Shown one piece after another: positions 1 through 64,000 of a stretch of DNA of 64,000 bases. The notes beneath the pieces are model-generated. The model saw only the letters and a program-made list of their open reading frames with translations, was not told the origin of the DNA and searched no databases. The translations under genes and the position numbers were made by a program. This DNA comes from Allochromatium vinosum DSM 180 (GTDB lineage Bacteria; Pseudomonadota; Gammaproteobacteria; Chromatiales; Chromatiaceae), in assembly GCF_000025485.1 (NCBI RefSeq), contig NC_013851.1, positions 1,651,154-1,715,153 on the forward strand. The letters are read 5' to 3'. How positions within the stretch are numbered: position 1 is the first letter of the stretch; every line of letters starts with the position of its first letter.

Positions 1-2
1 CC

Positions 3-1289
3 AATCGCGCGCGCTTCCAGAGTCCTGAGCAAGTCAGGCTCGACTATCTGGTGCTCGACACCGACGCCCTGTCCTCCAAGGTCGAGGTGAGCGAGGAGGA
101 TCTGCGCCAGCTCTATGCGTCCGATCAGGCGCGTTTCGCCCAGCCCGAGCGGCGCGAGGTGCGTCATCTGCTACTCAAGGTCGATGCGGATGCCGACGAA
201 GCCGCCGCGCGCGCGGTGCTCGATGAGATCCAGGCGATCCGCGCCCGGATTCAGGCGGGTGAGTCGTTCGAGGAACTGGCCAAGACGCTGTCGCAGGATC
301 CGGGCAGTGCCGCCAAGGGCGGATCGCTCGGGGTCATCGAGTCCGGCATCATGGTTCCGGCCTTCGATCAAGCGGCTTTCGCCCTCAAGACGGGGGAGCT
401 GAGCGAGCCGGTCCGCACCCCCTTCGGCTATCACCTGATCGAGGTGGTCCAGATCCTGCCATCCAAGGCCAAGCCGTTCGAGGACGTGCGCGAGCCGTTG
501 CGCGCCGAGCTGGCCAAGCAGCGCGCCGAGGGGCTGTTCTATGAGCTCGCTGAGCGTCTGGCCAACATCAGTTACGAGTCGCCGGACAGTCTCGATCCGG
601 CGGCCGAGGCGCTGGGGCTGACCATTCAGCACAGCGACTGGATCGGCCGCAATGGGGGCGATGAAGGACTGCTGTCGCACCCCAAGGTCATGGCGGCGGC
701 CTTCAGCGAGGACGTTTTGGTCGGCGGCAACAACAGCGACCTGATCGAACCCGAGCGCGATCGGCTCCAGGCCATCGTGTTGCGCGTGGCCGAGCATCGC
801 GAGGCCTCCGTCAAGCCGCTGGACGAGGTGCGCGAGGAAATCGTCGCCGCCATCCGTGACGAACAGGCGCGCGCGGCAGCCAAATCGGCCGCCGAGGCGC
901 TGGCTGAAAAGCTGCGTGACGGCTCCGGCTGGTCGGTGGCCGGTGAGGAGCTGAAGCCCGAGTCGCCGGGGCTGGTCTCTCGTCAGAGCGCCGAGGTGCC
1001 GGCCGGCGTGCTGGATGCGGCCTTCAAGCTGCCGGTGCCGACCGATGGGGCCGTCAGTGTCGGAACCGCGATCCTGGACGATAGTGATGCGGTCGTGGTG
1101 CGTCTGACCAAGGTCGAGGATGGTCAGGTCGAGGCTGATGGGGAAGGCGGCGAGGATGGTTTCTCGGCCGAGTCCTTCATCATCACCCAGATCATGGGGC
1201 GTCAGGCCTACACCAATGTGCTCGAAGACATGGAGTCGCGCGCCAAGATCGAGCGCAAAGCGTCACAGGGGAGCGACGAGGCGCTGTAA
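3..1289 (+). CDS. ppiD: Peptidyl-prolyl cis-trans isomerase PpiD, C-terminal part (5' end outside window)
   Basis: The reading frame is open from the first bases of the window, so this is the last 428 codons of a longer gene; E. coli PpiD is about 620 residues. A parvulin (PpiC) rotamase domain lies at roughly visible residues 50-150, with the family pattern EVRHLLLK, then GGSLG, then FGYHLIEV. A long SurA/PpiD-type C-terminal helical region follows. PpiD is an inner-membrane-anchored periplasmic chaperone that helps outer-membrane proteins fold; the membrane anchor would be in the missing N-terminus. The apparent GTG at 51 is internal, because the residues upstream of it are also typical PpiD sequence. 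The gene converges on fabI and a strong hairpin lies between them. Confidence 0.88.
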   Translation, partial: NRARFQSPEQVRLDYLVLDTDALSSKVEVSEEDLRQLYASDQARFAQPERREVRHLLLKVDADADEAAARAVLDEIQAIRARIQAGESFEELAKTLSQDPGSAAKGGSLGVIESGIMVPAFDQAAFALKTGELSEPVRTPFGYHLIEVVQILPSKAKPFEDVREPLRAELAKQRAEGLFYELAERLANISYESPDSLDPAAEALGLTIQHSDWIGRNGGDEGLLSHPKVMAAAFSEDVLVGGNNSDLIEPERDRLQAIVLRVAEHREASVKPLDEVREEIVAAIRDEQARAAAKSAAEALAEKLRDGSGWSVAGEELKPESPGLVSRQSAEVPAGVLDAAFKLPVPTDGAVSVGTAILDDSDAVVVRLTKVEDGQVEADGEGGEDGFSAESFIITQIMGRQAYTNVLEDMESRAKIERKASQGSDEAL

Positions 1290-1320
1290 GCGGCTGGTCG
1301 ACGCTGGCGCGTCACAGGAT

Positions 1321-1346
1321 GGCTCCCACGCCTGAGCGTGGGAGCC
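1321..1346. terminator. Perfect 11-bp stem hairpin between convergent ppiD and fabI
   Basis: An 11-bp perfect inverted repeat (left arm GGCTCCCACGC, loop CTGA, right arm GCGTGGGAGCC) lies between the two converging genes and could stop transcription from both sides. There is no long T tract. A decayed copy of the same hairpin occurs at 25005-25027, so it may also be a dispersed genomic repeat. Confidence 0.6.
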
Positions 1347-1381
1347 GGCAACGTTCAGCTGCAATCTCCAGGGGGGCGCGA

Positions 1382-2158
1382 TCAGCCCAGTCCGAGGATG
1401 TTGTAGCCGGTGTCGACATAGAGGATGTCGCCGGTGATGCCCGAGGCCAGATCCGAGCACAGGAAGGCGGCGGCATTGCCGACTTCCTCGATGGTGACGT
1501 TGCGCCGCAGCGGGGTGCGTTCCTCGACCTTCTTGAGCATGTCGCGGAAGTCCGAGATGCCGGCGGCGGCCAGGGTGCGGATCGGTCCGGCCGAGACGGC
1601 ATTCACGCGCGTCCCCTTGGGACCGAGCGAGGCGGCCAGATAGCGAACGTTGGCTTCCAGACTCGCCTTGGCGATGCCCATGACGTTGTAGTTCGGCACC
1701 GCGCGCACCGCACCCAGATAGGACATGGTGACGAGCGCGCCGTTGCGCCCTTCCATCATGCCGCGTCCGGCCTTGGCCAGTGCGGCGAAGCTGTAGGAGC
1801 TGATCTCGTGGGCGGTGTTGAAGCCCTCGCGGGTGACGGCGTCGACATAGTCACCTTCCAGTTGCTCGCGCGGGGCGAAGGCGATCGAGTGTACGATGCC
1901 GTCGAGTCCGTCCCAGCGCTCGCCGAGCGACTTGAACAGGGCTTCGATGTCGGCATCCTGGGCCACGTCGAGCGGCAGCACGATGTCCGACCCGCATTTG
2001 TGCGCCATCTCCTCGACGCGTGACTTGAGCTTGTCGTTCTGGTAGGTGAGGGCGATCTCGGCGCCCTGGCGATGCATCGCCTCGGCGCAGCCCCAGGCGA
2101 TCGAACGGTTGCTCGCCACGCCGGTGATCAGAATCTTCTTGCCTTCTAGGAAACCCAT
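1382..2158 (-). CDS. fabI: Enoyl-[acyl-carrier-protein] reductase (NADH), FabI
   Basis: The product has 258 residues and catalyses the last reduction in each fatty-acid elongation cycle in the cytoplasm. It is a short-chain-dehydrogenase fold with the FabI cofactor motif [11 protein letters not shown] at residues 13-23 and the catalytic pair Tyr157-x6-Lys164 in YNVMGIAK. E. coli FabI is 262 residues, so the length fits. I chose the ATG whose product begins [13 protein letters not shown]; the open frame runs 92 codons further upstream, but that part has no family sequence and covers the divergent promoter region. The gene is transcribed away from the peptide-transporter operon. Confidence 0.95.
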
Positions 2159-2242
2159 GGGTGTTTTGTCTCTGTTGTAGCTCAGTGGACGGATGAAAAG
2201 TCGTCGTACCCGTTGACACTCTGGACGAGGGTTGCAACAGTA

Positions 2243-2260
2243 CCGAATCTTGTCATTCGG
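2243..2260. promoter_or_regulatory. Inverted repeat between fabI and the ABC operon, candidate operator
   Basis: CCGAAT-6 nt-ATTCGG, a perfect 6-bp-arm inverted repeat, sits in the 120-bp divergent intergenic region, 18 bp upstream of the transporter start. It may be a binding site for a dimeric regulator of either gene. Nothing else supports this. Confidence 0.3.
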
Positions 2261-2278
2261 TGAAAGGGTAGGGCGACG

Positions 2279-4447
2279 GTGCGCGACTGGGTCGAACGAG
2301 GATGGATAGGCGTATTCGGGCTGCTGGTGCTCGCGCTTTCCGGCTGCGGCGAGTCGGCCTGGAACGATCCCTATCCGGCGGCGGACGCCGAGGCCAACGT
2401 CTATTACAGCTCCTTTGCCGAGCGTCCCAAGCATCTGGACCCGGCGCGCTCCTACAGCTCGGACGAGTACGCCTTCCTAGCGCAGATCTACGAGCCGCCG
2501 CTGCAATATCACTTTTTGCTCCGGCCCTATCGTCTGGTGCCGCTCTCGGCGGCTGAGGTACCCGAGCCGCGCTATTTCGACGCCGCCGGCCATCCGCTGC
2601 CCGAAGATGCGCCGGTTGCGGCGATCGATCACAGCGACTACCTGATCCGCATCCAGCCCGGCATCCGGTTTCAGCCGCATCCGGCCTTTGCGCGCGCCGA
2701 TGACGGGAGTTATCGCTATCACGCGCTGAGTCCAGGGGATCTCAAGGGCATCAACCGTCTGGCCGACTTCGAGGCAACCGGCACGCGCGCGCTGACCGCC
2801 GAGGACTTTGCCCATCAGATCAAGCGTCTGGCCGCGCCCTGGTCGCATTCGCCGATCGCCGGATTGATGCGCGAGCACATTCGCGGCTTCGGTGAGCTGG
2901 CCGACCAGCTCGCGGGGCTGGAGTCGGCCGGCGCGCTGGAGCGGGTCGCGGCCCTGCGGCAGGCGAGCCTCAGCGGCGTCGAGGTGCTGGACAGCCAGAC
3001 ACTGCGCATCCGTCTCGAAGGCAAGTATCCGCAGTTCCAGTATTGGCTCGCCATGCCCTTCTTCGCGCCCATGCCCTGGGAAGCCGATGTCTTCTATGCT
3101 CAGCCGGGGCTGGCTGAACGCAACATCACGCTCGACTGGTATCCGGTCGGCACCGGCCCCTACATGCTGAGCGAGAACGACCCCAACCGGCGCATGGTGC
3201 TGGAGCGCAATCCCAACTTCCACGGCGAGACCTATCCGAGCGAGGGCATGCCCGAGGATCTGGATTCAGGCATCCTGAACGACGCCGGCCGGCCGATCCC
3301 CTTCATCGACCGCGCCATCTACAGCCTGGAGAAAGAAGATATCCCCCGCTGGACCAAATTCCTCCAGGGCTACTATGACGCCTCCGGGATCTCGTCGGAT
3401 GCCTTCGATCAGGCGATCCAGATCGATGCCTCGGGCGAGCCGATACTGACTGAGGTCATGCGCGAACGCGGCATCTCGCTGCTGACCTCGGTCGAGCCAT
3501 CGATCTACTACATGGGCTTCAACATGCTCGATCCGGTGATCGGCGGCGACTCCGAGCGCGCGCGTCTGTTGCGCCGGGCGATCTCGATCGCGGTCGACTT
3601 CGAGGAATTCATCTCGATCTTCACCAACGGACGAGGTCTGGTAGCCCAGAGTCCGCTTCCGCCCGGAATCTTCGGTCATCGCGAGGGCGAGGCGGGTATC
3701 AATCCCTTCGTCTACGAGTGGCGCAACGGGCGGCCCGAGCGGCGTAGCCTGGACGAGGCGCTGGTGCTGATGGAACAGGCCGGCTATCCGAACGGCGTCG
3801 ATCGCGAGACCGGACGCACGCTCAGCCTCAACTATGAGGCCGTCGCCACTGGCCCCGATGATCGCGCGCGGCTGAACTGGATTCGCAAGCAGTTCGCCAA
3901 GCTCGGCATCGAGCTGGTCATCCGCTCGACCGACTACAACCGCTTCCAGGAGAAGATCCGCAACGGCACCGGACAGGTATTCATGTGGGGCTGGAACGCC
4001 GACTATCCCGATCCCGAAAACTTCCTGTTCCTGCTCTATGGCCCCAACGGCAAGGTCGAGCACCAGGGCGAGAACGCCTCGAACTATGCCAACCCCGAGT
4101 TCGACCGCCTGTTCGACGCCATGAAGTATATGGAGGACGGCCCCGAGCGTCAGGCGCTCATCGACCAGTTGGTCGAGATCGCCCGGCGTGACGCGCCCTG
4201 GCTCTGGGGCTTCCATCCCAAGTCGTTCAGCCTGCATCATCGCTGGCTGCTCAATGCGCATCCCAACCAGATGGCCAACAACACACTCAAATACCGGCGT
4301 CTCGACCCCGAGCAGCGCCAGGCCGCACGGCGCGACTGGAATCCGCCCATCCTCTGGCCGCTGTGGGTCGTCGGCGGGGTGCTGGTGCTGTTGGTTCTTC
4401 CGGCCTGGTGGATGGTGCGTCGCCGCGAGAGGAGTACGGCCCTGTGA
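2279..4447 (+). CDS. Family 5 extracellular solute-binding lipoprotein (oligopeptide-type ABC transporter) with C-terminal membrane segment
   Basis: This 722-residue binding protein is the first gene of a four-gene ABC importer operon. The N-terminus has a lipoprotein signal with lipobox LSGC (Cys23), so it should be tethered on the periplasmic side. The body has SBP_bac_5 features, such as a [10 protein letters not shown]-type block near residue 295 and [13 protein letters not shown] near 570. The C-terminus carries a hydrophobic segment (about residues 692-715) followed by RRRER, which would be a second membrane anchor; soluble binding proteins normally lack this. It starts at GTG and its stop overlaps the next start. 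The substrate is probably peptides, but this is inferred from the family. Confidence 0.88.
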
Positions 4448-5421
4448 CCGCTTATATCGTGCGCCGGCTGCTGTATGCCATCCCGATCCTGATCGGAGTC
4501 AATCTGCTGACCTTCATGCTGTTCTTCGTCGTCAACTCGCCGGACGACATGGCACGCATGCATCTGGGTCAGAAGCGCGTGACCGAGGAGGCGATCCAGA
4601 GCTGGAAGGCCGAGCGCGGCTATGACCGGCCTTTGCTCTACAACGCCGAGGCTGGTGGTCTGGCGAGCCTGACCGATACCATCCTGTTCCAGAAATCGGT
4701 CAAGCTGTTCGTCTTCCAGTTCGGTTCGTCGGACGCCGGGCGCGACATCGGCTACGACATCTCGCAGCGCATGTGGCCGAGTCTGGCGATCGCGCTGCCG
4801 GTGCTGCTGATCGGGCTGGCGTTCAACATCAGCTATGCGCTCTTCATCGTCTTCTTCCGCGCCACCTATGTCGATATTGGAAGCGTGGTACTGCTGGTGG
4901 CCATGATGTCGATCTCAGGACTGTTCTACATCATCGGCGGGCAGTTCCTGATCGGCAAGCTCTGGCATCTGGTGCCGATCTCGGGCTACGACCAGGGGCT
5001 GAACGCCTGGAAGTTCCTGATCCTGCCGGTGATCGTCGGGGTCGTCGCCGGAATCGGCTCGGGGACGCGCTGGTATCGCACGCTGTTTCTGGAGGAGATC
5101 GGGCGCGACTATGTGCGCACCGCGCGCGCCAAGGGTCTGAGCGAACGGGTGGTGCTGTTCCGGCATGTGCTGCGCAACGCGCTCATCCCGATCCTGACCG
5201 GCGTGGTGGTGGTGCTGCCGCTGCTGTTCATGGGCAGTCTGATCACCGAGTCCTTCTTCGGCATTCCGGGGCTTGGCAGCTATACCATCGATGCCATCAG
5301 CAATCAGGATTTCGCCATCGTGCGCGCCATGGTCTTCCTCGGCGCCGTGCTCTACATCCTTGGTCTGATCCTGACCGACATCTCCTATACCCTGGTCGAC
5401 CCGCGCGTCAGATTGCAATGA
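4444..5421 (+). CDS. Oligopeptide-type ABC transporter permease 1 (DppB/OppB/YejB class)
   Basis: A 325-residue inner-membrane permease with about six transmembrane helices. The start [20 protein letters not shown] is typical of DppB-class permeases. The cytoplasmic EAA loop is clear in RDYVRTARAKGLSERVVLFRH (shown only in part), where the ATPase docks. The C-terminal LTDISYTLVDPRVRL is also typical. I chose the GTG at 4444, which overlaps the stop of the binding protein (GTGA); an ATG further upstream in the same frame lies within the previous gene and adds unrelated residues. It is translationally coupled to both neighbours. Confidence 0.9.
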   Translation: MTAYIVRRLLYAIPILIGVNLLTFMLFFVVNSPDDMARMHLGQKRVTEEAIQSWKAERGYDRPLLYNAEAGGLASLTDTILFQKSVKLFVFQFGSSDAGRDIGYDISQRMWPSLAIALPVLLIGLAFNISYALFIVFFRATYVDIGSVVLLVAMMSISGLFYIIGGQFLIGKLWHLVPISGYDQGLNAWKFLILPVIVGVVAGIGSGTRWYRTLFLEEIGRDYVRTARAKGLSERVVLFRHVLRNALIPILTGVVVVLPLLFMGSLITESFFGIPGLGSYTIDAISNQDFAIVRAMVFLGAVLYILGLILTDISYTLVDPRVRLQ

Positions 5422-5434
5422 GGAGGCCCGCGTC

Positions 5435-6847
5435 GTGCCATTGATCCCCGTCGTCCTCTGGACCGATGCCCTGGTCTTCCTGCTGCTGGCCGTGACGGCG
5501 CTGTTCGCCGTCTGGGCGGCGCGTCACGAGCATCTGCGCGCACCCTGGCGCCGGGTGGTGCGCTCGCGCATCGGGGTCGCGACCCTGGTGGTGCTGCTGG
5601 CTTATGCCGTGGTCGGGCTGCTGGATACCGTGCATCTGCGGCTCAAGCTCGACCGGGCGGACGCGTCTGGCGAGGTGCGTCATGCGCCCGAAGTGCTGAG
5701 TCTGCTGGATCTCGCCCTGAGCGGTCTGCGCGAACGGCAGGAGAAAACCTATTCGGCGCCTTTCGCCACCCATCTGCATACCAAGGAGGCGCTCGATCAG
5801 CCCGACGGCACGGTGATCCGCGACTATCCGCGTCTGCAACATGGCGGGGCGCATCTGGCCGATCCCGAGCGCGACCGCGCCTGGGACATTGCCTGGCGTT
5901 CACTGATCGGACTGATCAAGGGGCTGAGCCTCTGGGCGCTACTCGCCGCCGGCCTGGTCTGGTGGCTGGCGCGTCGTCACGGGCAGCCGTTCGACGCCGT
6001 CCGCGACCGCATTCTCCGGGGGCAGACCCAGATCCCCTGGCGCACCGTCCTCGGCACCCTGGCCTTGGTTCTGATTCTGGCCTTCGTCATCGGCGAGCTG
6101 GCGCTCAAATACCATGTGCTCGGCACCGACAAGGTCGGTGAGGACGTGCTCTATCAGGCGTTGAAGAGCATCCGCACCGGACTGCTGATCGGCACCCTGA
6201 CCACGCTCATCATGCTCCCGGCCGCCATCCTGCTCGGCATCATGGCCGGCTATTTCCGGGGCTGGGTCGACGACGTGATCCAGTATCTCTACACCACGCT
6301 CAACTCGATTCCGGGCGTGCTCCTGATCGCGGCCACCATCCTCATGCTCCAGGTCTACATGAGCAACCACGCCGACGAGTTCGCGAGCCTGGTCGAGCGC
6401 GCCGATCTGCGCCTGCTGTTCCTGTGTCTGATCCTGGGCGTGACCAGTTGGACCGGACTCTGCCGTCTGCTGCGCGGCGAGGCGCTCAAGCTGCGCGAGA
6501 TCGACTACGTCCAGGCCGCGCAGGCGCTCGGCGTCGGCCACTTCACCATCATCGCCCGCCACATCCTGCCCAATGTCATGCACATCGTCCTCATCACCCT
6601 GGTGCTCGACTTCAGTGGGCTGGTGCTGGCCGAGGCGGTGCTCTCCTATGTCAACATCGGCGTCGATCCGACCATGAATTCCTGGGGCAACATGATCAAC
6701 AGTGCGCGACTGGAGCTGGCGCGCGATCCGATCGTCTGGTGGTCGCTGGCGGCGGCGTTCCTGTTCATGTTCACCCTGGTGCTGGCGGCGAATCTGTTCG
6801 CCGATGTGGTCCGGGATGCCTTCGATCCGCGCTTGAGAGGGGTTTGA
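5435..6847 (+). CDS. Oligopeptide-type ABC transporter permease 2 (DppC/OppC/YejE class) with extended N-terminal half
   Basis: At 470 residues this is longer than the usual 280-340 for the class. The last 300 residues contain the permease domain, with an EAA loop (around [20 protein letters not shown]) and a typical C-terminus ending [18 protein letters not shown]. The first 170 residues hold two transmembrane segments, separated from the core by a hydrophilic periplasmic stretch (about residues 65-150). A long insert at this place is also seen in YejE-like permeases. The GTG start has a strong AGGAGG ribosome-binding site at 5421-5426. Confidence 0.87.
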
Positions 6848-6851
6848 GCCG

Positions 6852-8954
6852 ATGACCGAACCGCTCCTGCACGTCACGGGGCTGACGACCGAGCTGGGTG
6901 ATCCGGCCCGGCCCGCGCGCGTGGTCGATGGACTGACGCTCGACATCCGTAGCGGCGAGACCTTCGCCCTGCTCGGCGAGTCGGGCTGCGGCAAATCGAT
7001 GACGGCGCTGTCGCTGATGCGTCTGCTGCCGCCGTCCGGGCGGATCACGGCCGGTTCGGCGCAGCTCGGCGGAACCGAACTCCTGACCCTGACCGAAGCC
7101 GAGATGCGCCAGATGCGCGGCGGCCGGATGGCGATGATCTTCCAGGAGCCGCAGACCTCGCTCAATCCGGTGCTGACCGTCGGCACCCAGATCGGCGAGG
7201 CGGTGCGGCTGCATCAGGGGGAGACGCGCCAACGGCTCGGGGCCGAGCGGGCCGTCGAACTCCTGCGCGCCGTCGGCATCCCCGACCCCGAGCAGCGGCT
7301 GAACGAGTATCCGCATCAGCTCTCGGGCGGGATGAAACAGCGCGTCATGATCGCCATGGCCCTGGCCGGCGATCCGCGACTCCTGATCGCCGACGAGCCG
7401 ACCACGGCGCTCGATGTCACCATCCAGGCGCAGGTGCTGCGGTTGCTGAAGGCCGTGCAGTCCGCGAACGGACTGGCGGTGCTCCTGATCACCCATGATC
7501 TGGGCGTGGTCGCCGAGACGGCCGAGCGGCTGGCCGTGATGTATGCCGGTCAGATCGTCGAGACTGCGCCCGTGGCTGAGTTCTTCGCCCAGCCGCTGCA
7601 TCCCTATAGCCGTCATCTGCTGGAGAGTCTGCCCGATGCCGGCAAGCGTGGCAGACGGCTGGCCGTGATTCCAGGCCGCGTGCCGCCGCTGGATACGCCG
7701 TTCCAGGGCTGCCGCTTTGTCGAGCGCTGTCCGGCGGCCATCGAGCGCTGTCGTCTGGAGGCGCCCGAGTGGCGCGCGTTCAGCGATGAGCGTGGGGTAC
7801 GCTGTCATCTCGCCGAGCCGGATGCGGCCGGAGTCTCAAGTCGTCCGGTTTCCGATCGGACGGATTCGCCGACACCCGAGCCGCTGTCCCCGACCAGTGA
7901 TCCGAACTCGCCGCCCAGCGACACCCCGACCGAGACCGCTCAAGTCCCGCTCCTGACCATGCGCGGTCTCCAGGTCCATTTCCCTATCCACCAGGGCGTG
8001 CTGCGCCGCGTCGTGGGCCATGTCCGCGCGGTCGACGGCATCTCGCTCGATCTCTATGCCGGACGCACGCTGGCCCTGGTCGGCGAGTCCGGCTGCGGCA
8101 AGACCACGGCCGGCAAGGGCCTGCTGCAACTCGTGCCGCCGACCGGCGGCTCGGTGCGCTATCGCGGCCAGGAACTCATCGGTCTGAGCCATCGGCGCCT
8201 GCGTCCCTTCCGCAAGGACTTGCAGATCGTCTTCCAGGATCCCTTCGCCTCGATGAACCCGCGTATGCTGGTCGGCGACATCCTCGGCGAGGGACTCCAG
8301 GCACTGCGCCTCGCCCCCAAGCGGGCGGAGCGGATGCGCCGGGTCGCCGAACTGCTCGAACTGGTCGGCCTGGATCCCGAATCGGCCAACCGCTATCCGC
8401 ACGAGTTCTCGGGCGGGCAGCGTCAGCGTCTCTGCATCGCCCGCGCCCTGGCCGTCGAGCCGCGCATCCTTGTCTGCGACGAGCCGACCAGCGCGCTCGA
8501 CGTCTCGGTCCAGGCACAGATCCTCAACCTGCTCAAGGATCTTCAGGAACGACTCGGACTGGCCTATCTCTTCATCACCCACGACCTCTCGGTCGTGTCC
8601 TATCTGGCTCACGAAGTCGCCGTGATGTATCTGGGCCGAGTGGTCGAGCACGGTCAGGTCGACGAGGTACTCGACGATCCGCGTCATCCCTACACCCGCG
8701 CGCTGCTCTCGGCCGTGCCCGTGGTCGACCCTGAGCAGCGCCGCCAGGTCATCCGGCTCGAAGGCGACATGCCCTCGCCACGCCATCCGCCGTCGGGCTG
8801 CCACTTCCATCCGCGCTGTCCAGAGGTGATCGAAGTCTGTCGCCATCACTACCCGGTCGAGACCCGGCTTGGCGCCACGCGCCGGGTGTGTTGTCATGGT
8901 GTCGATGTCGGAGTCTCGACGCGGATGGTCGCCGATAGCGAAGTCCAATCGTGA
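6852..8954 (+). CDS. Fused double ATPase of an oligopeptide-type ABC transporter (DppD-DppF / YejF-like)
   Basis: A 700-residue protein with two complete ABC ATPase domains in tandem, so one polypeptide supplies both nucleotide-binding subunits. Domain 1 has Walker A GESGCGKS, signature LSGGMKQR and Walker [13 protein letters not shown]; domain 2 has [17 protein letters not shown] and [12 protein letters not shown]. Both are followed by the oligopeptide-transporter C-terminal Cys-rich block (GCRFVERCP and GCHFHPRCP). The linker, about residues 330-365, is rich in Pro, Ser, Thr and Asp. E. coli YejF has the same fused architecture. It closes the importer operon. Confidence 0.92.
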
Positions 8955-8972
8955 TCGTAGCATCAATCGATT

Positions 8973-9000
8973 TTGCTTTTCATTGTCCGCGTCCTAGACT
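8973..9000 (+). promoter_or_regulatory. Possible sigma70-type promoter for the DUF2061/dps genes
   Basis: TTGCTT and TAGACT are separated by 16 bp in the 76-bp gap after the ABC operon, about 30 bp upstream of the DUF2061 start. The match to consensus is moderate. Confidence 0.3.
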
Positions 9001-9030
9001 GTCTCCCAACACACACGGGAGGAAGCTTCC

Positions 9031-9240
9031 ATGACCAAGACCCTGACCTTCGGCGTCGTTCACATGACCGTAGCCTTCACCGTCGCCTATCTCATGACCG
9101 GAAGCGTCGTCATCGGCGGCGCCCTGGCCCTGGTGGAGCCGGCGGTCAACACGGTCGCCTATTTCTTCCACGAAAAGACCTGGGACTGGGTGCGTGCGAG
9201 CCGCCGCCCATCTGAAGCGACCGAGCCGTTCGCCGCCTGA
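9031..9240 (+). CDS. DUF2061 small membrane protein
   Basis: A 69-residue protein with two hydrophobic segments (about 7-24 and 27-45) and the family ending in which an aromatic, charged [10 protein letters not shown] follows the second helix. DUF2061 proteins are small predicted inner-membrane proteins of unknown role. The ATG is preceded by GGGAGGAAG at a good distance. It lies just upstream of a Dps gene with a 43-bp gap, so the two may be co-transcribed. Confidence 0.75.
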
Positions 9241-9283
9241 TCCCGCGTCCCGAATCCATGACTCAACCAAGGAGAGCACGACC

Positions 9284-9766
9284 ATGACCAAGCCCATGCC
9301 CATCGACATCGGTATCTCGGACGCCAACCGTGCCGCCATCGCCGAGGGGCTGTCCAAGCTCCTGGCCGACAGCTACACCCTCTATCTCAAGACGCACAAC
9401 TATCACTGGAACGTCACGGGGCCGATGTTCAACACGCTCCATCTGATGTTCGAGACCCAGTACAACGAGCTGGCGCTGGCCGTGGACCTGATCGCCGAGC
9501 GTATCCGTGCCCTGGGGCATCCGGCGCCCGGCTCCTACAAGGCCTATGCCGCCCTCACCGAGATCCCGGAAGAGGACGATGCGCCCGACGCCGAGGAGAT
9601 GATCCGCCGGCTCGTGGCCGGACAGGAGACCGTGGTGCGCACGGCCCGCTCGGTCTTCCCCGCCGTCGAGGAGGCTCGCGACGAACCGAGCGCCGATCTG
9701 CTGACCCAGCGCATGCAGATCCACGAAAAGAACGCCTGGATGCTGCGTAGCCTGCTCGGTTCCTGA
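9284..9766 (+). CDS. dps: Dps-family ferritin-like DNA-protection protein
   Basis: A 160-residue protein that should form a 12-subunit cage storing iron and protecting DNA from peroxide. The first conserved block contains [12 protein letters not shown], then [13 protein letters not shown], which supply the inter-subunit ferroxidase ligands (His, His, Asp and Glu). The length matches the family. I chose the ATG at 9284 because AAGGAGAG lies 7-14 bases upstream; the open frame extends 30 codons further into non-family sequence. Confidence 0.93.
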
Positions 9767-9922
9767 TCCATCCGGATACGCCCGGCGCTGTTTTTCGGCT
9801 TGCGCTTTCGTCGCACTCGACGTATGTTTCGGCGCCATGTCGCAGTCAGGGCGCCGGGCGGCATCCACCGGACATTACCTGACTGATTCGTTTTAAATTC
9901 GACGGTGCTCAGAGATCGATCT

Positions 9923-9949
9923 TTGCTCCCGCGAATTCTAGGGTATAAT
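9923..9949 (+). promoter_or_regulatory. Probable sigma70 promoter with perfect TATAAT
   Basis: A perfect TATAAT box (9944-9949) is preceded by a TTGCTC -35-like element with 15-16 bp spacing. It lies about 570 bp upstream of the cold-shock gene and points toward it. Either it makes an unusually long leader, or it drives an unannotated RNA ending at the hairpin at 10482-10505. Confidence 0.45.
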
Positions 9950-10481
9950 CCACCGCTAAATTATGAACGAGCACAGGACTGTGTCGAAGCGCGATAATCG
10001 GATCATCGGCCGGATAGTGTTTGTCAGTCGATCTGATTTGAACTCCAATGGTACAAGTCGTCATCGACCTGCCGATAGCTGATTTAATGACTCCGTTATG
10101 ACCGCTTGAACCCCTCGTCGACTGCCATGAATGGCCTCCCCGCTTGATTCGAATGACTTCCTCGATATCGGTATCATCCCGCCGTCACAGACATGCGTCG
10201 CTCGCGACCGCAGCGGCCCGCGCGCCGTTTCAGCTCGGTATTGCAGCGCCTGACGAGCCGGGAGCTGGTGTTTCCAGGTGTGAATCCAATCGACCCGCTG
10301 GGGGGATCTCGCGCAACTGATACGACGAACAGGATATCGACAGTCTTTCGATCGTCGAGCGATCGAGAGCAGGTACAGAATCGGGTGAAGCTCCGGTAAT
10401 CCGGGAGACGTCCGATGAAAGATTCCGCTCCAACGCGAGTGGTCGTGACACCGTCTTCTAGGTGATGACGGGTCATTCAAT

Positions 10482-10505
10482 ACCAACCCTGGTTGGTGCG
10501 TTTTT
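10482..10505 (+). terminator. Intrinsic-terminator-like hairpin directly upstream of the cold-shock gene
   Basis: ACCAAC-CCTG-GTTGGT followed by GC and GTTTTT is a compact hairpin plus T run, ending only 15 bases before the cold-shock ATG and 6 bases before its ribosome-binding site. It fits a terminator for an upstream RNA or an attenuator in the cold-shock leader. Confidence 0.5.
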
Positions 10506-10520
10506 ATCGATGAGGTTGTT

Positions 10521-10733
10521 ATGGCAGGCGAATTGATTTCTGGAACCGTCAAGTGGTTCAACGACGAAAAAGGCTATGGTTTCATTGAGCGCGAGGGTGG
10601 CAAGGACGTCTTCGTCCATTACAGCGCGATCAATGGCGCCGGCCGCAAGACGCTGGCCGAAGGTCAGCAGGTGACCATGGAGGTCACGCAAGGCCCCAAG
10701 GGTCCCCAGGCCGAGAACGTGACGCCGAACTAA
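10521..10733 (+). CDS. Cold-shock domain protein (CspA family)
   Basis: A 70-residue single cold-shock domain, the normal length. The RNA-binding motifs are intact: KGYGFIE (RNP1) and DVFVHYS (RNP2), within the usual [15 protein letters not shown] opening. Such proteins bind single-stranded RNA and melt structure. A GAGG ribosome-binding site lies 5 bases before the ATG. The leader contains a terminator-like hairpin, which may make expression conditional. Confidence 0.95.
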
Positions 10734-10757
10734 GGCGCCGCGCGATCTGATCCTGCC

Positions 10758-10781
10758 GAGCCACCTCGTCCGGGGTGGCTC
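10758..10781 (+). terminator. Hairpin downstream of the cold-shock gene
   Basis: GAGCCACC and GGTGGCTC form an 8-bp perfect stem with an 8-nt loop, 25 bases after the stop codon. There is no T tract, so it may be a Rho-independent terminator of weak type or an mRNA 3'-end stabiliser. Confidence 0.45.
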
Positions 10782-10844
10782 GCACGCTATCCCGTCCGCG
10801 CGCGCCGCTATCGGCGAAACCGCGCGAAAAATCCCCCGTAAGGC

Positions 10845-10850
10845 TATAAT
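10845..10850 (+). promoter_or_regulatory. Likely -10 box of ftsK
   Basis: A perfect TATAAT places transcription start near 10857. An in-frame ATG at 10849 overlaps this box and would lie upstream of the transcript, so the translation start at 10876 is preferred. No clear -35 element is seen. Confidence 0.45.
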
Positions 10851-10875
10851 GCGCTGGAACATTTTGGAGAGGCGC

Positions 10876-13452
10876 ATGGGACAGGCAACACGCTACGGGC
10901 AATTGACGTTCACCGATCATGTTGAGCGCGCACTGCGCGAGGGGAGTCTGTGGGCGCTCATGTGCGCCTCCATCTATCTTGCGCTCTCGCTGATCAGCTA
11001 TTCGCCCCAGGATCCGGGCTGGTCGTATATCGGGAACGATCCGCAGGTGGCCAACGCTGGTGGTCGCACGGGCGCCTGGTTCGCCGACGCGGCACTCTAT
11101 CTCTTCGGCTATCTCGCCTATCTGCTCCCCTTCATGATCGCCTGGAGCGCCTGGCTGCTGTTTCGCGGGCGGAGCGAGGAGACGGAAGCCAAGACCTGGC
11201 TGCTTTCGCTGCGCTGGGTCGGCTTCCTGGTCACGATGGCGGCCGGCTGCGGCTTCGCCTCGGTCAATATGGCCGTCACGGGCGACTATCTGCCCAACGG
11301 AGCGGGTGGCGGGGTCGGGCTGCTGGTCAGTGGGCGCATGCTCGAGTCCTTCGGCATCATGGGCGCCAATCTGCTGCTGCTCGGATCACTCTTCGTCAGT
11401 CTGACGCTCTTTTTCGGCCTCTCCTGGCTCAAGTTGATCGATGCGACCGGGGCGGTGACGCTCCAGACGTATGAGATCTTCTGGCGGTTCCTGAGCCGCT
11501 GGCTCCTGGGGCGGCCTGGACATCGACCGGAAGCCCGCTCGTCGGCCGAACGCTACCCAGCGGGCCTGCCGCGCGCACTCAGCCTGCTCGATCCGGACGC
11601 GGCCCGGTCCATGCTGGACGAGACGCCGCGTCGGGCGCGGACGCGGCGTCCGCCGAAACGTCTGCCGCCTGAGGTCCAGGCGCTGCTGACCGATCCGCCA
11701 TCCGCGTTCGAGGTCTCCGATCCGCCGCCCAAGCCGCGGGAGCTCCTTCAGCCGAAGGGGCGTCCTCAGGACGAGGTGCCTCGCGATCAGGGTGCCGTCC
11801 GGCGTGAGCCGAGTATCGGCAGGGCGCCGCTCCCCATGCCGACCGAACCCGAGCCGGAGACGAAACGCCCCGCCGAGGAGAAGCGCGGATTCTTCCAGAA
11901 GCTGACGCGCGTCGGTGGTGCGTCCAGCGCCTCCCGCGATGCTTTCAAACCGCGCCCGCCCCTGAATCTGCTCGAAGCACCGCGCAAGAGCGGTCGTGGC
12001 TACTCGGAGGAACAGATCGAGGAGCTCTCGCGTCAGGTCGAGAACAATCTGGCCGATTTCGGCGTCGACGCCCAGGTGGTTGCGGTCTATCCCGGCCCGG
12101 TGGTCACGCTGTTCGAGCTGCAACTGGCACCCGGCATCAAGGCGAGCAAGATCACGGGGCTGGCGCGCGATCTGGCCCGCGCTCTGACCGTGGTCAGCGT
12201 GCGCGTGGTCGAGATCATCCCCGGCAAACCCTTCATCGGCATCGAGATCCCCAACCGCGAGCGCGAGACGGTATTCCTGCGCGAGATCCTCGACTCACCG
12301 TCCTACCAGGACACCAGCTCGCCGCTCACCATCGGGCTGGGCACCAACATCTCCGGCCTGCCGGTGGTCGCGGATCTGGCGCGGATGCCCCATGCCCTGA
12401 TCGCCGGCACCACCGGCTCGGGCAAGTCGGTCGCGATCAACGTCATGATCCTGAGCCTGCTCTACAAGTCCGGGCCGGAGGACGTGCGCCTGATCATGGT
12501 CGATCCGAAGATGCTCGAACTCTCGGTCTACGAGGGCATCCCGCATCTGTTGACGCCGGTCGTCACCGACATGAAGGAAGCCGCCAACGCGCTGCGCTGG
12601 TGCGTCGGCGAAATGGAGCGGCGTTATCGGCTCATGGCCAAGCTCGGAGTACGCAACATCGGCGGCTACAACCGTCAGGTCGCCGAGGCTGAGGCGGCCG
12701 GCAGGCCGATCCCGGACCCGACCATCAAGCCCGAGGATCTGCTGGCCTATGGCGGCGAGGTGCCGCATCTCCAGCATCTGCCCTATATCGTCGTCATCAT
12801 CGACGAGCTGGCCGACATGATGATGGTGGTCGGCAAGAAGGTCGAGGAACTCATCGCCCGTCTGGCGCAAAAGGCGCGCGCCTCAGGCATCCATCTGCTG
12901 CTCGCCACTCAGCGCCCCTCGGTCGACGTGCTCACCGGTCTGATCAAGGCCAACATCCCGACGCGCGTCGCCTTCCAGGTCTCCTCGCGCATCGACTCGC
13001 GCACCATCCTCGATCAGATGGGCGCTGAGCAGTTGCTCGGGCATGGCGACATGCTCTATCTGCCGCCCGGCGGCAACATCCCGCATCGCGTGCATGGCGC
13101 CTTCGTCGACGATCATGAAGTCCATCGCGTGGTCGAGTTCCTCAAGGAGCAGTACGGCGAACCGGACTACATCCATGACGTGCTGCGCGAGCCGACCGAG
13201 ATGCTGCCCGGTATCGATCCCGAACCGCGCGGCGGCGATACCGAGGATACGGACCCGCTGTTCGATGAGGCGGTGCAGTTCGTGGTCGAGAGTCGCCGCG
13301 CCTCGATCTCGGGGGTGCAGCGCAAGCTCAAGATCGGCTACAACCGCGCCGCGCGCATGGTCGAGGAGATGGAGCGCATCGGCATCGTCGGCCCGGCCGA
13401 GACCAACGGCAATCGCGAGGTACTGGCACCGCCGCCACGCGACGAAGACTGA
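10876..13452 (+). CDS. ftsK: DNA translocase FtsK
   Basis: An 858-residue cell-division DNA pump that moves chromosome ends to the XerCD/dif site at the septum. The N-terminal 200 residues carry four to five transmembrane helices. A Pro/Arg-rich linker of about 200 residues follows, shorter than in E. coli FtsK. The RecA-like motor has Walker A GTTGSGKS near residue 511 and Walker [12 protein letters not shown], and a winged-helix gamma domain ends the protein ([17 protein letters not shown] onward). The start is the ATG preceded by GGAGAGG. lolA follows, a common order in gammaproteobacteria. Confidence 0.96.
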
Positions 13453-13522
13453 ACGAACGTCGGATCTTTGCGCCGCCCGCCCGGTCTAACCGGCCTCCAA
13501 TCACATCCAGGTATCTCGATCC

Positions 13523-14182
13523 ATGCTGTCCCTGTCTCGTTTCGACTTCAGGCGCCCGCGCGCCCTCCATTGGCTGATCCCGGCGCTGTTCGCACTCTGC
13601 TGCTCGAACAGCGTTTTTGCCGCCGAGGGCGCGCAGCGGGTCGACGACTATCTCAAGGGCCTGAACAGTCTCAAGGCCGACTTCGAACAGTTCACCTTCA
13701 ACGCCGAGCGTACCCAAATGATGGAGCGGCGCGGCACCCTCTATCTCCAGCGCCCCGGCCGCTTCCGCTGGGAGTACGAAGGCCCCGACAAACAGATCAT
13801 CATCGCCGACAGTCAGCGGGTCTATATGCATGACGTCGAGCTGAAGCAGGTCTCGCATCAGAGCCAGACCAAGGCCCTGCGCGGCACGCCGGCACTCCTG
13901 CTGTCCAATACCGATCCGATCGAGCAGCATTTCGAGGTGCGCCCGATCGAGAGTACCGATGGGCGCGACTGGGTGGAATTGATTCCGAAGGACGCCGAGA
14001 CGGACGTGGTGCGCATCGAGCTGGGCTTCGGCCGGGATACGCTCGACAGCCTGATCATGGAGGACAGTTTCGGCCAGGAGACCCGGCTCAACTTCACGGG
14101 CGCGCAGCGCAACGTCTCGCTCAAGCCGGATCTGTTCAAGATCGATCAGCGCGCCGTCGACGACTTCCTGCCCTTCGATTGA
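13523..14182 (+). CDS. lolA: Outer-membrane lipoprotein carrier LolA
   Basis: A 219-residue periplasmic chaperone that takes lipoproteins from LolCDE to LolB at the outer membrane. There is a signal peptide of about 35 residues, with a hydrophobic core LIPALFALCC and cleavage near SVFA-AEG. LolA motifs follow: LKADFEQF, then RPGRFRWEYEGPDKQ, both expected in the hydrophobic-cavity fold. It lies 70 bp downstream of ftsK. Confidence 0.94.
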   Translation: MLSLSRFDFRRPRALHWLIPALFALCCSNSVFAAEGAQRVDDYLKGLNSLKADFEQFTFNAERTQMMERRGTLYLQRPGRFRWEYEGPDKQIIIADSQRVYMHDVELKQVSHQSQTKALRGTPALLLSNTDPIEQHFEVRPIESTDGRDWVELIPKDAETDVVRIELGFGRDTLDSLIMEDSFGQETRLNFTGAQRNVSLKPDLFKIDQRAVDDFLPFD

Positions 14183-14191
14183 GCCGGTGTC

Positions 14192-14208
14192 GGGCGCTTC
14201 GGGCGCCC
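14192..14208. terminator. Hairpin between convergent lolA and the reductase gene
   Basis: GGGCGC-TTCGG-GCGCCC is a 6-bp perfect GC stem in the 36-bp gap between two convergent genes. It probably works in both directions, although it has no T tract. Confidence 0.45.
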
Positions 14209-14218
14209 GCGCCCTCGG

Positions 14219-15925
14219 CTATTTCTCGCGCGGATAGGGCCAGGCCATGACGCCGCCTTCCATCACCCTGACGTTGCGCCAGCCGTGCGCCTGAAGGATG
14301 GCGGCCGACTCATAACCGCGCAGTGAGATCTTGCAGTAGAGGATGATCTCGCGGTCCTTGTCTTCGGGCAGTTCGTTCAAGCGTCCGCGCAGTGCGCCCT
14401 GCGGGATCAGGGTCTCGCCGATGCCGAGCCGCATCTCCTCGAACTCCTGTGGACTGCGGGTGTCGATGATGAAGCAGTCGGCGCCCGAGTCGACCCGCTG
14501 TTTGACCTCGGCGGCCGAGACCCCGTGCATGAGACCGCGCAGTTTGTTCTCCAGCACATGGGCCGAGACGATGACATGGTCGAGCGCCAGCGAGTAGGGC
14601 GGGGCATAGGGCAGGTCGGCGTTGCCCAGATCCTCGACCGTCAGTCCGCCGCGAATGGCCATGGCCACGGTGGCGACGCGCTTGCTGGCGTCTCCAGGGC
14701 CGATACACTGGAAGCCCAGCACGCGCCCGCTCCCGCGCTCGGCGACCATCAGGCTGATCAACAGCTTGCCGTGCATGTAGCCGGGGATGTCGAGTCCGGC
14801 GACCGTGGCGGTCTCGATGTCGAAGTCGAGCGCGCGCGCCTGACGGGCGCTCAGGCCGGTGATGCCGACCGTGTAGTCGAAGATCTTGCAGATGCCGGTA
14901 TGGGTGATGCCGGGGAAGGTCGCCGTTTCGGGCTGGATCAGGTTCCGGCCGATGACCCGGCCTTGCAGGTTGGCGATGTCGCCATAGGGCGCGCGCACCT
15001 TGCGGCCGGTGATGAGACTGGTGCACTCCACACAGTCGCCGGCGGCATAGATGTCGGGATCGGAGGTGCGCATGTATTCATCGACCGCGATGCCGCCCTG
15101 TTCGCCGATCGTCAGCCCAGCGGCTTGAGCCAGTGCGATGTTCGGGCGCACGCCCACGGCGACCACGGCCAGCTCGCAGGGCAGTTCGGTGCCGTTGTCG
15201 AGCTTGACGGCGGTCAGTCGCCCGTGTTCACCCAGGAAGGCAGCGACCCCATTGCCCGTGATGATGTCGGCGCCGTTGGCGCGCACATGGTTGGCCACCA
15301 GACGCGCCAGATCCGGATCCAGGAAGGGGAGGATGCAATCGGTCTTCTCGATGACCGTGATCTGGATACCGGCCAGATGCAGCGCCTCGCAGACCTCGAA
15401 GCCGATCAGACCACCGCCGACCACCACGGCGCGGCGTACCTGGCCCTGGTCACGGATGGCGCGCAGTTGGTCGGCGTCGCCGAGCGAGTGCAGGGTGTGG
15501 ATGCCTGCCAGATCGGTTCCAGGCACCTGGGGGAAGAGCGGCGTGGCGCCGGTGGCGATCACCAGGCGATCGTAGGGGATGACGCGCGTCTCACCACTCG
15601 GCAGATGACGGCAGGTCACGGTCTTGGCCGCGCGGTCGATGGCGACGGCCTCGGTCAGGACCAGCGCCTCGATGCGCTTGGCCTTCTCGAAGAAATTCGG
15701 ATCGCGCACGATCCCGGCCGGGGTGCAGATGAGCTGGTTGCGATCGTCGAAGACGCCGCCGATATAGTAGGGATAGCCGCAGGAGGCCATCGAGAGATCC
15801 GGGTCTTTCTGGATCAGGGTGATGGAGGCGTGCTCGTCGAGACGGCGCGCCCGCGCGGCGGCCTTGGGACCGGCGGCCGAGCCGCCGATGACGACGATCT
15901 TGAGCGGAGCGGATGAGGATGACAT
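14219..15925 (-). CDS. CoA-disulfide-reductase-type flavoprotein fused to a rhodanese domain
   Basis: A 568-residue FAD/NAD(P)-dependent oxidoreductase. The N-terminal FAD site is IVVIGGSAAGPKAAARAR, and the single-cysteine active site SCGYPYYIGG is that of the CoA-disulfide-reductase / NADH-oxidase class. The NAD site VVVGGGLIGFE is near residue 160. The last 100 residues are a rhodanese domain with active-site loop YCKISLRG, so the Cys is retained. Such fusions are linked to persulfide or polysulfide reduction, which would fit a sulfur bacterium; the substrate here is inferred. The chosen ATG has AAGGA 7 bases upstream. Confidence 0.85.
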   Translation of the reverse strand: MSSSSAPLKIVVIGGSAAGPKAAARARRLDEHASITLIQKDPDLSMASCGYPYYIGGVFDDRNQLICTPAGIVRDPNFFEKAKRIEALVLTEAVAIDRAAKTVTCRHLPSGETRVIPYDRLVIATGATPLFPQVPGTDLAGIHTLHSLGDADQLRAIRDQGQVRRAVVVGGGLIGFEVCEALHLAGIQITVIEKTDCILPFLDPDLARLVANHVRANGADIITGNGVAAFLGEHGRLTAVKLDNGTELPCELAVVAVGVRPNIALAQAAGLTIGEQGGIAVDEYMRTSDPDIYAAGDCVECTSLITGRKVRAPYGDIANLQGRVIGRNLIQPETATFPGITHTGICKIFDYTVGITGLSARQARALDFDIETATVAGLDIPGYMHGKLLISLMVAERGSGRVLGFQCIGPGDASKRVATVAMAIRGGLTVEDLGNADLPYAPPYSLALDHVIVSAHVLENKLRGLMHGVSAAEVKQRVDSGADCFIIDTRSPQEFEEMRLGIGETLIPQGALRGRLNELPEDKDREIILYCKISLRGYESAAILQAHGWRNVRVMEGGVMAWPYPREK

Positions 15926-16104
15926 AGCGGAATCCTTGAGTCGGATCGAATAAGATGTCGCGTCCTGGGATAGAGCCAGTTCCATGACATCGCGTGTCGA
16001 GTGTCTGAGTGTGCCCCAAAGCTGTTACAAGCGAGTTGAAGATCCTCAAGTCGGTCCTTGGGTGAGCGACATCAACCCGTTCGTCAAATACGAGTCCAAT
16101 CATC

Positions 16105-17214
16105 ATGCCTATCGAACTGCTCTGGCTGCTCCCGCCCTGGGCGCTGGCCTTCGTTTTTCTCGGTCGGATGCGCCGCTGTCCGCCGTTGCCTGAGCGGCTC
16201 GACGAGCGGCGTGTCTCGGTCATCGTCCCGGCGCGTAACGAGGAGACGCGGCTGCCGCCGCTGCTGGCCTCGCTGCGCGTTCAGGATCATCCCGATTTCG
16301 AGGTCATCCTGGTCGATGACAATTCCAGCGACCGCACCGCTGAACTGGGGCGCGCGGCCGGTGTCACGACCCTGAGTCTGACCGAGCCGGAACCGGGCTG
16401 GATCGGCAAGCCGCATGCCTGCTGGGCCGGGGCGCGCGCGGCGAGCGGTGAGGTGCTGGTCTTCCTCGATGCCGACACCGAACTCGAACCCGGCGGTCTG
16501 CGGCGTATCGTCGCCACCCAGGCGCGGCATGGCGGTCTGGTCTCGATCCAGCCCTACCACCGGATGCGTCGTGTTTATGAGCGGCTCTCGGCCGGCTTCT
16601 CGCTGATCATGATGGGCGGCATCCGCTCGTTCACGCTGCTGGGCGACCGGCTGGAACCCAATGGGGCGTTCGGACCCTGCATGGTCTGTTCGCGCGAAGA
16701 CTATTTCCGCACCGGCGGTCATCGTCTGGTGCGCGAGGAGATCATCGACGATGTGGCGCTGGCGCGCGAGATGGCGCTTCGTGGTGTGCCGACGCGCAAC
16801 TTCATCGGCGAGGGGGTGATTGCCTTCCGGATGTATCCGGGCGGACTGCGCGATCTGGCCGATGGCTGGACCAAGAACTTCGCGCGCGGGGCCATGACCA
16901 CCGACCTCGTGATGCTGCTCCTGATCACCGCCTGGATCGCGGGCGGCATGTCGGCCTTCGATGCCTTCCGCACCTGGCCGCACGATGGCTGGACCAACTG
17001 GACGCTGGCCGGAGGCATCGCCTATGGCGCCTATGTGCTCCAGATCCAGTGGCTGCTGCGGCGGCTGGGTAATTTCGGCTGGCTCACGGCGCTGAGCTAT
17101 CCGGTCTCGCTGCTGTTCTTCATGGCGATCTTCACCCGCTCGCTCTATCGCACCCTGGTGTGCAACAGTGTGGACTGGAAGGGCCGTTCGATTCCGGTTC
17201 GCGCGACGGGCTGA
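16105..17214 (+). CDS. Family 2 glycosyltransferase, CrtQ-like
   Basis: A 369-residue membrane-bound glycosyltransferase. One hydrophobic segment precedes the GT2 domain, which has VSVIVPARNE, VDDNSSDRT and the metal-binding FLDADTE. A GWIGKPHACW block and a later FGPCMVCSREDYF-type block resemble CrtQ-type carotenoid-acid glycosyltransferases from memory. Two or three transmembrane helices follow near the C-terminus. A carotenoid or other lipid acceptor is plausible but not shown. The next gene starts 2 bases after the stop. Confidence 0.75.
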   Translation: MPIELLWLLPPWALAFVFLGRMRRCPPLPERLDERRVSVIVPARNEETRLPPLLASLRVQDHPDFEVILVDDNSSDRTAELGRAAGVTTLSLTEPEPGWIGKPHACWAGARAASGEVLVFLDADTELEPGGLRRIVATQARHGGLVSIQPYHRMRRVYERLSAGFSLIMMGGIRSFTLLGDRLEPNGAFGPCMVCSREDYFRTGGHRLVREEIIDDVALAREMALRGVPTRNFIGEGVIAFRMYPGGLRDLADGWTKNFARGAMTTDLVMLLLITAWIAGGMSAFDAFRTWPHDGWTNWTLAGGIAYGAYVLQIQWLLRRLGNFGWLTALSYPVSLLFFMAIFTRSLYRTLVCNSVDWKGRSIPVRATG

Positions 17215-17216
17215 AG

Positions 17217-18281
17217 ATGAACGTCAGTGCTGTTCTTGAGACGGTTCCGGATGCCGCGCTCCGGGAGCTGTCCGCGCCGCCCGTGCATGGCGGACGACTG
17301 CGCGAGGCGGTCAGGCGCTTCGGGCGACCGCTGGAGGACTGGATCGATCTGTCGACCGGCATCAATCCCAACGGTTGGCCGGTGCCGGCCGTACCGCCCG
17401 GCGTCTGGGCGCGTCTGCCCGAGGACGACGATGGGCTGGAGATCGCCGCCGAGTGTTACTACGCCGCTTCGGGCGCGCTGCCGCTCGCCGGTTCACAGGC
17501 CGCGATCCAGTTGCTGCCGACCCTGCGTCCGCCCGGTCGGGTCGGGATTCCCGAGGTCGGCTATCGCGAACATGCCCACGCCTGGCATCGCGCCGGGCAT
17601 CGTGTGATCAGTCTGCCCGACGGCGATCCGGGCGACTGGCTCGACGATGGCCCCGAGCACGAGCGGCTCGATGTGCTGGTGGTCATCAACCCTAACAACC
17701 CGACTGGACGACGCTGGCCGGTGGCGACCCTGCTCGACTGGCATGCGCGTCTGGCGGCGCGCGGCGGCTGGCTGGTGGTCGACGAGGCTTTCATGGACGC
17801 CACGCCCGACGAGAGTGTGCTGCCGTATCTGGGGCGGCCTGGATTGGTGGTGCTGCGTTCGCTCGGTAAGTTCTTCGGGCTGGCGGGGGCGCGGGTCGGG
17901 TTCCTGTTCGCCGAACCCGAATTGCGCGAGCGGGCCGCGCAGGCGCTCGGTCCCTGGACCCTGAGCGGTCCCTCGCGCTGGATCGCGCGGTCGGCGCTGG
18001 AGGATCTGGCGTGGCAGTCGGCGATGCGCGCCGCGTTGCCGTCAGCCTCGGAGCGGCTGGCCGAACTCCTGAGTCGTCAGGGTCTGACTCCGACGGGCGG
18101 AACCGCGCTTTTTCAATGGGTGCTGACACCACAGGCTGAGCACTTCCATGAGCGGCTGTGCGAACAGGGAATCCTCACTCGGCTTTTTGCGCAGCCGGCC
18201 AGTCTGCGGTTCGGCCTGCCGGGGTGCGAAGCGGAATGGGAGCGTCTGGAGCACGCGCTCGGGGCACTGGACGGACATTGA
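17217..18281 (+). CDS. cobC: L-threonine-O-3-phosphate decarboxylase (cobalamin aminopropanol branch)
   Basis: A 354-residue PLP enzyme of the class-II aminotransferase fold that makes (R)-1-amino-2-propanol phosphate for the B12 nucleotide-loop linker. The opening HGGRLREAVRRFG and DLSTGINPNGWP are typical, as are VVINPNNPTGR and the PLP-lysine motif SLGKFFGLAGARVGF. The family is called CobD in Salmonella and CobC in many others. The ATG chosen is 2 bases after the preceding stop, and the stop overlaps the next ATG (TGATG), so all three genes look co-transcribed. Confidence 0.88.
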   Translation: MNVSAVLETVPDAALRELSAPPVHGGRLREAVRRFGRPLEDWIDLSTGINPNGWPVPAVPPGVWARLPEDDDGLEIAAECYYAASGALPLAGSQAAIQLLPTLRPPGRVGIPEVGYREHAHAWHRAGHRVISLPDGDPGDWLDDGPEHERLDVLVVINPNNPTGRRWPVATLLDWHARLAARGGWLVVDEAFMDATPDESVLPYLGRPGLVVLRSLGKFFGLAGARVGFLFAEPELRERAAQALGPWTLSGPSRWIARSALEDLAWQSAMRAALPSASERLAELLSRQGLTPTGGTALFQWVLTPQAEHFHERLCEQGILTRLFAQPASLRFGLPGCEAEWERLEHALGALDGH

Positions 18282-19021
18282 TGGGAGTGCCCGAATGGCT
18301 GGCCGTTCCGGTGGCCGAAGTGAATCGTGGGTGTGAGTCGAGGGGCACGAAACGAATCGGGTGTCTCTGTTTCGTCGCTGATCCCCGGCTGGCCGAGCAC
18401 TTACGGCGCTTGTCGACGACTGGGGTCGATCCGGACGCTCGGGCGGGCGTGGATCGCTGCGAGTTCGTCGATCCGGGCAGTCTGATTCCCTTTGCACCCC
18501 ACACCGACGAGCCGCTGGATCGCCATCGTCTCGATGTCGCCTTGAGCCGGGGACGGCACGCCGCCGAGCGGGCGAAGCTCGCCGGCTGTTGCAAGCTGAT
18601 CTGTCTGGGCATCGGTACCGACGACAGTCTGGATGACCGGCAACCGCTCGATACGTCGAGACCGACACGCCACGCCGCCTATGCCGGACTGCGCCGGATC
18701 GCCTGCTTCGAGATTGCCGCACTCACCGGCGCGCTGATCGCCGGCGCACAGATGGGACTTCAGACGTATCCAAGCGGCCGTCAGGCACAATTTGCCGCCA
18801 AGATGGCGCTCGCACTCAATCCGGGCGTCCATGACTGGCTCATCGATTCACCGAGTACGCTGCCCCAGCCGCTCAGGATCTCACCGACTCGCTCGATGAC
18901 TTCATCGGTGACGGAGACGGGACATCCTTCGCCGAGCGTGGACTGCTCTAACGGCCGTTCGTTTGCGCTCGATCGGCCGCATAGAGGATGGGGATCAGAG
19001 CCAGACAGGCGAGCATCATGA
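18281..19021 (+). CDS. Degenerate CobT-like protein, 3' end apparently replaced
   Basis: A 246-codon frame translationally coupled to cobC (TGATG). Two blocks resemble nicotinate-nucleotide:DMB phosphoribosyltransferase CobT: GRHAAERAKLAG followed by GIGTDD where CobT has GIGNTT, and FEIAALTGALIAGAQMG followed by LNPGVHDWL. About 60 residues expected between the blocks are absent and the catalytic region is altered, so enzymatic activity is doubtful. After DWLIDSP the reading frame runs through a segment that, on the opposite strand, encodes the end of a hydrogenase maturation protease, and then overlaps the 3' end of the DUF599 gene by 74 bp. The true C-terminus is probably lost. Confidence 0.5.
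   Translation: MGVPEWLAVPVAEVNRGCESRGTKRIGCLCFVADPRLAEHLRRLSTTGVDPDARAGVDRCEFVDPGSLIPFAPHTDEPLDRHRLDVALSRGRHAAERAKLAGCCKLICLGIGTDDSLDDRQPLDTSRPTRHAAYAGLRRIACFEIAALTGALIAGAQMGLQTYPSGRQAQFAAKMALALNPGVHDWLIDSPSTLPQPLRISPTRSMTSSVTETGHPSPSVDCSNGRSFALDRPHRGWGSEPDRRAS
18864..18905 (-). pseudogene. Fragment matching the C-terminus of the hydrogenase maturation protease at 27982-28503
   Basis: On the minus strand this segment encodes VIERVGEILSGWG, identical over 13 residues to the end of the maturation protease. The two DNA segments match at 33 of 42 positions by hand alignment. Within the 13 shared codons all seven differences are silent third-position changes. This pattern means the minus strand was once translated under selection. 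The sequence around it has no protease similarity, so it looks like the remains of a second copy. Confidence 0.5.
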
Positions 19022-19619
19022 AGTGCGGCCCGAAGAGCCAGAAGACCAGTGGGACACACAGATAATAGGCGCGCATCCCGATACTATAGAAACCACCCGC
19101 CCGATTGAGATGGCGGGCGACCTGTTCGGGACTCACGACCGCCGGACGGAGCGCGGGCGGCAGCGTGATCTGATAGCCGACGTGGTTGAAGAGCCGCACC
19201 GCCATGGCAAAGCTGAAGAAGGCCACGAAGAAATCGATCAGGAGTGCCAGCAGCTTGATGTCCCAGAGCTTTGGATCGACCTGACCGAAGAGACTCAAAG
19301 CCTGCCAGCTCGTGCTGATCTGGTCGGCCTTGCCGCTCAGGTTCAGCACTCCGATGATGAGCAGGATCGCGGTCGAGGCGAGAAAGGTTGCCGCCATGGT
19401 CGAGTTGCGCAGTGTCTGTACGGCCAGGATGCCCAATCCCGGATCGGCCATGATGTGCTGGACCCAGGCCCGCCGTGCCTCACGGTTGACCCCCTGGGTG
19501 CTGAACAGCGGGTCGAGCCAGGTTCGCCACGCCATCCAAAGATAGTAGAGCGCCAGCAACACGAGGCCGGCACTGACCCAGAACCACTCGTGGCTCGGCG
19601 GGTTCGGCCAATTCGACAT
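18948..19619 (-). CDS. DUF599 family membrane protein
   Basis: A 223-residue predicted inner-membrane protein with about four transmembrane segments (near 13-30, 75-95, 118-140 and 185-210). It has the DUF599 features of an early W-containing helix, then RRAWVQHIM and a long central hydrophobic helix following a Thr/Ala-rich segment. The function of the family is unknown. The ATG at 19619 is the natural start. The 3' end overlaps the extended CobT-like frame on the other strand. Confidence 0.7.
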   Translation of the reverse strand: MSNWPNPPSHEWFWVSAGLVLLALYYLWMAWRTWLDPLFSTQGVNREARRAWVQHIMADPGLGILAVQTLRNSTMAATFLASTAILLIIGVLNLSGKADQISTSWQALSLFGQVDPKLWDIKLLALLIDFFVAFFSFAMAVRLFNHVGYQITLPPALRPAVVSPEQVARHLNRAGGFYSIGMRAYYLCVPLVFWLFGPHFMMLACLALIPILYAADRAQTNGR

Positions 19620-19753
19620 CTCGACTGTTCCAAAAACCTAGACAAGGCTGATTATCTTACGCGATGCACGCCTTTCTATCAGGCTGTAATCAGACCCTGG
19701 CACTGTAGATCGGGGCGTCCGGGAGCAGGAGCAATCCGGATTGATGTCAACTA

Positions 19754-20033
19754 CCCCCGCCTGAAGGCGGGGGCTTGTGAGGCGACTCACGAGCCGGGTT
19801 GACCAGGGACAGCGGTGAACATCCGCTCCGTTTGCAACAGGTCGTTGAGACCCACTCCGGGATGCTTCCTCAGTTCCGGACTCTGGAAGGTCGGGATCAT
19901 GCAGGCGAAAGGCAAAGCGCCGAAGGTTCCGATCGCCGCCGCGAGGCGGGAGCCGGTTGCAGACATTCCCGAGGGGAGCGAGCCGCAAGGCTCCGTCACC
20001 AGGCCCGTAAGGGCAGACGTTTGGAACAGACCA
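19754..20033 (+). ncRNA. Predicted omegaRNA scaffold of the IscB system
   Basis: About 280 nt upstream of iscB is rich in short complementary segments (for example GGGAGCGAGCC with GGCTCCGTC around 19974-19997) and begins with the GC-rich left-end hairpin. In characterised IscB loci this position encodes the omegaRNA, with the guide at its 5' end reading into flanking DNA, here about 19730-19750. The iscB frame happens to be open through part of it. The assignment rests on position and structure only. Confidence 0.6.
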
Positions 20034-21383
20034 ATGGCGGTATTCGTACTCGACAAACAGAAACATCCGCTGATGCCGTGCACGGAGAAACGCGCGCGGC
20101 TGTTGCTGGAGCGCGGACGCGCGGTGGTGGTGCGTCTGGCCCCCTTCACCATTCGGCTGAAGGATCGAATCGGCGGCGCGGTTCAACCACTGCGCTTGAA
20201 GCTCGATCCGGGCAGTCGCGTCACGGGGCTGGCCATCGTTCGCGAATCCGAGACCGGCGATGCGGACACGGGCGCGGTCGAGCGCTTGGAGCATGGGCTG
20301 TGGCTTGGGGAACTGGCGCATCGCGGTCAGGCGATCCGGGAGGCGCTGACGCTGCGGCGTCACTATCGCCGGGCACGCCGGTCTCGGAAGACCCGCTACC
20401 GGGCGCCGCGTTTTCTGAATCGCCCCCGCCGTGAGGGCTGGTTGCCGCCGTCGTTACAGCATCGGCTCGACACGACGCTCAACTGGGTGGCGCGGCTGCG
20501 CCGGCTCGCCCCGATCACCGCCCTCAGTCAGGAACTGGTGCGTTTCGATACCCAGGCGCTCCAGAACCCGGAGATCTCCGGTGTGGAGTACCAACAGGGC
20601 GAACTGGCGGGCTACGAAGTGCGTGAATACCTGCTGGAGACATGGCACCGCACCTGCGCCTATTGTGGCGCGACGCACGTACCGCTGGAGATCGAGCACA
20701 TCGTTCCACGCGCGCGGGGCGGCTCGGATCGGGTCTCGAACCTGACGCTCGCCTGCCGAGCCTGCAATCAGCGCAAGGCGAACCAGTCCATCGAGGACTT
20801 TCTGAAACGCCAACCGGCGCTCCTGCACCGGATCCAAGCCCAGGCCCAAGCGCCGCTTCAGGACGCCGCCGCCGTCAATGCCACGCGCTGGGCGCTGTTG
20901 AACGCGCTCCAGACCACGGGCCTCGCGGTCGAGACCGGCTCGGGCGGACGCACCAAGTTCAATCGCACGCGCCTGGACATCCCCAAAACCCATGCCCTCG
21001 ATGCCGCCTGTGTCGGCGCCGTCGATCAGGTGCGCGACTGGAACCGCCCGGTCCTGGCCATCCGCGCCACCGGGCGCGGCGCTTACCGCCGCACGCGCAC
21101 GTTCAACAACGGCTTCCCGCGCGGCTATCTGATGCGCCACAAGCGCGTCCACGGCTTCCAGACCGGCGATTGGGTGCGCGCCGAGGTGCCTAAGGGCAAG
21201 AAGGCCGGCGTGCATGTCGGGCGCGTGGCGGTGCGCCAAACGGGATCGTTCAACATCCAGGCCCAGGGCGGAACCGTTCAGGGGGTTTCTTACCGCCATT
21301 GCCGCGTCCTCCAGCGCGCTGACGGCTATGGCTACGCCTTCCAACCTAAACCAGATGCGGAGAAGGCGAGACGGGCGGCCTGA
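20034..21383 (+). CDS. iscB: IscB RNA-guided endonuclease
   Basis: A 449-residue OMEGA nuclease with all expected parts in order. The N-terminal PLMP domain has HPLMPC at 11-16. RuvC-I is LKLDPGSRVTG (Asp58), followed by an Arg-rich bridge helix at 108-133. RuvC-II is SQELVRFD (Glu167). The HNH domain spans about 205-250, with zinc pairs Cys208/211 and Cys241/244 and catalytic EIEH (His222) and Asn236. RuvC-III is THALD (His320, Asp323). A C-terminal target-interaction region of 110 residues follows. Both nuclease centres are intact, so it should cut both DNA strands with its omegaRNA. I chose the ATG that begins MAVFVLDKQ; the open frame upstream overlaps the RNA. Confidence 0.92.
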   Translation: MAVFVLDKQKHPLMPCTEKRARLLLERGRAVVVRLAPFTIRLKDRIGGAVQPLRLKLDPGSRVTGLAIVRESETGDADTGAVERLEHGLWLGELAHRGQAIREALTLRRHYRRARRSRKTRYRAPRFLNRPRREGWLPPSLQHRLDTTLNWVARLRRLAPITALSQELVRFDTQALQNPEISGVEYQQGELAGYEVREYLLETWHRTCAYCGATHVPLEIEHIVPRARGGSDRVSNLTLACRACNQRKANQSIEDFLKRQPALLHRIQAQAQAPLQDAAAVNATRWALLNALQTTGLAVETGSGGRTKFNRTRLDIPKTHALDAACVGAVDQVRDWNRPVLAIRATGRGAYRRTRTFNNGFPRGYLMRHKRVHGFQTGDWVRAEVPKGKKAGVHVGRVAVRQTGSFNIQAQGGTVQGVSYRHCRVLQRADGYGYAFQPKPDAEKARRAA

Positions 21384-21456
21384 CGGCGCTACGCGCCGCG
21401 CGCTATCCCTCCCCGCCCGGAAGGACGGGGTTTCTCGCGCAAAACTGATGAATTCC

Positions 21457-21486
21457 AGACCGCCGGCAGCAACCGCCCGGTCTTTT
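21457..21486 (+). terminator. Terminator-like hairpin after the IscB element
   Basis: AGACCG and CGGTCT pair across a 15-nt loop and are followed by TTT. It lies between the right end of the element and the higBA operator. It may terminate iscB transcription or be left over from the gene that originally preceded higBA. Confidence 0.4.
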
Positions 21487-21497
21487 CGTTTGTCGGC

Positions 21498-21516
21498 TGT
21501 ATCTTTTCGCGATACA
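21498..21516. promoter_or_regulatory. HigA operator candidate in the higBA promoter
   Basis: TGTATC-7 nt-GATACA is a perfect inverted repeat ending 8 bases before the higB ATG. Antitoxins of the HigA type usually repress their own operon through such a palindrome, so this is the likely autoregulatory site. Confidence 0.55.
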
Positions 21517-21524
21517 TTCCGGCC

Positions 21525-21794
21525 ATGATCAAGCACTTCCGCCACGCAGGCTTGCGCCGGTTTTTCGAGACCGGATCGAAAGCCGGTATCCAGCCTCATC
21601 ACGCACCGCGTCTGGCGCGTCAACTGGCTCGCCTCGATGCCGCTCATGCACCGGGCGACATGGACTATCCGGGCTGGCGACTCCATCCGCTGTCCGATGG
21701 CCGTTGGTCGGTGTGGGTCAACGGCAACTGGCGTCTGGTGTTTGAGTTCGACGGCGAAGACGCCGAACAGGTCGATTATCTGGACTATCACTGA
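21525..21794 (+). CDS. higB: HigB-type toxin (RelE/ParE superfamily mRNA interferase)
   Basis: An 89-residue protein of the plasmid-killer/HigB type. It has the pattern GLRRFFETGSKAGI, then RLARQLARLDAA and the core YPGWRLHPLSDGRWSVWVNGNWRLVF, where the conserved W-R-L strand carries the RNA-contacting residues. HigB toxins cleave mRNA on the ribosome. The antitoxin gene follows by 10 bases, the toxin-first order usual for higBA. Confidence 0.9.
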   Translation: MIKHFRHAGLRRFFETGSKAGIQPHHAPRLARQLARLDAAHAPGDMDYPGWRLHPLSDGRWSVWVNGNWRLVFEFDGEDAEQVDYLDYH

Positions 21795-21804
21795 GGTCAA
21801 AACC

Positions 21805-22137
21805 ATGAAGCCTATGTTCAACCCTCCGCATCCGGGTGAGGCACTGCGCGAAGACGTGTTGCCGGCCTTGGGTCTGACCGTTTCGGAAGCCGCTCGCCAG
21901 CTCGGGATCTCGCGCGTGGCGCTGTCGCGCGTGCTGCACGGGCGCGCGGGGATCTCGGTCGATCTGGCACGCCGTCTGGAGGTCTGGCTGGCGACCGAGC
22001 ACGGTGGGCCGACGGCTGAGAGCTTCCTGCGTGAGCAGGCGGCCTATGATTTGTGGCAGTTGAAGCAGTCGACACCACTCCCGACCGTGCAGCGCGCACG
22101 CGCCGGGGAAGGGATGACGGCGCCGGGACGGTTGTAG
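21805..22137 (+). CDS. higA: HigA-type antitoxin (XRE helix-turn-helix)
   Basis: A 110-residue antitoxin beginning with the family hallmark HPGEALREDVLPALG. The helix-turn-helix occupies about residues 25-50 (VSEAARQLGISRVALSRVLHG). It should bind HigB and repress the operon at the palindrome upstream of higB. The C-terminal 15 residues (after LPTVQRARAGEG) are not conserved in the family. It starts at the ATG at 21805. Confidence 0.9.
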   Translation: MKPMFNPPHPGEALREDVLPALGLTVSEAARQLGISRVALSRVLHGRAGISVDLARRLEVWLATEHGGPTAESFLREQAAYDLWQLKQSTPLPTVQRARAGEGMTAPGRL

Positions 22138-22369
22138 CCATCGAGTTCCCGCCGAATCTCCAGCTGCGACTCAGTCTGTCGCACCTCTGTCCTATACTCG
22201 TCCCCAAGTGGAGCCGGCTTCAGCCGGGGAGCACATCGACCGATGGTGTCGGGTTGTTTTGAGATGGGTTGCACGCTTTTTCGTTGACGATCCGCCTAAA
22301 ATGGCGTGACCGTCATCGCCGGTGTCGCTCCACGACAGATACGTCAACACAACGATAAGGATGCACCCC

Positions 22370-23959
22370 ATGAGTCACTCGAATCCCGCTTCCGAGCCTG
22401 AAAACAAGGATTTGAATCTCCACGCCCCGGAGGGGCAGGACGAGGCGTCCGCCGATCGTGTCGCCGATGAAGTCTTCGGCGGCGAGGCGAACGCCGAGCA
22501 GACCGGCGCGCTCATCACTCGCTTCGTGGCGTCCTATGAGCAGAACAAAGATCGGCAGGCGCTCGACGCTTGGCTGACGGCGGAGTTTCGTCAATATCCG
22601 ACGCTGTGGCGCGACGAGGCCGAACTCGAATCCACCGCCCGTGAGATCATCGCCACGGTCGAGGCGTCCAGTGCGGCGCGGGCTTCGCTCCAAGCACATT
22701 TCGACCAGGGCAAGAGCCGCGAGAGCTGGCTGGCCAGGCGTATCGAGGAGGGTGCCGGGATCGCGGGTGTGGCTCAGGTGGGCGACTATGCCGGACGGAT
22801 CGATCAGGCGCTTGGCGAGGCCAATCAGTGCTTCCGCGACGTGGTGACGACGCATGCAGGTCACATCAACCAAGGCGAGACGTTGCACGGTTTCATGGCC
22901 GAAGCCGAGGTCGCCAACCGCTTCAATCTCAATGCTCAGGCCAATCATTCCGGCGTCCGCGCCGAGGTCGTCGGGAGCACTGGCTACAACTCGCCGGATC
23001 TGGTGCTGCGCAACGCGAGCGGCGAGGTCATCCCCAACGTCCAGGTCAAGACCTACGGCAGTACCGACAATCTCATTCAGAACCTGCGCCGGCACGATTA
23101 TCCGAAGGGCACGACGCTACTGGTGCACGAGGATCAGGTCGCGCGGGTGCAAAGCGAGTTTCCGGATCTGAAGGTGACGAGTACGCTGGAGGTCGATGGC
23201 GTCAAGGTGGCGATGCCGAGCCGCGAGGAGCTGGCGACCATGCGCTATGAGGCGCAGAAAAAGCAGGAGTTGCGCCAGTACGAATGGAACGATGTCAACC
23301 GGATCAACATCGTCAAGGGCATCGGCAAGCAGGCGCTCATCGGCGCGACCGTCGCGGCGGGGCTGCAAGGGGCGCGCATTCTCGGGCGGCGGGTCTGGAA
23401 CCGGCTCCAGGGACGTGAGAATCCGTCGCCCAGTGAGGATCTGAAGGAGTTTTTCCAAAGTTCGATCAAGAGCGGTAAGCATGTCGGCGTGCAGGTCGCG
23501 GTGTCCGGGGCGGTCGTCGTTGCGGCCAAGAACGGGTTGCTGGGTGCGGTGCTCAAGGGCACTCCGGCGGGCCGGATCACGAGTGCGGTCTACATTGGTC
23601 TGGAGAACGCGAAGATCCTGTACAAGCTGGCCAAGGGGGAGTTGACCGGGCCGGAAGCGCTGGATGCGATGGGGACGGTCAGCAGCAGTGCGTTGGGCGG
23701 ACTCGTCGGCGCGGGACTCGGGATGACCAAGGGGGCGGCGATCGGCGTGGTGTTCGGGCCTGTGGGGGCGATGGTCGGGGGCTTTGTCGGCGGTGTGGTG
23801 GGCGGCATGGCCGGCAGCACGATCGGCGATGCGCTCTATGCCGGTGGCAAGGTGCTGGTCAAGACGGCCGCGACCATGCTCAAGACGCTGACCGATGGAC
23901 TCAAGGAGGCGGGCGCGGCCGTGCTCGGTAAGCTAAACCCATTGAAGTTGTTTGCATAA
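22370..23959 (+). CDS. Unrecognised protein: PD-(D/E)XK-like region plus glycine-zipper membrane segment
   Basis: 529 residues, no family recognised. Residues about 170-250 contain an acidic residue in GFMAEAEVANRF, then GYNSPDLVL and VQVKTYGS about 20 residues later, the spacing and pattern of a PD-(D/Q)XK nuclease fold. Residues about 430-490 are a long glycine-zipper of small residues (GAGLGMTKGAAIG, then GGFVGGVVGGMAGSTIG), as seen in pore-forming or membrane-inserting proteins. The N-terminal 150 residues are charged and helical. The ATG at 22370 has AAGG 9 bases upstream. An Rpn-family gene follows after 3 bases, so the two are probably one unit. A membrane-targeted nuclease effector is possible. 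Confidence 0.6.
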   Translation: MSHSNPASEPENKDLNLHAPEGQDEASADRVADEVFGGEANAEQTGALITRFVASYEQNKDRQALDAWLTAEFRQYPTLWRDEAELESTAREIIATVEASSAARASLQAHFDQGKSRESWLARRIEEGAGIAGVAQVGDYAGRIDQALGEANQCFRDVVTTHAGHINQGETLHGFMAEAEVANRFNLNAQANHSGVRAEVVGSTGYNSPDLVLRNASGEVIPNVQVKTYGSTDNLIQNLRRHDYPKGTTLLVHEDQVARVQSEFPDLKVTSTLEVDGVKVAMPSREELATMRYEAQKKQELRQYEWNDVNRINIVKGIGKQALIGATVAAGLQGARILGRRVWNRLQGRENPSPSEDLKEFFQSSIKSGKHVGVQVAVSGAVVVAAKNGLLGAVLKGTPAGRITSAVYIGLENAKILYKLAKGELTGPEALDAMGTVSSSALGGLVGAGLGMTKGAAIGVVFGPVGAMVGGFVGGVVGGMAGSTIGDALYAGGKVLVKTAATMLKTLTDGLKEAGAAVLGKLNPLKLFA

Positions 23960-23962
23960 TCC

Positions 23963-24988
23963 ATGAACACGCACGATCCCAGTTACAAACTGCTGTTCTC
24001 GCATCCGCAGATGGTGCGCGATCTGCTGGTCGGGTTCGTCGATGAACCCTGGGTGGCGGATCTGGATCTCGACAGTCTGGAGCAGGTCAGTGGCAGCTAT
24101 ATCAGCGAGGATCTGCGCGAGCGCGAGGATGATCTGCTGTGGCGGGTGCGGCTACGCGACGGGGAGCGCGACCGCTGGCTGTATCTGTATCTGCTGCTGG
24201 AGTTTCAATCCAGCGTCGATGTGTTTATGGCGGTGCGGTTGCTGACCTATCTGGGGTTGCTGTATCAGGATCTGATCCGACAACGGGCGTTCACCGAGGC
24301 CGGGCGGCTGCCGCCGGTGCTGCCGATCGTGCTCTACAACGGCAAGCCGCGCTGGACGGCGGCGACGGAGTTGCTCGATCTGATCGAGCCGACGCCGGGG
24401 CGGTTGCGTGACTATGCGCCGCGTCTGCGCTATCTGTTGCTGGATGAGGGCGCGATTGACGAGAGTGCGCCCTGGGCGTTGCAAAATCTGGTGGCGGCGC
24501 TGTTTCGGCTGGAGAAAAGCCGGGGGCCGTTGCCGTTGCAGACGGCGATAGCGGCCTTGATCGACTGGCTCGATGCCCCGGAACAGGCCAGTCTGCGCCG
24601 CGCCTTTACCGTGTGGATCAAACGGGTGTTGATTCCGGGGCGGATGCCGGGCGTCAATCTGCCTGAGTTGGGCGACTTATTGGAGATCAAAACCATGTTG
24701 GCCGAAAGTGTGATCGAGTGGACGCAGGACTGGAAGCAGCAGGGGATTGAGGAAGGGCGTATACAAGGGCGCATGGAGGGACGCATGGAGGGGCGCATCG
24801 AGGGACGCATTCAAGGATTGATCGAAGGCGAATCCAGTTTGCTGGAGCGTTTATTGACCAAACGCTTTGGCCCGCTACCTGAAGATGTGCGCACTCGCTT
24901 GCAAGCGGCGAACAGCGAGCAGTTGCAGTGCTGGGCAGAACGAATTCTGGATGCTCGTCAGTTGCGCGATGTCTTTGCTGACGACTGA
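23963..24988 (+). CDS. Rpn-family (PD-(D/E)XK) nuclease / putative transposase
   Basis: A 341-residue Rpn (YhgA-like) protein. It opens with HDPSYKLLFSHP and carries the PD-(D/E)XK residues Asp57 in DDLLWRV and Glu80-x-Gln82 in LEFQSS. The C-terminal quarter is a repeat-rich linker (GRME/GRIE units) followed by a small helical DUF4351-like domain. E. coli Rpn proteins are DNA nucleases tied to recombination and phage defence. It begins 3 bases after the upstream gene. An internal ATG with its own ribosome-binding site suggests a second, shorter product. Confidence 0.85.
   Translation: MNTHDPSYKLLFSHPQMVRDLLVGFVDEPWVADLDLDSLEQVSGSYISEDLREREDDLLWRVRLRDGERDRWLYLYLLLEFQSSVDVFMAVRLLTYLGLLYQDLIRQRAFTEAGRLPPVLPIVLYNGKPRWTAATELLDLIEPTPGRLRDYAPRLRYLLLDEGAIDESAPWALQNLVAALFRLEKSRGPLPLQTAIAALIDWLDAPEQASLRRAFTVWIKRVLIPGRMPGVNLPELGDLLEIKTMLAESVIEWTQDWKQQGIEEGRIQGRMEGRMEGRIEGRIQGLIEGESSLLERLLTKRFGPLPEDVRTRLQAANSEQLQCWAERILDARQLRDVFADD
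24695..24988 (+). CDS. Candidate internal gene: short C-terminal Rpn product (RpnS-like)
   Basis: An in-frame ATG at codon 245 of the Rpn gene is preceded by TGGAGAT with the GGAG 9 bases upstream, a better start signal than the full-length gene has. Translation here would give a 97-residue protein with the repeat linker and C-terminal domain but no nuclease. In E. coli, Rpn loci encode such short in-frame products that block the full-length toxin. Expression here is inferred. Confidence 0.45.
   Translation: MLAESVIEWTQDWKQQGIEEGRIQGRMEGRMEGRIEGRIQGLIEGESSLLERLLTKRFGPLPEDVRTRLQAANSEQLQCWAERILDARQLRDVFADD
24755..24826 (+). repeat. Six tandem 12-bp units in the Rpn gene
   Basis: The units have consensus GGRCGCATSGAG and encode GRIQ, GRME, GRME, GRIE, GRIQ and GLIE. 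Slippage in a 12-bp array would change length without breaking frame, altering the spacing between the nuclease and the C-terminal domain. Confidence 0.75.
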
Positions 24989-25004
24989 GTTTTATCGCAG
25001 GCTT

Positions 25005-25027
25005 GCTCCTACGTCTGAGCGTGGAGC
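25005..25027. repeat. Decayed copy of the 1321-1346 hairpin
   Basis: GCTCCTACG and CGTGGAGC flank TCTGA-G, matching the ppiD-fabI hairpin with a C-to-T change and one lost base in the right arm. It sits between the Rpn and FGE-like genes and also supplies the GGAG ribosome-binding site for the latter. Confidence 0.45.
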
Positions 25028-25035
25028 TATCAAAA

Positions 25036-26334
25036 ATGGGTGACGAGATGAAACTGATCAAGTTCGACCTTTCGATTGATGGCATCAAAGTCAAGGATAT
25101 CAATGAACTGCGCGATCACTTTACGCCCGAGATTCTAGCTCACTATCGAAGTGGTGTTTTAGCTAAATGGCTGATGACGCGAAAATATCAGGATGAGCTG
25201 ACGGCGCTGGCCTCACTGGAGGATGGCGATGATCACTCGCTTCTCAAGGCGTTGTGTCATGTGTTTCAGATCGATGCCGATGAGCGTGTGATTGCCGAAG
25301 CGTTGCGGGAGGTTCGTCCTGCCGCTGTGGTTGCAATGTCCGGCCAAGAAAGCAGTCGGCTCAAATTTGCTTTGTCAATCAATGGGAAGCGCGTAAGTCG
25401 GCTTGATGATTTGCGTGCTAATTTTACCATCGAAGTTCTCGACCATTATCGCAATGGTCTGTTGTCTGAATGGCTGCATTCACATGGTCTGACGCAAGAG
25501 TTGGCGGCTGTCAATGCGATTGATGAGTCAGAGGATCACTTGCTTGTCAAAAGCCTGAGTCGGATTTTCGCGGTCGAGGCCGATGATCGGCTGATTGCCG
25601 AGGCATTAAAAACAGGTGCGCAGATTATGCCGCTAGAGCCTTGCCCCGGTGCAACCTGGACTGAGAAATTGACTGGAATAGTTTTTGTTTGGATACCGCC
25701 TGGCTGTTGGTCGGCAAAGAAGAAATTTGTAAGCCTCAATAGCAAAAGCAATGAATACATTGCTGTTCGCATGAATGGCTTTTGGTTGAGTCAGCAGCCA
25801 ATAACTAATGAGCAGCGGAATTTCTTAATGGAAGAGAATCACAAGCCAGTCAGTGATCCATCTTCTTTTTACGAAAACACTGAGTTAAGTGATCGGCAGA
25901 AATTTATTGGGATTTTAAATGTGCGCAATCCTAGCAAGAGTCGATTTCGCTTGCCGCGAATTGCTGAACTGATATATGCCATGAGTGGAGGCGCCAATTT
26001 CATTGGCGCAGATTTTGATGATCGTGATCCATTTGTGCGTGAAGGATCAAGCAATTTTGACAAGGAGCTATGCGGTCATCACCCCTGGAATTTATACTTG
26101 AATTTCAATAATCAACAGCATGCGTATACTGAATTTACGATGGAGGGTGAATTGGTTGCTTTCAAGCAAGGGGATTTTTTTATGGCAAGTGAAGGCAATG
26201 GTGATTATAGTGAAATTTTTGGAGATGTTTTCGGGGATATTTTTGGTGGCGGAAGGGGTATGAAGATCAATAATTTAAACGCCAGGGGCGAATCTAATTT
26301 GTTTAGAATTATTCGTGAGGCGTGTCTAAATTGA
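25036..26334 (+). CDS. FGE/SUMF1-like protein with duplicated N-terminal domain
   Basis: 432 residues. Two copies of an about 80-residue unit form the N-terminal half; they share a beta-hairpin-like start (KFDLSIDG / KFALSING), then HYRSGVLAKWL / HYRNGLLSEWL, and end at ERVIAEALR / DRLIAEALK. The second half resembles a formylglycine-generating-enzyme-type (C-type lectin-like) fold: GIVFVWIPPGCW, GFWLSQQPITNEQ and FRLPRIAELIYAMSGG. A typical full catalytic Cys pair is not evident, so it may be a binding domain rather than an enzyme. The 3' two-thirds is clearly AT-rich compared with both neighbours, a sign of transfer. GGAG precedes the ATG by 9 bases. Confidence 0.6.
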   Translation: MGDEMKLIKFDLSIDGIKVKDINELRDHFTPEILAHYRSGVLAKWLMTRKYQDELTALASLEDGDDHSLLKALCHVFQIDADERVIAEALREVRPAAVVAMSGQESSRLKFALSINGKRVSRLDDLRANFTIEVLDHYRNGLLSEWLHSHGLTQELAAVNAIDESEDHLLVKSLSRIFAVEADDRLIAEALKTGAQIMPLEPCPGATWTEKLTGIVFVWIPPGCWSAKKKFVSLNSKSNEYIAVRMNGFWLSQQPITNEQRNFLMEENHKPVSDPSSFYENTELSDRQKFIGILNVRNPSKSRFRLPRIAELIYAMSGGANFIGADFDDRDPFVREGSSNFDKELCGHHPWNLYLNFNNQQHAYTEFTMEGELVAFKQGDFFMASEGNGDYSEIFGDVFGDIFGGGRGMKINNLNARGESNLFRIIREACLN

Positions 26335-26403
26335 TTGAGGTTGGCACGTGTATTTATGCATTTCGTCCTAAATTTTGATTGACACTTATTCTAACTCCAT
26401 GAC

Positions 26404-27897
26404 ATGACTCAGAAACTCCAAGCCACCCTCCGCGCCCACGTCGAATCCCACTACCCAATCCTCTACCTCCTGACCTACGAGGAAGCCGAGGCCGACGCCC
26501 TGATCCGCGACCTCGCCGAGGATCGCAAGATCCTGGAATGGAACATGGCGCGCGGCCTGGTCGACTTCGCCACCAAGCGCCCGCAAACCGACTGGTGCGA
26601 CCTGGCCACCGCGCTCGACACCCTGCTCGACTGGGACGACCTCAACCACCACGTCATCGTCATCCGCGACGCCCATCTCGGACTGCGCGATCAACCGCTG
26701 GCCGTCGCCCGACTCAAAGCCCTGGTCAACCGCCTCCTCGCCGACGACGAAGCCGTCGTCACCCTCTTCCTGCTGTCCTCCCAAGTCTTCCTGCCGCCCG
26801 AACTGGACAAATTCATCACCCTGTTCGAAATGCCGCTGCCCGACGAAACCACCATCCGCCAACTCGTCACCGACTACGTCCAAGCCTACGAACTGAACAC
26901 CGACGCCGACACCATCGGCAAAATGGCCCTCGCCCTGCAAGGCCTGACCCGCTACGAAATCGGCCAGCTCATCAATCGCGGCTACCAGCGCGACGGCGAC
27001 ATCGGACTCGAAGACCTCGACCTCGTACTGACCGAAAAAGCCCAGATCATCCGCAAGAGCGGCACCCTCGAAATGCTCACCGTCAACGAGCGCCTGGAAA
27101 GCATCGGCGGACTCGGCCGCCTCAAACACTGGCTCAACCAAAAAGCCCAGGTCATGGCCGACTGGCCCGCCGCGCGCGCCTTCGGCGTCGAACCGCCCAA
27201 GGGCGTGATGATCGTCGGCATGCCCGGCTGCGGCAAATCCCTGACCGCCAAAGCCACCGCCGCCCTCTTCAACCTGCCGCTGCTCAAGCTCGACATGGGC
27301 TCGCTCATGGGCAAATACGTCGGCGAAAGCGAAGCCAACATGCGCCGCGCCATCCAGGTCGCCGAAGCCGTCAGCCCCTGCGTCCTCTGGGTCGACGAAG
27401 TCGAAAAAGCCTTCGTCGGCATCGGCGCCGGCGGCGACGGCTCCGAGGTCGCCACCCGACTGTTCGGCTACTTCCTGACCTGGATGCAGGACAAGACCAA
27501 ACATGTGTTCGTCATCGCCACCGCCAACGACATCTCGGCCCTGCCGCCCGAACTGCTGCGCAAAGGCCGCTTCGACGAAATCTTCTACGTCGACTTCCCC
27601 AGCCGCGAAGAGCGCGCCGACATCTTCCGCGTCCACCTCCACAAGCGCGGCAAGCTCTCGGCCCAGATCCAGCTCGACCGACTGGCCCAGGCCACCGAGG
27701 GCTATTCGGGCGCCGACATCGAATCCGTGGTCAAGGAAGCCATCGAGCAAGCCTTCGTCGACGGGCGCTCGGCACTCGACAGCGACCGGCTGTTGCAGGT
27801 GATCGGCAACACCTACCCGCTGCGCGAAGTCATGAAGAAAAAGTTGAAGGAGTACGCCGAGCGCATCGCGGAGATGAAGATCAAACCGGCGTCTTGA
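26404..27897 (+). CDS. Ycf46-like AAA+ ATPase
   Basis: A 497-residue AAA+ protein. The first 230 residues are a degenerate, non-Walker half typical of Ycf46. The C-terminal half has Walker A GMPGCGKS, pore-loop region [13 protein letters not shown], Walker [13 protein letters not shown], sensor-1 VIATAND and arginine finger region LLRKGRFDE. Ycf46 proteins of cyanobacteria are linked to inorganic-carbon use, but their bacterial role is unclear. It follows the AT-rich FGE-like gene by 69 bases and converges with the maturation protease; the codon use is again GC-rich. Confidence 0.8.
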
Positions 27898-27911
27898 GTC
27901 CCGATCCAAGA

Positions 27912-27957
27912 GCCGGCCGTTCGTTCCATGCCTGGAGCGGCAGACGAACTGGCCGGC
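27912..27957. terminator. Inverted repeat between convergent AAA+ and maturation-protease genes
   Basis: GCCGGCC plus TTCGT on the left pairs with ACGAA plus GGCCGGC on the right across a 19-nt loop. It lies in the 84-bp convergent gap and probably terminates both transcripts. Confidence 0.5.
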
Positions 27958-27981
27958 CGGATGCCGTTCAACGCGCCGGCA

Positions 27982-28503
27982 TCAATGGGAGTCGCCGTCT
28001 GATAGCGCTGCACCCCATCCGCTCAGGATCTCGCCAACGCGTTCGATCACGTCGGGAATCGCCGCCGCGACCGACGGCGACAGCTCCAGCCCCAGTTCCA
28101 GACATTCGGGCACGATGCCGACAAGGACGATCTCGGTCGGGCCATCGTCGAGCAACTGGAGCAGTGCCAGCAGATCCGACACGCCTAAATGATGCACCGA
28201 GAGCTTCGGACTCAGCGCGCGGCGGATGTCGGCATCGCGGAAGACGGCAATCCGGCCTGGCGGCGCGTCGAGTGCGATGGCATCGATCATCAGGATGCGC
28301 CGATGCTCGGCGAACAGCGGCAGCAGGTCCAGGCCCAGAGTGCCGCCGTCGATCAGCGTGACGGCCGGTTCGAGCCGGTAATCGCGTTCGAGCCGACGCA
28401 GCACATGGATACCCACGCCCTCATCGCCAAGCAACAGATTGCCGAGTCCAATCAGCAGAATGTCCGCGCCTAGATCATCGTTCACGTTCAATTCGGATTC
28501 CAC
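27982..28503 (-). CDS. [NiFe]-hydrogenase maturation protease (HyaD/HupD family)
   Basis: A 173-residue endopeptidase that trims the C-terminus of a hydrogenase large subunit once nickel is inserted. Nickel ligands expected in the family are present: Glu in GDEGVG, Asp in DAIALDAPPG or nearby, and His in SVHHLGVSDLL. The opening LLIGLGNLLLGDEGVGIHVL is diagnostic. The start is the GTG preceded by GGAGGTGA at ideal spacing; a longer 229-codon frame adds unrelated residues. No hydrogenase structural gene is in the window, so its partner lies elsewhere or is gone. The gene is divergent from the cytochrome operon. Confidence 0.85.
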   Translation of the reverse strand: MESELNVNDDLGADILLIGLGNLLLGDEGVGIHVLRRLERDYRLEPAVTLIDGGTLGLDLLPLFAEHRRILMIDAIALDAPPGRIAVFRDADIRRALSPKLSVHHLGVSDLLALLQLLDDGPTEIVLVGIVPECLELGLELSPSVAAAIPDVIERVGEILSGWGAALSDGDSH

Positions 28504-28737
28504 TGTCACCTCCAATTTCAGAGCGTCCGCACACGCCGGCCAGAGTGCGCAGCCCGACGCTCCAGTTCGAGAGTACCACGGTCCGATGGGTCTTGATCCG
28601 CCCGTTTTCGACCTCGATCGGGTGCGAGCGGCGACCGGCGTCGTCCATAATCGGCGAATCGGATTGGCCAACGACAGGGCGTTTGGCTAAGGTGTCGGGA
28701 AGGGGACAGATGAAGCGAACAGGAGCGCTCCTTACTC

Positions 28738-29700
28738 ATGAACGATCAAGATGTTTCGGCCCGATTCGGCGGCCTGCTCGCCCTGGGCCTGCTGCTGTTG
28801 AGCGTGCTGCCTGGAGCGATGCCGCAGGTCGAAGCCGCCATCCAGGGCCGGCTGGGCACCGACAACGCCGACTGTCTGCGCTGTCATCGCATGGAGACGC
28901 TGGGCTATCGCGACCCGCGCACAGGCGACTTGGTCGATCTGCACGTCGATGGCCGACAATTCGGACACTCGGCTCATGGCGAACTCCAGTGCATCGACTG
29001 CCACGAGGGCGACTTCGGCCAGTATCCGCATCCGGAGTCGGTGCTCGGGCAACGGCTCGACTGCGTCGGCTGTCATCAGGAACTGCACAAGGCGGACAAA
29101 CGCGCCTACACCTTCAAGACCATCGACCAGGAATTCGCCCTCAGTATCCATGCCGTCTCGGACTCACCCAAGGCCGAGGGCTTCGACTGTCATCGCTGTC
29201 ACGACCCGCATGCGTTCCGCAACTCCGAGGTCGGGCAGCCGATCGCCGAGATCGTGCGTGCGGGCAATGAACTCTGTCTGTCCTGTCACACCAAGATCCG
29301 CGACCCGCACAGCACCGCGCACCTGTGGCTACCGAAACGCGACAAGCATTGGGGATCGGTGCGCTGTCTCGACTGTCATACGCCCTTGACCGATCCGGGG
29401 CAGCCGGTCTCGCATCAGATTCTGGCCGCCAAAGACAGCAACTTCGACTGCGTCAGTTGTCACTCCAAGGAGGCGCGTCTGCTCGGACGGCTCTATCAGT
29501 ACCGTTCCGAGACCGATCTGGCCGGCGGCGGCTGGCTGTCGAAGGCGGTCTTCAATGAAGCCTATGTCGTCGGCATGAGCCGCAGTCCGCTACTCGACGC
29601 GCTGGGTCTGGGTGTGATCGGTCTGACCCTGCTGGTGCTGATCGCGCACGGCTGGGGCCGCTATCGCGCCTATCGACGTCTACGGGAGGATCGGTCATGA
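28738..29700 (+). CDS. Membrane-anchored heptahaem cytochrome c
   Basis: A 320-residue periplasmic electron carrier. Seven CXXCH haem sites are visible in order: CLRCH, CIDCH, CVGCH, CHRCH, CLSCH, CLDCH and CVSCH. A hydrophobic N-terminal segment (about 12-33) is a signal or anchor, and a C-terminal helix (about 284-303) is a membrane anchor. It resembles NapC/NrfB-like small multihaem modules only in general. It opens a four-gene operon joined by ATGA overlaps. A 12-bp palindrome (AGGAGCGCTCCT, 28721-28732) contains the probable ribosome-binding site. Confidence 0.8.
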   Translation: MNDQDVSARFGGLLALGLLLLSVLPGAMPQVEAAIQGRLGTDNADCLRCHRMETLGYRDPRTGDLVDLHVDGRQFGHSAHGELQCIDCHEGDFGQYPHPESVLGQRLDCVGCHQELHKADKRAYTFKTIDQEFALSIHAVSDSPKAEGFDCHRCHDPHAFRNSEVGQPIAEIVRAGNELCLSCHTKIRDPHSTAHLWLPKRDKHWGSVRCLDCHTPLTDPGQPVSHQILAAKDSNFDCVSCHSKEARLLGRLYQYRSETDLAGGGWLSKAVFNEAYVVGMSRSPLLDALGLGVIGLTLLVLIAHGWGRYRAYRRLREDRS

Positions 29701-30344
29701 GCGCACTCTATCTCTATCCGCGCTGGCTGCGCGCCTGGCACTGGGTCAATGCGCTGCTGTTCCTGGTGCTGATGTACACCGGCGCCAGCATGCACTTCGG
29801 CGAGGGCGGCTGGCTGATGCCGTTCGATCTGGCGGTCACGGTCCACAACACGGCGGGCATCCTGCTGACGCTGGGCTGGATCGGCTTCGTGGTGGGCAAC
29901 CTGCGCACCGAGAACGGGCGGCACTACCGGATACACTTGTCGGGCTTCGTCGACCGCCTGGTCGTCCAGGGGCGCTATTACGCCCAGGGCATCTTCCGCA
30001 ACGAACCGCATCCCTTCCATGTCAGCGTCGGGATGAAGTTCAACACCCTGCAACAGCTCAGCTATCTGGGCGTGATGTTCGGCCTGATGCCGCTCTTGAT
30101 CCTGAGCGGCTGGGCGTTCCTGTTCTCGGTCTCGCTGCCCGAGACCCTGCTCGGTCTGCCGAGCGTCTGGCTGGTGGCCATGGCGCACCTGACGCTGGCC
30201 TATCTGCTGGTGCTGTTCCTGCTCGTGCACATGTACATCATCACCACCGGCGAAACCGTCACGACCAATCTGCGCGCCATGATCACCGGCTGGCACCGCG
30301 AGGACGAACCGGGTTCCGACCGGCGTGAGGAGGCCAAATCATGA
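29697..30344 (+). CDS. Cytochrome b561-type membrane subunit
   Basis: A 215-residue integral membrane protein with four main helices and histidines suited to two b haems (RAWHWVN near the N-terminus, TVHNTAG near 58 and HLTLAYLLVLFLLVHMYI near 165). It belongs to the cytochrome b561/thiosulfate-reductase cytochrome b class and should exchange electrons between quinone and the two cytochromes c of this operon. It overlaps both neighbours by ATGA. Confidence 0.85.
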   Translation: MSALYLYPRWLRAWHWVNALLFLVLMYTGASMHFGEGGWLMPFDLAVTVHNTAGILLTLGWIGFVVGNLRTENGRHYRIHLSGFVDRLVVQGRYYAQGIFRNEPHPFHVSVGMKFNTLQQLSYLGVMFGLMPLLILSGWAFLFSVSLPETLLGLPSVWLVAMAHLTLAYLLVLFLLVHMYIITTGETVTTNLRAMITGWHREDEPGSDRREEAKS

Positions 30345-32539
30345 ACCCCATCGCCACACTGCTCGACCCCAGGACCAAACGCCGCCTGATCGTCGGCGCC
30401 GGCGTGTTCGGCGTTCTGGCGCTGGCCTATCGCTTCCTCTATCCGGTGGTCTTCGATGCCTATGTCGGCAAGACCAACGCGCCCCTGACCTATGAAAGCA
30501 GCCAGACGCTCACCGAAGCCGAATTCGAGGCAATGGCCCAGTCGCTGAGCGAGGAAGCACGCCGGCTCAAGGCCGAATCGGTCGTCGCTGAAGATCAAGA
30601 CCCCTTCGCGCGTCAGGTCAAGGTCGAGATGCTGATGAACACCGAGTCGTTCATCCGCGACAGCCAGCCGAGCCACATCAAGTATTTCCGCGAGGCCGGC
30701 ATCCGTCAGTACGAAGGCCCCAAGACCTGTCTGACCTGTCACGCCACCATCGAGGTCGATCATCCGGACGGCACCCGCTCGACGGTCGACACCCTCGACG
30801 ATCTCGTCAACTCGGTGCATTTCAAGTTCCAGAGCAGCGCCGGCGGCTTCTCGACCTATGGCTATGACGGACGTCAGGTGAACGCCGGTCCGCACAAGAT
30901 CCCGGTCGGCAAGATCGACCGCGCCTGCGGCATTCCGGGCAGCTTCACCTGGACCGGCTGGGCGGCGCTGGTCGCGAGCCGTCCCGAGCATGTCGAGGAA
31001 GGCGAGGTGGTGCTGCGCAGCGAGGGCTGCGGCCAGTGTCACATCGGCGGCAACTATCAGCCGGCGACCGAGAAGATGATGCCGGTCGGCGATGTACCGA
31101 GCATGGCCAAGGAAGGGATCGACTGTCTGATCTGTCATGCACGCGACTACGACATGAATCAGCGCGTCGTCATCCGCGACGAATACGGGTTGCGCTGGGA
31201 TCAGGACCGCAGCCTGCGCGCGGCGCTCACCGTCGGCCCGATCAGCTCCGAGACCTGTCTGCGCTGTCATCAGCACAACATGGGCGGCGACGTCTACGAG
31301 CACAATGCTGCTGCCCAGTCGCTCGGCTACAAGCACCAGCGTCTGCTGCATCGCGGAGCCAAGCGCGGCAATCCCTTCAGTCCCGAGGACGACGCCCACG
31401 CCGCCGCCGGCATCCAGTGCACCGACTGCCATCGCCCCGAGGGCCACAAGATTCCGCGCGGGCGTATGGGGGTGGATCTGGTCGCCAACGATCTGCCGGA
31501 CAAGGAGGTCTCGTGCGAAACCTGTCACACGCGAGCGCCCCACAACAACTCCAGGGACAAGGCACTGCTCAACGGCCATATCGCGCGGCTCGCCTGCGAG
31601 ACCTGTCATATCCCGCGCCTGGAAGACAACAACGTGGTGCTGCGCGACTGGGTGCATCCGACCTGGGACGCGGAAGAGGGGATCTGGGAGCCGACCGATG
31701 TCTATCGTTCGGGCGAACCGGGCAAGGGGTTCACCTACCTCTGGTTCAACGGCAACGGCACCTTCCTGGCCAATGCGCTGGGCAACAATCCGAACGGTGC
31801 CGACACCTATGATCCGCTGATGCAGCAGATCGCGCGGATCGACGACCCGGAGATCATCGCCGCCGTGCGCGCCAAGGCGACGGAACTCAAAGCGCAGTAT
31901 CCCGACATCGATGTCGAGCGCTATGTCCGGATGGCCACGGACCCGCTGTCGCAGCTCACGCCCGAGATGCTCGAACGGCGCCGTGCCATGATCCAGGCCA
32001 ACCTGCGCGCGGCCATGAACGATGGGGAGAGCCGGATCTATCCGTTCAAGCTCTTCAACGCCATGATGTACGAGGACATGTCCAACCAGGGACCGTTCGG
32101 GGCCATGATCCTGCCGTTCGACTACAGCACCTACTATGAGACGGGCGACACCCAGGCTGCCGTCAAGCGTGCCATCCAGGATCCGATCGTCCGGCGCATG
32201 TATCAGGAGCCGTTCAAGCTCTACATGATGGACGAGTTCATGGCCTATTTCGGCGTCAGCGGCGGCTGGAAGACGATCTATCCGCTCGTCGACGGTCAGC
32301 TCGTCAACGTCGAACCGCACTGGATGCGCCAGATGGGCACGCTCATGGTCAACCACGGCATCCAGCGCCAGGGGCACGACTGCGCCGACTGTCACGCGCC
32401 CAACGGTATCATGGATTTCAAACTGCTCGGCTACACGCCCGAACGGATCGCCGAACTCCAGGATCCGGAGCTGCTCAGACAGCCGCCGGTAAACGAGACG
32501 ATGGCAAACGCCGAGACACCGGCTCCGTCCGTGCCATGA
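30341..32539 (+). CDS. Octahaem cytochrome c related to octahaem tetrathionate reductase
   Basis: A 732-residue secreted or membrane-anchored protein with a hydrophobic N-terminal helix (about 15-35). Eight CXXCH motifs are present: CLTCH, CGQCH, CLICH, CLRCH, CTDCH, CETCH (twice) and CADCH. The order and surroundings (CLTCH with a nearby HF/HW, DCLICH, CLRCHQHNMGGD, then RLACETCHIP) resemble the octahaem tetrathionate reductase family. The protein is longer than typical OTR (about 430-500 residues), with a 300-residue extension that puts the last haem near 690. A tetrathionate, nitrite or hydroxylamine substrate is possible; none is shown by sequence. Confidence 0.75.
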   Translation: MNPIATLLDPRTKRRLIVGAGVFGVLALAYRFLYPVVFDAYVGKTNAPLTYESSQTLTEAEFEAMAQSLSEEARRLKAESVVAEDQDPFARQVKVEMLMNTESFIRDSQPSHIKYFREAGIRQYEGPKTCLTCHATIEVDHPDGTRSTVDTLDDLVNSVHFKFQSSAGGFSTYGYDGRQVNAGPHKIPVGKIDRACGIPGSFTWTGWAALVASRPEHVEEGEVVLRSEGCGQCHIGGNYQPATEKMMPVGDVPSMAKEGIDCLICHARDYDMNQRVVIRDEYGLRWDQDRSLRAALTVGPISSETCLRCHQHNMGGDVYEHNAAAQSLGYKHQRLLHRGAKRGNPFSPEDDAHAAAGIQCTDCHRPEGHKIPRGRMGVDLVANDLPDKEVSCETCHTRAPHNNSRDKALLNGHIARLACETCHIPRLEDNNVVLRDWVHPTWDAEEGIWEPTDVYRSGEPGKGFTYLWFNGNGTFLANALGNNPNGADTYDPLMQQIARIDDPEIIAAVRAKATELKAQYPDIDVERYVRMATDPLSQLTPEMLERRRAMIQANLRAAMNDGESRIYPFKLFNAMMYEDMSNQGPFGAMILPFDYSTYYETGDTQAAVKRAIQDPIVRRMYQEPFKLYMMDEFMAYFGVSGGWKTIYPLVDGQLVNVEPHWMRQMGTLMVNHGIQRQGHDCADCHAPNGIMDFKLLGYTPERIAELQDPELLRQPPVNETMANAETPAPSVP

Positions 32540-33375
32540 TCCGGAACCTGACCATCACGCAACTGGCGGAAAACGCGGCCAGCTCGCCTGGGTTGCTCGG
32601 TGAGCATGGCGCGTCCTTCTTCATTGAGGCCGACGCGCACTGTCTGCTGCTCGACACCGGGCAGGGGCTGACGCTGCGGCACAATGCCGCACGGCTCGGA
32701 ATCGCGCTCGAACGGGTGACGGCGGTCGCGCTCAGTCATGGCCATTACGACCACACCGGCGGGCTGGAGACGGTGATCGAATGCACCGGCGGTGCGATCG
32801 ATCTCTATCTGCATCCCGAGGCGCTGGCGCCCAAGTTCAACCGCGATGGCCGCTCAATCGGATCGCCGACCACGGATCTGGAGGTGCTGCGACCGCGCGT
32901 GCGGCGGCTCATCGCCGATACTGGGCCGATCGAGATCCGACCCGGCATCCAGCTCAGCGGCGAGATCCCGCGCCGCCATGCCATCGAAGATACGGGCGGC
33001 CCTTTCTATCGCGACGCCGCGCGCACCGAGATCGACGATCTGCCCGACGATCAGGCGCTCATCATCAACACCCTAGCGGGACTGGTGGTAGTGCTCGGCT
33101 GCGGTCATTCCGGGCTGATCAACACGCTCGATCATGTCCGCACGCTCGCGCCCGGACGCCCGATCCACGCCATTCTGGGCGGAACCCATCTGCTGCGCGC
33201 CGGCACCGAGCGTCTGGACTTCACCGTCGGCGCACTCGCCGGATTTGGGATCGACTATCTGGCCCCCAACCACTGCACCGGATTGGCGGCCACCTGCCTG
33301 CTGCGCCGGAGCTTCCCGGATCAGTTCCACGAGTCCCCCACAGGCACCGTGCATCGATTCGGAGCGGCCGCCTGA
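32536..33375 (+). CDS. Metallo-beta-lactamase-fold protein (7,8-dihydropterin synthase-like)
   Basis: A 279-residue MBL protein. The metal motif is SHGHYDHTGG near residue 70, with a further His in GCGHSGLINTL and the ending APNHCTG. This is the pattern of the MptA/dihydropterin-6-yl-methyl-aminobenzene phosphate synthase-like group, whose bacterial members are mostly uncharacterised. It is the last gene of the multihaem operon and overlaps the octahaem gene by ATGA, so a role in cofactor or electron-transfer function is possible. Confidence 0.78.
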   Translation: MIRNLTITQLAENAASSPGLLGEHGASFFIEADAHCLLLDTGQGLTLRHNAARLGIALERVTAVALSHGHYDHTGGLETVIECTGGAIDLYLHPEALAPKFNRDGRSIGSPTTDLEVLRPRVRRLIADTGPIEIRPGIQLSGEIPRRHAIEDTGGPFYRDAARTEIDDLPDDQALIINTLAGLVVVLGCGHSGLINTLDHVRTLAPGRPIHAILGGTHLLRAGTERLDFTVGALAGFGIDYLAPNHCTGLAATCLLRRSFPDQFHESPTGTVHRFGAAA

Positions 33376-33473
33376 TCGTTTCGAACTGAAGCCTTCGAGA
33401 CGCCGATTCCGCCACATGCGTCACGCCGGTACATGGGTATATTGACGGGCCGCCACGAGGAGGCCGAGGCTCC

Positions 33474-34433
33474 ATGAGAAAGACACTGGCATCGATCGCA
33501 CTGATCGGTCTCGCCGGCTGCGGCCAGGAGCCGAACACGGCCGTCGGCACGCTCGAATGGGACCGGATCGAGCTGATCGCCGAGCTGTCCGAGCCGATCG
33601 TCGAGATCCAACACCGCGAGGGCGATCGGCTCGCCGAGGGCGAGATCATCCTGAGGCTCGATCCGCGCCGGGCGCAGGCGCGTCTGGACGCGGCACGGGC
33701 CACCCGCGAGCAGGCCGAGGCCCGCTTGGCCGAGCTTGAGCGCGGACCCCGTGCCGAGCGCATCGCCGAGGCACGGGCCAGACTGAGCGGCGCCCGGGAC
33801 GACCTGGCGGTACGCGAGCGCGAGTTCGAACGGCTCGCGGCCCTGCTGAATCGCAAGCTCTCCAGCCCCGAGTCGGTGGACGCCGCCCGCCGTCTGCGCG
33901 ACCAGGCGCGCAGCGAGCAAGACCGCGCCGGCGCCGCGCTCGCCGAGCTGGAGCACGGCACCACCGCCGAGGAGCTGGCTCAGGCTAGGGCTGCACTCGC
34001 CCAAGCGCAGGCCAGCGAACGCGAGCGGGAACTCGACCTGGAACGCCTGACCGTCCGCTCGCCACGCGACGGACGGCTCGACGACCTGCCTTACCGTCTC
34101 GGCGAACAGCCGGCTGTCGGCAAGGTCGTCGCCCTGATGCTCGCCGGGTCCACCCCCTATGCCCGGGTCTACGTGCCCGAGGCGATCCGCGTCCGGGTCA
34201 CGCCCGGCACCGGCGCCCGCATCGCGGTCGACGGTCTCGACACCCCCTTCGCCGGACGGGTGCGCAAGGTGCTCGCCGATCCGGCCTTCACACCCTACTA
34301 CGCGCTCACCGAGCGCGATCGCGGACGACTGACCTATCTCGCCGAGATCGACCTCCAGGACGCGCCCGAATCGCTGCCGGCCGGGGTTCCGCTGGTCGCC
34401 CGCTTCCAGCTCGATACCCTGAGCGCGCCATGA
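33474..34433 (+). CDS. HlyD-type membrane-fusion lipoprotein of an ABC-2 exporter
   Basis: A 319-residue periplasmic adaptor. The lipobox GLAGC (Cys18) predicts lipid anchoring. A long coiled-coil hairpin, residues about 60-185, is rich in Glu, Arg and Ala, with a lipoyl-like half on each side (VEIQHREGDRLAEGE and LTVRSPRDGRL). It forms an operon with the ATPase and permease that follow. AGGAGG lies 10 bases before the ATG. Similar sets (YbhG-YbhF-YbhR/S) export drugs or lipids; the cargo here is unknown. Confidence 0.85.
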   Translation: MRKTLASIALIGLAGCGQEPNTAVGTLEWDRIELIAELSEPIVEIQHREGDRLAEGEIILRLDPRRAQARLDAARATREQAEARLAELERGPRAERIAEARARLSGARDDLAVREREFERLAALLNRKLSSPESVDAARRLRDQARSEQDRAGAALAELEHGTTAEELAQARAALAQAQASERERELDLERLTVRSPRDGRLDDLPYRLGEQPAVGKVVALMLAGSTPYARVYVPEAIRVRVTPGTGARIAVDGLDTPFAGRVRKVLADPAFTPYYALTERDRGRLTYLAEIDLQDAPESLPAGVPLVARFQLDTLSAP

Positions 34434-35368
34434 GCGGCTACTACGCCATCGAGTCCCACGGACTGACCCGCCGCTTCGGCGACTTCACCGCCGTGGACCA
34501 CATCGATCTGCGCATCCCGCGCGCCCAGATCTACGGCTTCCTCGGACCGAACGGATCGGGCAAGTCGACGACCATCCGCATGCTCTGCGGTCTGCTCACT
34601 CCCTCGGAAGGCGAGGCGCGGGTGCTGGGGCATCCGGTCCCGGGCGACGCCGACGCGCTCAAGCAGCAGATCGGTTACATGACCCAGCGCTTCTCTCTCT
34701 ACGAGGATCTGGATGTCCAGGAGAATCTGGACTTCATCGCCGACATCTACTGTCTGCCCCGCAAGACGCGCCGCGCGCGGATCGAGGCCCAGCTGGAGCG
34801 CTACAACCTGATCGGGCAGCGCCGCCAGCGCGCCGGCACCCTGAGCGGCGGCCAGAAGCAGCGTCTCGCGCTTGCCGCCGCCACCCTGCATGCGCCGCCG
34901 CTGCTCTTCCTCGACGAGCCGACCAGCGCGGTCGATCCGCAGAGCCGGCGCGACTTCTGGGAGACGCTCTTTGCGCTGGTCGCCGAGGGCACCACCATCC
35001 TGGTCTCGACCCACTATATGGACGAGGCTGAGCGCTGTCACCGTCTGGCGATCCTGCAGCGCGGCCGCATCGTCGCTGACGGCACCCCGACCCAGCTCTA
35101 TGCCGACATGGACGCACGGGTGGTGGAGGTGGAGACGGACGCGCCCGGACCCGCGCGCGCGGCGCTGGGCGGACTGGCGCCCATCCTCAGCGTCACCCAG
35201 CTCGGGGTGCGGTTGCGGGTGCTGGTCGCCAGGGCGGTCGAGGACGCACCCGAGCTGGTGCGCTCGGCGCTGGTGGCCGCCGGCGTCGAGGCCAGGGTCC
35301 AGCCGGTCCATCCGAGCCTGGAGGACGTCTTCGTCCTCGCGACCGATTCAGACGGAGTCAGGTCATGA
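34430..35368 (+). CDS. ABC-2 type exporter ATPase
   Basis: A 312-residue ATPase subunit. Walker A is GPNGSGKSTT, signature LSGGQKQR, Walker B LLFLDEPTSAVD, and the switch histidine is in STHYMDEA. It resembles YbhF-type drug or polysaccharide exporters, but only one ATPase domain is present, so a homodimer is expected. It overlaps both neighbours (ATGA). Confidence 0.9.
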   Translation: MSGYYAIESHGLTRRFGDFTAVDHIDLRIPRAQIYGFLGPNGSGKSTTIRMLCGLLTPSEGEARVLGHPVPGDADALKQQIGYMTQRFSLYEDLDVQENLDFIADIYCLPRKTRRARIEAQLERYNLIGQRRQRAGTLSGGQKQRLALAAATLHAPPLLFLDEPTSAVDPQSRRDFWETLFALVAEGTTILVSTHYMDEAERCHRLAILQRGRIVADGTPTQLYADMDARVVEVETDAPGPARAALGGLAPILSVTQLGVRLRVLVARAVEDAPELVRSALVAAGVEARVQPVHPSLEDVFVLATDSDGVRS

Positions 35369-36468
35369 GTCGCTGTCTCACCCGACTGAGCGCGATCCTC
35401 TTCAAGGAGGTGCGGCAGCTGCGCCGTGACCGTCTCACCTTCGGCATGATCGTCGGCATCCCGCTGATCCAGCTGATGCTGTTCGGCTACGCCATCAACA
35501 CCGACGTGCGCCACCTGCCGGCCGGGGTGGCCGATCAGGCCCAGACCTCGCTGTCACGGGCGCTGATCGCCGACAGTCAGGCGACCCAGGTGGTGGACAT
35601 CCATCGAGCGGTGAGCAGACCCGAGGAACTGGAGCGGCTGCTGCGGCGCGGTGAGATCGCGGTCGGCCTCCACATCCCGCCCGACTTCGGGCGCCGGTTG
35701 CAGGATCCGGAGCGCCCGGCCGCCCAGCTGCTGGCCGACGGCACCGATCCGGTCGTCCTGATGGCGGCCCGTCAGCTCGCTCAGATCTCGCTCGACTACG
35801 GCACGGCGCCGGAGCGGCCGAGCGGGGAGCCGGTCTTTGAGGTCCGCAGCTTCTACAACCCGGAGCGGCGCTCGGCGCTCAACATCGTGCCCGGTCTGAT
35901 CGGCGTCATCCTGACCCTGACGATGGTGCTCTTCACCGCAGTCGCCATCGTCCGTGAGGCCGAGCGCGGCAACCTGGAGCTGTTGATCAACACTCCGGTG
36001 CGCAGCCTCGAGCTGATGATCGGCAAGATCATCCCCTACGTGCTCATCGGGCTGGTGCAGGTGAGCATCATCCTGGCCCTCGGGATGCTGCTGTTCGGGG
36101 TGCCGGTGCGGGGCGCGCTCTATCAGGTCTATCTCGCGGCGCTGCTCTTCATCGCCGCCAACCTGACCCTGGGGCTGGTCATCTCCACCGCCGCCAAGAC
36201 CCAGTTCCAGGCGATGCAGATGACTTTCTTCATCTTTCTGCCCTCGATCCTGCTCTCGGGGTTCATGTTCCCCTTCGCCGGGATGCCCAAGGCCGCCCAG
36301 TATTTGTCCGAGCTGCTGCCGCTGACCCATTTCATCCGGATGATCCGGGGGATCATGCTGCGCGGGGCCAGCTTGGCGGATATGCCGGGGGAGGTGCTGG
36401 CGCTGGTCGTCTTTGCGGGGGTGACGTTGACGCTGGCGGTGTCGAGATTCAGTAAAACTCTGGATTGA
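35365..36468 (+). CDS. ABC-2 type exporter permease
   Basis: A 367-residue inner-membrane protein. An N-terminal helix (KEVRQLRRDRLTFGMIVGIPL) is followed by a large periplasmic domain (about 50-170), then five transmembrane helices. The last region LSELLPLTHFIRMIRGIMLRG is the ABC2_membrane signature. It resembles YbhS/YbhR. It completes the exporter operon; one permease implies a homodimer. Confidence 0.9.
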   Translation: MSRCLTRLSAILFKEVRQLRRDRLTFGMIVGIPLIQLMLFGYAINTDVRHLPAGVADQAQTSLSRALIADSQATQVVDIHRAVSRPEELERLLRRGEIAVGLHIPPDFGRRLQDPERPAAQLLADGTDPVVLMAARQLAQISLDYGTAPERPSGEPVFEVRSFYNPERRSALNIVPGLIGVILTLTMVLFTAVAIVREAERGNLELLINTPVRSLELMIGKIIPYVLIGLVQVSIILALGMLLFGVPVRGALYQVYLAALLFIAANLTLGLVISTAAKTQFQAMQMTFFIFLPSILLSGFMFPFAGMPKAAQYLSELLPLTHFIRMIRGIMLRGASLADMPGEVLALVVFAGVTLTLAVSRFSKTLD

Positions 36469-36782
36469 TGGGGGTTTTTGGTCCAAACCGTTTGGAGTGG
36501 TTGGAGCGTGTTCATGCGCTGGTGATTTACATCACCATCTTGTGGCCGGACTCGGTGCCCCTCTGCTGCTGCATCACTGTTGCTCGGCCTCTGAATGCCA
36601 TCAGCGCCATCATTCTTTTTGGGAATTGGGCGCGCACATATTGTACATACAGCGCCTAATGTAGATAACGAGCCGGTTGAATCTGACGGCTGCATCTAAT
36701 CCCTGACATCCCAGGCGGGGCAGTTCTGTCGAAAAGGAATTCTTGCTATCCTGTTAACAGAAAAACATGCTCTTAGCGTTCC
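36469..36782. other. 314-bp gap with boundary of the lower-GC insert
   Basis: No gene is seen. A 15-bp inverted repeat (TCCAAA-CCG-TTTGGA, 36482-36496) lies near the left end, and a 10-bp palindrome at 36751-36760 near the right end. Base composition drops in this stretch and stays lower to about 40.2 kb, so the insert boundary probably lies here. No attachment site or transposase remnant was found. Confidence 0.5.
36751..36760. promoter_or_regulatory. Palindrome upstream of the RHH gene, candidate operator
   Basis: CTGTTAACAG is a perfect 10-bp palindrome, 22 bp before the start of the RHH regulator and just after a possible extended -10 (TTGCTATCC). It is a plausible site for autoregulation by the RHH protein. 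Confidence 0.35.
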
Positions 36783-37031
36783 ATGACTAACCAAAAGCAG
36801 AAGCGGCGAGCCTCGACCACGGGCACGCTCGTAGGCACACGATTCCAACCGGGCATGCTCGACGCATGGAGGAGGAATCAAGACGATATTCCGACTCGCC
36901 CTGAAGCGATCAGGCGCTTAGTCGAACTAGGCATGTCAGCCTGCTTCGCGCCCCCCCCCCGCGGACACAATGCAGTAAGGATTGAGAATCAATGGTTGCC
37001 CCATGAAGAAGCCGAAAGAGATTGTCCCTAA
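36783..37031 (+). CDS. Small ribbon-helix-helix regulator with a C10 tract
   Basis: 82 residues. Residues 14-53 fit an Arc/MetJ-type RHH: GTLVGTRFQPGMLDAW (beta strand and first helix), then RPEAIRRLVELGM (second helix). The domain ends before a run of ten C's at codons 57-60, which encodes Pro-rich residues. A long tail after it overlaps the next gene by about 50 bp. Loss of one C would end the protein at TAA 36976-36978, a more usual length. It is probably the regulator of the DUF262-HEPN-methyltransferase genes behind it. Confidence 0.6.
   Translation: MTNQKQKRRASTTGTLVGTRFQPGMLDAWRRNQDDIPTRPEAIRRLVELGMSACFAPPPRGHNAVRIENQWLPHEEAERDCP
36951..36960 (+). repeat. Run of ten cytosines (possible phase-variation tract)
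   Basis: Ten consecutive C's lie inside the RHH gene after the DNA-binding domain. Each one-base change switches the reading frame. Such tracts cause phase variation in other bacteria, but a sequencing error in the tract cannot be excluded. Confidence 0.8.
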
Positions 37032-38082
37032 ATCCAAAGCAGAGAAGGAAGCGGCCGAGGATCAGATCCTTGAACTGTCCAAGCGGATAGAGTTCTATCT
37101 CACCGAGTACTCGGTCGAATTGCTTGCCAAAAAGATGCATGAAGGCGAATTCTTCGTGCCACCCTATCAGCGCGAGTTCACCTGGGAGCCTGAACGTAAG
37201 TCAAAGTTTATCGAATCTCTGCTGATCGGTTTACCCATCCCTTTCCTCTTCTTCTGGGAGAGACCGAAAGACGGAAAGCTCGAGATCGTGGATGGCTCAC
37301 AGCGCCTGCGGACGATTGAAGAGTTCATCCTGGGAGAGTTTCGGCTCGGGGAGCTGGAGAGCTTGACTGCCGTCTCTGGGTTCACATTCTCAGACCTCCC
37401 CGAATCTAGACGAAGGAAGATCAAGAACCGATCGATCCGTGGCATAGTCCTGAACGAAAACGCCGACGAACAAGCTCGCTTCGACATGTTCGAGCGCATC
37501 AATACGGGCAGCAAGATCGCGAATGAAGCAGAGGTGCGTCGTGGTGCGCTCGGGGGACCTTTTATGGACCTCATCATCGAGCTTTCCTCACACTCGAAGT
37601 TCGTCGCTTTGGCTCCTGTACCACAGAAATCTGTCGATAAGAGGGAACGAGAGGAACTGGTTGCTCGTTTCTTCGCCTACAGCGATGGACTCAACGGCTA
37701 TCGCGACCGCCCCGCGGAGTTCGTTTTTAAATACGTTAAGAGGATGAACGACGAGGTCGCTTCCGCCTCCGCCAAGATCGAACACTATCGCAGCCGATTC
37801 CTGGAAATGATCGACTTCGTCGACCGTGTCTTCCCTCACGGGTTTAGGCGAACCCCCAGAGGCAAAGCCAGTCCTCGCGCTCGGTTCGAGGCTATTGCAG
37901 TCGGATCCAGACTGGCCTTGGATGCCCGTCCTGAGTTGGTCGAGCAGGAATCGATCGACGTCGAGCCATGGCTGGATAGCGAGGATTTCAAGAAGGTCAC
38001 GGGCTCCGACGGAGCAAATGCCATCGCACGCTTGATAGGCCGCATTAATTTCGTCAAAGCAAAACTCTTGGCGAACGCATGA
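37003..38082 (+). CDS. DUF262 protein (ParB/Srx-like domain), GmrS-like without HNH domain
   Basis: 359 residues from the ATG chosen; a TTG 21 bases upstream is also possible, and no clear ribosome-binding site decides between them. The DUF262 domain is complete: PPYQREFTWEPERKSKFIES (residues 53-72), DGSQR (97-101) and FERINTG (about 160). In GmrSD and relatives this domain binds nucleotide and regulates restriction. The DUF1524/HNH nuclease that often follows is absent; the rest is helical. A HEPN gene overlaps its stop (ATGA), so the nuclease function may have passed to it. Confidence 0.8.
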   Translation: MKKPKEIVPKSKAEKEAAEDQILELSKRIEFYLTEYSVELLAKKMHEGEFFVPPYQREFTWEPERKSKFIESLLIGLPIPFLFFWERPKDGKLEIVDGSQRLRTIEEFILGEFRLGELESLTAVSGFTFSDLPESRRRKIKNRSIRGIVLNENADEQARFDMFERINTGSKIANEAEVRRGALGGPFMDLIIELSSHSKFVALAPVPQKSVDKREREELVARFFAYSDGLNGYRDRPAEFVFKYVKRMNDEVASASAKIEHYRSRFLEMIDFVDRVFPHGFRRTPRGKASPRARFEAIAVGSRLALDARPELVEQESIDVEPWLDSEDFKKVTGSDGANAIARLIGRINFVKAKLLANA

Positions 38083-38810
38083 GCGCTCTGACAACTGCCT
38101 TCCAGGAACGCAAAGCGGAAGTTGAGGCATACCTGGAGTTTCTTTCGGACATGGAGGAACAAACTAAGAAAGGTCCGCCGCGTTTCGAGGGAGCCCAGCG
38201 GCCAATCACCGTCGAGCAACAAAGAATCCTCTATTCGACCGTCTACCTGCAACTGTATAATCTCGTGGAAGCGACGATATCTTTATGTATTCATGAGGTT
38301 ACAGAGGCAACGAGAAGCAATGCGCAGTGGACGCCGAGTGATTTGAACGATGATCTTCGCCGCGAATGGGTGCGTGCTGTCGCGCGCACCCACGAGGCAT
38401 TGAGTCCTGATAATCGATTGAATCATGCGCTTCAGCTCTGCAATCACTTGGCCTCGGCTCTACCGGTGGACCGTTTCGATATGGATAAGGGAGGTGGAGG
38501 TAATTGGGACGATTCTGCGATAGAGCGCATGACCAAGCGTCTTGGCTTCGAGCTTCACGTTGCTAAGAAGATCTACGCAGCGATCAAGAAACCTATTCGA
38601 GATGACATGGGGTCTTTGGCTTTGGTGAAGAACCTCCGCAATCGCTTGGCGCACGGATCCATCTCTTTTGTGGAATGCTCAGAGAATGAAACTTTTTCTG
38701 GGATTAAGAGCTTGGCGAATAACACCTTGCGTTATCTGGAGGCTGTGGTTGGCTGTTTCGAAAAATACCTGGAAGGATACGAATACCTCCTTCCTGAGCG
38801 GCGTCCATAA
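38079..38810 (+). CDS. HEPN-domain protein (MAE_28990-like), putative ribonuclease
   Basis: 243 residues, mostly helical. The region around residues 150-195 has the HEPN pattern with Rx4-6H in RNRLAH (Arg187 to His192), the catalytic motif of HEPN ribonucleases. The N-terminal half (YLQLYNLVEATISLCIHEV) fits the first helices of the large MAE_28990-type HEPN families, which are repeatedly found with DUF262 and restriction genes. The assignment to the exact family is from memory. It overlaps the DUF262 stop by ATGA and the methyltransferase start by TAATG, so the three are translationally coupled. Confidence 0.65.
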   Translation: MSALTTAFQERKAEVEAYLEFLSDMEEQTKKGPPRFEGAQRPITVEQQRILYSTVYLQLYNLVEATISLCIHEVTEATRSNAQWTPSDLNDDLRREWVRAVARTHEALSPDNRLNHALQLCNHLASALPVDRFDMDKGGGGNWDDSAIERMTKRLGFELHVAKKIYAAIKKPIRDDMGSLALVKNLRNRLAHGSISFVECSENETFSGIKSLANNTLRYLEAVVGCFEKYLEGYEYLLPERRP

Positions 38811-39928
38811 TGAATAAGTGCCTCAAAAATCTTCAGGAAATAACCTTCAATATCAAAGCTGTAGATTTATTCTGCGGGGTTGGAGGGTTGACCCATGGTT
38901 TGTCGCGTGGCGGCATTCAAGTCATGGCTGGCATCGACATTGACGCCAGTTGCCGTTATCCCTACGAAGCCAATAATCCAGCTCGATTTATCGAGCATGA
39001 TGTCGGAACACTGCCCCCCGATCTGATCACGCCTTACTATGAAAATGCCGACTACACCTTGCTCGCCGGATGTGCGCCCTGTCAGCCATTCTCGTCCTAT
39101 AGCCGTAGTGGGCGTAATCGGGAGTATGAATCGCAATGGCCGCTCGTCTCCTCTTTCGGTAAATTGGCAGAAGCGATTCGGCCCGACCTGATAACCATGG
39201 AGAACGTGCCTCAGTTGGCAGATCATCCAGTTTTCGATGAGTTGCTCGCGAGCCTCTCCGGTTACGAGACTTGGTGGCAGATCGTCGAATGTTCAAAGCT
39301 GGGGATTCCCCAGACCCGCAAGCGTTTAGTACTGCTCGCATCTCGCCTAGGTAAGGATTCTTTAGAGCTGATTGAAGAATCCAACCAGGAAACAACCGTC
39401 CGCCAGACCATAGGAATGCTCCCTGCCATTGATGCCGGCGAAATCCACCCAGAAGACGAGCTGCACATGGCATCCTCGTTGAGTCCTATGAATCTGGCTC
39501 GAATCAAGAAATCGCGCCCCGGTGGAACTTGGCGCGATTGGCCAGATGAACTGAAGGCTGCTTGTCATCGCAAGTCCAGTGGTGCTACGTATCCCAGTGT
39601 CTACGGACGTATGGAGTGGGATCGACCGGCTCCGACGATCACGACTCAGTGCTTCGGCTATGGGAATGGGCGATTTGGGCATCCAGAACAGCATCGCGCA
39701 ATTTCTCTGCGCGAGGCGGCCATGCTGCAAACCTTTCCGGCGGACTATTCGTTTGCTCCCGCTGGAACCAGGTTCAAGTTCAACAGGATGGGTCGTTTGA
39801 TCGGCAACGCGGTTCCCGTTCGGCTGGGAGAGGCGATTGCCCAATCTCTAGTCGCTCATGTTCGCGTCTGCTCATCTCGGTCTCCAGGCACTGGAGCCGA
39901 GCAACTACCAACGACTCAGCTTCATTGA
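38810..39928 (+). CDS. DNA (cytosine-5-)-methyltransferase
   Basis: A 372-residue C5 methyltransferase with all main motifs in order: motif I DLFCGVGG (19-26), motif IV GCAPCQPFS with catalytic Cys91, motif VI ENV (131-133), motif VIII QTRKR (168-172), then a target-recognition region, motif IX (PTITTQ) and motif X (GNAVPVRLGEAI). It should make 5-methylcytosine at a site that cannot be read from sequence. No classical restriction endonuclease is present; DUF262 and HEPN occupy its place. A decayed Vsr gene converges on its 3' end. Confidence 0.93.
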   Translation: MNKCLKNLQEITFNIKAVDLFCGVGGLTHGLSRGGIQVMAGIDIDASCRYPYEANNPARFIEHDVGTLPPDLITPYYENADYTLLAGCAPCQPFSSYSRSGRNREYESQWPLVSSFGKLAEAIRPDLITMENVPQLADHPVFDELLASLSGYETWWQIVECSKLGIPQTRKRLVLLASRLGKDSLELIEESNQETTVRQTIGMLPAIDAGEIHPEDELHMASSLSPMNLARIKKSRPGGTWRDWPDELKAACHRKSSGATYPSVYGRMEWDRPAPTITTQCFGYGNGRFGHPEQHRAISLREAAMLQTFPADYSFAPAGTRFKFNRMGRLIGNAVPVRLGEAIAQSLVAHVRVCSSRSPGTGAEQLPTTQLH

Positions 39929-40046
39929 GTGGTAGGTGTACCCAGAGGCGAAGCACGCTCCATCCCTTAGCCGCGAGTCTGGCGTTCGCATCAGTGTATC
40001 GTGTTCGATTTGTCCTGATCTTGTTCTCCCAACACTCTCGATTGGA
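39894..40046 (-). pseudogene. 3' remnant of a very-short-patch repair endonuclease (Vsr)
   Basis: On the minus strand a 51-codon stretch reads SNRECWENKIRTNRTRYTDA, then NARLAAKGWSVLRLWVH. This is the C-terminal half of Vsr (N-x-x-W/F-W-x-x-KI-x-x-N-x-x-RD, then L-x-x-x-GW-x-VLR-x-WEH). The catalytic N-terminal half, with the D-x-x-F...DGCFWH region, is missing in all frames upstream. Vsr usually accompanies a C5 methyltransferase and repairs T:G mismatches from 5mC deamination, so this marks a lost partner. The 3' end overlaps the methyltransferase gene. Confidence 0.6.
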
Positions 40047-40179
40047 CCGCGACGAGCCGCTGGAGAACCTCACGGGCGAGAACTCCTGCGCGGTATATGA
40101 TCCACGGGACTCAGCGCGATGCTTGTCTCGGCCCATTGGTGGAAGTCTAGAGGTTCCCAGCGAGCGGAATGAAACGGTC

Positions 40180-41073
40180 TCATTCTGCACCCACCCCAGG
40201 CAGAATGGTCACAGTAGCGGTGCGGCCGACGATCAAACGGATGTCCGGCGGGACGGCATCCAGAGTCACACGCACGGGAACCCTTTGGGCCAGACGCACC
40301 CAACTGACGGTCGGCGTCACATTGGGCAGCAAATTGGCACTCGTCACCCGATCGCGGTCTTCGATGCCGGAGGCGATGCTCTGCACATGGCCGCTGATGA
40401 CCTGCTCCTCGCCCATCAGCTTGACCAGGGCAGACTGGCCGACGCGGATGTCGTGCAGCTTGGTCTCCTCGAAATAGCCCTCGACCCGAAAGGAGTCGGC
40501 CGCGATGAGTGCCAGGACAGGCTTTCCGACGGTGACGGCATCACCGACCTGTAGCATCAGATCCGAGAGAATGCCATCGGCGGGCGCGACGACCAGGGTG
40601 CGCTCAAGATCGAGTGAGGCCAGATCGCGCGCGACCAGAGCCTGTGCAACCTCGGCCCCGGCCAGCTCCACCTTGGATTGCCATTGCTCGCGAACCTCCT
40701 TGGCGACCAGCTCGCCCATCGCCTGATTGCGCTGCGCATCGCGCTGGGTCTGGGCCAGGGTGGCGCGCTTGGCGGTGAGCACCGCCTCGGCCTGACGCAG
40801 GGCGAGCACATAGCGCGCCTGATCGATGCGAAAGAGCGGCTGCCCGCGCTTGACGGACTGATGATCGTCCACCGCCACCTCGGTGACGATTCCCGACACA
40901 TCGGGAGCGACCTCGATGATGTCGGCGCGTACCCGTCCCTCCGGGGTCCAGGGCTCGACCTGGTAGTAGACCCACACCCGCCATCCCGCCACGGCAGCAA
41001 CGCCGACCAGCGTGAGTGTGAGCACCGGGCGGAGGATCTTCGCCACGGCGGTCTTGATGGATCGGTCGTTCAT
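40180..41073 (-). CDS. aaeA: AaeA-like periplasmic adaptor (HlyD family) of an aromatic-acid efflux system
   Basis: A 297-residue membrane-fusion protein. One N-terminal transmembrane helix (about 15-33) is followed by the adaptor opening VWVYYQVEPWTPEGRVRADIIEVAPDVSG. A short coiled-coil hairpin (80-150) and beta-barrel half (VVAPADGILSDLML, then EETKLHDIRVGQ) follow. AaeA pairs with AaeB in export of p-hydroxybenzoate-type acids in E. coli. It is the last gene of the marR-aaeBXA operon and overlaps aaeX by ATGA. Confidence 0.85.
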   Translation of the reverse strand: MNDRSIKTAVAKILRPVLTLTLVGVAAVAGWRVWVYYQVEPWTPEGRVRADIIEVAPDVSGIVTEVAVDDHQSVKRGQPLFRIDQARYVLALRQAEAVLTAKRATLAQTQRDAQRNQAMGELVAKEVREQWQSKVELAGAEVAQALVARDLASLDLERTLVVAPADGILSDLMLQVGDAVTVGKPVLALIAADSFRVEGYFEETKLHDIRVGQSALVKLMGEEQVISGHVQSIASGIEDRDRVTSANLLPNVTPTVSWVRLAQRVPVRVTLDAVPPDIRLIVGRTATVTILPGVGAE

Positions 41074-41279
41074 GAGCGTGCATACTCCGGCAGATTGAGC
41101 ACCAGTGCCCAGCAGATGACGAACACCGCCGTCTCGAACAGGGCCGGATGCCAGACGTGGCGATAGACCTTCAGCCAGACCAGAAGACGATGCACCACGA
41201 GCGTCAGGACGAACGCCAGAACGGCGGTGACCAGAAAGGCGTGCAGATAGACGCCGAAGAGGTTGGTTTCGCCGCTCAT
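41070..41279 (-). CDS. aaeX: AaeX-like DUF1656 small membrane protein
   Basis: 69 residues with two hydrophobic helices (about 8-28 and 48-63), starting MSGETNLFGVYLHAFLV as DUF1656 proteins do. It lies between the pump and adaptor genes, with ATGA overlaps on both sides, which is the usual aae gene order. Its role is unknown. Confidence 0.85.
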   Translation of the reverse strand: MSGETNLFGVYLHAFLVTAVLAFVLTLVVHRLLVWLKVYRHVWHPALFETAVFVICWALVLNLPEYARS

Positions 41280-43294
41280 GCCCTGGCTTCCTGGGTCGTC
41301 ATGGGTACGGGTGTGTCTGGAAAGAGGCTGCGCCGCAGCCCAAGGAGGGCGCTGACCTCGCGGGCGTTCGTCTCGGCGGGATTCGTCCCCAGGCGGTAGA
41401 TCGTCCGATCGAGCAGCGGGAGCAAGTCGGCCTCGGCGTCCGGGCCGCGCTGCCTGTCGGCGCGTGCACGATAGTGGGCGGCGAGCGCCTGCAACAGCGG
41501 CTCGAGCGTGCTGTCGTTCCGCGCAGACAGGCGAGCGCGAAGCCCGCGCAGCGCGACCAGATCCATCCCCGCCCGCAGCTCGCTCAGGATGCTCACACCG
41601 GCCAGCGCCGGGTCTTTGCTGGCGGCGAGCTTCGGGGCCAGCAGTCCCAGCCGGTCGGTCATGCGCGAGGCGAAGGCGAGCGGTTCGCGCTCACCCCGGC
41701 CCTCAGCCAGACGGGCCAGGGCGTCCCATGTCTGGCGCAGCAGCCGTCGGGCGCTGGTCTCCACACCCATGGAACGCAGTCCGCGCGTCACGGAGAGCGC
41801 GACCAGCAACCCGACGAAGGGCGCCAGATTGACGTTGAGAAAATCCGCGAAGGTCCAGGTCAGCCGGTCCTGGAGCGCCAGGCTGTTGATGAAGTTGATG
41901 TTCACCGACAGGGAGAGCAGGGCGTGCTGGGGCGACACCATGAGCATCCCGAGTCCGACCAGAGTCGGGGCGAGGACAAGCGCCAGCGGCACGAAGTCGT
42001 GGACGCGCGGCAGCAGCACGAACAGGTAGACGGCAGCCAGGGGCACGGCCAGCAGCAGGCTGATCCCGAAGGCCCGCATGGCCGGCGCCGGGTCGTCCAT
42101 GGTCGCAAAGAGGCAGCAGAGGACCGCAGCGAGGACGGCGGCGCCGTCTCCCGCCGACCAGCCGCCGAGAATCCATAGGGCGCAACAGATCAGGATGGAG
42201 AGTGTCGCCGCCCCGCCCGAGCGCCAGGCTAGACCAGGATCCCGGTGCAGCGGTCGCTCCTCGGCGCGCGCGACCACCTCGGCCAGAGGCGACGGGAGTG
42301 CTCGCTCGGGCGCATGCAGGTGGGCGAGGAGCTGCCGTGACGCGTCCAGTGCCTCGATCAGATCCAGCAGCCGTGACAGCAGGCTCAGTTGGTGGAGTCC
42401 GGTCCAGTCGCGGCGGTCGACGCAGGCGGCCTGTCGCCGCAGACGCTGCAAGAGGGGCTGTGGGTCCATTCCGGGACTGGCGACCCAGTCGGCCACCTCC
42501 GCCAGCGCCGCCGCCGTTTCGGCATCCGGCGCGCCGCGCAGTGCCCGCAGGGCGGCCAGACGGTCGGAGAGACTGGCCAAGAGCGGGATCAACCGCAGGA
42601 GGCGCTCTTGCAGTGCCTGCACCACGGCGGTGGTCTCGCGCAGGCGCGAGGTGTCATAGGGCAGGTGGGTTGCAAGCTGGCGGATCTCGCTCGCCGCTCC
42701 GGCGAGCCGGCTACGGTCGCGCTCGAGGGTTTCCGCGCTCCCGCCGCGCAGCAGATCCAGCGCCCACTGGTCGGCCTCCGTCAGCCAGGCGTCGAGTCGT
42801 GCGCGCACCACCGTGCCGACGGGACGCGGAAACCAGAGGCTGTGCACCAGGGTGGCGCAGACGATCCCGAGGCCGATCTCCTGGACGCGGGCGAGTGCCA
42901 CGTCGAAGATCGCCGCAGGCTGGAGCACGCCCGGGAAGCCGATGATGGCGGCGGTATAGCTGGCCAGCATCATGATGTAGCTGCGCGGAGAACGGTCGAG
43001 CACCGCTACCGCCAGACAGACGCCCACCCACAGCGCCAGCGAGAGCAGGGCTGGCGCATTCACCAAATGGGGCACCAGCACGACCGACGCTGCGGCGCCG
43101 AGTCCTGTCCCCAGCAACCGATAGATGGCCTTGGAGCGCACCGCACCGGCGATGGGGTGGCTCACGATATAGACCGTGATGACCGCCCAGTAGGGCTTCG
43201 GCAAACCGATCGCCAGACTGATGTAGAGGGCGAGCATGGCCGCCGCGAAGCTGGCGAACGCAAAGTGGAGACGGTCGCGGGTGGCTTGCGTCAT
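41276..43294 (-). CDS. aaeB: FUSC-family efflux pump (AaeB-like)
   Basis: A 672-residue inner-membrane exporter made of two halves, each with about five or six transmembrane helices, separated by cytoplasmic segments. The FUSC pattern IGLPKPYWAVITVYIVSHPIAG appears near residue 30, with a second block at about 370. E. coli AaeB is 655 residues and exports hydroxylated aromatic acids. It begins one base after the marR stop and is translated with aaeX and aaeA. Confidence 0.9.
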   Translation of the reverse strand: MTQATRDRLHFAFASFAAAMLALYISLAIGLPKPYWAVITVYIVSHPIAGAVRSKAIYRLLGTGLGAAASVVLVPHLVNAPALLSLALWVGVCLAVAVLDRSPRSYIMMLASYTAAIIGFPGVLQPAAIFDVALARVQEIGLGIVCATLVHSLWFPRPVGTVVRARLDAWLTEADQWALDLLRGGSAETLERDRSRLAGAASEIRQLATHLPYDTSRLRETTAVVQALQERLLRLIPLLASLSDRLAALRALRGAPDAETAAALAEVADWVASPGMDPQPLLQRLRRQAACVDRRDWTGLHQLSLLSRLLDLIEALDASRQLLAHLHAPERALPSPLAEVVARAEERPLHRDPGLAWRSGGAATLSILICCALWILGGWSAGDGAAVLAAVLCCLFATMDDPAPAMRAFGISLLLAVPLAAVYLFVLLPRVHDFVPLALVLAPTLVGLGMLMVSPQHALLSLSVNINFINSLALQDRLTWTFADFLNVNLAPFVGLLVALSVTRGLRSMGVETSARRLLRQTWDALARLAEGRGEREPLAFASRMTDRLGLLAPKLAASKDPALAGVSILSELRAGMDLVALRGLRARLSARNDSTLEPLLQALAAHYRARADRQRGPDAEADLLPLLDRTIYRLGTNPAETNAREVSALLGLRRSLFPDTPVPMTTQEARA

Positions 43295-43295
43295 C

Positions 43296-43757
43296 TCAGT
43301 CCGCCGTCTCCTTGTCGAGCGTCTCCAGACCCGACTCCAATGCCCCCAGTCCGCTGAGGACGCCGTTCAGCGCCTCATCGGAGAGCGGGGCCAGGAGCTG
43401 TCCACGCCAGCCCTGGAGGACTGTCTCGACCCGCGCCGCGAGCGCCTCGCCCGCCGCCGTCAGGTGCAGCGTCTTTGCCCGCCGATCCTGTTGGTCGTCG
43501 CGCCGCTCGACCAGCCCCTGGGCACAGAGCTGATCGAGCAGGCGCACCAGCGAGGGGCCTTGGATGCCGATCTCCTCGGCCAGATGATGCTGGCGCACGC
43601 CACCGCCGCAACGGGCGATGTGCAGCACGGGTACGGCCTGGGCCTCGGAGAGTCCATAAGTCGCTAAAGCGCGGTCGGCCGCCTTGCGGTAGAGGCGCGC
43701 GACGCGCAGCAGGCGAGCGGTGAGGGTTCGTTCCTGGATCTGGCGGGAATGGTTCAT
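43296..43757 (-). CDS. MarR-family transcriptional regulator
   Basis: 153 residues with the MarR winged helix: PVLHIARCGGGVRQHHLAEEIGIQGPSLVRLLDQL (cited in part: GVRQHHLAEEIGIQGPSLV), then LVERRDDQQDRRAKTLHLT for the wing. It is the first gene of the efflux operon, so it probably represses itself and aaeBXA and is released by an aromatic-acid ligand. A 26-bp perfect palindrome 32 bp upstream is the likely operator. Confidence 0.9.
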   Translation of the reverse strand: MNHSRQIQERTLTARLLRVARLYRKAADRALATYGLSEAQAVPVLHIARCGGGVRQHHLAEEIGIQGPSLVRLLDQLCAQGLVERRDDQQDRRAKTLHLTAAGEALAARVETVLQGWRGQLLAPLSDEALNGVLSGLGALESGLETLDKETAD

Positions 43758-44069
43758 GGGTCAGGATACCGAGCAGAGGCGTGCAAGCAATATAGTTAGC
43801 TAGCTAACTATATTCAAGCTGCGCTGCGCTGAAAAGCCAAGCACGCGCCCGGCTCATCTCGGCCTACCGGCCCATCCCGTTGATCGGCTCGCTCAGGCGC
43901 CCCATCTCAATGCCGATATAGAGACCGAGCAATGGCTCCTCGGGGCATCCGAACAGGCATGGTGACTCTGAGGCGACCGGATAGTTCTTGGCGTCGTAGC
44001 GGAACGGCGCTCCGCCCGGCGAAGACCGGCAACCCACTTCCAACCCACTGACGAAATAGGCTAGATACG
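43758..44069. other. 312-bp divergent region between marR and the alcohol dehydrogenase
   Basis: Apart from the 26-bp palindrome at its left end I see no gene. It must contain the promoters for both the efflux operon (leftward) and the dehydrogenase (rightward), but no clear dehydrogenase promoter is seen. The MarR site could in principle act on both. Confidence 0.5.
43789..43814. promoter_or_regulatory. Perfect 26-bp palindrome, probable MarR operator
   Basis: The left half AATATAGTTAGCT is followed directly by its exact reverse complement. It lies 32 bp upstream of the marR start. The perfect symmetry and AT-rich sequence in a GC-rich genome suit a MarR dimer site covering the operon promoter. 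Confidence 0.75.
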
Positions 44070-45119
44070 ATGAAAACCATTGGCTACGCGGCCCATTCGG
44101 CCGACGCGAAGCTCGTTCCCTATCACTTCGAGCGCCGGGAGCTGCGCCTGAACGATGTCGCCATCGACATCCGGTACTGCGGCGTCTGTCACTCCGACCT
44201 GCATACCGTGAATGGCGATTGGGGGCCGCAGCCCTATCCTGTGGTACCGGGCCATGAGATCGTCGGCGTCGTCAGCGCCGTGGGGCCCGAGGTCAAGCAT
44301 TACAAAGTGGGCGATCGCGTGGCGGTCGGCTGCATGGTCGACAGCTGTCAGGAGTGCGATCAATGCCATAACCACGAAGAGCAGTACTGCCGTAACGGCA
44401 TGACGCCAACTTACGGAGCACCGGATCGCCTCAGCGGCGAGATCACCCAGGGCGGCTATTCCAAGCACATCGTGGTGCGCGAGGAGTTCGTGCTGCGCAT
44501 CCCCGACAGCCTCGATCTCTCCAGGTCCGCGCCGATCCTGTGCGCCGGCATCACCACCTTCTCGCCGCTTCGCACCTGGAACGTCGGCGAGGGGACGCGC
44601 GTCGGCGTCATCGGGCTCGGCGGGCTCGGACACATGGCCGTCAAGCTCGCGGCGGCGATGGGGGCGGAGGTCACCGTGATCAGCCGCTCGACGAAAAAGG
44701 AGGCGGAAGCCAAGGCCAGCGGCGCCCGTGGCCTTCTCGCTTCCACCGACCAGGCGGCCATGCAGGCCGCCGCCAACACGTTCGACCTCATCATCGATAC
44801 CGTGCCCGTGAAACACGACCTGAACCTCTATGTGCCGCTGCTGGACGTCGATGGCACACTGGTGATCGTCGGTCAGATCGGTCCGATGGAAGAGCCCATG
44901 ACCATGCCGCTGGTCTTCGGTCGTCGCCGCGTGGCCGGTTCACTGATCGGCGGCATCGCCGAGACTCAGGAGGTGCTGGATTTCTGTGCCGAGCATCAGA
45001 TCTATCCGGAATGTCAAATGATCAAGATGGACGAGATCAACGACGCTTTCGAGCACTTGGCACAGGGTGACTTCGCGCATCGCATCGTCATCGACATGGC
45101 CTCGCTCAGCGTCGATTAG
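44070..45119 (+). CDS. Zinc-dependent alcohol dehydrogenase (YahK/cinnamyl-alcohol-dehydrogenase class)
   Basis: A 349-residue medium-chain dehydrogenase that should reduce aldehydes with NAD(P)H. The catalytic zinc motif is RYCGVCHSDLH with GHEIVG, and the structural zinc site is CQECDQCHNHEEQYC. The Rossmann motif is GLGGLGHMAVK, and later SRSTKKEAEA favours NADP. The length is normal. It is divergent from the MarR efflux operon, which exports aromatic acids, so detoxification of aromatic aldehydes is an attractive but unproven link. Confidence 0.9.
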   Translation: MKTIGYAAHSADAKLVPYHFERRELRLNDVAIDIRYCGVCHSDLHTVNGDWGPQPYPVVPGHEIVGVVSAVGPEVKHYKVGDRVAVGCMVDSCQECDQCHNHEEQYCRNGMTPTYGAPDRLSGEITQGGYSKHIVVREEFVLRIPDSLDLSRSAPILCAGITTFSPLRTWNVGEGTRVGVIGLGGLGHMAVKLAAAMGAEVTVISRSTKKEAEAKASGARGLLASTDQAAMQAAANTFDLIIDTVPVKHDLNLYVPLLDVDGTLVIVGQIGPMEEPMTMPLVFGRRRVAGSLIGGIAETQEVLDFCAEHQIYPECQMIKMDEINDAFEHLAQGDFAHRIVIDMASLSVD

Positions 45120-45193
45120 CACGCCTCTTGGGCATCTTCAGGACTCCATCTGTGCTCGACCTGGATGGTTTGACCCTCCGTAACACGGTGGGG

Positions 45194-45790
45194 TCAGTCG
45201 TTCGCGGTCTGGGTGAAGGTGACGACGAACACTACGGGCACCGCCTCGCTGATGCTCGGCAGTCCCGCGATCGCGCGCAGTTTCTCGACACTTTCACTCA
45301 ACCCGAACTTGGAGGCCTCGATCAGCAGCGGCTCGGTGCCCGCCACCATCAGGGTATCGGCATCGAGCCGGCCGACCATCATCGATAGGGTCAGTGTCTG
45401 ACTCTGGCCATGCAGAGTCAGTTGACCCTCGGCGGCCATGCGCTGGATCTGGCCGACGGGGAGCGATTCCAACGCCTTGGGATCGATGCGCGCCTTGAGT
45501 TCGGCGTCCTTGTAACTGGCGGTGTCGAACAGAATCTCGCGCATCCGCTCGTTGCGAATCGGCACCAGAGTCTCGACACTGTCGAGCATCAGGGTGACGA
45601 CCACCTGGCCGGTTGCGTCGATCTGTCCGCGCATCTCCTTGAAATGGTTGTTCTCGGGGATGTTCGTTGACTTGATGGTGACATAGGTCACGGCCGAGCG
45701 TTCGGGGTCGAGGGTCCAGTCGGCCAGGACCGGCGAGGCACCCAGGACGAGCGCTCCGGTCAGAGCGATGGAGAGAATCGAGTCGCGCAT
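45194..45790 (-). CDS. YceI-family periplasmic protein
   Basis: 198 residues: a signal peptide (about 24 residues, ending SPVLA-DW) followed by a lipocalin-like YceI barrel (WTLDPERSAVTYVTIKST). YceI proteins bind isoprenoid-like lipids in the periplasm. I chose the ATG at 45790 because GGAGG lies 5 bases upstream; an in-frame ATG six codons earlier lacks this. Confidence 0.85.
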   Translation of the reverse strand: MRDSILSIALTGALVLGASPVLADWTLDPERSAVTYVTIKSTNIPENNHFKEMRGQIDATGQVVVTLMLDSVETLVPIRNERMREILFDTASYKDAELKARIDPKALESLPVGQIQRMAAEGQLTLHGQSQTLTLSMMVGRLDADTLMVAGTEPLLIEASKFGLSESVEKLRAIAGLPSISEAVPVVFVVTFTQTAND

Positions 45791-46012
45791 CACAGCCTCC
45801 AGATTCAAAGGTCGATGTTGAACATACTCGACCGGCCGGGTGGGGCGGGTTCAGGGAAACCGCGATCGAACCACGCCCGCCGCCGATCTGCGTGAACGGC
45901 TGCGCTCTAACATGGAACTGAAATCCTCGGATACAAGGCGCGCGGCCGGATGGTCGATCCTCGGCTTGAACGGCCAGGCCGCACTGACACACAGCAGGCG
46001 ATGGAGCAGGAG

Positions 46013-46582
46013 ATGACACAGAAGAACGCTATCCGGATCGAACTCCCGGCTTGGATTGAGGCGTTGCTCGCCACACGCGAGACAGGCGATCTCGACGACA
46101 CCGGACGCATGGCGCTGGTGCTGGATCTGGCGCGCGAAAATATTCGTGCCGGCGCGGATGGCCCCTTCTCGGCGGCCATCTTCGAGCGCCGGAGCGGTCG
46201 ACTGATCGCCGCCGGAGTCAATCGGGTGGTCAGTTCCGGCTGCTCGATCGCCCATGCCGAGATGGTCGCCATCGGCATCGCCCAGCAGCGGCTCGGGAGC
46301 TTCGATCTGCGTCAGGCCGTTCCGGGCGGCTGTGTGCTCTTCACCAGCGCCGAACCCTGTGCCATGTGCATGGGGGCCATTCCCTGGTCCGGAATCGAGC
46401 GCGTGGTCATCGGCGCGCGTGACAGCGACGTGCGCGCGATCGGCTTCGACGAAGGGCACAAACCGGCTGACTGGATCGCGGGTTATGCGCAGCGCGGCAT
46501 CGAGGTGACGCGGGATCTGTTGCGCGCCGAGTCGGCGCAGATCCTGTGGGACTATGCCCAGGCGGGCGGTGCGATCTACTGA
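46013..46582 (+). CDS. Cytidine/deoxycytidylate-deaminase-fold nucleoside deaminase (guanine deaminase-like)
   Basis: 189 residues from the ATG preceded by GGAGCAGG; the ATG four codons upstream is an alternative. The zinc site is intact: HAEMVAI for the first ligand and catalytic Glu, then PCAMCMGAIPW for the two Cys. The C-terminal ILWDYAQAGGAIY resembles guanine-deaminase-type (GuaD) relatives. It should deaminate a purine base or nucleoside. Confidence 0.82.
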   Translation: MTQKNAIRIELPAWIEALLATRETGDLDDTGRMALVLDLARENIRAGADGPFSAAIFERRSGRLIAAGVNRVVSSGCSIAHAEMVAIGIAQQRLGSFDLRQAVPGGCVLFTSAEPCAMCMGAIPWSGIERVVIGARDSDVRAIGFDEGHKPADWIAGYAQRGIEVTRDLLRAESAQILWDYAQAGGAIY

Positions 46583-46605
46583 GGCGGGGAACGCGAGGCG
46601 ACGGC

Positions 46606-47025
46606 CTATCGCGACGGCTCACGGCTTGGGTCGAGTTCCGGTTCAGCCGGCAGGATGATCATCCGCTCCACATCGGCGAGCCGGATCGTGCGCCCGTCGA
46701 GCGTCTGAAACTGCCGCCCCTCGACCGAGCCGCGTCTGGATTCGTAGAGCGTGATCCGGCCGGTATTGGCATTGATGACCTGGACCTGCACGACCTCCTG
46801 ATCCTCGAACCAGCCCTGGGCCAGATAGAGCGCGCTGCCCACGGCCATGATGGCGATCAGCAGCGAGGCGGCCAGACGCATCGTCTGCCAGGAGGAATCC
46901 GACCCGTGTGGCCGATCCGGCCCGGGCATGGCGCCGGATTCGATACGATTGGCCCGCCAACGCACCCGCAGCACGCCATAGGCGCCGAGTAAAACGGCCA
47001 GTGTGAGGAGTAACTTTCCGATCAT
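46606..47025 (-). CDS. Hypothetical inner-membrane protein
   Basis: 139 residues, no family recognised. Two hydrophobic helices (about 3-18 and 51-70) flank a short cytoplasmic loop. The C-terminal 65 residues form a soluble periplasmic beta-rich region ending in a Pro/Glu-rich tail. It converges with the deaminase gene and is divergent from the ankyrin gene. Confidence 0.55.
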   Translation of the reverse strand: MIGKLLLTLAVLLGAYGVLRVRWRANRIESGAMPGPDRPHGSDSSWQTMRLAASLLIAIMAVGSALYLAQGWFEDQEVVQVQVINANTGRITLYESRRGSVEGRQFQTLDGRTIRLADVERMIILPAEPELDPSREPSR

Positions 47026-47115
47026 GTGTGAACTCTACCATGCCCCGGTGGTTTTCACGCCGGACGCGGTTTAAGATCCCGAGCATCGATTGGATCCGCT
47101 GCGTCGTTCGCCGTC

Positions 47116-47787
47116 ATGTCCCGTCCAGTGCTCGTGCTGCTCTGTCTGTCCGTGTTTCTGCTCGCCGCCTGTAGCGAGCCGGCGCGACCGACCGTGAATC
47201 TCCATCGGGCCGTCGCTATCGGCGACCTGGATCAGGTCAAGCGTCACGTCTACTGGGACACCGACGTCGATCAGCCGGACGCCCAGGGCGATTATCCGCT
47301 GCATGTGGCCGCGCGTCAGGGCAGCGTCAATATCACCCGCGTCCTGCTGGAGGCCGGGGCCGATCCGTCCGTGCGCGACGCGGCGGGCGCGACGCCCCTG
47401 CAAACGGCGCTGCTGACGGGCAAGACCCAGGTGGCCAAAGCCCTGATCGCGCATGGCGTACCGCTGGAGCCTCAGGCCCTGCTGCTGGAACTGGCGGACG
47501 CCGGGATCTCGGATCGCGACAGCTTCGAGCTGTTGTTGCGCCAGGGGGCCGGGCTGGACCGGATCGGTCCGGACGGCGACACGGCTCTGACGCTGGCGAT
47601 CAGGCGCGGGCATCTGGAGACGGTCGCACGGCTCATCCTGCTGGGCGCCGATGTCAACCAGCCCGATGCCCAGGGCCGGGCGCCGCTGGATGTCGCCCTG
47701 GAGCACGCCGACGGACGACACGGCGACCGCACCCAAATCGTCGAGCGGCTGCAACGCCATGGTGCGCTTGCAACCAAAACACACTGA
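47116..47787 (+). CDS. Ankyrin-repeat lipoprotein
   Basis: 223 residues. A lipoprotein signal ends in LLAAC (Cys19). Four ankyrin repeats follow, clearest in DYPLHVAARQGSVNITRVLL, GATPLQTALLTGK and DTALTLAIRRGHLETVARL. It is probably anchored in the cell envelope and mediates a protein contact. The partner is unknown. Confidence 0.85.
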   Translation: MSRPVLVLLCLSVFLLAACSEPARPTVNLHRAVAIGDLDQVKRHVYWDTDVDQPDAQGDYPLHVAARQGSVNITRVLLEAGADPSVRDAAGATPLQTALLTGKTQVAKALIAHGVPLEPQALLLELADAGISDRDSFELLLRQGAGLDRIGPDGDTALTLAIRRGHLETVARLILLGADVNQPDAQGRAPLDVALEHADGRHGDRTQIVERLQRHGALATKTH

Positions 47788-47805
47788 ACACACGAGTATT
47801 GCCGC

Positions 47806-48099
47806 ATGGCCGAAAAGATCGAAGACCTGACCGTCACCTATGTCGAGGACGGGATCGAAACCGTCAAGGAACTCGACAAGGTGGTTCTGTCGAAGGGAAG
47901 CTGGACCACCATTCTCTTCCGCTATCGCGAATGGGACCGCGCCAAGGAGGTCTATAGCCCGGATCGCTACACCATCCGGCGCTATCAGAAGCGCAACGGC
48001 GAATATCGCCAGCAGTCCAAGTTCAACATCTCCAGCCGTGCTCAGGCTCAGGGTCTGATCGCGGCGCTGCAAGGCTGGCTGGAGCTGCCGGAGGACTGA
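47806..48099 (+). CDS. Conserved hypothetical protein
   Basis: 97 residues with charged, beta-rich sequence (KELDKVVLSKGSWTTILFRY, then YTIRRYQKRNGEYRQQSKFNI). Very similar short proteins are familiar from other gammaproteobacteria, though I know no function. It is 18 bases after the ankyrin gene, and its stop touches the lpxH start. Confidence 0.7.
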   Translation: MAEKIEDLTVTYVEDGIETVKELDKVVLSKGSWTTILFRYREWDRAKEVYSPDRYTIRRYQKRNGEYRQQSKFNISSRAQAQGLIAALQGWLELPED

Positions 48100-48888
48100 T
48101 TGGCGGATCGTCCCAGCGTTTCGATCGCCACGCCATCGCTCACCATGTCTGTGTCCCACGACGACGGCGAGTCGCTGTTCATCTCCGATCTGCATCTGAC
48201 GCCCGATCAGCCGGCGACGCTGGACTGTTTTCTGCGTTTTCTCGCCGGACGGGCGCGCGCGGCGCGGCGGCTCTATATCCTGGGCGATCTGTTCGATGCC
48301 TGGATCGGCGATGACGACGATGCGCCGCTGCACCGGGCGGTGCGGTCCGCGCTGCGCGAGCTGACGGCGGCGGGCACCGAGTGCGCCATCCTGCACGGCA
48401 ATCGCGACTTCCTCATCGGACGCGCCTTTCTGCGCGAGACCGGCTGCCGGTTGCGGCCCGATCCGTGCCTGATCCGGATCGATGGCGAGCCGACCCTGTT
48501 GATGCACGGCGACCGGCTCTGCACCGACGATCTGGCCTATCAGCGTTTTCGACGCCGGGTGCGCCATCCGCTGGTCAAGCGGCTCTTTCTCTGGAAATCG
48601 CTCGCCAGCCGTCGCGCCATCGCCGCCGATTACCGTCGCCGCAGTGCCGAGGCCAATTCAGCCAAGACGGCGACCATCATGGATGTCAACCAGCAGGCTG
48701 TCATCGACACGCTCCGGCGTCATGGTGCAACGCGGTTGATCCATGGTCACACGCATCGCCCGGCCGATCATGTGCACGAGGTCGATGGGCGAGCGGCGCA
48801 GCGTCTGGTGCTGGCCGAATGGCGCGACGGCGTGGGCGAGGCGCTGAGTCATTCGGCGTCGGGCTGGAGGCGTTTGGCCATCGAGTAA
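48100..48888 (+). CDS. lpxH: UDP-2,3-diacylglucosamine diphosphatase LpxH
   Basis: A 262-residue metallophosphoesterase that cleaves UDP-2,3-diacylglucosamine to lipid X in lipid A synthesis. The metal motifs are FISDLHL, YILGDLFDAWIGDD, LHGNRDFLIG and HGHTHRP. The TTG at 48100, preceded by GGAGG 5 bases upstream and directly following the previous stop, is a good start and gives a 22-residue extension before the domain; the ATG at 48145 is the alternative and lacks a ribosome-binding site. Confidence 0.92.
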   Translation: MADRPSVSIATPSLTMSVSHDDGESLFISDLHLTPDQPATLDCFLRFLAGRARAARRLYILGDLFDAWIGDDDDAPLHRAVRSALRELTAAGTECAILHGNRDFLIGRAFLRETGCRLRPDPCLIRIDGEPTLLMHGDRLCTDDLAYQRFRRRVRHPLVKRLFLWKSLASRRAIAADYRRRSAEANSAKTATIMDVNQQAVIDTLRRHGATRLIHGHTHRPADHVHEVDGRAAQRLVLAEWRDGVGEALSHSASGWRRLAIE

Positions 48889-48943
48889 TTGGCTCGTTCC
48901 CTGTTGAATCCCGTTCATTCGTCTCTTTATCGAGGAACCTCCC

Positions 48944-49495
48944 ATGTCATCATCGGCGCCGTCCTTCTTTCGGCGGGTCTCCATCGCCTTTGGCAGTCTG
49001 CGTCGTGCGCTGAAAGATCCCGAGTTCGCGCGCGCGGTTTCGGCGCTCGCCACGGCGACACCCGTGCATCCGGCGGTACGTCCGGCCGCGCCCGCCACCG
49101 TGCCGCTCGGTGAAGCCGCTCCTGATTCGGCCCTGCTGCTGCTCGGTCTGCTGCAAAAGGAGGGGCGTCTGGTCGACTTCCTGCAAGAGGAGATCCAGGG
49201 CTATTCGGACGAAGAGATCGGGCGCGGAGCGCGCGTGGTGCATCAGGGCTGTCGCAAGGTGCTCCGGGACTATCTGAGCCTCGCCCCGGTGCGCGACGAG
49301 CCGGAGGGCAGTCGCGTGACCCTGGCGCCTGGATTCGACGCCGCCGCCATCCGTCCGACCGGCAATCTGGTCGGCGATCCGCCCTTCAGCGGTACGCTCG
49401 CCCATCGCGGCTGGCGCGTGACCGAGACCCGTCTGCCCAAGCTCACCAGCGGTCATGATCCGCGCATCATTGCGGCGGCGGAGGTGGAGCTGTGA
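48944..49495 (+). CDS. DUF2760 protein
   Basis: 183 residues. The conserved part (LLLLGLLQKEGRLVDFLQEE, then GFDAAAIRPTGNLVGDPPFSGTLAHRGW) is typical of DUF2760, a family found beside Hsp70-like genes. The following Hsp70 gene overlaps its stop (GTGA), so the two products probably work together. Confidence 0.8.
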   Translation: MSSSAPSFFRRVSIAFGSLRRALKDPEFARAVSALATATPVHPAVRPAAPATVPLGEAAPDSALLLLGLLQKEGRLVDFLQEEIQGYSDEEIGRGARVVHQGCRKVLRDYLSLAPVRDEPEGSRVTLAPGFDAAAIRPTGNLVGDPPFSGTLAHRGWRVTETRLPKLTSGHDPRIIAAAEVEL

Positions 49496-51336
49496 GCGGT
49501 TCGCGTTACGCCATCGGCATCGATCTTGGCACCACCCATTGCGCCCTGTCCTGGGTCGACTCCGAGCGCAGTGAGGGCGAGCGTATCGTCCAGGACAGGC
49601 TGCCGGTTCCGCAGTTGGTCTCGCCCGGCGCGGTCGAGTCGCGTCCGCTGCTGCCGTCCTTTCTCTATCTGCCGCACGCCGATGAGTTCCGCGCCAATGA
49701 TCTGGGCCTGCCCTGGCAGTCCGACCCGACCCGGATCGTCGGCGAGCTGGCGCGCAACCAGGGCGTGATGACCCCGATCCGGCTGGTCTCCAGCGCCAAG
49801 AGTTGGCTCTGTCATCCCGACATCGACCGTCAGGCGCCGATCCTGCCGCCGGGCGTGCCCGACGAGATCCCGCAGATCTCGCCCTTCGACGCGACCATTC
49901 ACTATCTGGCCCATCTGCGCAATGCCTGGAATGGCGCGCATCCCTATGAACCGCTCGACCGGCTCGAAGTCACGGTCACGGTGCCGGCCTCCTTCGACCC
50001 GGCGGCGCGCGAGCTGACCGCCGAAGCGGCCAAGGCGATCGGCATCAAGCATCTGGTGCTGCTGGAGGAGCCGCAGGCCGCGCTCTATAGCTGGGTCAAC
50101 GACAGCCAGGGCGAATGGCGTCGACAGGTCCAGGTCGGCGACATCATCCTGGTGGTCGACGTCGGCGGCGGGACCACGGATCTGTCGCTGATCGCGGTGA
50201 CTGAACATGAGGGCGCGCTCGAACTCAACCGGGTCGCGGTCGGCGAGCACATCCTGCTCGGCGGCGACAACATGGATCTGGCGTTGGCCTATGTGCTGCG
50301 TCACAAGCTCGCTGCCGGCGGTGTCGAACTCGATCGCTGGCAGTTGCAGGCGCTCACCCATGCCTGCCGTCAGGCCAAGGAAACGCTGCTGGCCGATGCC
50401 GGGCTGGAGCGCGTGCCCGTGGTGGTGCCGAGCCGTGGGTCGAAGCTGATCGGCGGCAGCATCCGCACCGAGCTGACGCGCGACGAGGTTCGCACCAGTC
50501 TGATCGAGGGTTTCTTCCCGGCGGTCGAGTCGGGTAGCCGTCCGACGACCCGCTCGCGCGGCGCGCTGACCAAGGTCGGTCTGCCCTATGCTCAGGATCC
50601 GGCCATCACCCGCCATCTGGCCGCCTTCCTCGGGCGTCAGGCGGGCGCGACCCAGGATCTGGCCGGCTTCGTCGATCAGCCCAAGGAGGCGAGTTTTCTG
50701 CGCCCGACGGCGGTGCTGTTCAACGGCGGCGTCTTCAAAGCCGAGCTGTTGCAGGAACGGGTGATGGACGTGCTCAACGGCTGGCTCGCCGCCGAGGACG
50801 CGCCGCCCGCACGCCGGCTGGAAGCGCGCGATCTGGATCTGGCCGTGGCTCGGGGCGCGGCCTTCTATGCCCATGCGCGTCGGCATGGCGGGGTGCGCAT
50901 CCGGGGCGGCACCTCGCACACCTACTATGTCGGGGTCGAGAGCGCCATGCCCGCCGTCCCTGGGATGGAGCCGGAGATCCAGGCGCTGTGTCTGGTGCCC
51001 TTTGGTCTGGAGGAAGGTTCGGAGCCGGTCGCGCCGCCGCAGGAATTCGGTCTGGTGGTCGGCGAGCCGGTGCGCTTTCGCTTCTTCGGCTCCAGCGTGC
51101 GCCGTGAGGATCAGGTCGGCGACCTGCTCGAAGACTGGCACGAGGACGAACTGGCCGAGCTCGACGAGATCCAGACCACGCTCAACGCCGAGGACCGCAA
51201 GAAGGGCGAGGTGGTCGCGGTGCGGCTCCAGGCGGCCGTGACCGAGGTCGGCACCCTGGAACTGACCGCCATCCCCATCGATGGCGGCGACGAGCGCTGG
51301 AACGTGGCCTTCAATACGCGCGGTCAGCGGGCCTGA
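49492..51336 (+). CDS. Hsp70-family chaperone-like protein
   Basis: A 614-residue Hsp70-type ATPase. The nucleotide-binding motifs are GIDLGTTHCALSWV near the start, VTVPASFDPAARELTAEAAK, the phosphate-2 motif VVDVGGGTTDLSLI and FNGGVFKAELLQ. The substrate-binding part is short and diverged from DnaK (roughly residues 430-614). It differs from DnaK and HscA and belongs with DUF2760-linked Hsp70 proteins of unknown client. GTG start overlapping the DUF2760 stop. Confidence 0.85.
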   Translation: MSGSRYAIGIDLGTTHCALSWVDSERSEGERIVQDRLPVPQLVSPGAVESRPLLPSFLYLPHADEFRANDLGLPWQSDPTRIVGELARNQGVMTPIRLVSSAKSWLCHPDIDRQAPILPPGVPDEIPQISPFDATIHYLAHLRNAWNGAHPYEPLDRLEVTVTVPASFDPAARELTAEAAKAIGIKHLVLLEEPQAALYSWVNDSQGEWRRQVQVGDIILVVDVGGGTTDLSLIAVTEHEGALELNRVAVGEHILLGGDNMDLALAYVLRHKLAAGGVELDRWQLQALTHACRQAKETLLADAGLERVPVVVPSRGSKLIGGSIRTELTRDEVRTSLIEGFFPAVESGSRPTTRSRGALTKVGLPYAQDPAITRHLAAFLGRQAGATQDLAGFVDQPKEASFLRPTAVLFNGGVFKAELLQERVMDVLNGWLAAEDAPPARRLEARDLDLAVARGAAFYAHARRHGGVRIRGGTSHTYYVGVESAMPAVPGMEPEIQALCLVPFGLEEGSEPVAPPQEFGLVVGEPVRFRFFGSSVRREDQVGDLLEDWHEDELAELDEIQTTLNAEDRKKGEVVAVRLQAAVTEVGTLELTAIPIDGGDERWNVAFNTRGQRA

Positions 51337-51493
51337 CGCACGGTGTGGCGGATCAGTCCATGGGTCTCCGGGCCTGTGGACCCGCGATCCTTCGTCCCGA
51401 CAATCCCGCGATTCCGGACGGCCCTTCATGGCAGAATGGGCCGATCCACATTCGTGTCACTCCATGACCGACCAAGCCGTAGGAATCGAGCGC

Positions 51494-53587
51494 ATGGCCA
51501 AGAAGACCACTGGCACCCCACAGTCGCAGACCACGAGCACCACCAGGACCAGAGCGCCGGATAAGAAGACGCCCGAGCGCGCGCCCACGCCTGAAACCAC
51601 GCCAACCGATCCGGCCATCGGCACCGTCCAGCCGGAATCCGCCGCCGTTCGGATCGGTGCGACCACGACTTCGGTCATCAAGAAGACGGCGACCCGCAAG
51701 ACATCCAAGGTGTCCGACTCCAAGACGCCGCCCGTGCGCGCCGGGGCGGCCGAGCGGGCGTCTGAGGTGAAGGCTCCGGTACCCGTGGAGACCCTGGACG
51801 AGCCGCCCCCCATGCACACGGAGACGGCGGCGGAAACCGAGGCCGTATCGGCAACCATCGCGCCCGAGACGGAAACGCCCGTCGTCAATGCCACGGACGA
51901 TCCGCCAGTCGGTTCAGAGACCGAGACCGAGGCCGAGCACATCACCAAACCCGAGCCGCGCCCCTTCTCGGAACTCGGTCATGCGCCCACGCACGCACTC
52001 ATGCCGGCGTTCGGCTCGACGCCCGAGCCCGAATCGCCCACCGGGCACGAGGAGCCTTGGCACGCCCCCGAGCCGCAGTGGGAGCCGGCCGCGCCACCCG
52101 TCTGGCGCCCGAGTCTGTTCATCGTCCACATCACCCCCGAGCTGGCCACCGTGGCCAAGGTCGGCGGACTGGCGGACGTGGTCTTCGGGCTGACCCGCGA
52201 GCTGGCCATTCGCGGCAACCATGTCGAGATCATCCTGCCCAAGTACGCCTCGCTGCGCTACGACCAGATCTTCGAGTTGCATGAGGTCTACAAGGATCTG
52301 TGGGTGCCCTGGTACGAAGGGGCCATCCACTGCACCGTCTTCTTCGGCTTCGTGCACGGGCGCAAGTGCTTCTTCATCGAGCCGCATTCGGCGGACGATT
52401 TTTTCAATCGTCACAGCATCTACGGCTTCCGCGACGATGTGATGCGCTACGCGTTCTTCTCGCGCGCGGCCATCGAGTTCCTGTGGAAGGCGGGCAAGCA
52501 TCCCGACATCATCCACTGTCACGACTGGCAGACGGCGCTGGTACCCGTGCACCTGTTCGAGCAGTATCAGGCGCTCGGCATGACCCATCCGCGCGTCTGC
52601 ACCACCATCCACAACTTCGCCCACCAGGGCATCACCGGACCCGAGCTGCTGCGCGCCACCGGCCTGCACCGTCCCGAGCACTTCTTCTCGCACACCCGGC
52701 TCGGCGATCCTCGCTATCCTAATGCGCTCAATCTGCTCAAGGGCGGTATCGTCTATTCCAACTTCGTCACCACCGTCTCGCCGCGCTATGCCTTCGAGAC
52801 CAAGGATCAGGGCCAGGGATTCGGTCTGGAGCCGGTGCTGCACACCCATCACATCAAGTACGGCGGCGTGGTCAACGGCATCGACTACGACGTCTGGAAC
52901 CCCGAGGTCGACCGGCACATCCCGGTCCGCTACGGCATCGACAGCCTGGAGCGCAAGTACGACAACAAGCGCGCCCTGCGTCAGCGTCTGATGCTGGCCG
53001 ACAACGAGAAGGCGATCGTCGCCTTCATCGGCCGGCTCGATCCGCAGAAGGGGCTGGAACTGGTACGTCACGCCATCTTCAACACCCTGGAGCGCGGCGC
53101 CCAGTTCGTGCTGCTCGGCTCCAGCCCCGACGATCGGATCAACGCCGATTTCTGGGGGCTCAAGCGCATGCTCAACGACAGTCCCGACTGCCATCTGGAG
53201 ATCGGCTTCGATGAGGATCTGTCGCACCTGATCTATGCCGGGGCCGACATGATGCTGGTGCCGAGCCGCTTCGAGCCCTGCGGGCTGACCCAGCTCATCT
53301 CGCTGCGCTACGGCACCATCCCGGTGGTGCGCGCCGTCGGCGGACTGGCCGACACCGTGTTCGACAAGGATCACTCCAACCGTCCGCTGCACGAGCGCAA
53401 CGGCTATGTCTTCAACGACTACGACCATCGCGGTCTGGAGTCGGCGCTCGGGCGCGCCATCGACTGCTACAACGACTACCCCGAGCACTTCCGCGAGTTG
53501 ATGAAGAACGCCATGCGTTGCGATTATTCCTGGAACCAGCCCGGTCAGGACTATCTCAACATCTACGATTACATCCGCGATGCCTGA
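51494..53587 (+). CDS. glgA: Glycogen synthase (GT5) with long low-complexity N-terminus
   Basis: 697 residues from the ATG preceded by AGGA. The GT5 catalytic region starts at about residue 205 (LFIVHITPELATVAKVGGLADVV) with the KxGGL ADP-glucose site, then HCHDWQTALVP, and the C-terminal VPSRFEPCGLTQLI. The first 200 residues are a Thr/Pro/Glu/Ala-rich segment with little predicted structure, absent from typical GlgA (about 480 residues). The final 8 bases overlap the following GH13 gene, so the two belong to one alpha-glucan operon. Confidence 0.9.
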   Translation: MAKKTTGTPQSQTTSTTRTRAPDKKTPERAPTPETTPTDPAIGTVQPESAAVRIGATTTSVIKKTATRKTSKVSDSKTPPVRAGAAERASEVKAPVPVETLDEPPPMHTETAAETEAVSATIAPETETPVVNATDDPPVGSETETEAEHITKPEPRPFSELGHAPTHALMPAFGSTPEPESPTGHEEPWHAPEPQWEPAAPPVWRPSLFIVHITPELATVAKVGGLADVVFGLTRELAIRGNHVEIILPKYASLRYDQIFELHEVYKDLWVPWYEGAIHCTVFFGFVHGRKCFFIEPHSADDFFNRHSIYGFRDDVMRYAFFSRAAIEFLWKAGKHPDIIHCHDWQTALVPVHLFEQYQALGMTHPRVCTTIHNFAHQGITGPELLRATGLHRPEHFFSHTRLGDPRYPNALNLLKGGIVYSNFVTTVSPRYAFETKDQGQGFGLEPVLHTHHIKYGGVVNGIDYDVWNPEVDRHIPVRYGIDSLERKYDNKRALRQRLMLADNEKAIVAFIGRLDPQKGLELVRHAIFNTLERGAQFVLLGSSPDDRINADFWGLKRMLNDSPDCHLEIGFDEDLSHLIYAGADMMLVPSRFEPCGLTQLISLRYGTIPVVRAVGGLADTVFDKDHSNRPLHERNGYVFNDYDHRGLESALGRAIDCYNDYPEHFRELMKNAMRCDYSWNQPGQDYLNIYDYIRDA

Positions 53588-54932
53588 GCCTGCATCCAGT
53601 TTGGCCAATGCGGCTGAAGCCGCACCTACACCAAAACGATCAGCGTATTCCGGGCGTGGTTCAATGAAGATCTACAACGTATTTCCGAGGCTCGTGGGCC
53701 GTTTCGGGGAGTGGACGCCGCATCTGGAGCGGGCGGCGGCCATGGGCTTCGACTGGGTGTTCGTCAATCCGATCCAGAAGACCGGGCGCTCGGGCAGTCT
53801 GTATTCGACCGCTGACTATTTCACCGTCAACCCGGATTTCGTCGACCGACGCTCCAAGTTCGACGCCGACGCCCAGGTGCGCGCCATGATCGCCGAAGCC
53901 GAACGGCTGGGCATGTCGGTGATGATCGATCTGGTCATCAACCACTGCGCCGTCGATTCGGCGCTGGTCAAGGAACATCCGGAGTGGTTCGTGCGCGAGG
54001 GCAGCAAGATCGCCAATCCCTTCTGCGTCGAGGCCGACGGCACCAAGGTCGTCTGGTACGACCTGGCGCAGTTCGATCACGAGCATTCGTCGGATCGCAA
54101 AGGGCTGGAAGACTTTCTGCACCGCGTCATCGCCCATCTGGCCGATCTCGGGTTCAAGGGGTTTCGCTGTGACGCGGCCTATCAGCTCCCGACCGAGCTC
54201 TGGAAGCGCCTGATCTCACGCGCGCGCAAGGCCGATCCGGACCTCGTCTTCGTCGCCGAGACTCTGGGCTGCTCGCCCGAGCAGGCGCGCTCGACGGCGG
54301 GTGCCGGCTTCGATGCCATCTTCAACAGCTCCAAATGGTGGGATTTCGACGGGAGCTGGTTGTTGGAACAGTACGATCTGACGCGCCAGGTGGCGCCCTC
54401 GATCAGCTTTCCCGAGAGCCACGACACCGAGCGGCTGTTCCTGGAGTCGGGCCAGAATCCCAATGCCCTGCGCCAGCGCTATCTGTTCGCCGCGCTGTTC
54501 TCGACCGGGGTGATGATCCCGATCGGATTCGAATACGGCTTCAGCACCCGGCTCGACGTGGTCAACACCCAGCCGGATCAATGGGAGGGGATCAACGTCG
54601 ATCTGACCCACGAGATCGCCCAGATCAACCGGATCAAGGATCGCTATCCGGTGTTCCGGAGCGAAGGGCCGATCGAGCGCATCGCGTGCTCGAATCCGGC
54701 CATCCTGCTGCTGCACAAGTCGCATCCCAAGGGCCGGGGCGAGGCATTGCTCGCCCTCAACAAAGACCCCTGGAACCGCCAGTATCTACGGATCGAGAAT
54801 CTCTACCAGCACATCCGCGCGCCCGGCCCGCTGCGCGACGTCTCGCTCGAATGGGCCATGGATTTTCTGCCCACGCCCTTCGAGTTCGATCTGGCGCCGG
54901 GGATGGGGCGGGTGTTGGTGACGGAGAGCTGA
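53580..54932 (+). CDS. GH13 alpha-amylase-family enzyme
   Basis: 450 residues. All four GH13 regions are intact: VMIDLVINHC (I), GFRCDAA with the nucleophile Asp (II), VFVAETLG with the acid Glu (III) and ESHDTER (IV). The barrel opening IYNVFPRLVG resembles GlgE-like transferases and other short GH13 enzymes, so a glucanotransferase or alpha-1,4-glucan hydrolase is likely. The ATG at 53580 overlaps glgA by 8 bases; an ATG at 53664 (MKIYNVFP) is a possible alternative. It probably works on the polymer made by the synthase. Confidence 0.85.
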   Translation: MPEPASSLANAAEAAPTPKRSAYSGRGSMKIYNVFPRLVGRFGEWTPHLERAAAMGFDWVFVNPIQKTGRSGSLYSTADYFTVNPDFVDRRSKFDADAQVRAMIAEAERLGMSVMIDLVINHCAVDSALVKEHPEWFVREGSKIANPFCVEADGTKVVWYDLAQFDHEHSSDRKGLEDFLHRVIAHLADLGFKGFRCDAAYQLPTELWKRLISRARKADPDLVFVAETLGCSPEQARSTAGAGFDAIFNSSKWWDFDGSWLLEQYDLTRQVAPSISFPESHDTERLFLESGQNPNALRQRYLFAALFSTGVMIPIGFEYGFSTRLDVVNTQPDQWEGINVDLTHEIAQINRIKDRYPVFRSEGPIERIACSNPAILLLHKSHPKGRGEALLALNKDPWNRQYLRIENLYQHIRAPGPLRDVSLEWAMDFLPTPFEFDLAPGMGRVLVTES

Positions 54933-54963
54933 GATGGCGGCCCGCCAGCGGGGCCGCCATCTC
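54931..54963. terminator. Strong 13-bp stem between convergent GH13 and DUF349 genes
   Basis: GAGATGGCGGCCC and GGGCCGCCATCTC pair perfectly around a 7-nt loop. The stem starts in the GH13 stop codon and should terminate both converging transcripts. Confidence 0.7.
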
Positions 54964-54977
54964 GCGATCAGGGCGGT

Positions 54978-57584
54978 TCAGGGGGCGTCGCACGAAGCCG
55001 GCGCCAGCGCGGCCTTGACGCGCTCAAAACGCCGTTCGAGCGCCGGATCACGCGGGGCGGGGCCAAGCAGATACCAGTCGTCGAGCAGCCGCAGACCGCT
55101 TTGGAGTGAATCCTCCTCGCCTTCGCTCAATCGCTCGGCCAGACGCGCGACCTGGAGCTCGAGCCGCTGCTGGGCGAATTCGGGAGGGGTCTCGGCACCG
55201 GCGGCGATCTCGAGCTGGAGGCAGAGCTGGGCGCGTCGCTGGCCATTGTCCGCGAACGACCGGCGCAGGCTGTCCAGTTCCGCCGCGTCGCCGACCGCCT
55301 TCAGGGCGCGATCGAAACGGGCTGTGATCGCGCGCTGAAGGCCCGGATCCGCCTGCGCGGGCAGATCCGCCCATTCACAGCGCAGCGCTTCGGCATCGAG
55401 TCCATCGCGCCGTCCCTCGATCAGTGCCAGCTCCAGGCGCTCGCAGAAGGCCGCCTGACGCTCCAGACGTTCGAGCGCGGCCAGCCGCAGGCTTTGCTCG
55501 GCCGTTTGCCGCCGGCGCTCCAGCGCCTCGCGACACGTCTGCCAGCGGCGTGCGATCTGGCCGGCCGCCTGCCGGGGCACCGGCCGTGACTCAGCCTCGC
55601 GCCAGCGTGCGATCAGGTCGCGCTGGGCCGCGGCCAAGTGCTTGGGGTCGTGCTCGCCGGCCGCGAGACGTTCGGCCTCCTCGCACAACGCTTCGCGCAG
55701 AACCAGATGTTCGGCCAGCTCCTGGGCCTGGGCCTGCTGGCGCACGGCGCGACGCTCGAAGACGGCATCACAGGCGGCACGGAACTCACGCCAGAGGCGG
55801 TTCTCATCTTTCTGGCGCGCCGGCACCGTGGTGTGCCACTCGCGTTGCAGAGCCTTGGTCTGCTCGATGGCCGATTCCAGATCCGGGGTCTCGGCCAGGG
55901 CCTGGACGCGCGCGATGAGATCGCGTTTCAGGGCTTGATTGCGCTGGCGCTCGGCGTCCAGATGGCGATCGAGAAGGCGCAGCGACTGGTGGAAGCGGCG
56001 TTCGAGCGCCTTGCGCACGCGCCCTTCGGTCGGGCCGATGGCCGCCCAGGACTGACGCATCTCGCGCTCGGCATGCAGTGTCTTCTTCCAGTCCACGCGC
56101 TCCCAGTCGACCTGGGCGACGAAGGCTTCGAGCTGCGTGCAAAGCTGTTCGCGGGCCAGACGATTGCTCTCGCGCTCGGCGGCCTGGGCCTCGATGAAGG
56201 GGCGGCAGCGTTCGTAGACGCGCTCGGAAGCGCTGTGGAAGCGATCCCAAAGGGCTTGATTGGCCGGTGAGCCGGCCTTGTCGAGTCCCTTCCAGTCCAT
56301 CTGGAGTGCGTGCAGCCGCTCGGTGAGCGCGGCCGGCGGCAGAGTCTCCGCGTCGAGCAGCGATTCCATCTCGGCGCAGAGCATCTCGCGGTGCTGGTCG
56401 GCGCCCCAGCGGCGCCATTGCTGGAGTTCGCGCAGACGCGGTGCCAGAGCGCGCAGACGGCGGTTGAAGTCGTCCGCCTGACTGGGGTCGATGCCGCTCG
56501 ACTGGATGAGTTCGAGCGCCGACAGCAGGCTCTGATGCAGGGGATCGGCCTGCTTGAGTTCGCCCTCGGCCAGATGGGCGTCCAGCTCGGCGAGCCGCTC
56601 GGGGAATTGACGCAGACGCTGCTCGGCGTGCTTGCGCTGGGTGCGCAGACGCGACTCCAGGCGCTCGGCCAGCGGCGGGAAGGCCAAAGCCGGTTCGGAA
56701 TCGGGCCAGCGGGCCGCCAGCGCGCGCCCCTGATCGAGCAGACGGCGCACCTGTCTGTGGTCGAGCGGCTTGGAGGCGCCGAGCAATTCGGTGAGCTGGG
56801 CGATCGTCTTCTCCAGGCGTTCGCGTTCGCGCGGGTCGGAGGGACGCGCGAGCGGTTCGGCGGCGGGTGGCTCGACAGGACGGGCGCTGGTCTCGTGCGC
56901 GTGGCTCTCGGATGCGGCCTGGGACGAACTCGGTTCGGCCGGCTGTGACTCGGCATGCTGGATCTCGGCGGCACGCGCCTTGGCTTCGGCCTGTCGCTTG
57001 GCCTGCTCCTGGAGGTGGGCGGCATGGGCGTCGAGGAAACGCGCGCGTTCGCGCTCGAAACGGGCCTGATATTCCGGCTCGGCCTCGTCCTGGAGCGCGC
57101 TCCATTGCCGGTCGAGATGGTCGAGCAGGGCGCGATCCTGGTTCCAGTTGGCCAGCCGGCCGAGACGCTCGACCTGGGCGCAGAGTTCCTCGCATCGCGC
57201 GCGCACGATCTGCGGACGTTCCTCGCGTTCGGCGATCAGACGCAGCTTCTCGCGCGCCATGCGGTAGACGCGCTTGTCTCTCTTGCCGATGCGCCGCGCG
57301 ACTTCTTCGAGCGCGGCTCTGTCGTCGAGCCGTTCGAGCGCGCGCGCGCGATGGGCGGCCAGCGCGTCATGGATGGCGCACTCGACCAGCACGGCCGGAT
57401 CATCGAGCTGTTCGATGGCCGCGAGACGCTGGGCCGGATCAGGATGCAGGCGGGCCTTCTCGGGCAGGGTTTCAGGGAGGCGGATCTGCGGCACCGGGGC
57501 GGCCGGTGCCGCCTTGACCTTGGACGTGTCCGGGGTCTCGTCGGCGTTCGCCTTGCGCCGTTTGAGCAATCGCTGGAATAGCAT
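54978..57584 (-). CDS. DUF349 repeat protein
   Basis: 868 residues, highly charged and almost all helical, with several DUF349 units of about 70 residues (for example WKGLDKAGSPANQALWDRFHSA and WAAIGPTEGRVRKALERRFHQ). Long coiled-coil segments and an Ala/Glu/Arg-rich region (about 165-250) occur between them. DUF349 proteins are widespread in proteobacteria and have no agreed function; some have been linked to ribosome or RNA biology. It starts at the ATG preceded by GGAG. Confidence 0.8.
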   Translation of the reverse strand: MLFQRLLKRRKANADETPDTSKVKAAPAAPVPQIRLPETLPEKARLHPDPAQRLAAIEQLDDPAVLVECAIHDALAAHRARALERLDDRAALEEVARRIGKRDKRVYRMAREKLRLIAEREERPQIVRARCEELCAQVERLGRLANWNQDRALLDHLDRQWSALQDEAEPEYQARFERERARFLDAHAAHLQEQAKRQAEAKARAAEIQHAESQPAEPSSSQAASESHAHETSARPVEPPAAEPLARPSDPRERERLEKTIAQLTELLGASKPLDHRQVRRLLDQGRALAARWPDSEPALAFPPLAERLESRLRTQRKHAEQRLRQFPERLAELDAHLAEGELKQADPLHQSLLSALELIQSSGIDPSQADDFNRRLRALAPRLRELQQWRRWGADQHREMLCAEMESLLDAETLPPAALTERLHALQMDWKGLDKAGSPANQALWDRFHSASERVYERCRPFIEAQAAERESNRLAREQLCTQLEAFVAQVDWERVDWKKTLHAEREMRQSWAAIGPTEGRVRKALERRFHQSLRLLDRHLDAERQRNQALKRDLIARVQALAETPDLESAIEQTKALQREWHTTVPARQKDENRLWREFRAACDAVFERRAVRQQAQAQELAEHLVLREALCEEAERLAAGEHDPKHLAAAQRDLIARWREAESRPVPRQAAGQIARRWQTCREALERRRQTAEQSLRLAALERLERQAAFCERLELALIEGRRDGLDAEALRCEWADLPAQADPGLQRAITARFDRALKAVGDAAELDSLRRSFADNGQRRAQLCLQLEIAAGAETPPEFAQQRLELQVARLAERLSEGEEDSLQSGLRLLDDWYLLGPAPRDPALERRFERVKAALAPASCDAP

Positions 57585-57682
57585 GAGATTCTGCTCCGAG
57601 AATTCGTGCCCAAGCCAAGTCCGGTGGGCTGGGCGTCGTCATGTTGCGCCGGCGGGTCGAGTCCCAGGCACGCTGGAAGCTG

Positions 57683-58315
57683 TCAGCCGCCGACGAAGGG
57701 GTTGCTGCGCCGCTCCTTACCGAAGGTCGACATGGGGCCATGACCGGGGATGAAACGCACGGCGTCGCCGAGTGGAAAGAGCCGGTGACGGATCGAGTCG
57801 AGAAGCTGGCGATGGTTGCCGCGCGGAAAGTCGGTGCGCCCGATCGAGCCGCGAAAGAGCACGTCGCCGACCTGGGCCAGTTGCGATTCGGCCTGATGGA
57901 AGACGATGTGTCCGGGTGTGTGTCCGGGGCAATGGATGACTTCCAGGCTCTCATCGCCGACCGCGATCCGATCACCGTGTTGGAGCCAGCGATCCGGCTC
58001 GAAGACCGCGACCGGCGGGAAGCCGAACATTCGGCACTGCTCGGGTAGCGACTGGAACAGAAAGGCATCGTCCGGATGCGGACCCTCGATGGGGATGGCC
58101 AGACGTTGCGCCAGTTCGGCGCTGGCTCCGACATGATCCAAATGACCATGGGTCAGCAGAATGCGCTCGGGTTCCAGCTCGAGCTGGCTCAGAAGCGCCT
58201 CGATGCGATCCGGCTCACCGCCCGGATCGACGATGGCCGCGCGGCGCGTGCGTGCGCACCAGAGCAGGGTGCAGTTCTGCTGGAAGCCGGTGACGGGTAG
58301 GATCTGGAACTCCAC
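57683..58315 (-). CDS. Metallo-beta-lactamase-fold hydrolase (glyoxalase II-like, YcbL class)
   Basis: 210 residues with the complete metal set: THGHLDHVG, CPGHTPGH, GDVLFRGSIGRTD and PGHGPMSTFG. It lacks the long C-terminal substrate domain of GloB and matches the short YcbL-type hydrolases that act on glutathione thioesters or persulfides. It is 10 bases upstream of nothing on its own strand except the YdcH gene that precedes it, so the two may be co-transcribed. Confidence 0.87.
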   Translation of the reverse strand: MEFQILPVTGFQQNCTLLWCARTRRAAIVDPGGEPDRIEALLSQLELEPERILLTHGHLDHVGASAELAQRLAIPIEGPHPDDAFLFQSLPEQCRMFGFPPVAVFEPDRWLQHGDRIAVGDESLEVIHCPGHTPGHIVFHQAESQLAQVGDVLFRGSIGRTDFPRGNHRQLLDSIRHRLFPLGDAVRFIPGHGPMSTFGKERRSNPFVGG

Positions 58316-58325
58316 GGTCGTTCTG

Positions 58326-58562
58326 TCAGGCCCGAATCATGTCGTAGAGCGCGTCCTTGAGATGCAGACGCTGTTTCTTCAGCTCCTCGATGGTCTCGTC
58401 GGCCACCGGGGAGCCCAGCTCCTCGATGTTGCGCACGCGCGCATCGAGGCTGTCGTATTCGTCCATGAGCCGTGCGAATTCCGGGTTGCCGGCGCGCAGC
58501 GCGGCGATCTTCTGTTCGAGATCGGGGAACTCATGACGCAGGTCGTGTGATTCACCAAGCAT
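58326..58562 (-). CDS. YdcH-like DUF465 small protein
   Basis: 78 residues, helical hairpin: HDLRHEFPDLEQKI, then DEYDSLDARVRNIE and ELKKQRLHLKDALYDMI, the DUF465/YdcH pattern. The longer open frame upstream adds 63 residues of unrelated sequence; the ATG at 58562 has GGAG 8 bases upstream. Its function is unknown. It precedes the MBL hydrolase on the same strand. Confidence 0.85.
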   Translation of the reverse strand: MLGESHDLRHEFPDLEQKIAALRAGNPEFARLMDEYDSLDARVRNIEELGSPVADETIEELKKQRLHLKDALYDMIRA

Positions 58563-58747
58563 GGGGTCCGCTCCTCTGAGGCGGTCCGGCGCGGTCCGAC
58601 CGCGCACGGTGGGGATAGGGGTGACTCCGAGACCAACCCCGAAGCCGATCCGGCCCTCGGACGAAGCGGGACGTCCGAGGCGACCGGAGTATACCCCAGT
58701 GGCGACAGGCTGAAACAGCCGGGCCGAGAGGTCCGGCCGATGCGCGG

Positions 58748-59263
58748 TCACTTGGTCTGGGAGTCCATCTGCTTGATGACATCGGCCGTGATGTCGAGCC
58801 CGCTGTCCATGTAGAGCAGTCCGCCGACGCTGCGCTCGAACACCATGCCGAGCTTCTTCTTCTTGGCGATGGTATTCAGCGCCTCACGCGCCGGCTCCAG
58901 AATCTCACGACCCTTTTCCTGCTGGGCCTTCATCAGCTCCTGCTGGATGGGCAGGGTCTTTTTCTGATAGGCCTCGATGCGCGCCTTGATCTCCTGCTCC
59001 TTCTTGGCGACCTGATCGTTGCTCATCAGCGGCTTGTCCTTGGCCAGGGCCTGCTGCATCTGGGCGATCTCGCGTTCCTCGTCGGCGAAGCCCTTGGTGC
59101 GCGGCTCGAAGTCCTCGCGTAGCTGTTTCTGCAAACGCTGGCCGAGCTTGCTCTCCTCCAGCACGCGTTGCATGTCGACGAAGCCGACACCGTCATTGGC
59201 CAGAGCCTGGATCGGCAGGCTCAGGGCAGCGATCAGCGCAGCGAACAGAAGCGGACGGGACAT
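58748..59263 (-). CDS. Skp/OmpH-family periplasmic chaperone
   Basis: 171 residues. A signal peptide (MSRPLLFAALIAALSLPIQALA) is followed by VGFVDMQRVLEES and a long coiled-coil (about 40-140), as in Skp/OmpH, which forms trimeric tentacles holding outer-membrane proteins. Skp is normally in the bamA-lpxD operon; here it stands alone, so it may be a paralogue. It is divergent from the DUF2058 gene. Confidence 0.82.
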   Translation of the reverse strand: MSRPLLFAALIAALSLPIQALANDGVGFVDMQRVLEESKLGQRLQKQLREDFEPRTKGFADEEREIAQMQQALAKDKPLMSNDQVAKKEQEIKARIEAYQKKTLPIQQELMKAQQEKGREILEPAREALNTIAKKKKLGMVFERSVGGLLYMDSGLDITADVIKQMDSQTK

Positions 59264-59458
59264 GGATGCACTCCAGTTTGGTTGGCGTATTCGTAGAGAA
59301 TCGGTCCGGAGACCGGGAACCCGGATTGTAACCGTCGCCCGGTCCAGGCAAAACCACTGGCGATTTTCGCCCGATCGGGCTTGCCTCCAGCGGCGCGCTG
59401 GTAGATCCTCTCGCGATCCCGACTCTATACCATCGTTCGATCCCGGAGACCCTTCGCC

Positions 59459-59998
59459 GTGGGTAACTCATTACAAGAGCAGCTGCTCAAAGCGGGCCTG
59501 GTCAATGAGCAGAAGCTCAAGCAGACACGCTCGGACAAGCGCAAACAGGTCAAGCAGACCGGCCGCCAGCCCACCGCCGAGGAGCAGGCGGCACGTCAGG
59601 CCGCCGAACGCGCGCGCGCCGAAAAGCTGGCGCGCGACCGAGAACTCAATCGTCAGCGCCAGGAAGAGGCCGCGCGCCGCGCGGCCGAGAACGAAATCCG
59701 GCAGCTCATCCATACTCATCGCGTCGTGCGCGATGGCGGCGATCTGGCCTACAACTTCACCGACGGCACTGCGCTCAAGCGGCTCTATGTCAACAAGGAT
59801 CAGCATGCCCGGCTGGTCGGCGGGCGTCTGGCCATCGTGCGTCAGGATACCTTCTACGAGCTGGTCCCGGCCGAGATCGCCGAGCGCGTCCAGGCGCGCG
59901 ATGCCTCGCTGGTGCTGGTGCTCAATCGCGCCAGGGACGAGGCGAGCACCGACGATCCCTATGCCGAGTATCAGGTGCCGGACGATCTGATGTGGTAA
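59459..59998 (+). CDS. DUF2058 (YaiL-like) protein
   Basis: 179 residues. The start MGNSLQEQLLKAGLVNEQKLKQTR is typical of the family. A Lys/Arg/Gln/Glu-rich coiled-coil (20-90) leads to a C-terminal beta-rich domain ending EYQVPDDLMW. YaiL-type proteins are described as nucleoprotein-associated; the function is not clear. GTG start. The last bases overlap the tatD-family start. Confidence 0.85.
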   Translation: MGNSLQEQLLKAGLVNEQKLKQTRSDKRKQVKQTGRQPTAEEQAARQAAERARAEKLARDRELNRQRQEEAARRAAENEIRQLIHTHRVVRDGGDLAYNFTDGTALKRLYVNKDQHARLVGGRLAIVRQDTFYELVPAEIAERVQARDASLVLVLNRARDEASTDDPYAEYQVPDDLMW

Positions 59999-60804
59999 TC
60001 GACCGTCCGGCGACGACCGATGCGAGGCTGATCGACACCCACTGTCATATCGATGTCGCCGAGTTCGACGCCGATCGCGCGGTCGTGCTGGCGCGCGCGC
60101 GTGCGGCCGGGGTCGAGGCGCTGGTGATGCCCGCCATCGATGCCGGTGGCTGGGAGGCGCTGCTGGCGCTCTGTGGCTCCGCGCCGCCGGATGGGCCGGG
60201 ACTGTATCCGGCGCTGGGTCTGCATCCGGTCTATCTGGATTCACATCGGGATGCCGATCTGGCGCGGCTCGAAACCCTGGTGGCTGAACGAGCCGTGATC
60301 GCGATCGGCGAGATCGGGTTGGACCATCATGTCGCGGGGCTCGATCCGGAGCGCCAGACGCGGCTTCTGGAGCGCCAGTTGGCGATCGCGCGCGCGGCGG
60401 ATCTGCCCGTACTGCTCCATGTGCGCAAGGCGCACGATGAGATGCTGGCGCTCCTGCGCCGTCAGCCGGTGCCGGCGGGCGGCATCGCCCATGCTTTCAA
60501 CGGCAGTCTTCAGCAGGCCCATCAGTATCTGGAGCTTGGATTCAAGCTGGGCTTCGGGGGGATGTTGACGTTCGAGCGTTCGCGCAAGCTCAGGCGGCTG
60601 GCCACTGAGCTGCCGCTCGACGCCCTGGTGCTGGAGACCGATGCGCCGGACATGACCGTCGCTTCGCATCAGGGTGAGCGCAACAGTCCGGAATATCTGC
60701 CCGAGGTGCTGGAGGCGCTGGCGCGTCTGCGTGATCTGGAGCCGTCCGAGGTGGCCGCGCGAACCACGGCCAATGCGTGCGAGGTCTTGCGAGGATTGAG
60801 GTGA
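59992..60804 (+). CDS. tatD: TatD-family metal-dependent deoxyribonuclease
   Basis: A 270-residue TIM-barrel metallohydrolase. The metal motifs are DTHCHIDVAEFD at the N-terminus, GEIGLDHH, LLHVRKAHDE and ETDAPDM near the end. TatD enzymes act as 3'-5' exonucleases in DNA repair and degradation. The GTG start overlaps the previous stop by 7 bases. A tRNA-Arg gene on the other strand follows directly. Confidence 0.9.
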   Translation: MVIDRPATTDARLIDTHCHIDVAEFDADRAVVLARARAAGVEALVMPAIDAGGWEALLALCGSAPPDGPGLYPALGLHPVYLDSHRDADLARLETLVAERAVIAIGEIGLDHHVAGLDPERQTRLLERQLAIARAADLPVLLHVRKAHDEMLALLRRQPVPAGGIAHAFNGSLQQAHQYLELGFKLGFGGMLTFERSRKLRRLATELPLDALVLETDAPDMTVASHQGERNSPEYLPEVLEALARLRDLEPSEVAARTTANACEVLRGLR

Positions 60805-60805
60805 T

Positions 60806-60882
60806 TGGCGCGCCCGACAGGATTCGAACCTGTGACCCCAGCCTTCGGAGGGCTGTACTCTATCCATCTGAGCTACGGGCGC
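60806..60882 (-). tRNA. tRNA-Arg, anticodon CCG
   Basis: On the minus strand the 77-nt gene folds as a complete tRNA. The acceptor stem GCGCCCG pairs with CGGGCGC, the discriminator is G, and CCA is encoded. The D arm is AGCTCAGATGGATAGAGT, the anticodon stem CAGCC/GGCTG encloses CTCCGAA (CCG at 34-36, reading CGG) and the T arm contains GGTTCGAATCC. Confidence 0.95.
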
Positions 60883-61029
60883 TTTGAACGGTGGCAGCTG
60901 GAGCTGCGTGTGGAGTAGGTCATCCACCCGACATTGGCATTCAGCGGTCGCGCATTATCACTCTTACGGCCCCATTCGTCAAAGGCCATCGAACCCAGAC
61001 GGGCAAATCCGTTGGCTTCGACCGGGATT

Positions 61030-63039
61030 TCAGCCGGACGCCAGCATATTCCTGAGCGCGCTCAGATGCGCCCGGCCACGCGCCTTGCGATCCTCGGGAC
61101 TGTCCTCGCGACGCTCACCGTCCCAGTCGAGCTGATCCTCGGGCAGTTCGCTCAGAAAGCGGCTCGGCTCGCCCTGGACCCATTCGCCATAGCGGCGTCG
61201 GCGGCGTGCGAGCGTGAAGGTGAGCGCCTCGCGTGCGCGCGTGATGCCGACATAGGCCAGTCGGCGTTCTTCCTCGATGCTGTCCTCTTCGATGCTGGTG
61301 CGATGCGGCAGCAGCTCCTCCTCCATGCCGACCAGGAACACCTGCGGGAACTCCAGCCCCTTGGCCGCGTGCAGTGTCATCAGATGCACCCGATCGCCGC
61401 CAGAGTCCTCATCCTGGCGGTCGAGCACGTCCATGAGCGCGAGATGATCGACCAGCTCGACGAGCGAGGTCTTCGGCGACTCGCCCTGACGCAGACGCCC
61501 GAGCCAGTCGAGCAGATCCTCGACGTTCTGATAGCGTCGCTCGGCGACCGGCTGGCTGGAGGCGTTCTCGCGCAGCCAGCCCTTGTAGCCGACGGCCTGG
61601 AGCAGCGCGCGCGCCGCGCCGACCGGATCGGCGCGTCCACGTTCACGGTGATCGGTGATGAGCTGGACGAAGGCGGCCAGCCGCTCACGCTGGCGCGGAT
61701 TGAGATGCTCGGCCAAACCGGGATCGGTGCAGCCGGCGAGCAGGGTCAGACCCTGCCGGCGACTGTGATCGGCCAGCTGTTCGAGCGTGGTCGAGCCGAT
61801 CTCGCGCCGGGGCGTGTTGACGATGCGCAGAAAGGCCGTATCGTCGGTCGGATTGGCCAGCAGGCGCAGATAGGCCATGGCGTCCTTGATCTCGGTACGC
61901 GCGAAGAAGGACGTTCCGCCGCTGAGGAAATAGGGGACGCTGTGCTCGCGCAGCGCCTGCTCGAAGGGGCGCGCCTGATGATTGCCGCGAAACAGGATGG
62001 CGATGTCGCCGAAGCGACACTTCTCGGCAAACTTCAGGTGCAGGATCTCGGAGACCACGCGTGCGGCCTCGTCGCGCTCGTCGCGGCAGCGGATGACGCG
62101 GGCGCGCTCGCCGGGGCCGTGCTCGCTCCACAGCCGTTTCTCGAACACATGCGGGTTGTTGGCGATCAGGGTGTTGGCCAGCCCCAGGATGCGCGCGCTG
62201 GAACGATAGTTCTGCTCCAGCATGATGACCCGCAGGGCCGGATAGTCCTCCTGGAGCCGCGCCAGGTTCTCGGGCCGCGCGCCGCGCCAGGCATAGATCG
62301 ACTGATCGTCGTCGCCGACCACGGTGAAGGCCCCGCGCGCGCCGGTCAACTGGCGCACCAGCTCGTACTGGGCGCTGTTGGTGTCCTGATACTCGTCGAC
62401 CAGCAGATAGCGGATGCGTCCGCGCCACTGTTCCAGGATCGCCGGCTGGCTGCGGAACAGGCGCGTCGGCGCCAGGATCAGATCATCGAAGTCCACCGCG
62501 TTGTAGATGCGCAGACGACGCTCGTAGTCGGCATAGAGTGCCGCGAGCCGCGCCTCGAAGGCATCCTCGGCGAGCTGGGCCGCACGCTCGGGGTCGACGA
62601 GATCGTTCTTCCAGCGCGAGATCCGGTGCTGCACCGCCCCTGGACTGAGCGCATCGGCCTCGGCCAGACCGCGTAACCCCTCCTTGAGCAGCGACTCGGC
62701 ATCCTGGGCGTCGAGCAGGGCAAAACCCGAATGCAGACCGGCCGCCTCGGGATGACGGCGCAGGATCTCCAGCCCCAGCCGATGGAAGGTCGAGATGGCC
62801 AGTCCGCGCGTCTGGGTGCCCTTGAGCTGATGGCTCACCCGCTCGCGCATCTCGCGCGCGGCCTTGTTGGTAAAGGTCACGGCCCGGATATGCCGGGGCG
62901 CGAGTCCGATCTGCTCGATCAGGTGTGCGATCTTCTGGGTGATGACGCGCGTCTTGCCCGAACCGGCGCCGGCGAGCACCAGCAGCGGGCCGGCGGTGTA
63001 GTGCACGGCGTCGAGTTGTCGCGGATTGAGTTCGGCCAT
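61030..63039 (-). CDS. rep: ATP-dependent DNA helicase Rep (UvrD/Rep superfamily 1A)
   Basis: 669 residues, close to E. coli Rep (673). Superfamily 1 motifs: Q motif LNPRQLDAV, Walker A AGAGSGKT, motif Ia FTNKAAREM, motif II LLVDEYQDTN, motif III DDQSIYAWRG, motif IV YRSSARIL and motif VI YVGITRARE. Rep removes proteins ahead of replication forks. Rep and UvrD are close relatives; length and the shorter C-terminus favour Rep. It starts at the ATG giving MAELNPRQLDAV. Confidence 0.92.
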   Translation of the reverse strand: MAELNPRQLDAVHYTAGPLLVLAGAGSGKTRVITQKIAHLIEQIGLAPRHIRAVTFTNKAAREMRERVSHQLKGTQTRGLAISTFHRLGLEILRRHPEAAGLHSGFALLDAQDAESLLKEGLRGLAEADALSPGAVQHRISRWKNDLVDPERAAQLAEDAFEARLAALYADYERRLRIYNAVDFDDLILAPTRLFRSQPAILEQWRGRIRYLLVDEYQDTNSAQYELVRQLTGARGAFTVVGDDDQSIYAWRGARPENLARLQEDYPALRVIMLEQNYRSSARILGLANTLIANNPHVFEKRLWSEHGPGERARVIRCRDERDEAARVVSEILHLKFAEKCRFGDIAILFRGNHQARPFEQALREHSVPYFLSGGTSFFARTEIKDAMAYLRLLANPTDDTAFLRIVNTPRREIGSTTLEQLADHSRRQGLTLLAGCTDPGLAEHLNPRQRERLAAFVQLITDHRERGRADPVGAARALLQAVGYKGWLRENASSQPVAERRYQNVEDLLDWLGRLRQGESPKTSLVELVDHLALMDVLDRQDEDSGGDRVHLMTLHAAKGLEFPQVFLVGMEEELLPHRTSIEEDSIEEERRLAYVGITRAREALTFTLARRRRRYGEWVQGEPSRFLSELPEDQLDWDGERREDSPEDRKARGRAHLSALRNMLASG

Positions 63040-63161
63040 GATGTCGGGGCGCGTTCGGGCGGAGCAGGCGGGGAGGGCGCATTATGCCCGATCGGGCGAG
63101 CAATCCGGAGCGGATCGTACTACCATTCGGGCCATGTTCCCCGACCTGGCCTGGTGATCCC

Positions 63162-63521
63162 GTGCTCAACCGACGACTTGCCGTTCTGATCCTCGCGTCC
63201 TGCCTGACGACCGCCCACGCTCAAGAAGCTCAAGAAGAAGCGGAGGCACCAGACGCCGGCGGATTCCTTCAGGCCCCCGAGGTCGTGCCGTCCCCGGTCA
63301 CGGGCGAGGCGGTCGAACCGGATATTACCATCCGCGAGTCCGGCGACGAGATCGTCTACGAATATCGGGTGCGCGGCGTGCTGTATATGGTGCGGGTGCA
63401 GCCGCAAGTCGGGCCGGCCTATTATTTCTATGACATCAATGGGGATGGGCTGATCGACGCCCAGGAGCGCGCGGCGCGTAACACCTCCGTGCCGCAATGG
63501 GTGTTGTTCGAGTGGAAATGA
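63162..63521 (+). CDS. DUF2782 periplasmic protein
   Basis: 119 residues from the GTG chosen. A signal peptide (MNRRLAVLILASCLTTAHA-like) is followed by an acidic linker and the DUF2782 core: ITIRESGDEIVYEYRVRGVLYMVRVQP, cited in part, and YYFYDINGDGLID. The family is small and of unknown function. An upstream in-frame ATG lies before a non-family segment and is less likely. Confidence 0.75.
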   Translation: MLNRRLAVLILASCLTTAHAQEAQEEAEAPDAGGFLQAPEVVPSPVTGEAVEPDITIRESGDEIVYEYRVRGVLYMVRVQPQVGPAYYFYDINGDGLIDAQERAARNTSVPQWVLFEWK

Positions 63522-63563
63522 GGCGTGCTGGAATCGCGCCCCGTTCGAACCGCGCGGCGCGGG

Positions 63564-63929
63564 TCAAACGGCGCTGAGTCCTGACCCGGCCTGGGCGTCG
63601 AAGGCGGTGTGCGGCATGGGGGGCATGGGGGGCATGAGCGACTCGGCGCTCGACTGCAAGAGATCGGGATGGGTGTCACGGAACATGACGCCGATTCCGG
63701 CGTTGTCCTGATGGACCACGATGGCGGGGATGCGCCAATCGCGGTCCATGTCCCGGACCTCGAGCACCACCAGGGTACCTGTGGGCAAGGTCAGATTGCT
63801 GACCTCGAGATACATGCCCTGGTCGGAAAGATTACGTCCCCTGGCGCTGCGGAAGCGGCGGTTGCGATACTGGATCTGGACTTCGATGTCACTCGCACGG
63901 CGCGTGCGGTAGCGATGCTCGATACTCAT
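63564..63929 (-). CDS. PilZ-domain protein
   Basis: 121 residues. The PilZ c-di-GMP motifs are present: RYRTRRASD (RxxxR) and NLSDQGMYLEV (D/NxSxxG). The last 25 residues contain MPPMPPMPH, encoded by a GGGGGCAT-type repeat, and are not part of the domain. The single-domain form suggests a c-di-GMP receptor controlling motility or biofilm traits. Confidence 0.88.
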   Translation of the reverse strand: MSIEHRYRTRRASDIEVQIQYRNRRFRSARGRNLSDQGMYLEVSNLTLPTGTLVVLEVRDMDRDWRIPAIVVHQDNAGIGVMFRDTHPDLLQSSAESLMPPMPPMPHTAFDAQAGSGLSAV

Positions 63930-64000
63930 TGGTTGACTCCGGAGGCATCCTCGTTGCCTCGCTATGTTAGGCGCGGATGTTGACGATTGTATTCAGCGCC

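Follow-up and report, generated by a model that had tools for sequence, protein, structure and literature searches.

The closest known relatives of the system considered here are the octahaem tetrathionate reductases (OTRs). The Shewanella OTR reduces nitrite and hydroxylamine in addition to tetrathionate (PMC4484225), and BOGUAY_2386, the OTR-type tetrathionate/nitrite reductase of the orange Guaymas Beggiatoaceae, also reduces nitrite, more slowly than tetrathionate; this 582-aa protein, whose gene has a cytochrome b gene downstream, was placed with Shewanella OTR by its authors (PMC6449678). In addition, the Chromatium okenii genome paper mentions a pair of b561 and octahaem cytochromes and describes it as conserved among the purple sulfur bacteria, the passage concerned giving neither a function nor a heptahaem partner for it (PMC6374484). 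The locus described below belongs to Allochromatium vinosum DSM 180 and lies in a window of 64,000 nt, by which we mean the whole stretch of DNA that was analysed. No functional study of this locus or of its octahaem family was found in the open-access literature.

Four genes follow one another on the + strand and encode a heptahaem c-type cytochrome (28738..29700; 320 aa, seven CXXCH sites), a b561-type membrane cytochrome (29697..30344; 215 aa, PF01292), an octahaem OTR-like cytochrome presumed to be the catalytic subunit (30341..32539; 732 aa) and an MBL-fold hydrolase (32536..33375; 279 aa; 44.2 bits against PF00753, motif HGHYDH). As read from the sequence, the gene overlaps at 29697, 30341 and 32536 are all ATGA. 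The preliminary description of this DNA had listed four genes with three such overlaps, seven and eight CXXCH sites, a b561 subunit and an MBL protein, all of which is borne out; it had also proposed a four-gene operon, which stands as far as the overlaps go and fails in that the true conserved unit consists of the first three genes only, hereafter the triad. The relatives were assembled as a set of 80 octahaem loci, and the order heptahaem-b561-octahaem is kept in 66 of the 68 that have more than 2.5 kb of sequence upstream. Carriers of the triad are found in Chromatiaceae, Thiomargarita, Magnetococcales, Bacteroidota, Ignavibacteriota and Calditrichota, while no relative was found in viral contigs. 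In one locus (L121) the heptahaem and b561 parts are fused into a single protein of 554 aa. Another (L105) is without b561, and a genome of the same genus (G100, locus L046) has b561 and octahaem genes with no heptahaem gene at the locus, two exceptions that count against the reading of the triad as a reductase proposed below. Of note, the neighbourhood clusters come from a greedy ORF caller working without a gene model, such that single missing genes, e.g., in L053, may be artefacts.

The MBL gene is distributed quite differently. It is present in 3 of the 80 relatives, and the number is still three when only the 66 loci that extend 900 bases or more beyond the octahaem gene are counted; all three are Allochromatium; when eight genomes of the genus are compared, it lies beside the octahaem gene in five, and tblastn gave no match to it in the other three. 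A system of four parts, with an essential MBL protein acting as a sulfur transferase or dioxygenase together with the cytochromes, would be in keeping with this adjacency and with the ATGA overlap at the start of the gene; given its rarity among the relatives, we regard such a system as very improbable. On the same counts we reject the MBL protein as a working part of the complex, and the earlier suggestion that it is an accessory of the system is not supported: the MBL gene is a local, lineage-specific add-on.

The heptahaem protein has a signal-like helix at its N-terminus and a membrane helix at its C-terminus (predicted helix 284-319), and all seven of its CXXCH sites are invariant in an alignment of 51 rows. 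Its structural model (pLDDT 80.2, pTM 0.64) matched no PDB structure at E <= 0.001 in a fold search, while the sequence alone matches 28pb_A with an E of 6.2e-8. The b561 protein scores 79.8 bits against PF01292 (cut-off 30.1). Two bis-His haems b need four histidines, and H15, H50, H164 and H178, which all 33 rows of the alignment share, are the candidate haem ligands; the subunit would hold two haems b and a putative quinol site, and for the triad as a whole two b-type and fifteen c-type haems are predicted. The top NCBIfam match of the b561 subunit is PRK15006, the thiosulfate reductase cytochrome b, and in this it resembles the PhsC type. However, its score of 192.5 bits is below the cut-off of 204, and its gene is flanked by cytochrome c genes instead of a PhsAB-type pair.

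The octahaem protein, with an N-terminal membrane helix inside the predicted helix 10-42, has CXXCH sites at residues 130, 230, 262, 306, 360, 392, 419 and 681, that is, eight c haems in OTR order. As had been suggested, it resembles OTR: it matches the Shewanella oneidensis structure 1sp3 with an E of 2e-15 in a PDB sequence search, the two families align with a profile-profile probability of 99.9, and haems 2 to 8 are in register with those of OTR, haem 1 being beyond the aligned stretch. Its model (mean pLDDT 78.4, pTM 0.83; confidence is low at residues 160-171 and 183-206) was superposed on 1sp3 by Foldseek (E 1.4e-11, rmsd 9.7 over 646 columns) and by VIA (Z 15.4, 373 of 436 residues aligned, rmsd 3.7), and the predicted fold is the OTR fold according to both aligners. 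The protein is nonetheless about 290 residues longer than the 443-aa chain of 1sp3, within the extra 250-300 residues estimated earlier, and scores 78.9 to 94.6 bits against the OTR model TIGR04315, far below the curated cut-off of 375. In a tree of octahaem (25) and OTR (18) rows only, built with no outgroup and with long branches flagged, each group occupies one side with 100/100 support, one of the OTR rows (L157) itself scoring below the OTR cut-off.

In Shewanella OTR, the catalytic haem has the Lys of the GGGGDxVKHGD motif as its distal ligand. This residue, K230, is found in 23 of 23 rows of the OTR alignment, whereas the aligned octahaem position, 320, is Lys in 3 of 72 rows. A 15-residue insert of the octahaem family relative to OTR holds H337, K341 and R342, all invariant in 72 of 72 rows, and K341 may stand in for the missing Lys. 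Both the OTR and the octahaem alignment show, in the span from haem 1 to haem 2, an invariant GK followed by an invariant Cys (C133 in 23/23 OTR rows, C196 in 72/72 octahaem rows), though this stretch falls outside the octahaem-OTR profile alignment; the active-site Cys of OTR sits between these same two haems. The low score, the separate clade and the Lys that is not kept rule out the octahaem protein as an OTR proper. The lack of the invariant Lys, with K341 sitting in an insert, also weighs against a reductase.

The A. vinosum genome encodes a second octahaem protein, which is a true OTR (597.9 bits against TIGR04315). In the seven OTR loci examined, the OTR gene is in every case directly followed by a b561 gene of the same family as that of the triad (31-36% identity), and a b561 query of the A. 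vinosum genome returned two matches only, the b561 gene of the triad and that adjoining the true OTR gene. Because the same genome holds a true OTR together with a b561 for it, the triad looks like an enlarged paralogue of the OTR-b561 pair, to which it adds the heptahaem subunit. By length and kind, BOGUAY_2386 would correspond to the true OTR of A. vinosum and not to the octahaem protein of the triad. In C. okenii LaCa (L093), the heptahaem, b561 and octahaem genes stand in a row, and the pair named in the genome paper very likely represents the same genes (PMC6374484). No characterised family with the same four-gene operon emerged for the octahaem protein: by sequence it belongs to a family related to OTR but separate from it, and in the open-access literature searched the b561-octahaem pair alone had been named (PMC6374484).

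Other multihaem enzymes were also considered. No hydroxylamine oxidoreductase (HAO) was among the matches listed in the PDB sequence and fold searches, which does not exclude kinship. The octahaem sulfite reductase MccA/SirA is likewise a periplasmic protein with eight haems. MccA carries a CX15CH haem site (PMC7096707), and the octahaem protein is ruled out as a member of this family since all eight of its sites are CXXCH, with no site of the CX15CH type; MccA was also absent from the matches listed in the PDB sequence searches. The profile of the octahaem family does match NrfA structures weakly (E 1.1e-4). Together with the activities on nitrogen compounds of Shewanella OTR and BOGUAY_2386 mentioned above, this would favour the triad being a nitrite, hydroxylamine or NO reductase, serving detoxification or ammonification, but the NrfA match spans only about 50 profile positions and no nitrogen-cycle gene is present among the few annotated neighbour families, and we consider such a role quite unlikely. 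As for a pure electron conduit, e.g., from the inner membrane to minerals or periplasmic carriers, with no small-molecule catalysis, A. vinosum is reported to have one 7-haem and two 8-haem cytochromes, the larger ones being enhanced on pyrite (PMC11267869). Against this, 178 octahaem columns are invariant in 72 rows, including the C196, H337, K341 and R342 positions, the model shows the fold of an enzyme, and any other multihaem gene family turns up in at most 2 of the 80 loci, which makes a mere conduit distinctly improbable.

We infer a complex for the triad, and with it a membrane topology, an electron path, a direction, a substrate and a catalytic haem, as follows. The three products would form one membrane-anchored periplasmic enzyme, in which the b561 subunit would trade electrons with the quinone pool, the tail-anchored heptahaem protein would relay them from b561 to the octahaem protein, and the latter, anchored by its N-terminus, would deliver them to an acceptor that is small and soluble, with haem 2, close to the invariant Cys196, as the likeliest site. 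In the direction that seems likeliest, the complex would be a terminal reductase that oxidises quinol and reduces a sulfur compound (a thionate, polysulfide or similar), and it could act as an electron outlet with an over-reduced quinone pool or in the dark. We favour this periplasmic reductase tentatively, as a reading a little short of even. Gene adjacency is itself no proof that the triad forms a complex. The quinone-linked periplasmic enzyme of the preliminary description survives in its b561 partner of quinone-serving kind and its OTR kinship, and loses the MBL protein as a part.

The surroundings of the triad bring in a possible partner. Divergent to it, on the - strand, lies a gene for a HyaD/HybD-type hydrogenase maturation protease (27982..28671; 141.1 bits against TIGR00072), and among 41 Chromatiaceae loci eight have a [NiFe] hydrogenase divergent to the triad, seven recognised by script and one, L066, read separately, with a 164-aa ORF between. 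In one of these regions (L106) the hydrogenase is of the hydrogenase-2 type according to Pfam annotation; its large and small subunits have PRK10467 and PRK10468 as top NCBIfam matches, both below cut-offs, and the small subunit exceeds the TIGR00391 cut-off. A cluster of the HydSL/Isp1/Isp2 type is thereby ruled out for L106. The hydrogenase small subunits of A. vinosum itself share only 48% and 43% identity with the small subunit of L106, and the protease is probably a remnant of the hydrogenase-2-like cluster sited there in relatives. In a Calditrichota locus (L104), a [NiFe] hydrogenase with a cytochrome b is convergent to the triad. The neighbouring protease had raised the idea of the triad as part of a hydrogenase subunit complex; because a hydrogenase is missing from this place in 33 of the 41 Chromatiaceae loci, that idea is rejected and a hydrogenase is at most a partner. 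Hydrogenase neighbours, being quinone-reducing, fit with a quinol-oxidising reductase, and their absence from most Chromatiaceae loci counts against it.

Among 210 genomes of the family, 68 have both the octahaem gene and a photosynthetic reaction centre, 5 the octahaem gene only, 9 a reaction centre only and 128 neither; the octahaem gene is thus found in 68/77 genomes with a reaction centre versus 5/133 without, raw counts that ignore kinship, and the tie may reflect shared ancestry. A class sample included six reaction-centre genomes from other gammaproteobacterial families, and the octahaem gene was absent from all six. The tie to reaction centres is unlike a general respiratory outlet and in this respect speaks against a reductase. 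It lends support to a reverse flow of electrons, in which the octahaem protein would oxidise a reduced periplasmic sulfur species and b561 would deliver to the quinone pool for photosynthesis, and sulfur oxidisers, Thiomargarita, are among the carriers. The triad is however also present in MAGs of Bacteroidota, Ignavibacteriota and Calditrichota, which to our knowledge are not sulfur-oxidising phototrophs, and hydrogenase neighbours would supply the same quinone pool. The b561 and octahaem genes of A. vinosum are reported to be upregulated on sulfide (PMC6374484, citing Weissgerber 2013), in support of oxidation and equally a point against the reductase, but OTR relatives of measured activity reduce (PMC6449678, PMC4484225). 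All in all, the oxidative direction is possible but rather doubtful.

A more specific proposal, which we judge unlikely, is that the triad supplies the periplasmic step still missing from the use of sulfur globules. Quinol electrons would be spent cutting stored polymeric sulfur to soluble persulfide or sulfide, and these products would be taken into the cytoplasm in the light or given off as H2S in the dark. If true, this would explain why the octahaem gene is retained in C. okenii, for which the genome paper reports that no Sox genes were found (PMC6374484). It would likewise explain the near-universal presence of the octahaem gene in the phototrophs of the family and its absence from the six reaction-centre genomes of other families. 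The nine reaction-centre genomes of the family without the gene and the possible effect of shared ancestry speak against it, as do the carriers in Bacteroidota, Ignavibacteriota and Calditrichota, which we do not know to make globules. Whatever the substrate, the triad would define a conserved three-subunit haem complex, whose catalytic-looking subunit departs from OTR at the Lys that is a ligand of the catalytic haem there. In purple sulfur bacteria, the route of sulfur across the inner membrane has been stated to be unknown (PMC5944118), and elemental sulfur is considered to require energy before it can be taken up (PMC4213376); the triad may possibly be part of the answer to how sulfur is transported across this membrane.

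Four plus-strand genes, encoding a heptahaem c protein (28738-29700, seven CXXCH haem sites), a b561 protein (29697-30344, PF01292), an octahaem protein (30341-32539, eight CXXCH haem sites), and an MBL protein (32536-33375, PF00753), follow one another in the window, each neighbouring pair sharing an ATGA; the overlaps, haem-site counts, and b561 and MBL assignments of the preliminary description are thereby confirmed. No CXXCH haem sites were flagged in the b561 protein, and four of its histidines are invariant in 33/33 aligned rows. A palindrome, AGGAGCGCTCCT, lies within 28718-28738, directly 5' of the heptahaem start; it spans the likely ribosome-binding site and may be due to chance. The octahaem protein of A. 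humboldtianum is 98% identical to that of the window. Searches of the A. vinosum genome recover a single heptahaem protein, with no second copy, and two octahaem proteins, in agreement with the one seven-haem and two eight-haem cytochromes counted for this species in PMC11267869.

Scanning one genome per species for the octahaem protein yielded 142 relatives, and the best 80 of them were taken forward. Among these best 80 of 142, the octahaem gene is preceded by over 2.5 kb of sequence at 68 loci, 66 of which have the heptahaem and b561 genes directly in front of it. The exceptions are an Ignavibacteriae MAG (L105), where the octahaem gene directly follows the heptahaem gene without b561, and a Melioribacteraceae MAG (L121), where heptahaem and b561 are naturally fused into a 554-aa protein with seven CXXCH motifs (6231-7895). 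The 12 loci with short upstream DNA comprise eight with both genes, three with b561 only, near a contig end, and one (L096) with neither, an unrelated 514-aa ORF lying upstream instead. At a further locus (L046, genome G100), b561 and octahaem genes are present and tblastn finds no heptahaem gene. The carriers among the best 80 of 142 are Chromatiaceae, Thiomargarita/Thiotrichaceae, Magnetococcales, two alphaproteobacterial MAGs, Bacteroidota, Ignavibacteriota, and Calditrichota. In contrast, the MBL gene is found in only 3 of these 80 loci, all from Allochromatium, while 66 of the 80, including those three, have at least 900 bases 3' of the octahaem gene. In a second collection, of same-genus genomes, it adjoins the octahaem gene in five of eight, and tblastn gave no MBL match beside that gene in the remaining three. 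Given this kept gene order (66/68) versus the rarity of MBL (3/80), the conserved system is the triad, with the MBL gene added to it locally; of the four-gene unit initially described, the three-gene order stands and the MBL part does not (3/66 loci with room for it).

Within the family of A. vinosum, the octahaem protein is present in 73 of 210 genomes (E 1e-20 or better): by raw counts, which ignore kinship, 68 genomes have both this protein and a reaction centre, five the octahaem protein only, nine the reaction centre only, and 128 neither. Of 369 genomes sampled across the class, again counted without regard to kinship, A. vinosum alone has it at E 1e-30 or better, and the six other reaction-centre genomes of that sample, from other families, are without it.

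In Chromatiaceae, 41 loci among the best 80 of 142 leave over 1.5 kb between the heptahaem start and the end; eight of them carry a divergent [NiFe] hydrogenase cluster directly upstream, seven detected by script and one (L066) by eye. The sole cluster annotated, at locus L106, encodes a small subunit, an FeS protein, an NrfD-type protein, a large subunit (Pfam), and a maturation protease; its nearest NCBIfam names are those of hydrogenase 2, below their cut-offs, the small subunit passing the broader TIGR00391. In A. vinosum, a maturation protease (27982-28671) is all there is of such a cluster at this place, and it looks like a remnant, since the best hydrogenase small subunits of the genome share only 48% and 43% identity with their L106 counterpart. 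A hydrogenase and its cytochrome b are convergent with the triad in a Calditrichota locus (L104). The same margin of over 1.5 kb is present at 12 Magnetococcales loci: an upstream regulator, resembling a sigma-54 activator as read by eye, occurs in 11/12 and an ankyrin-repeat-like family (Pfam in L110) in 10/12, and a MerR-type regulator family (Pfam in L124) precedes the triad in 5/6 Bacteroidota loci and in L104.

Several other plus-strand genes of the window deserve mention. A 522-aa ORF with RRXRR and HNH domains (19815-21383) resembles in make-up the IscB-like RNA-guided nucleases. At 22322-26334, 545-aa and 443-aa ORFs, neither with a Pfam match at E 0.001, flank a YhgA-like transposase-family protein, the 443-aa protein containing a similar stretch twice; an AAA ATPase gene follows at 26404. 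Consecutive genes for a GmrSD N-terminal domain protein, a HEPN protein, and a C-5 cytosine methylase (36982-39928) look like a restriction or defence cassette.

The only clear PDB sequence match of the octahaem protein is the Shewanella octahaem tetrathionate reductase (OTR; 1sp3, E 2e-15), and a profile of 72 rows again retrieves 1sp3 (E 1.4e-17), followed by NrfA (E 1.1e-4). Profile-profile comparison with 23 OTR rows (probability 99.9, E 3.6e-32) places haems 2 to 8 in register, bearing out the likeness in motif order noted at the outset. Searched with an AlphaFold2 model (mean pLDDT 78.4, pTM 0.83), the PDB yields 1sp3 as the sole fold match within E 0.001 (E 1.4e-11); a second structure comparison aligns 373 residues of the two at Z 15.4 and rmsd 3.7. 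By the curated OTR model, the protein is nonetheless not an OTR: it scores 94.6 bits, below the cut-off of 375, while the second octahaem protein of the genome (1612364-1613734, contig 1) reaches 597.9. A tree of 25 octahaem and 18 OTR rows, built with no outgroup and with long branches flagged, separates the two families with 100/100 support, which answers the OTR part of the phylogenetic check proposed earlier. A lysine invariant in 23/23 OTR rows aligns with a variable place in the octahaem family (K in 3/72), which has instead a 15-residue insert (334-348) with H337, K341, and R342, each in 72/72 rows. In each family, all rows have a cysteine that follows an invariant GK and precedes haem 2 (OTR C133, octahaem C196), but the stretch lies outside the profile alignment and is poorly modelled in the octahaem protein (183-206). 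The invariant lysine and cysteine of OTR are presumably the distal lysine and active-site cysteine of the Shewanella enzyme.

At OTR loci, a b561 gene of the window's family lies directly 3' of OTR in 7/7 examined, its product being 31-36% identical to the window's b561. A true OTR and its own b561 are found at 1611642-1613734 on contig 1 of A. vinosum (L149, L164), and a b561 query of this genome recovers only itself and this OTR-adjoining b561. In Beggiatoaceae, likewise, BOGUAY_2386, which is of OTR type, is described as having a cytochrome b gene downstream of it (PMC6449678). Given these OTR loci, the view that fits best treats the triad as a paralogue, in enlarged form, of an OTR-b561 pair: it has a heptahaem relay in addition, and its octahaem subunit is longer. 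The b561/octahaem pair had already been noticed (PMC6374484); searches of the open-access literature yielded no paper on function or on the three-gene unit. Its OTR-like fold and its b561 partner tie the triad to a known kind of system, from which it differs in subunit make-up and active-site signature.

In such a system, b561 would exchange electrons with quinone, the heptahaem protein would act as an electron relay, and the octahaem protein would act on a soluble compound. Reduction is the likelier direction, because the OTR-type enzymes with measured activity act as reductases (PMC6449678; PMC4484225), because b561 and the hydrogenase neighbours suit a quinol-fed outlet, and because carriers exist beyond sulfur-oxidising phototrophs. 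Oxidation, less likely, would also fit the link to reaction centres, and an upregulation on sulfide in A. vinosum, reported second-hand in PMC6374484, speaks against reduction. Nitrogen oxides are kept as less likely candidate substrates, since OTR-type enzymes also reduce nitrite (PMC6449678; PMC4484225). Tetrathionate as a general substrate is doubtful, because C. okenii has the genes and no Sox genes were found in it (PMC6374484), and because T. syntrophicum, a Thiodictyon, is described as without TsdA (PMC5944118), yet two uncultured Thiodictyon MAGs (L071, L103) carry the triad. Sulfur globules are located in the periplasm (PMC4213376), and periplasmic sulfur or polysulfide as substrate would suit the C. 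okenii and Thiodictyon carriers alike.
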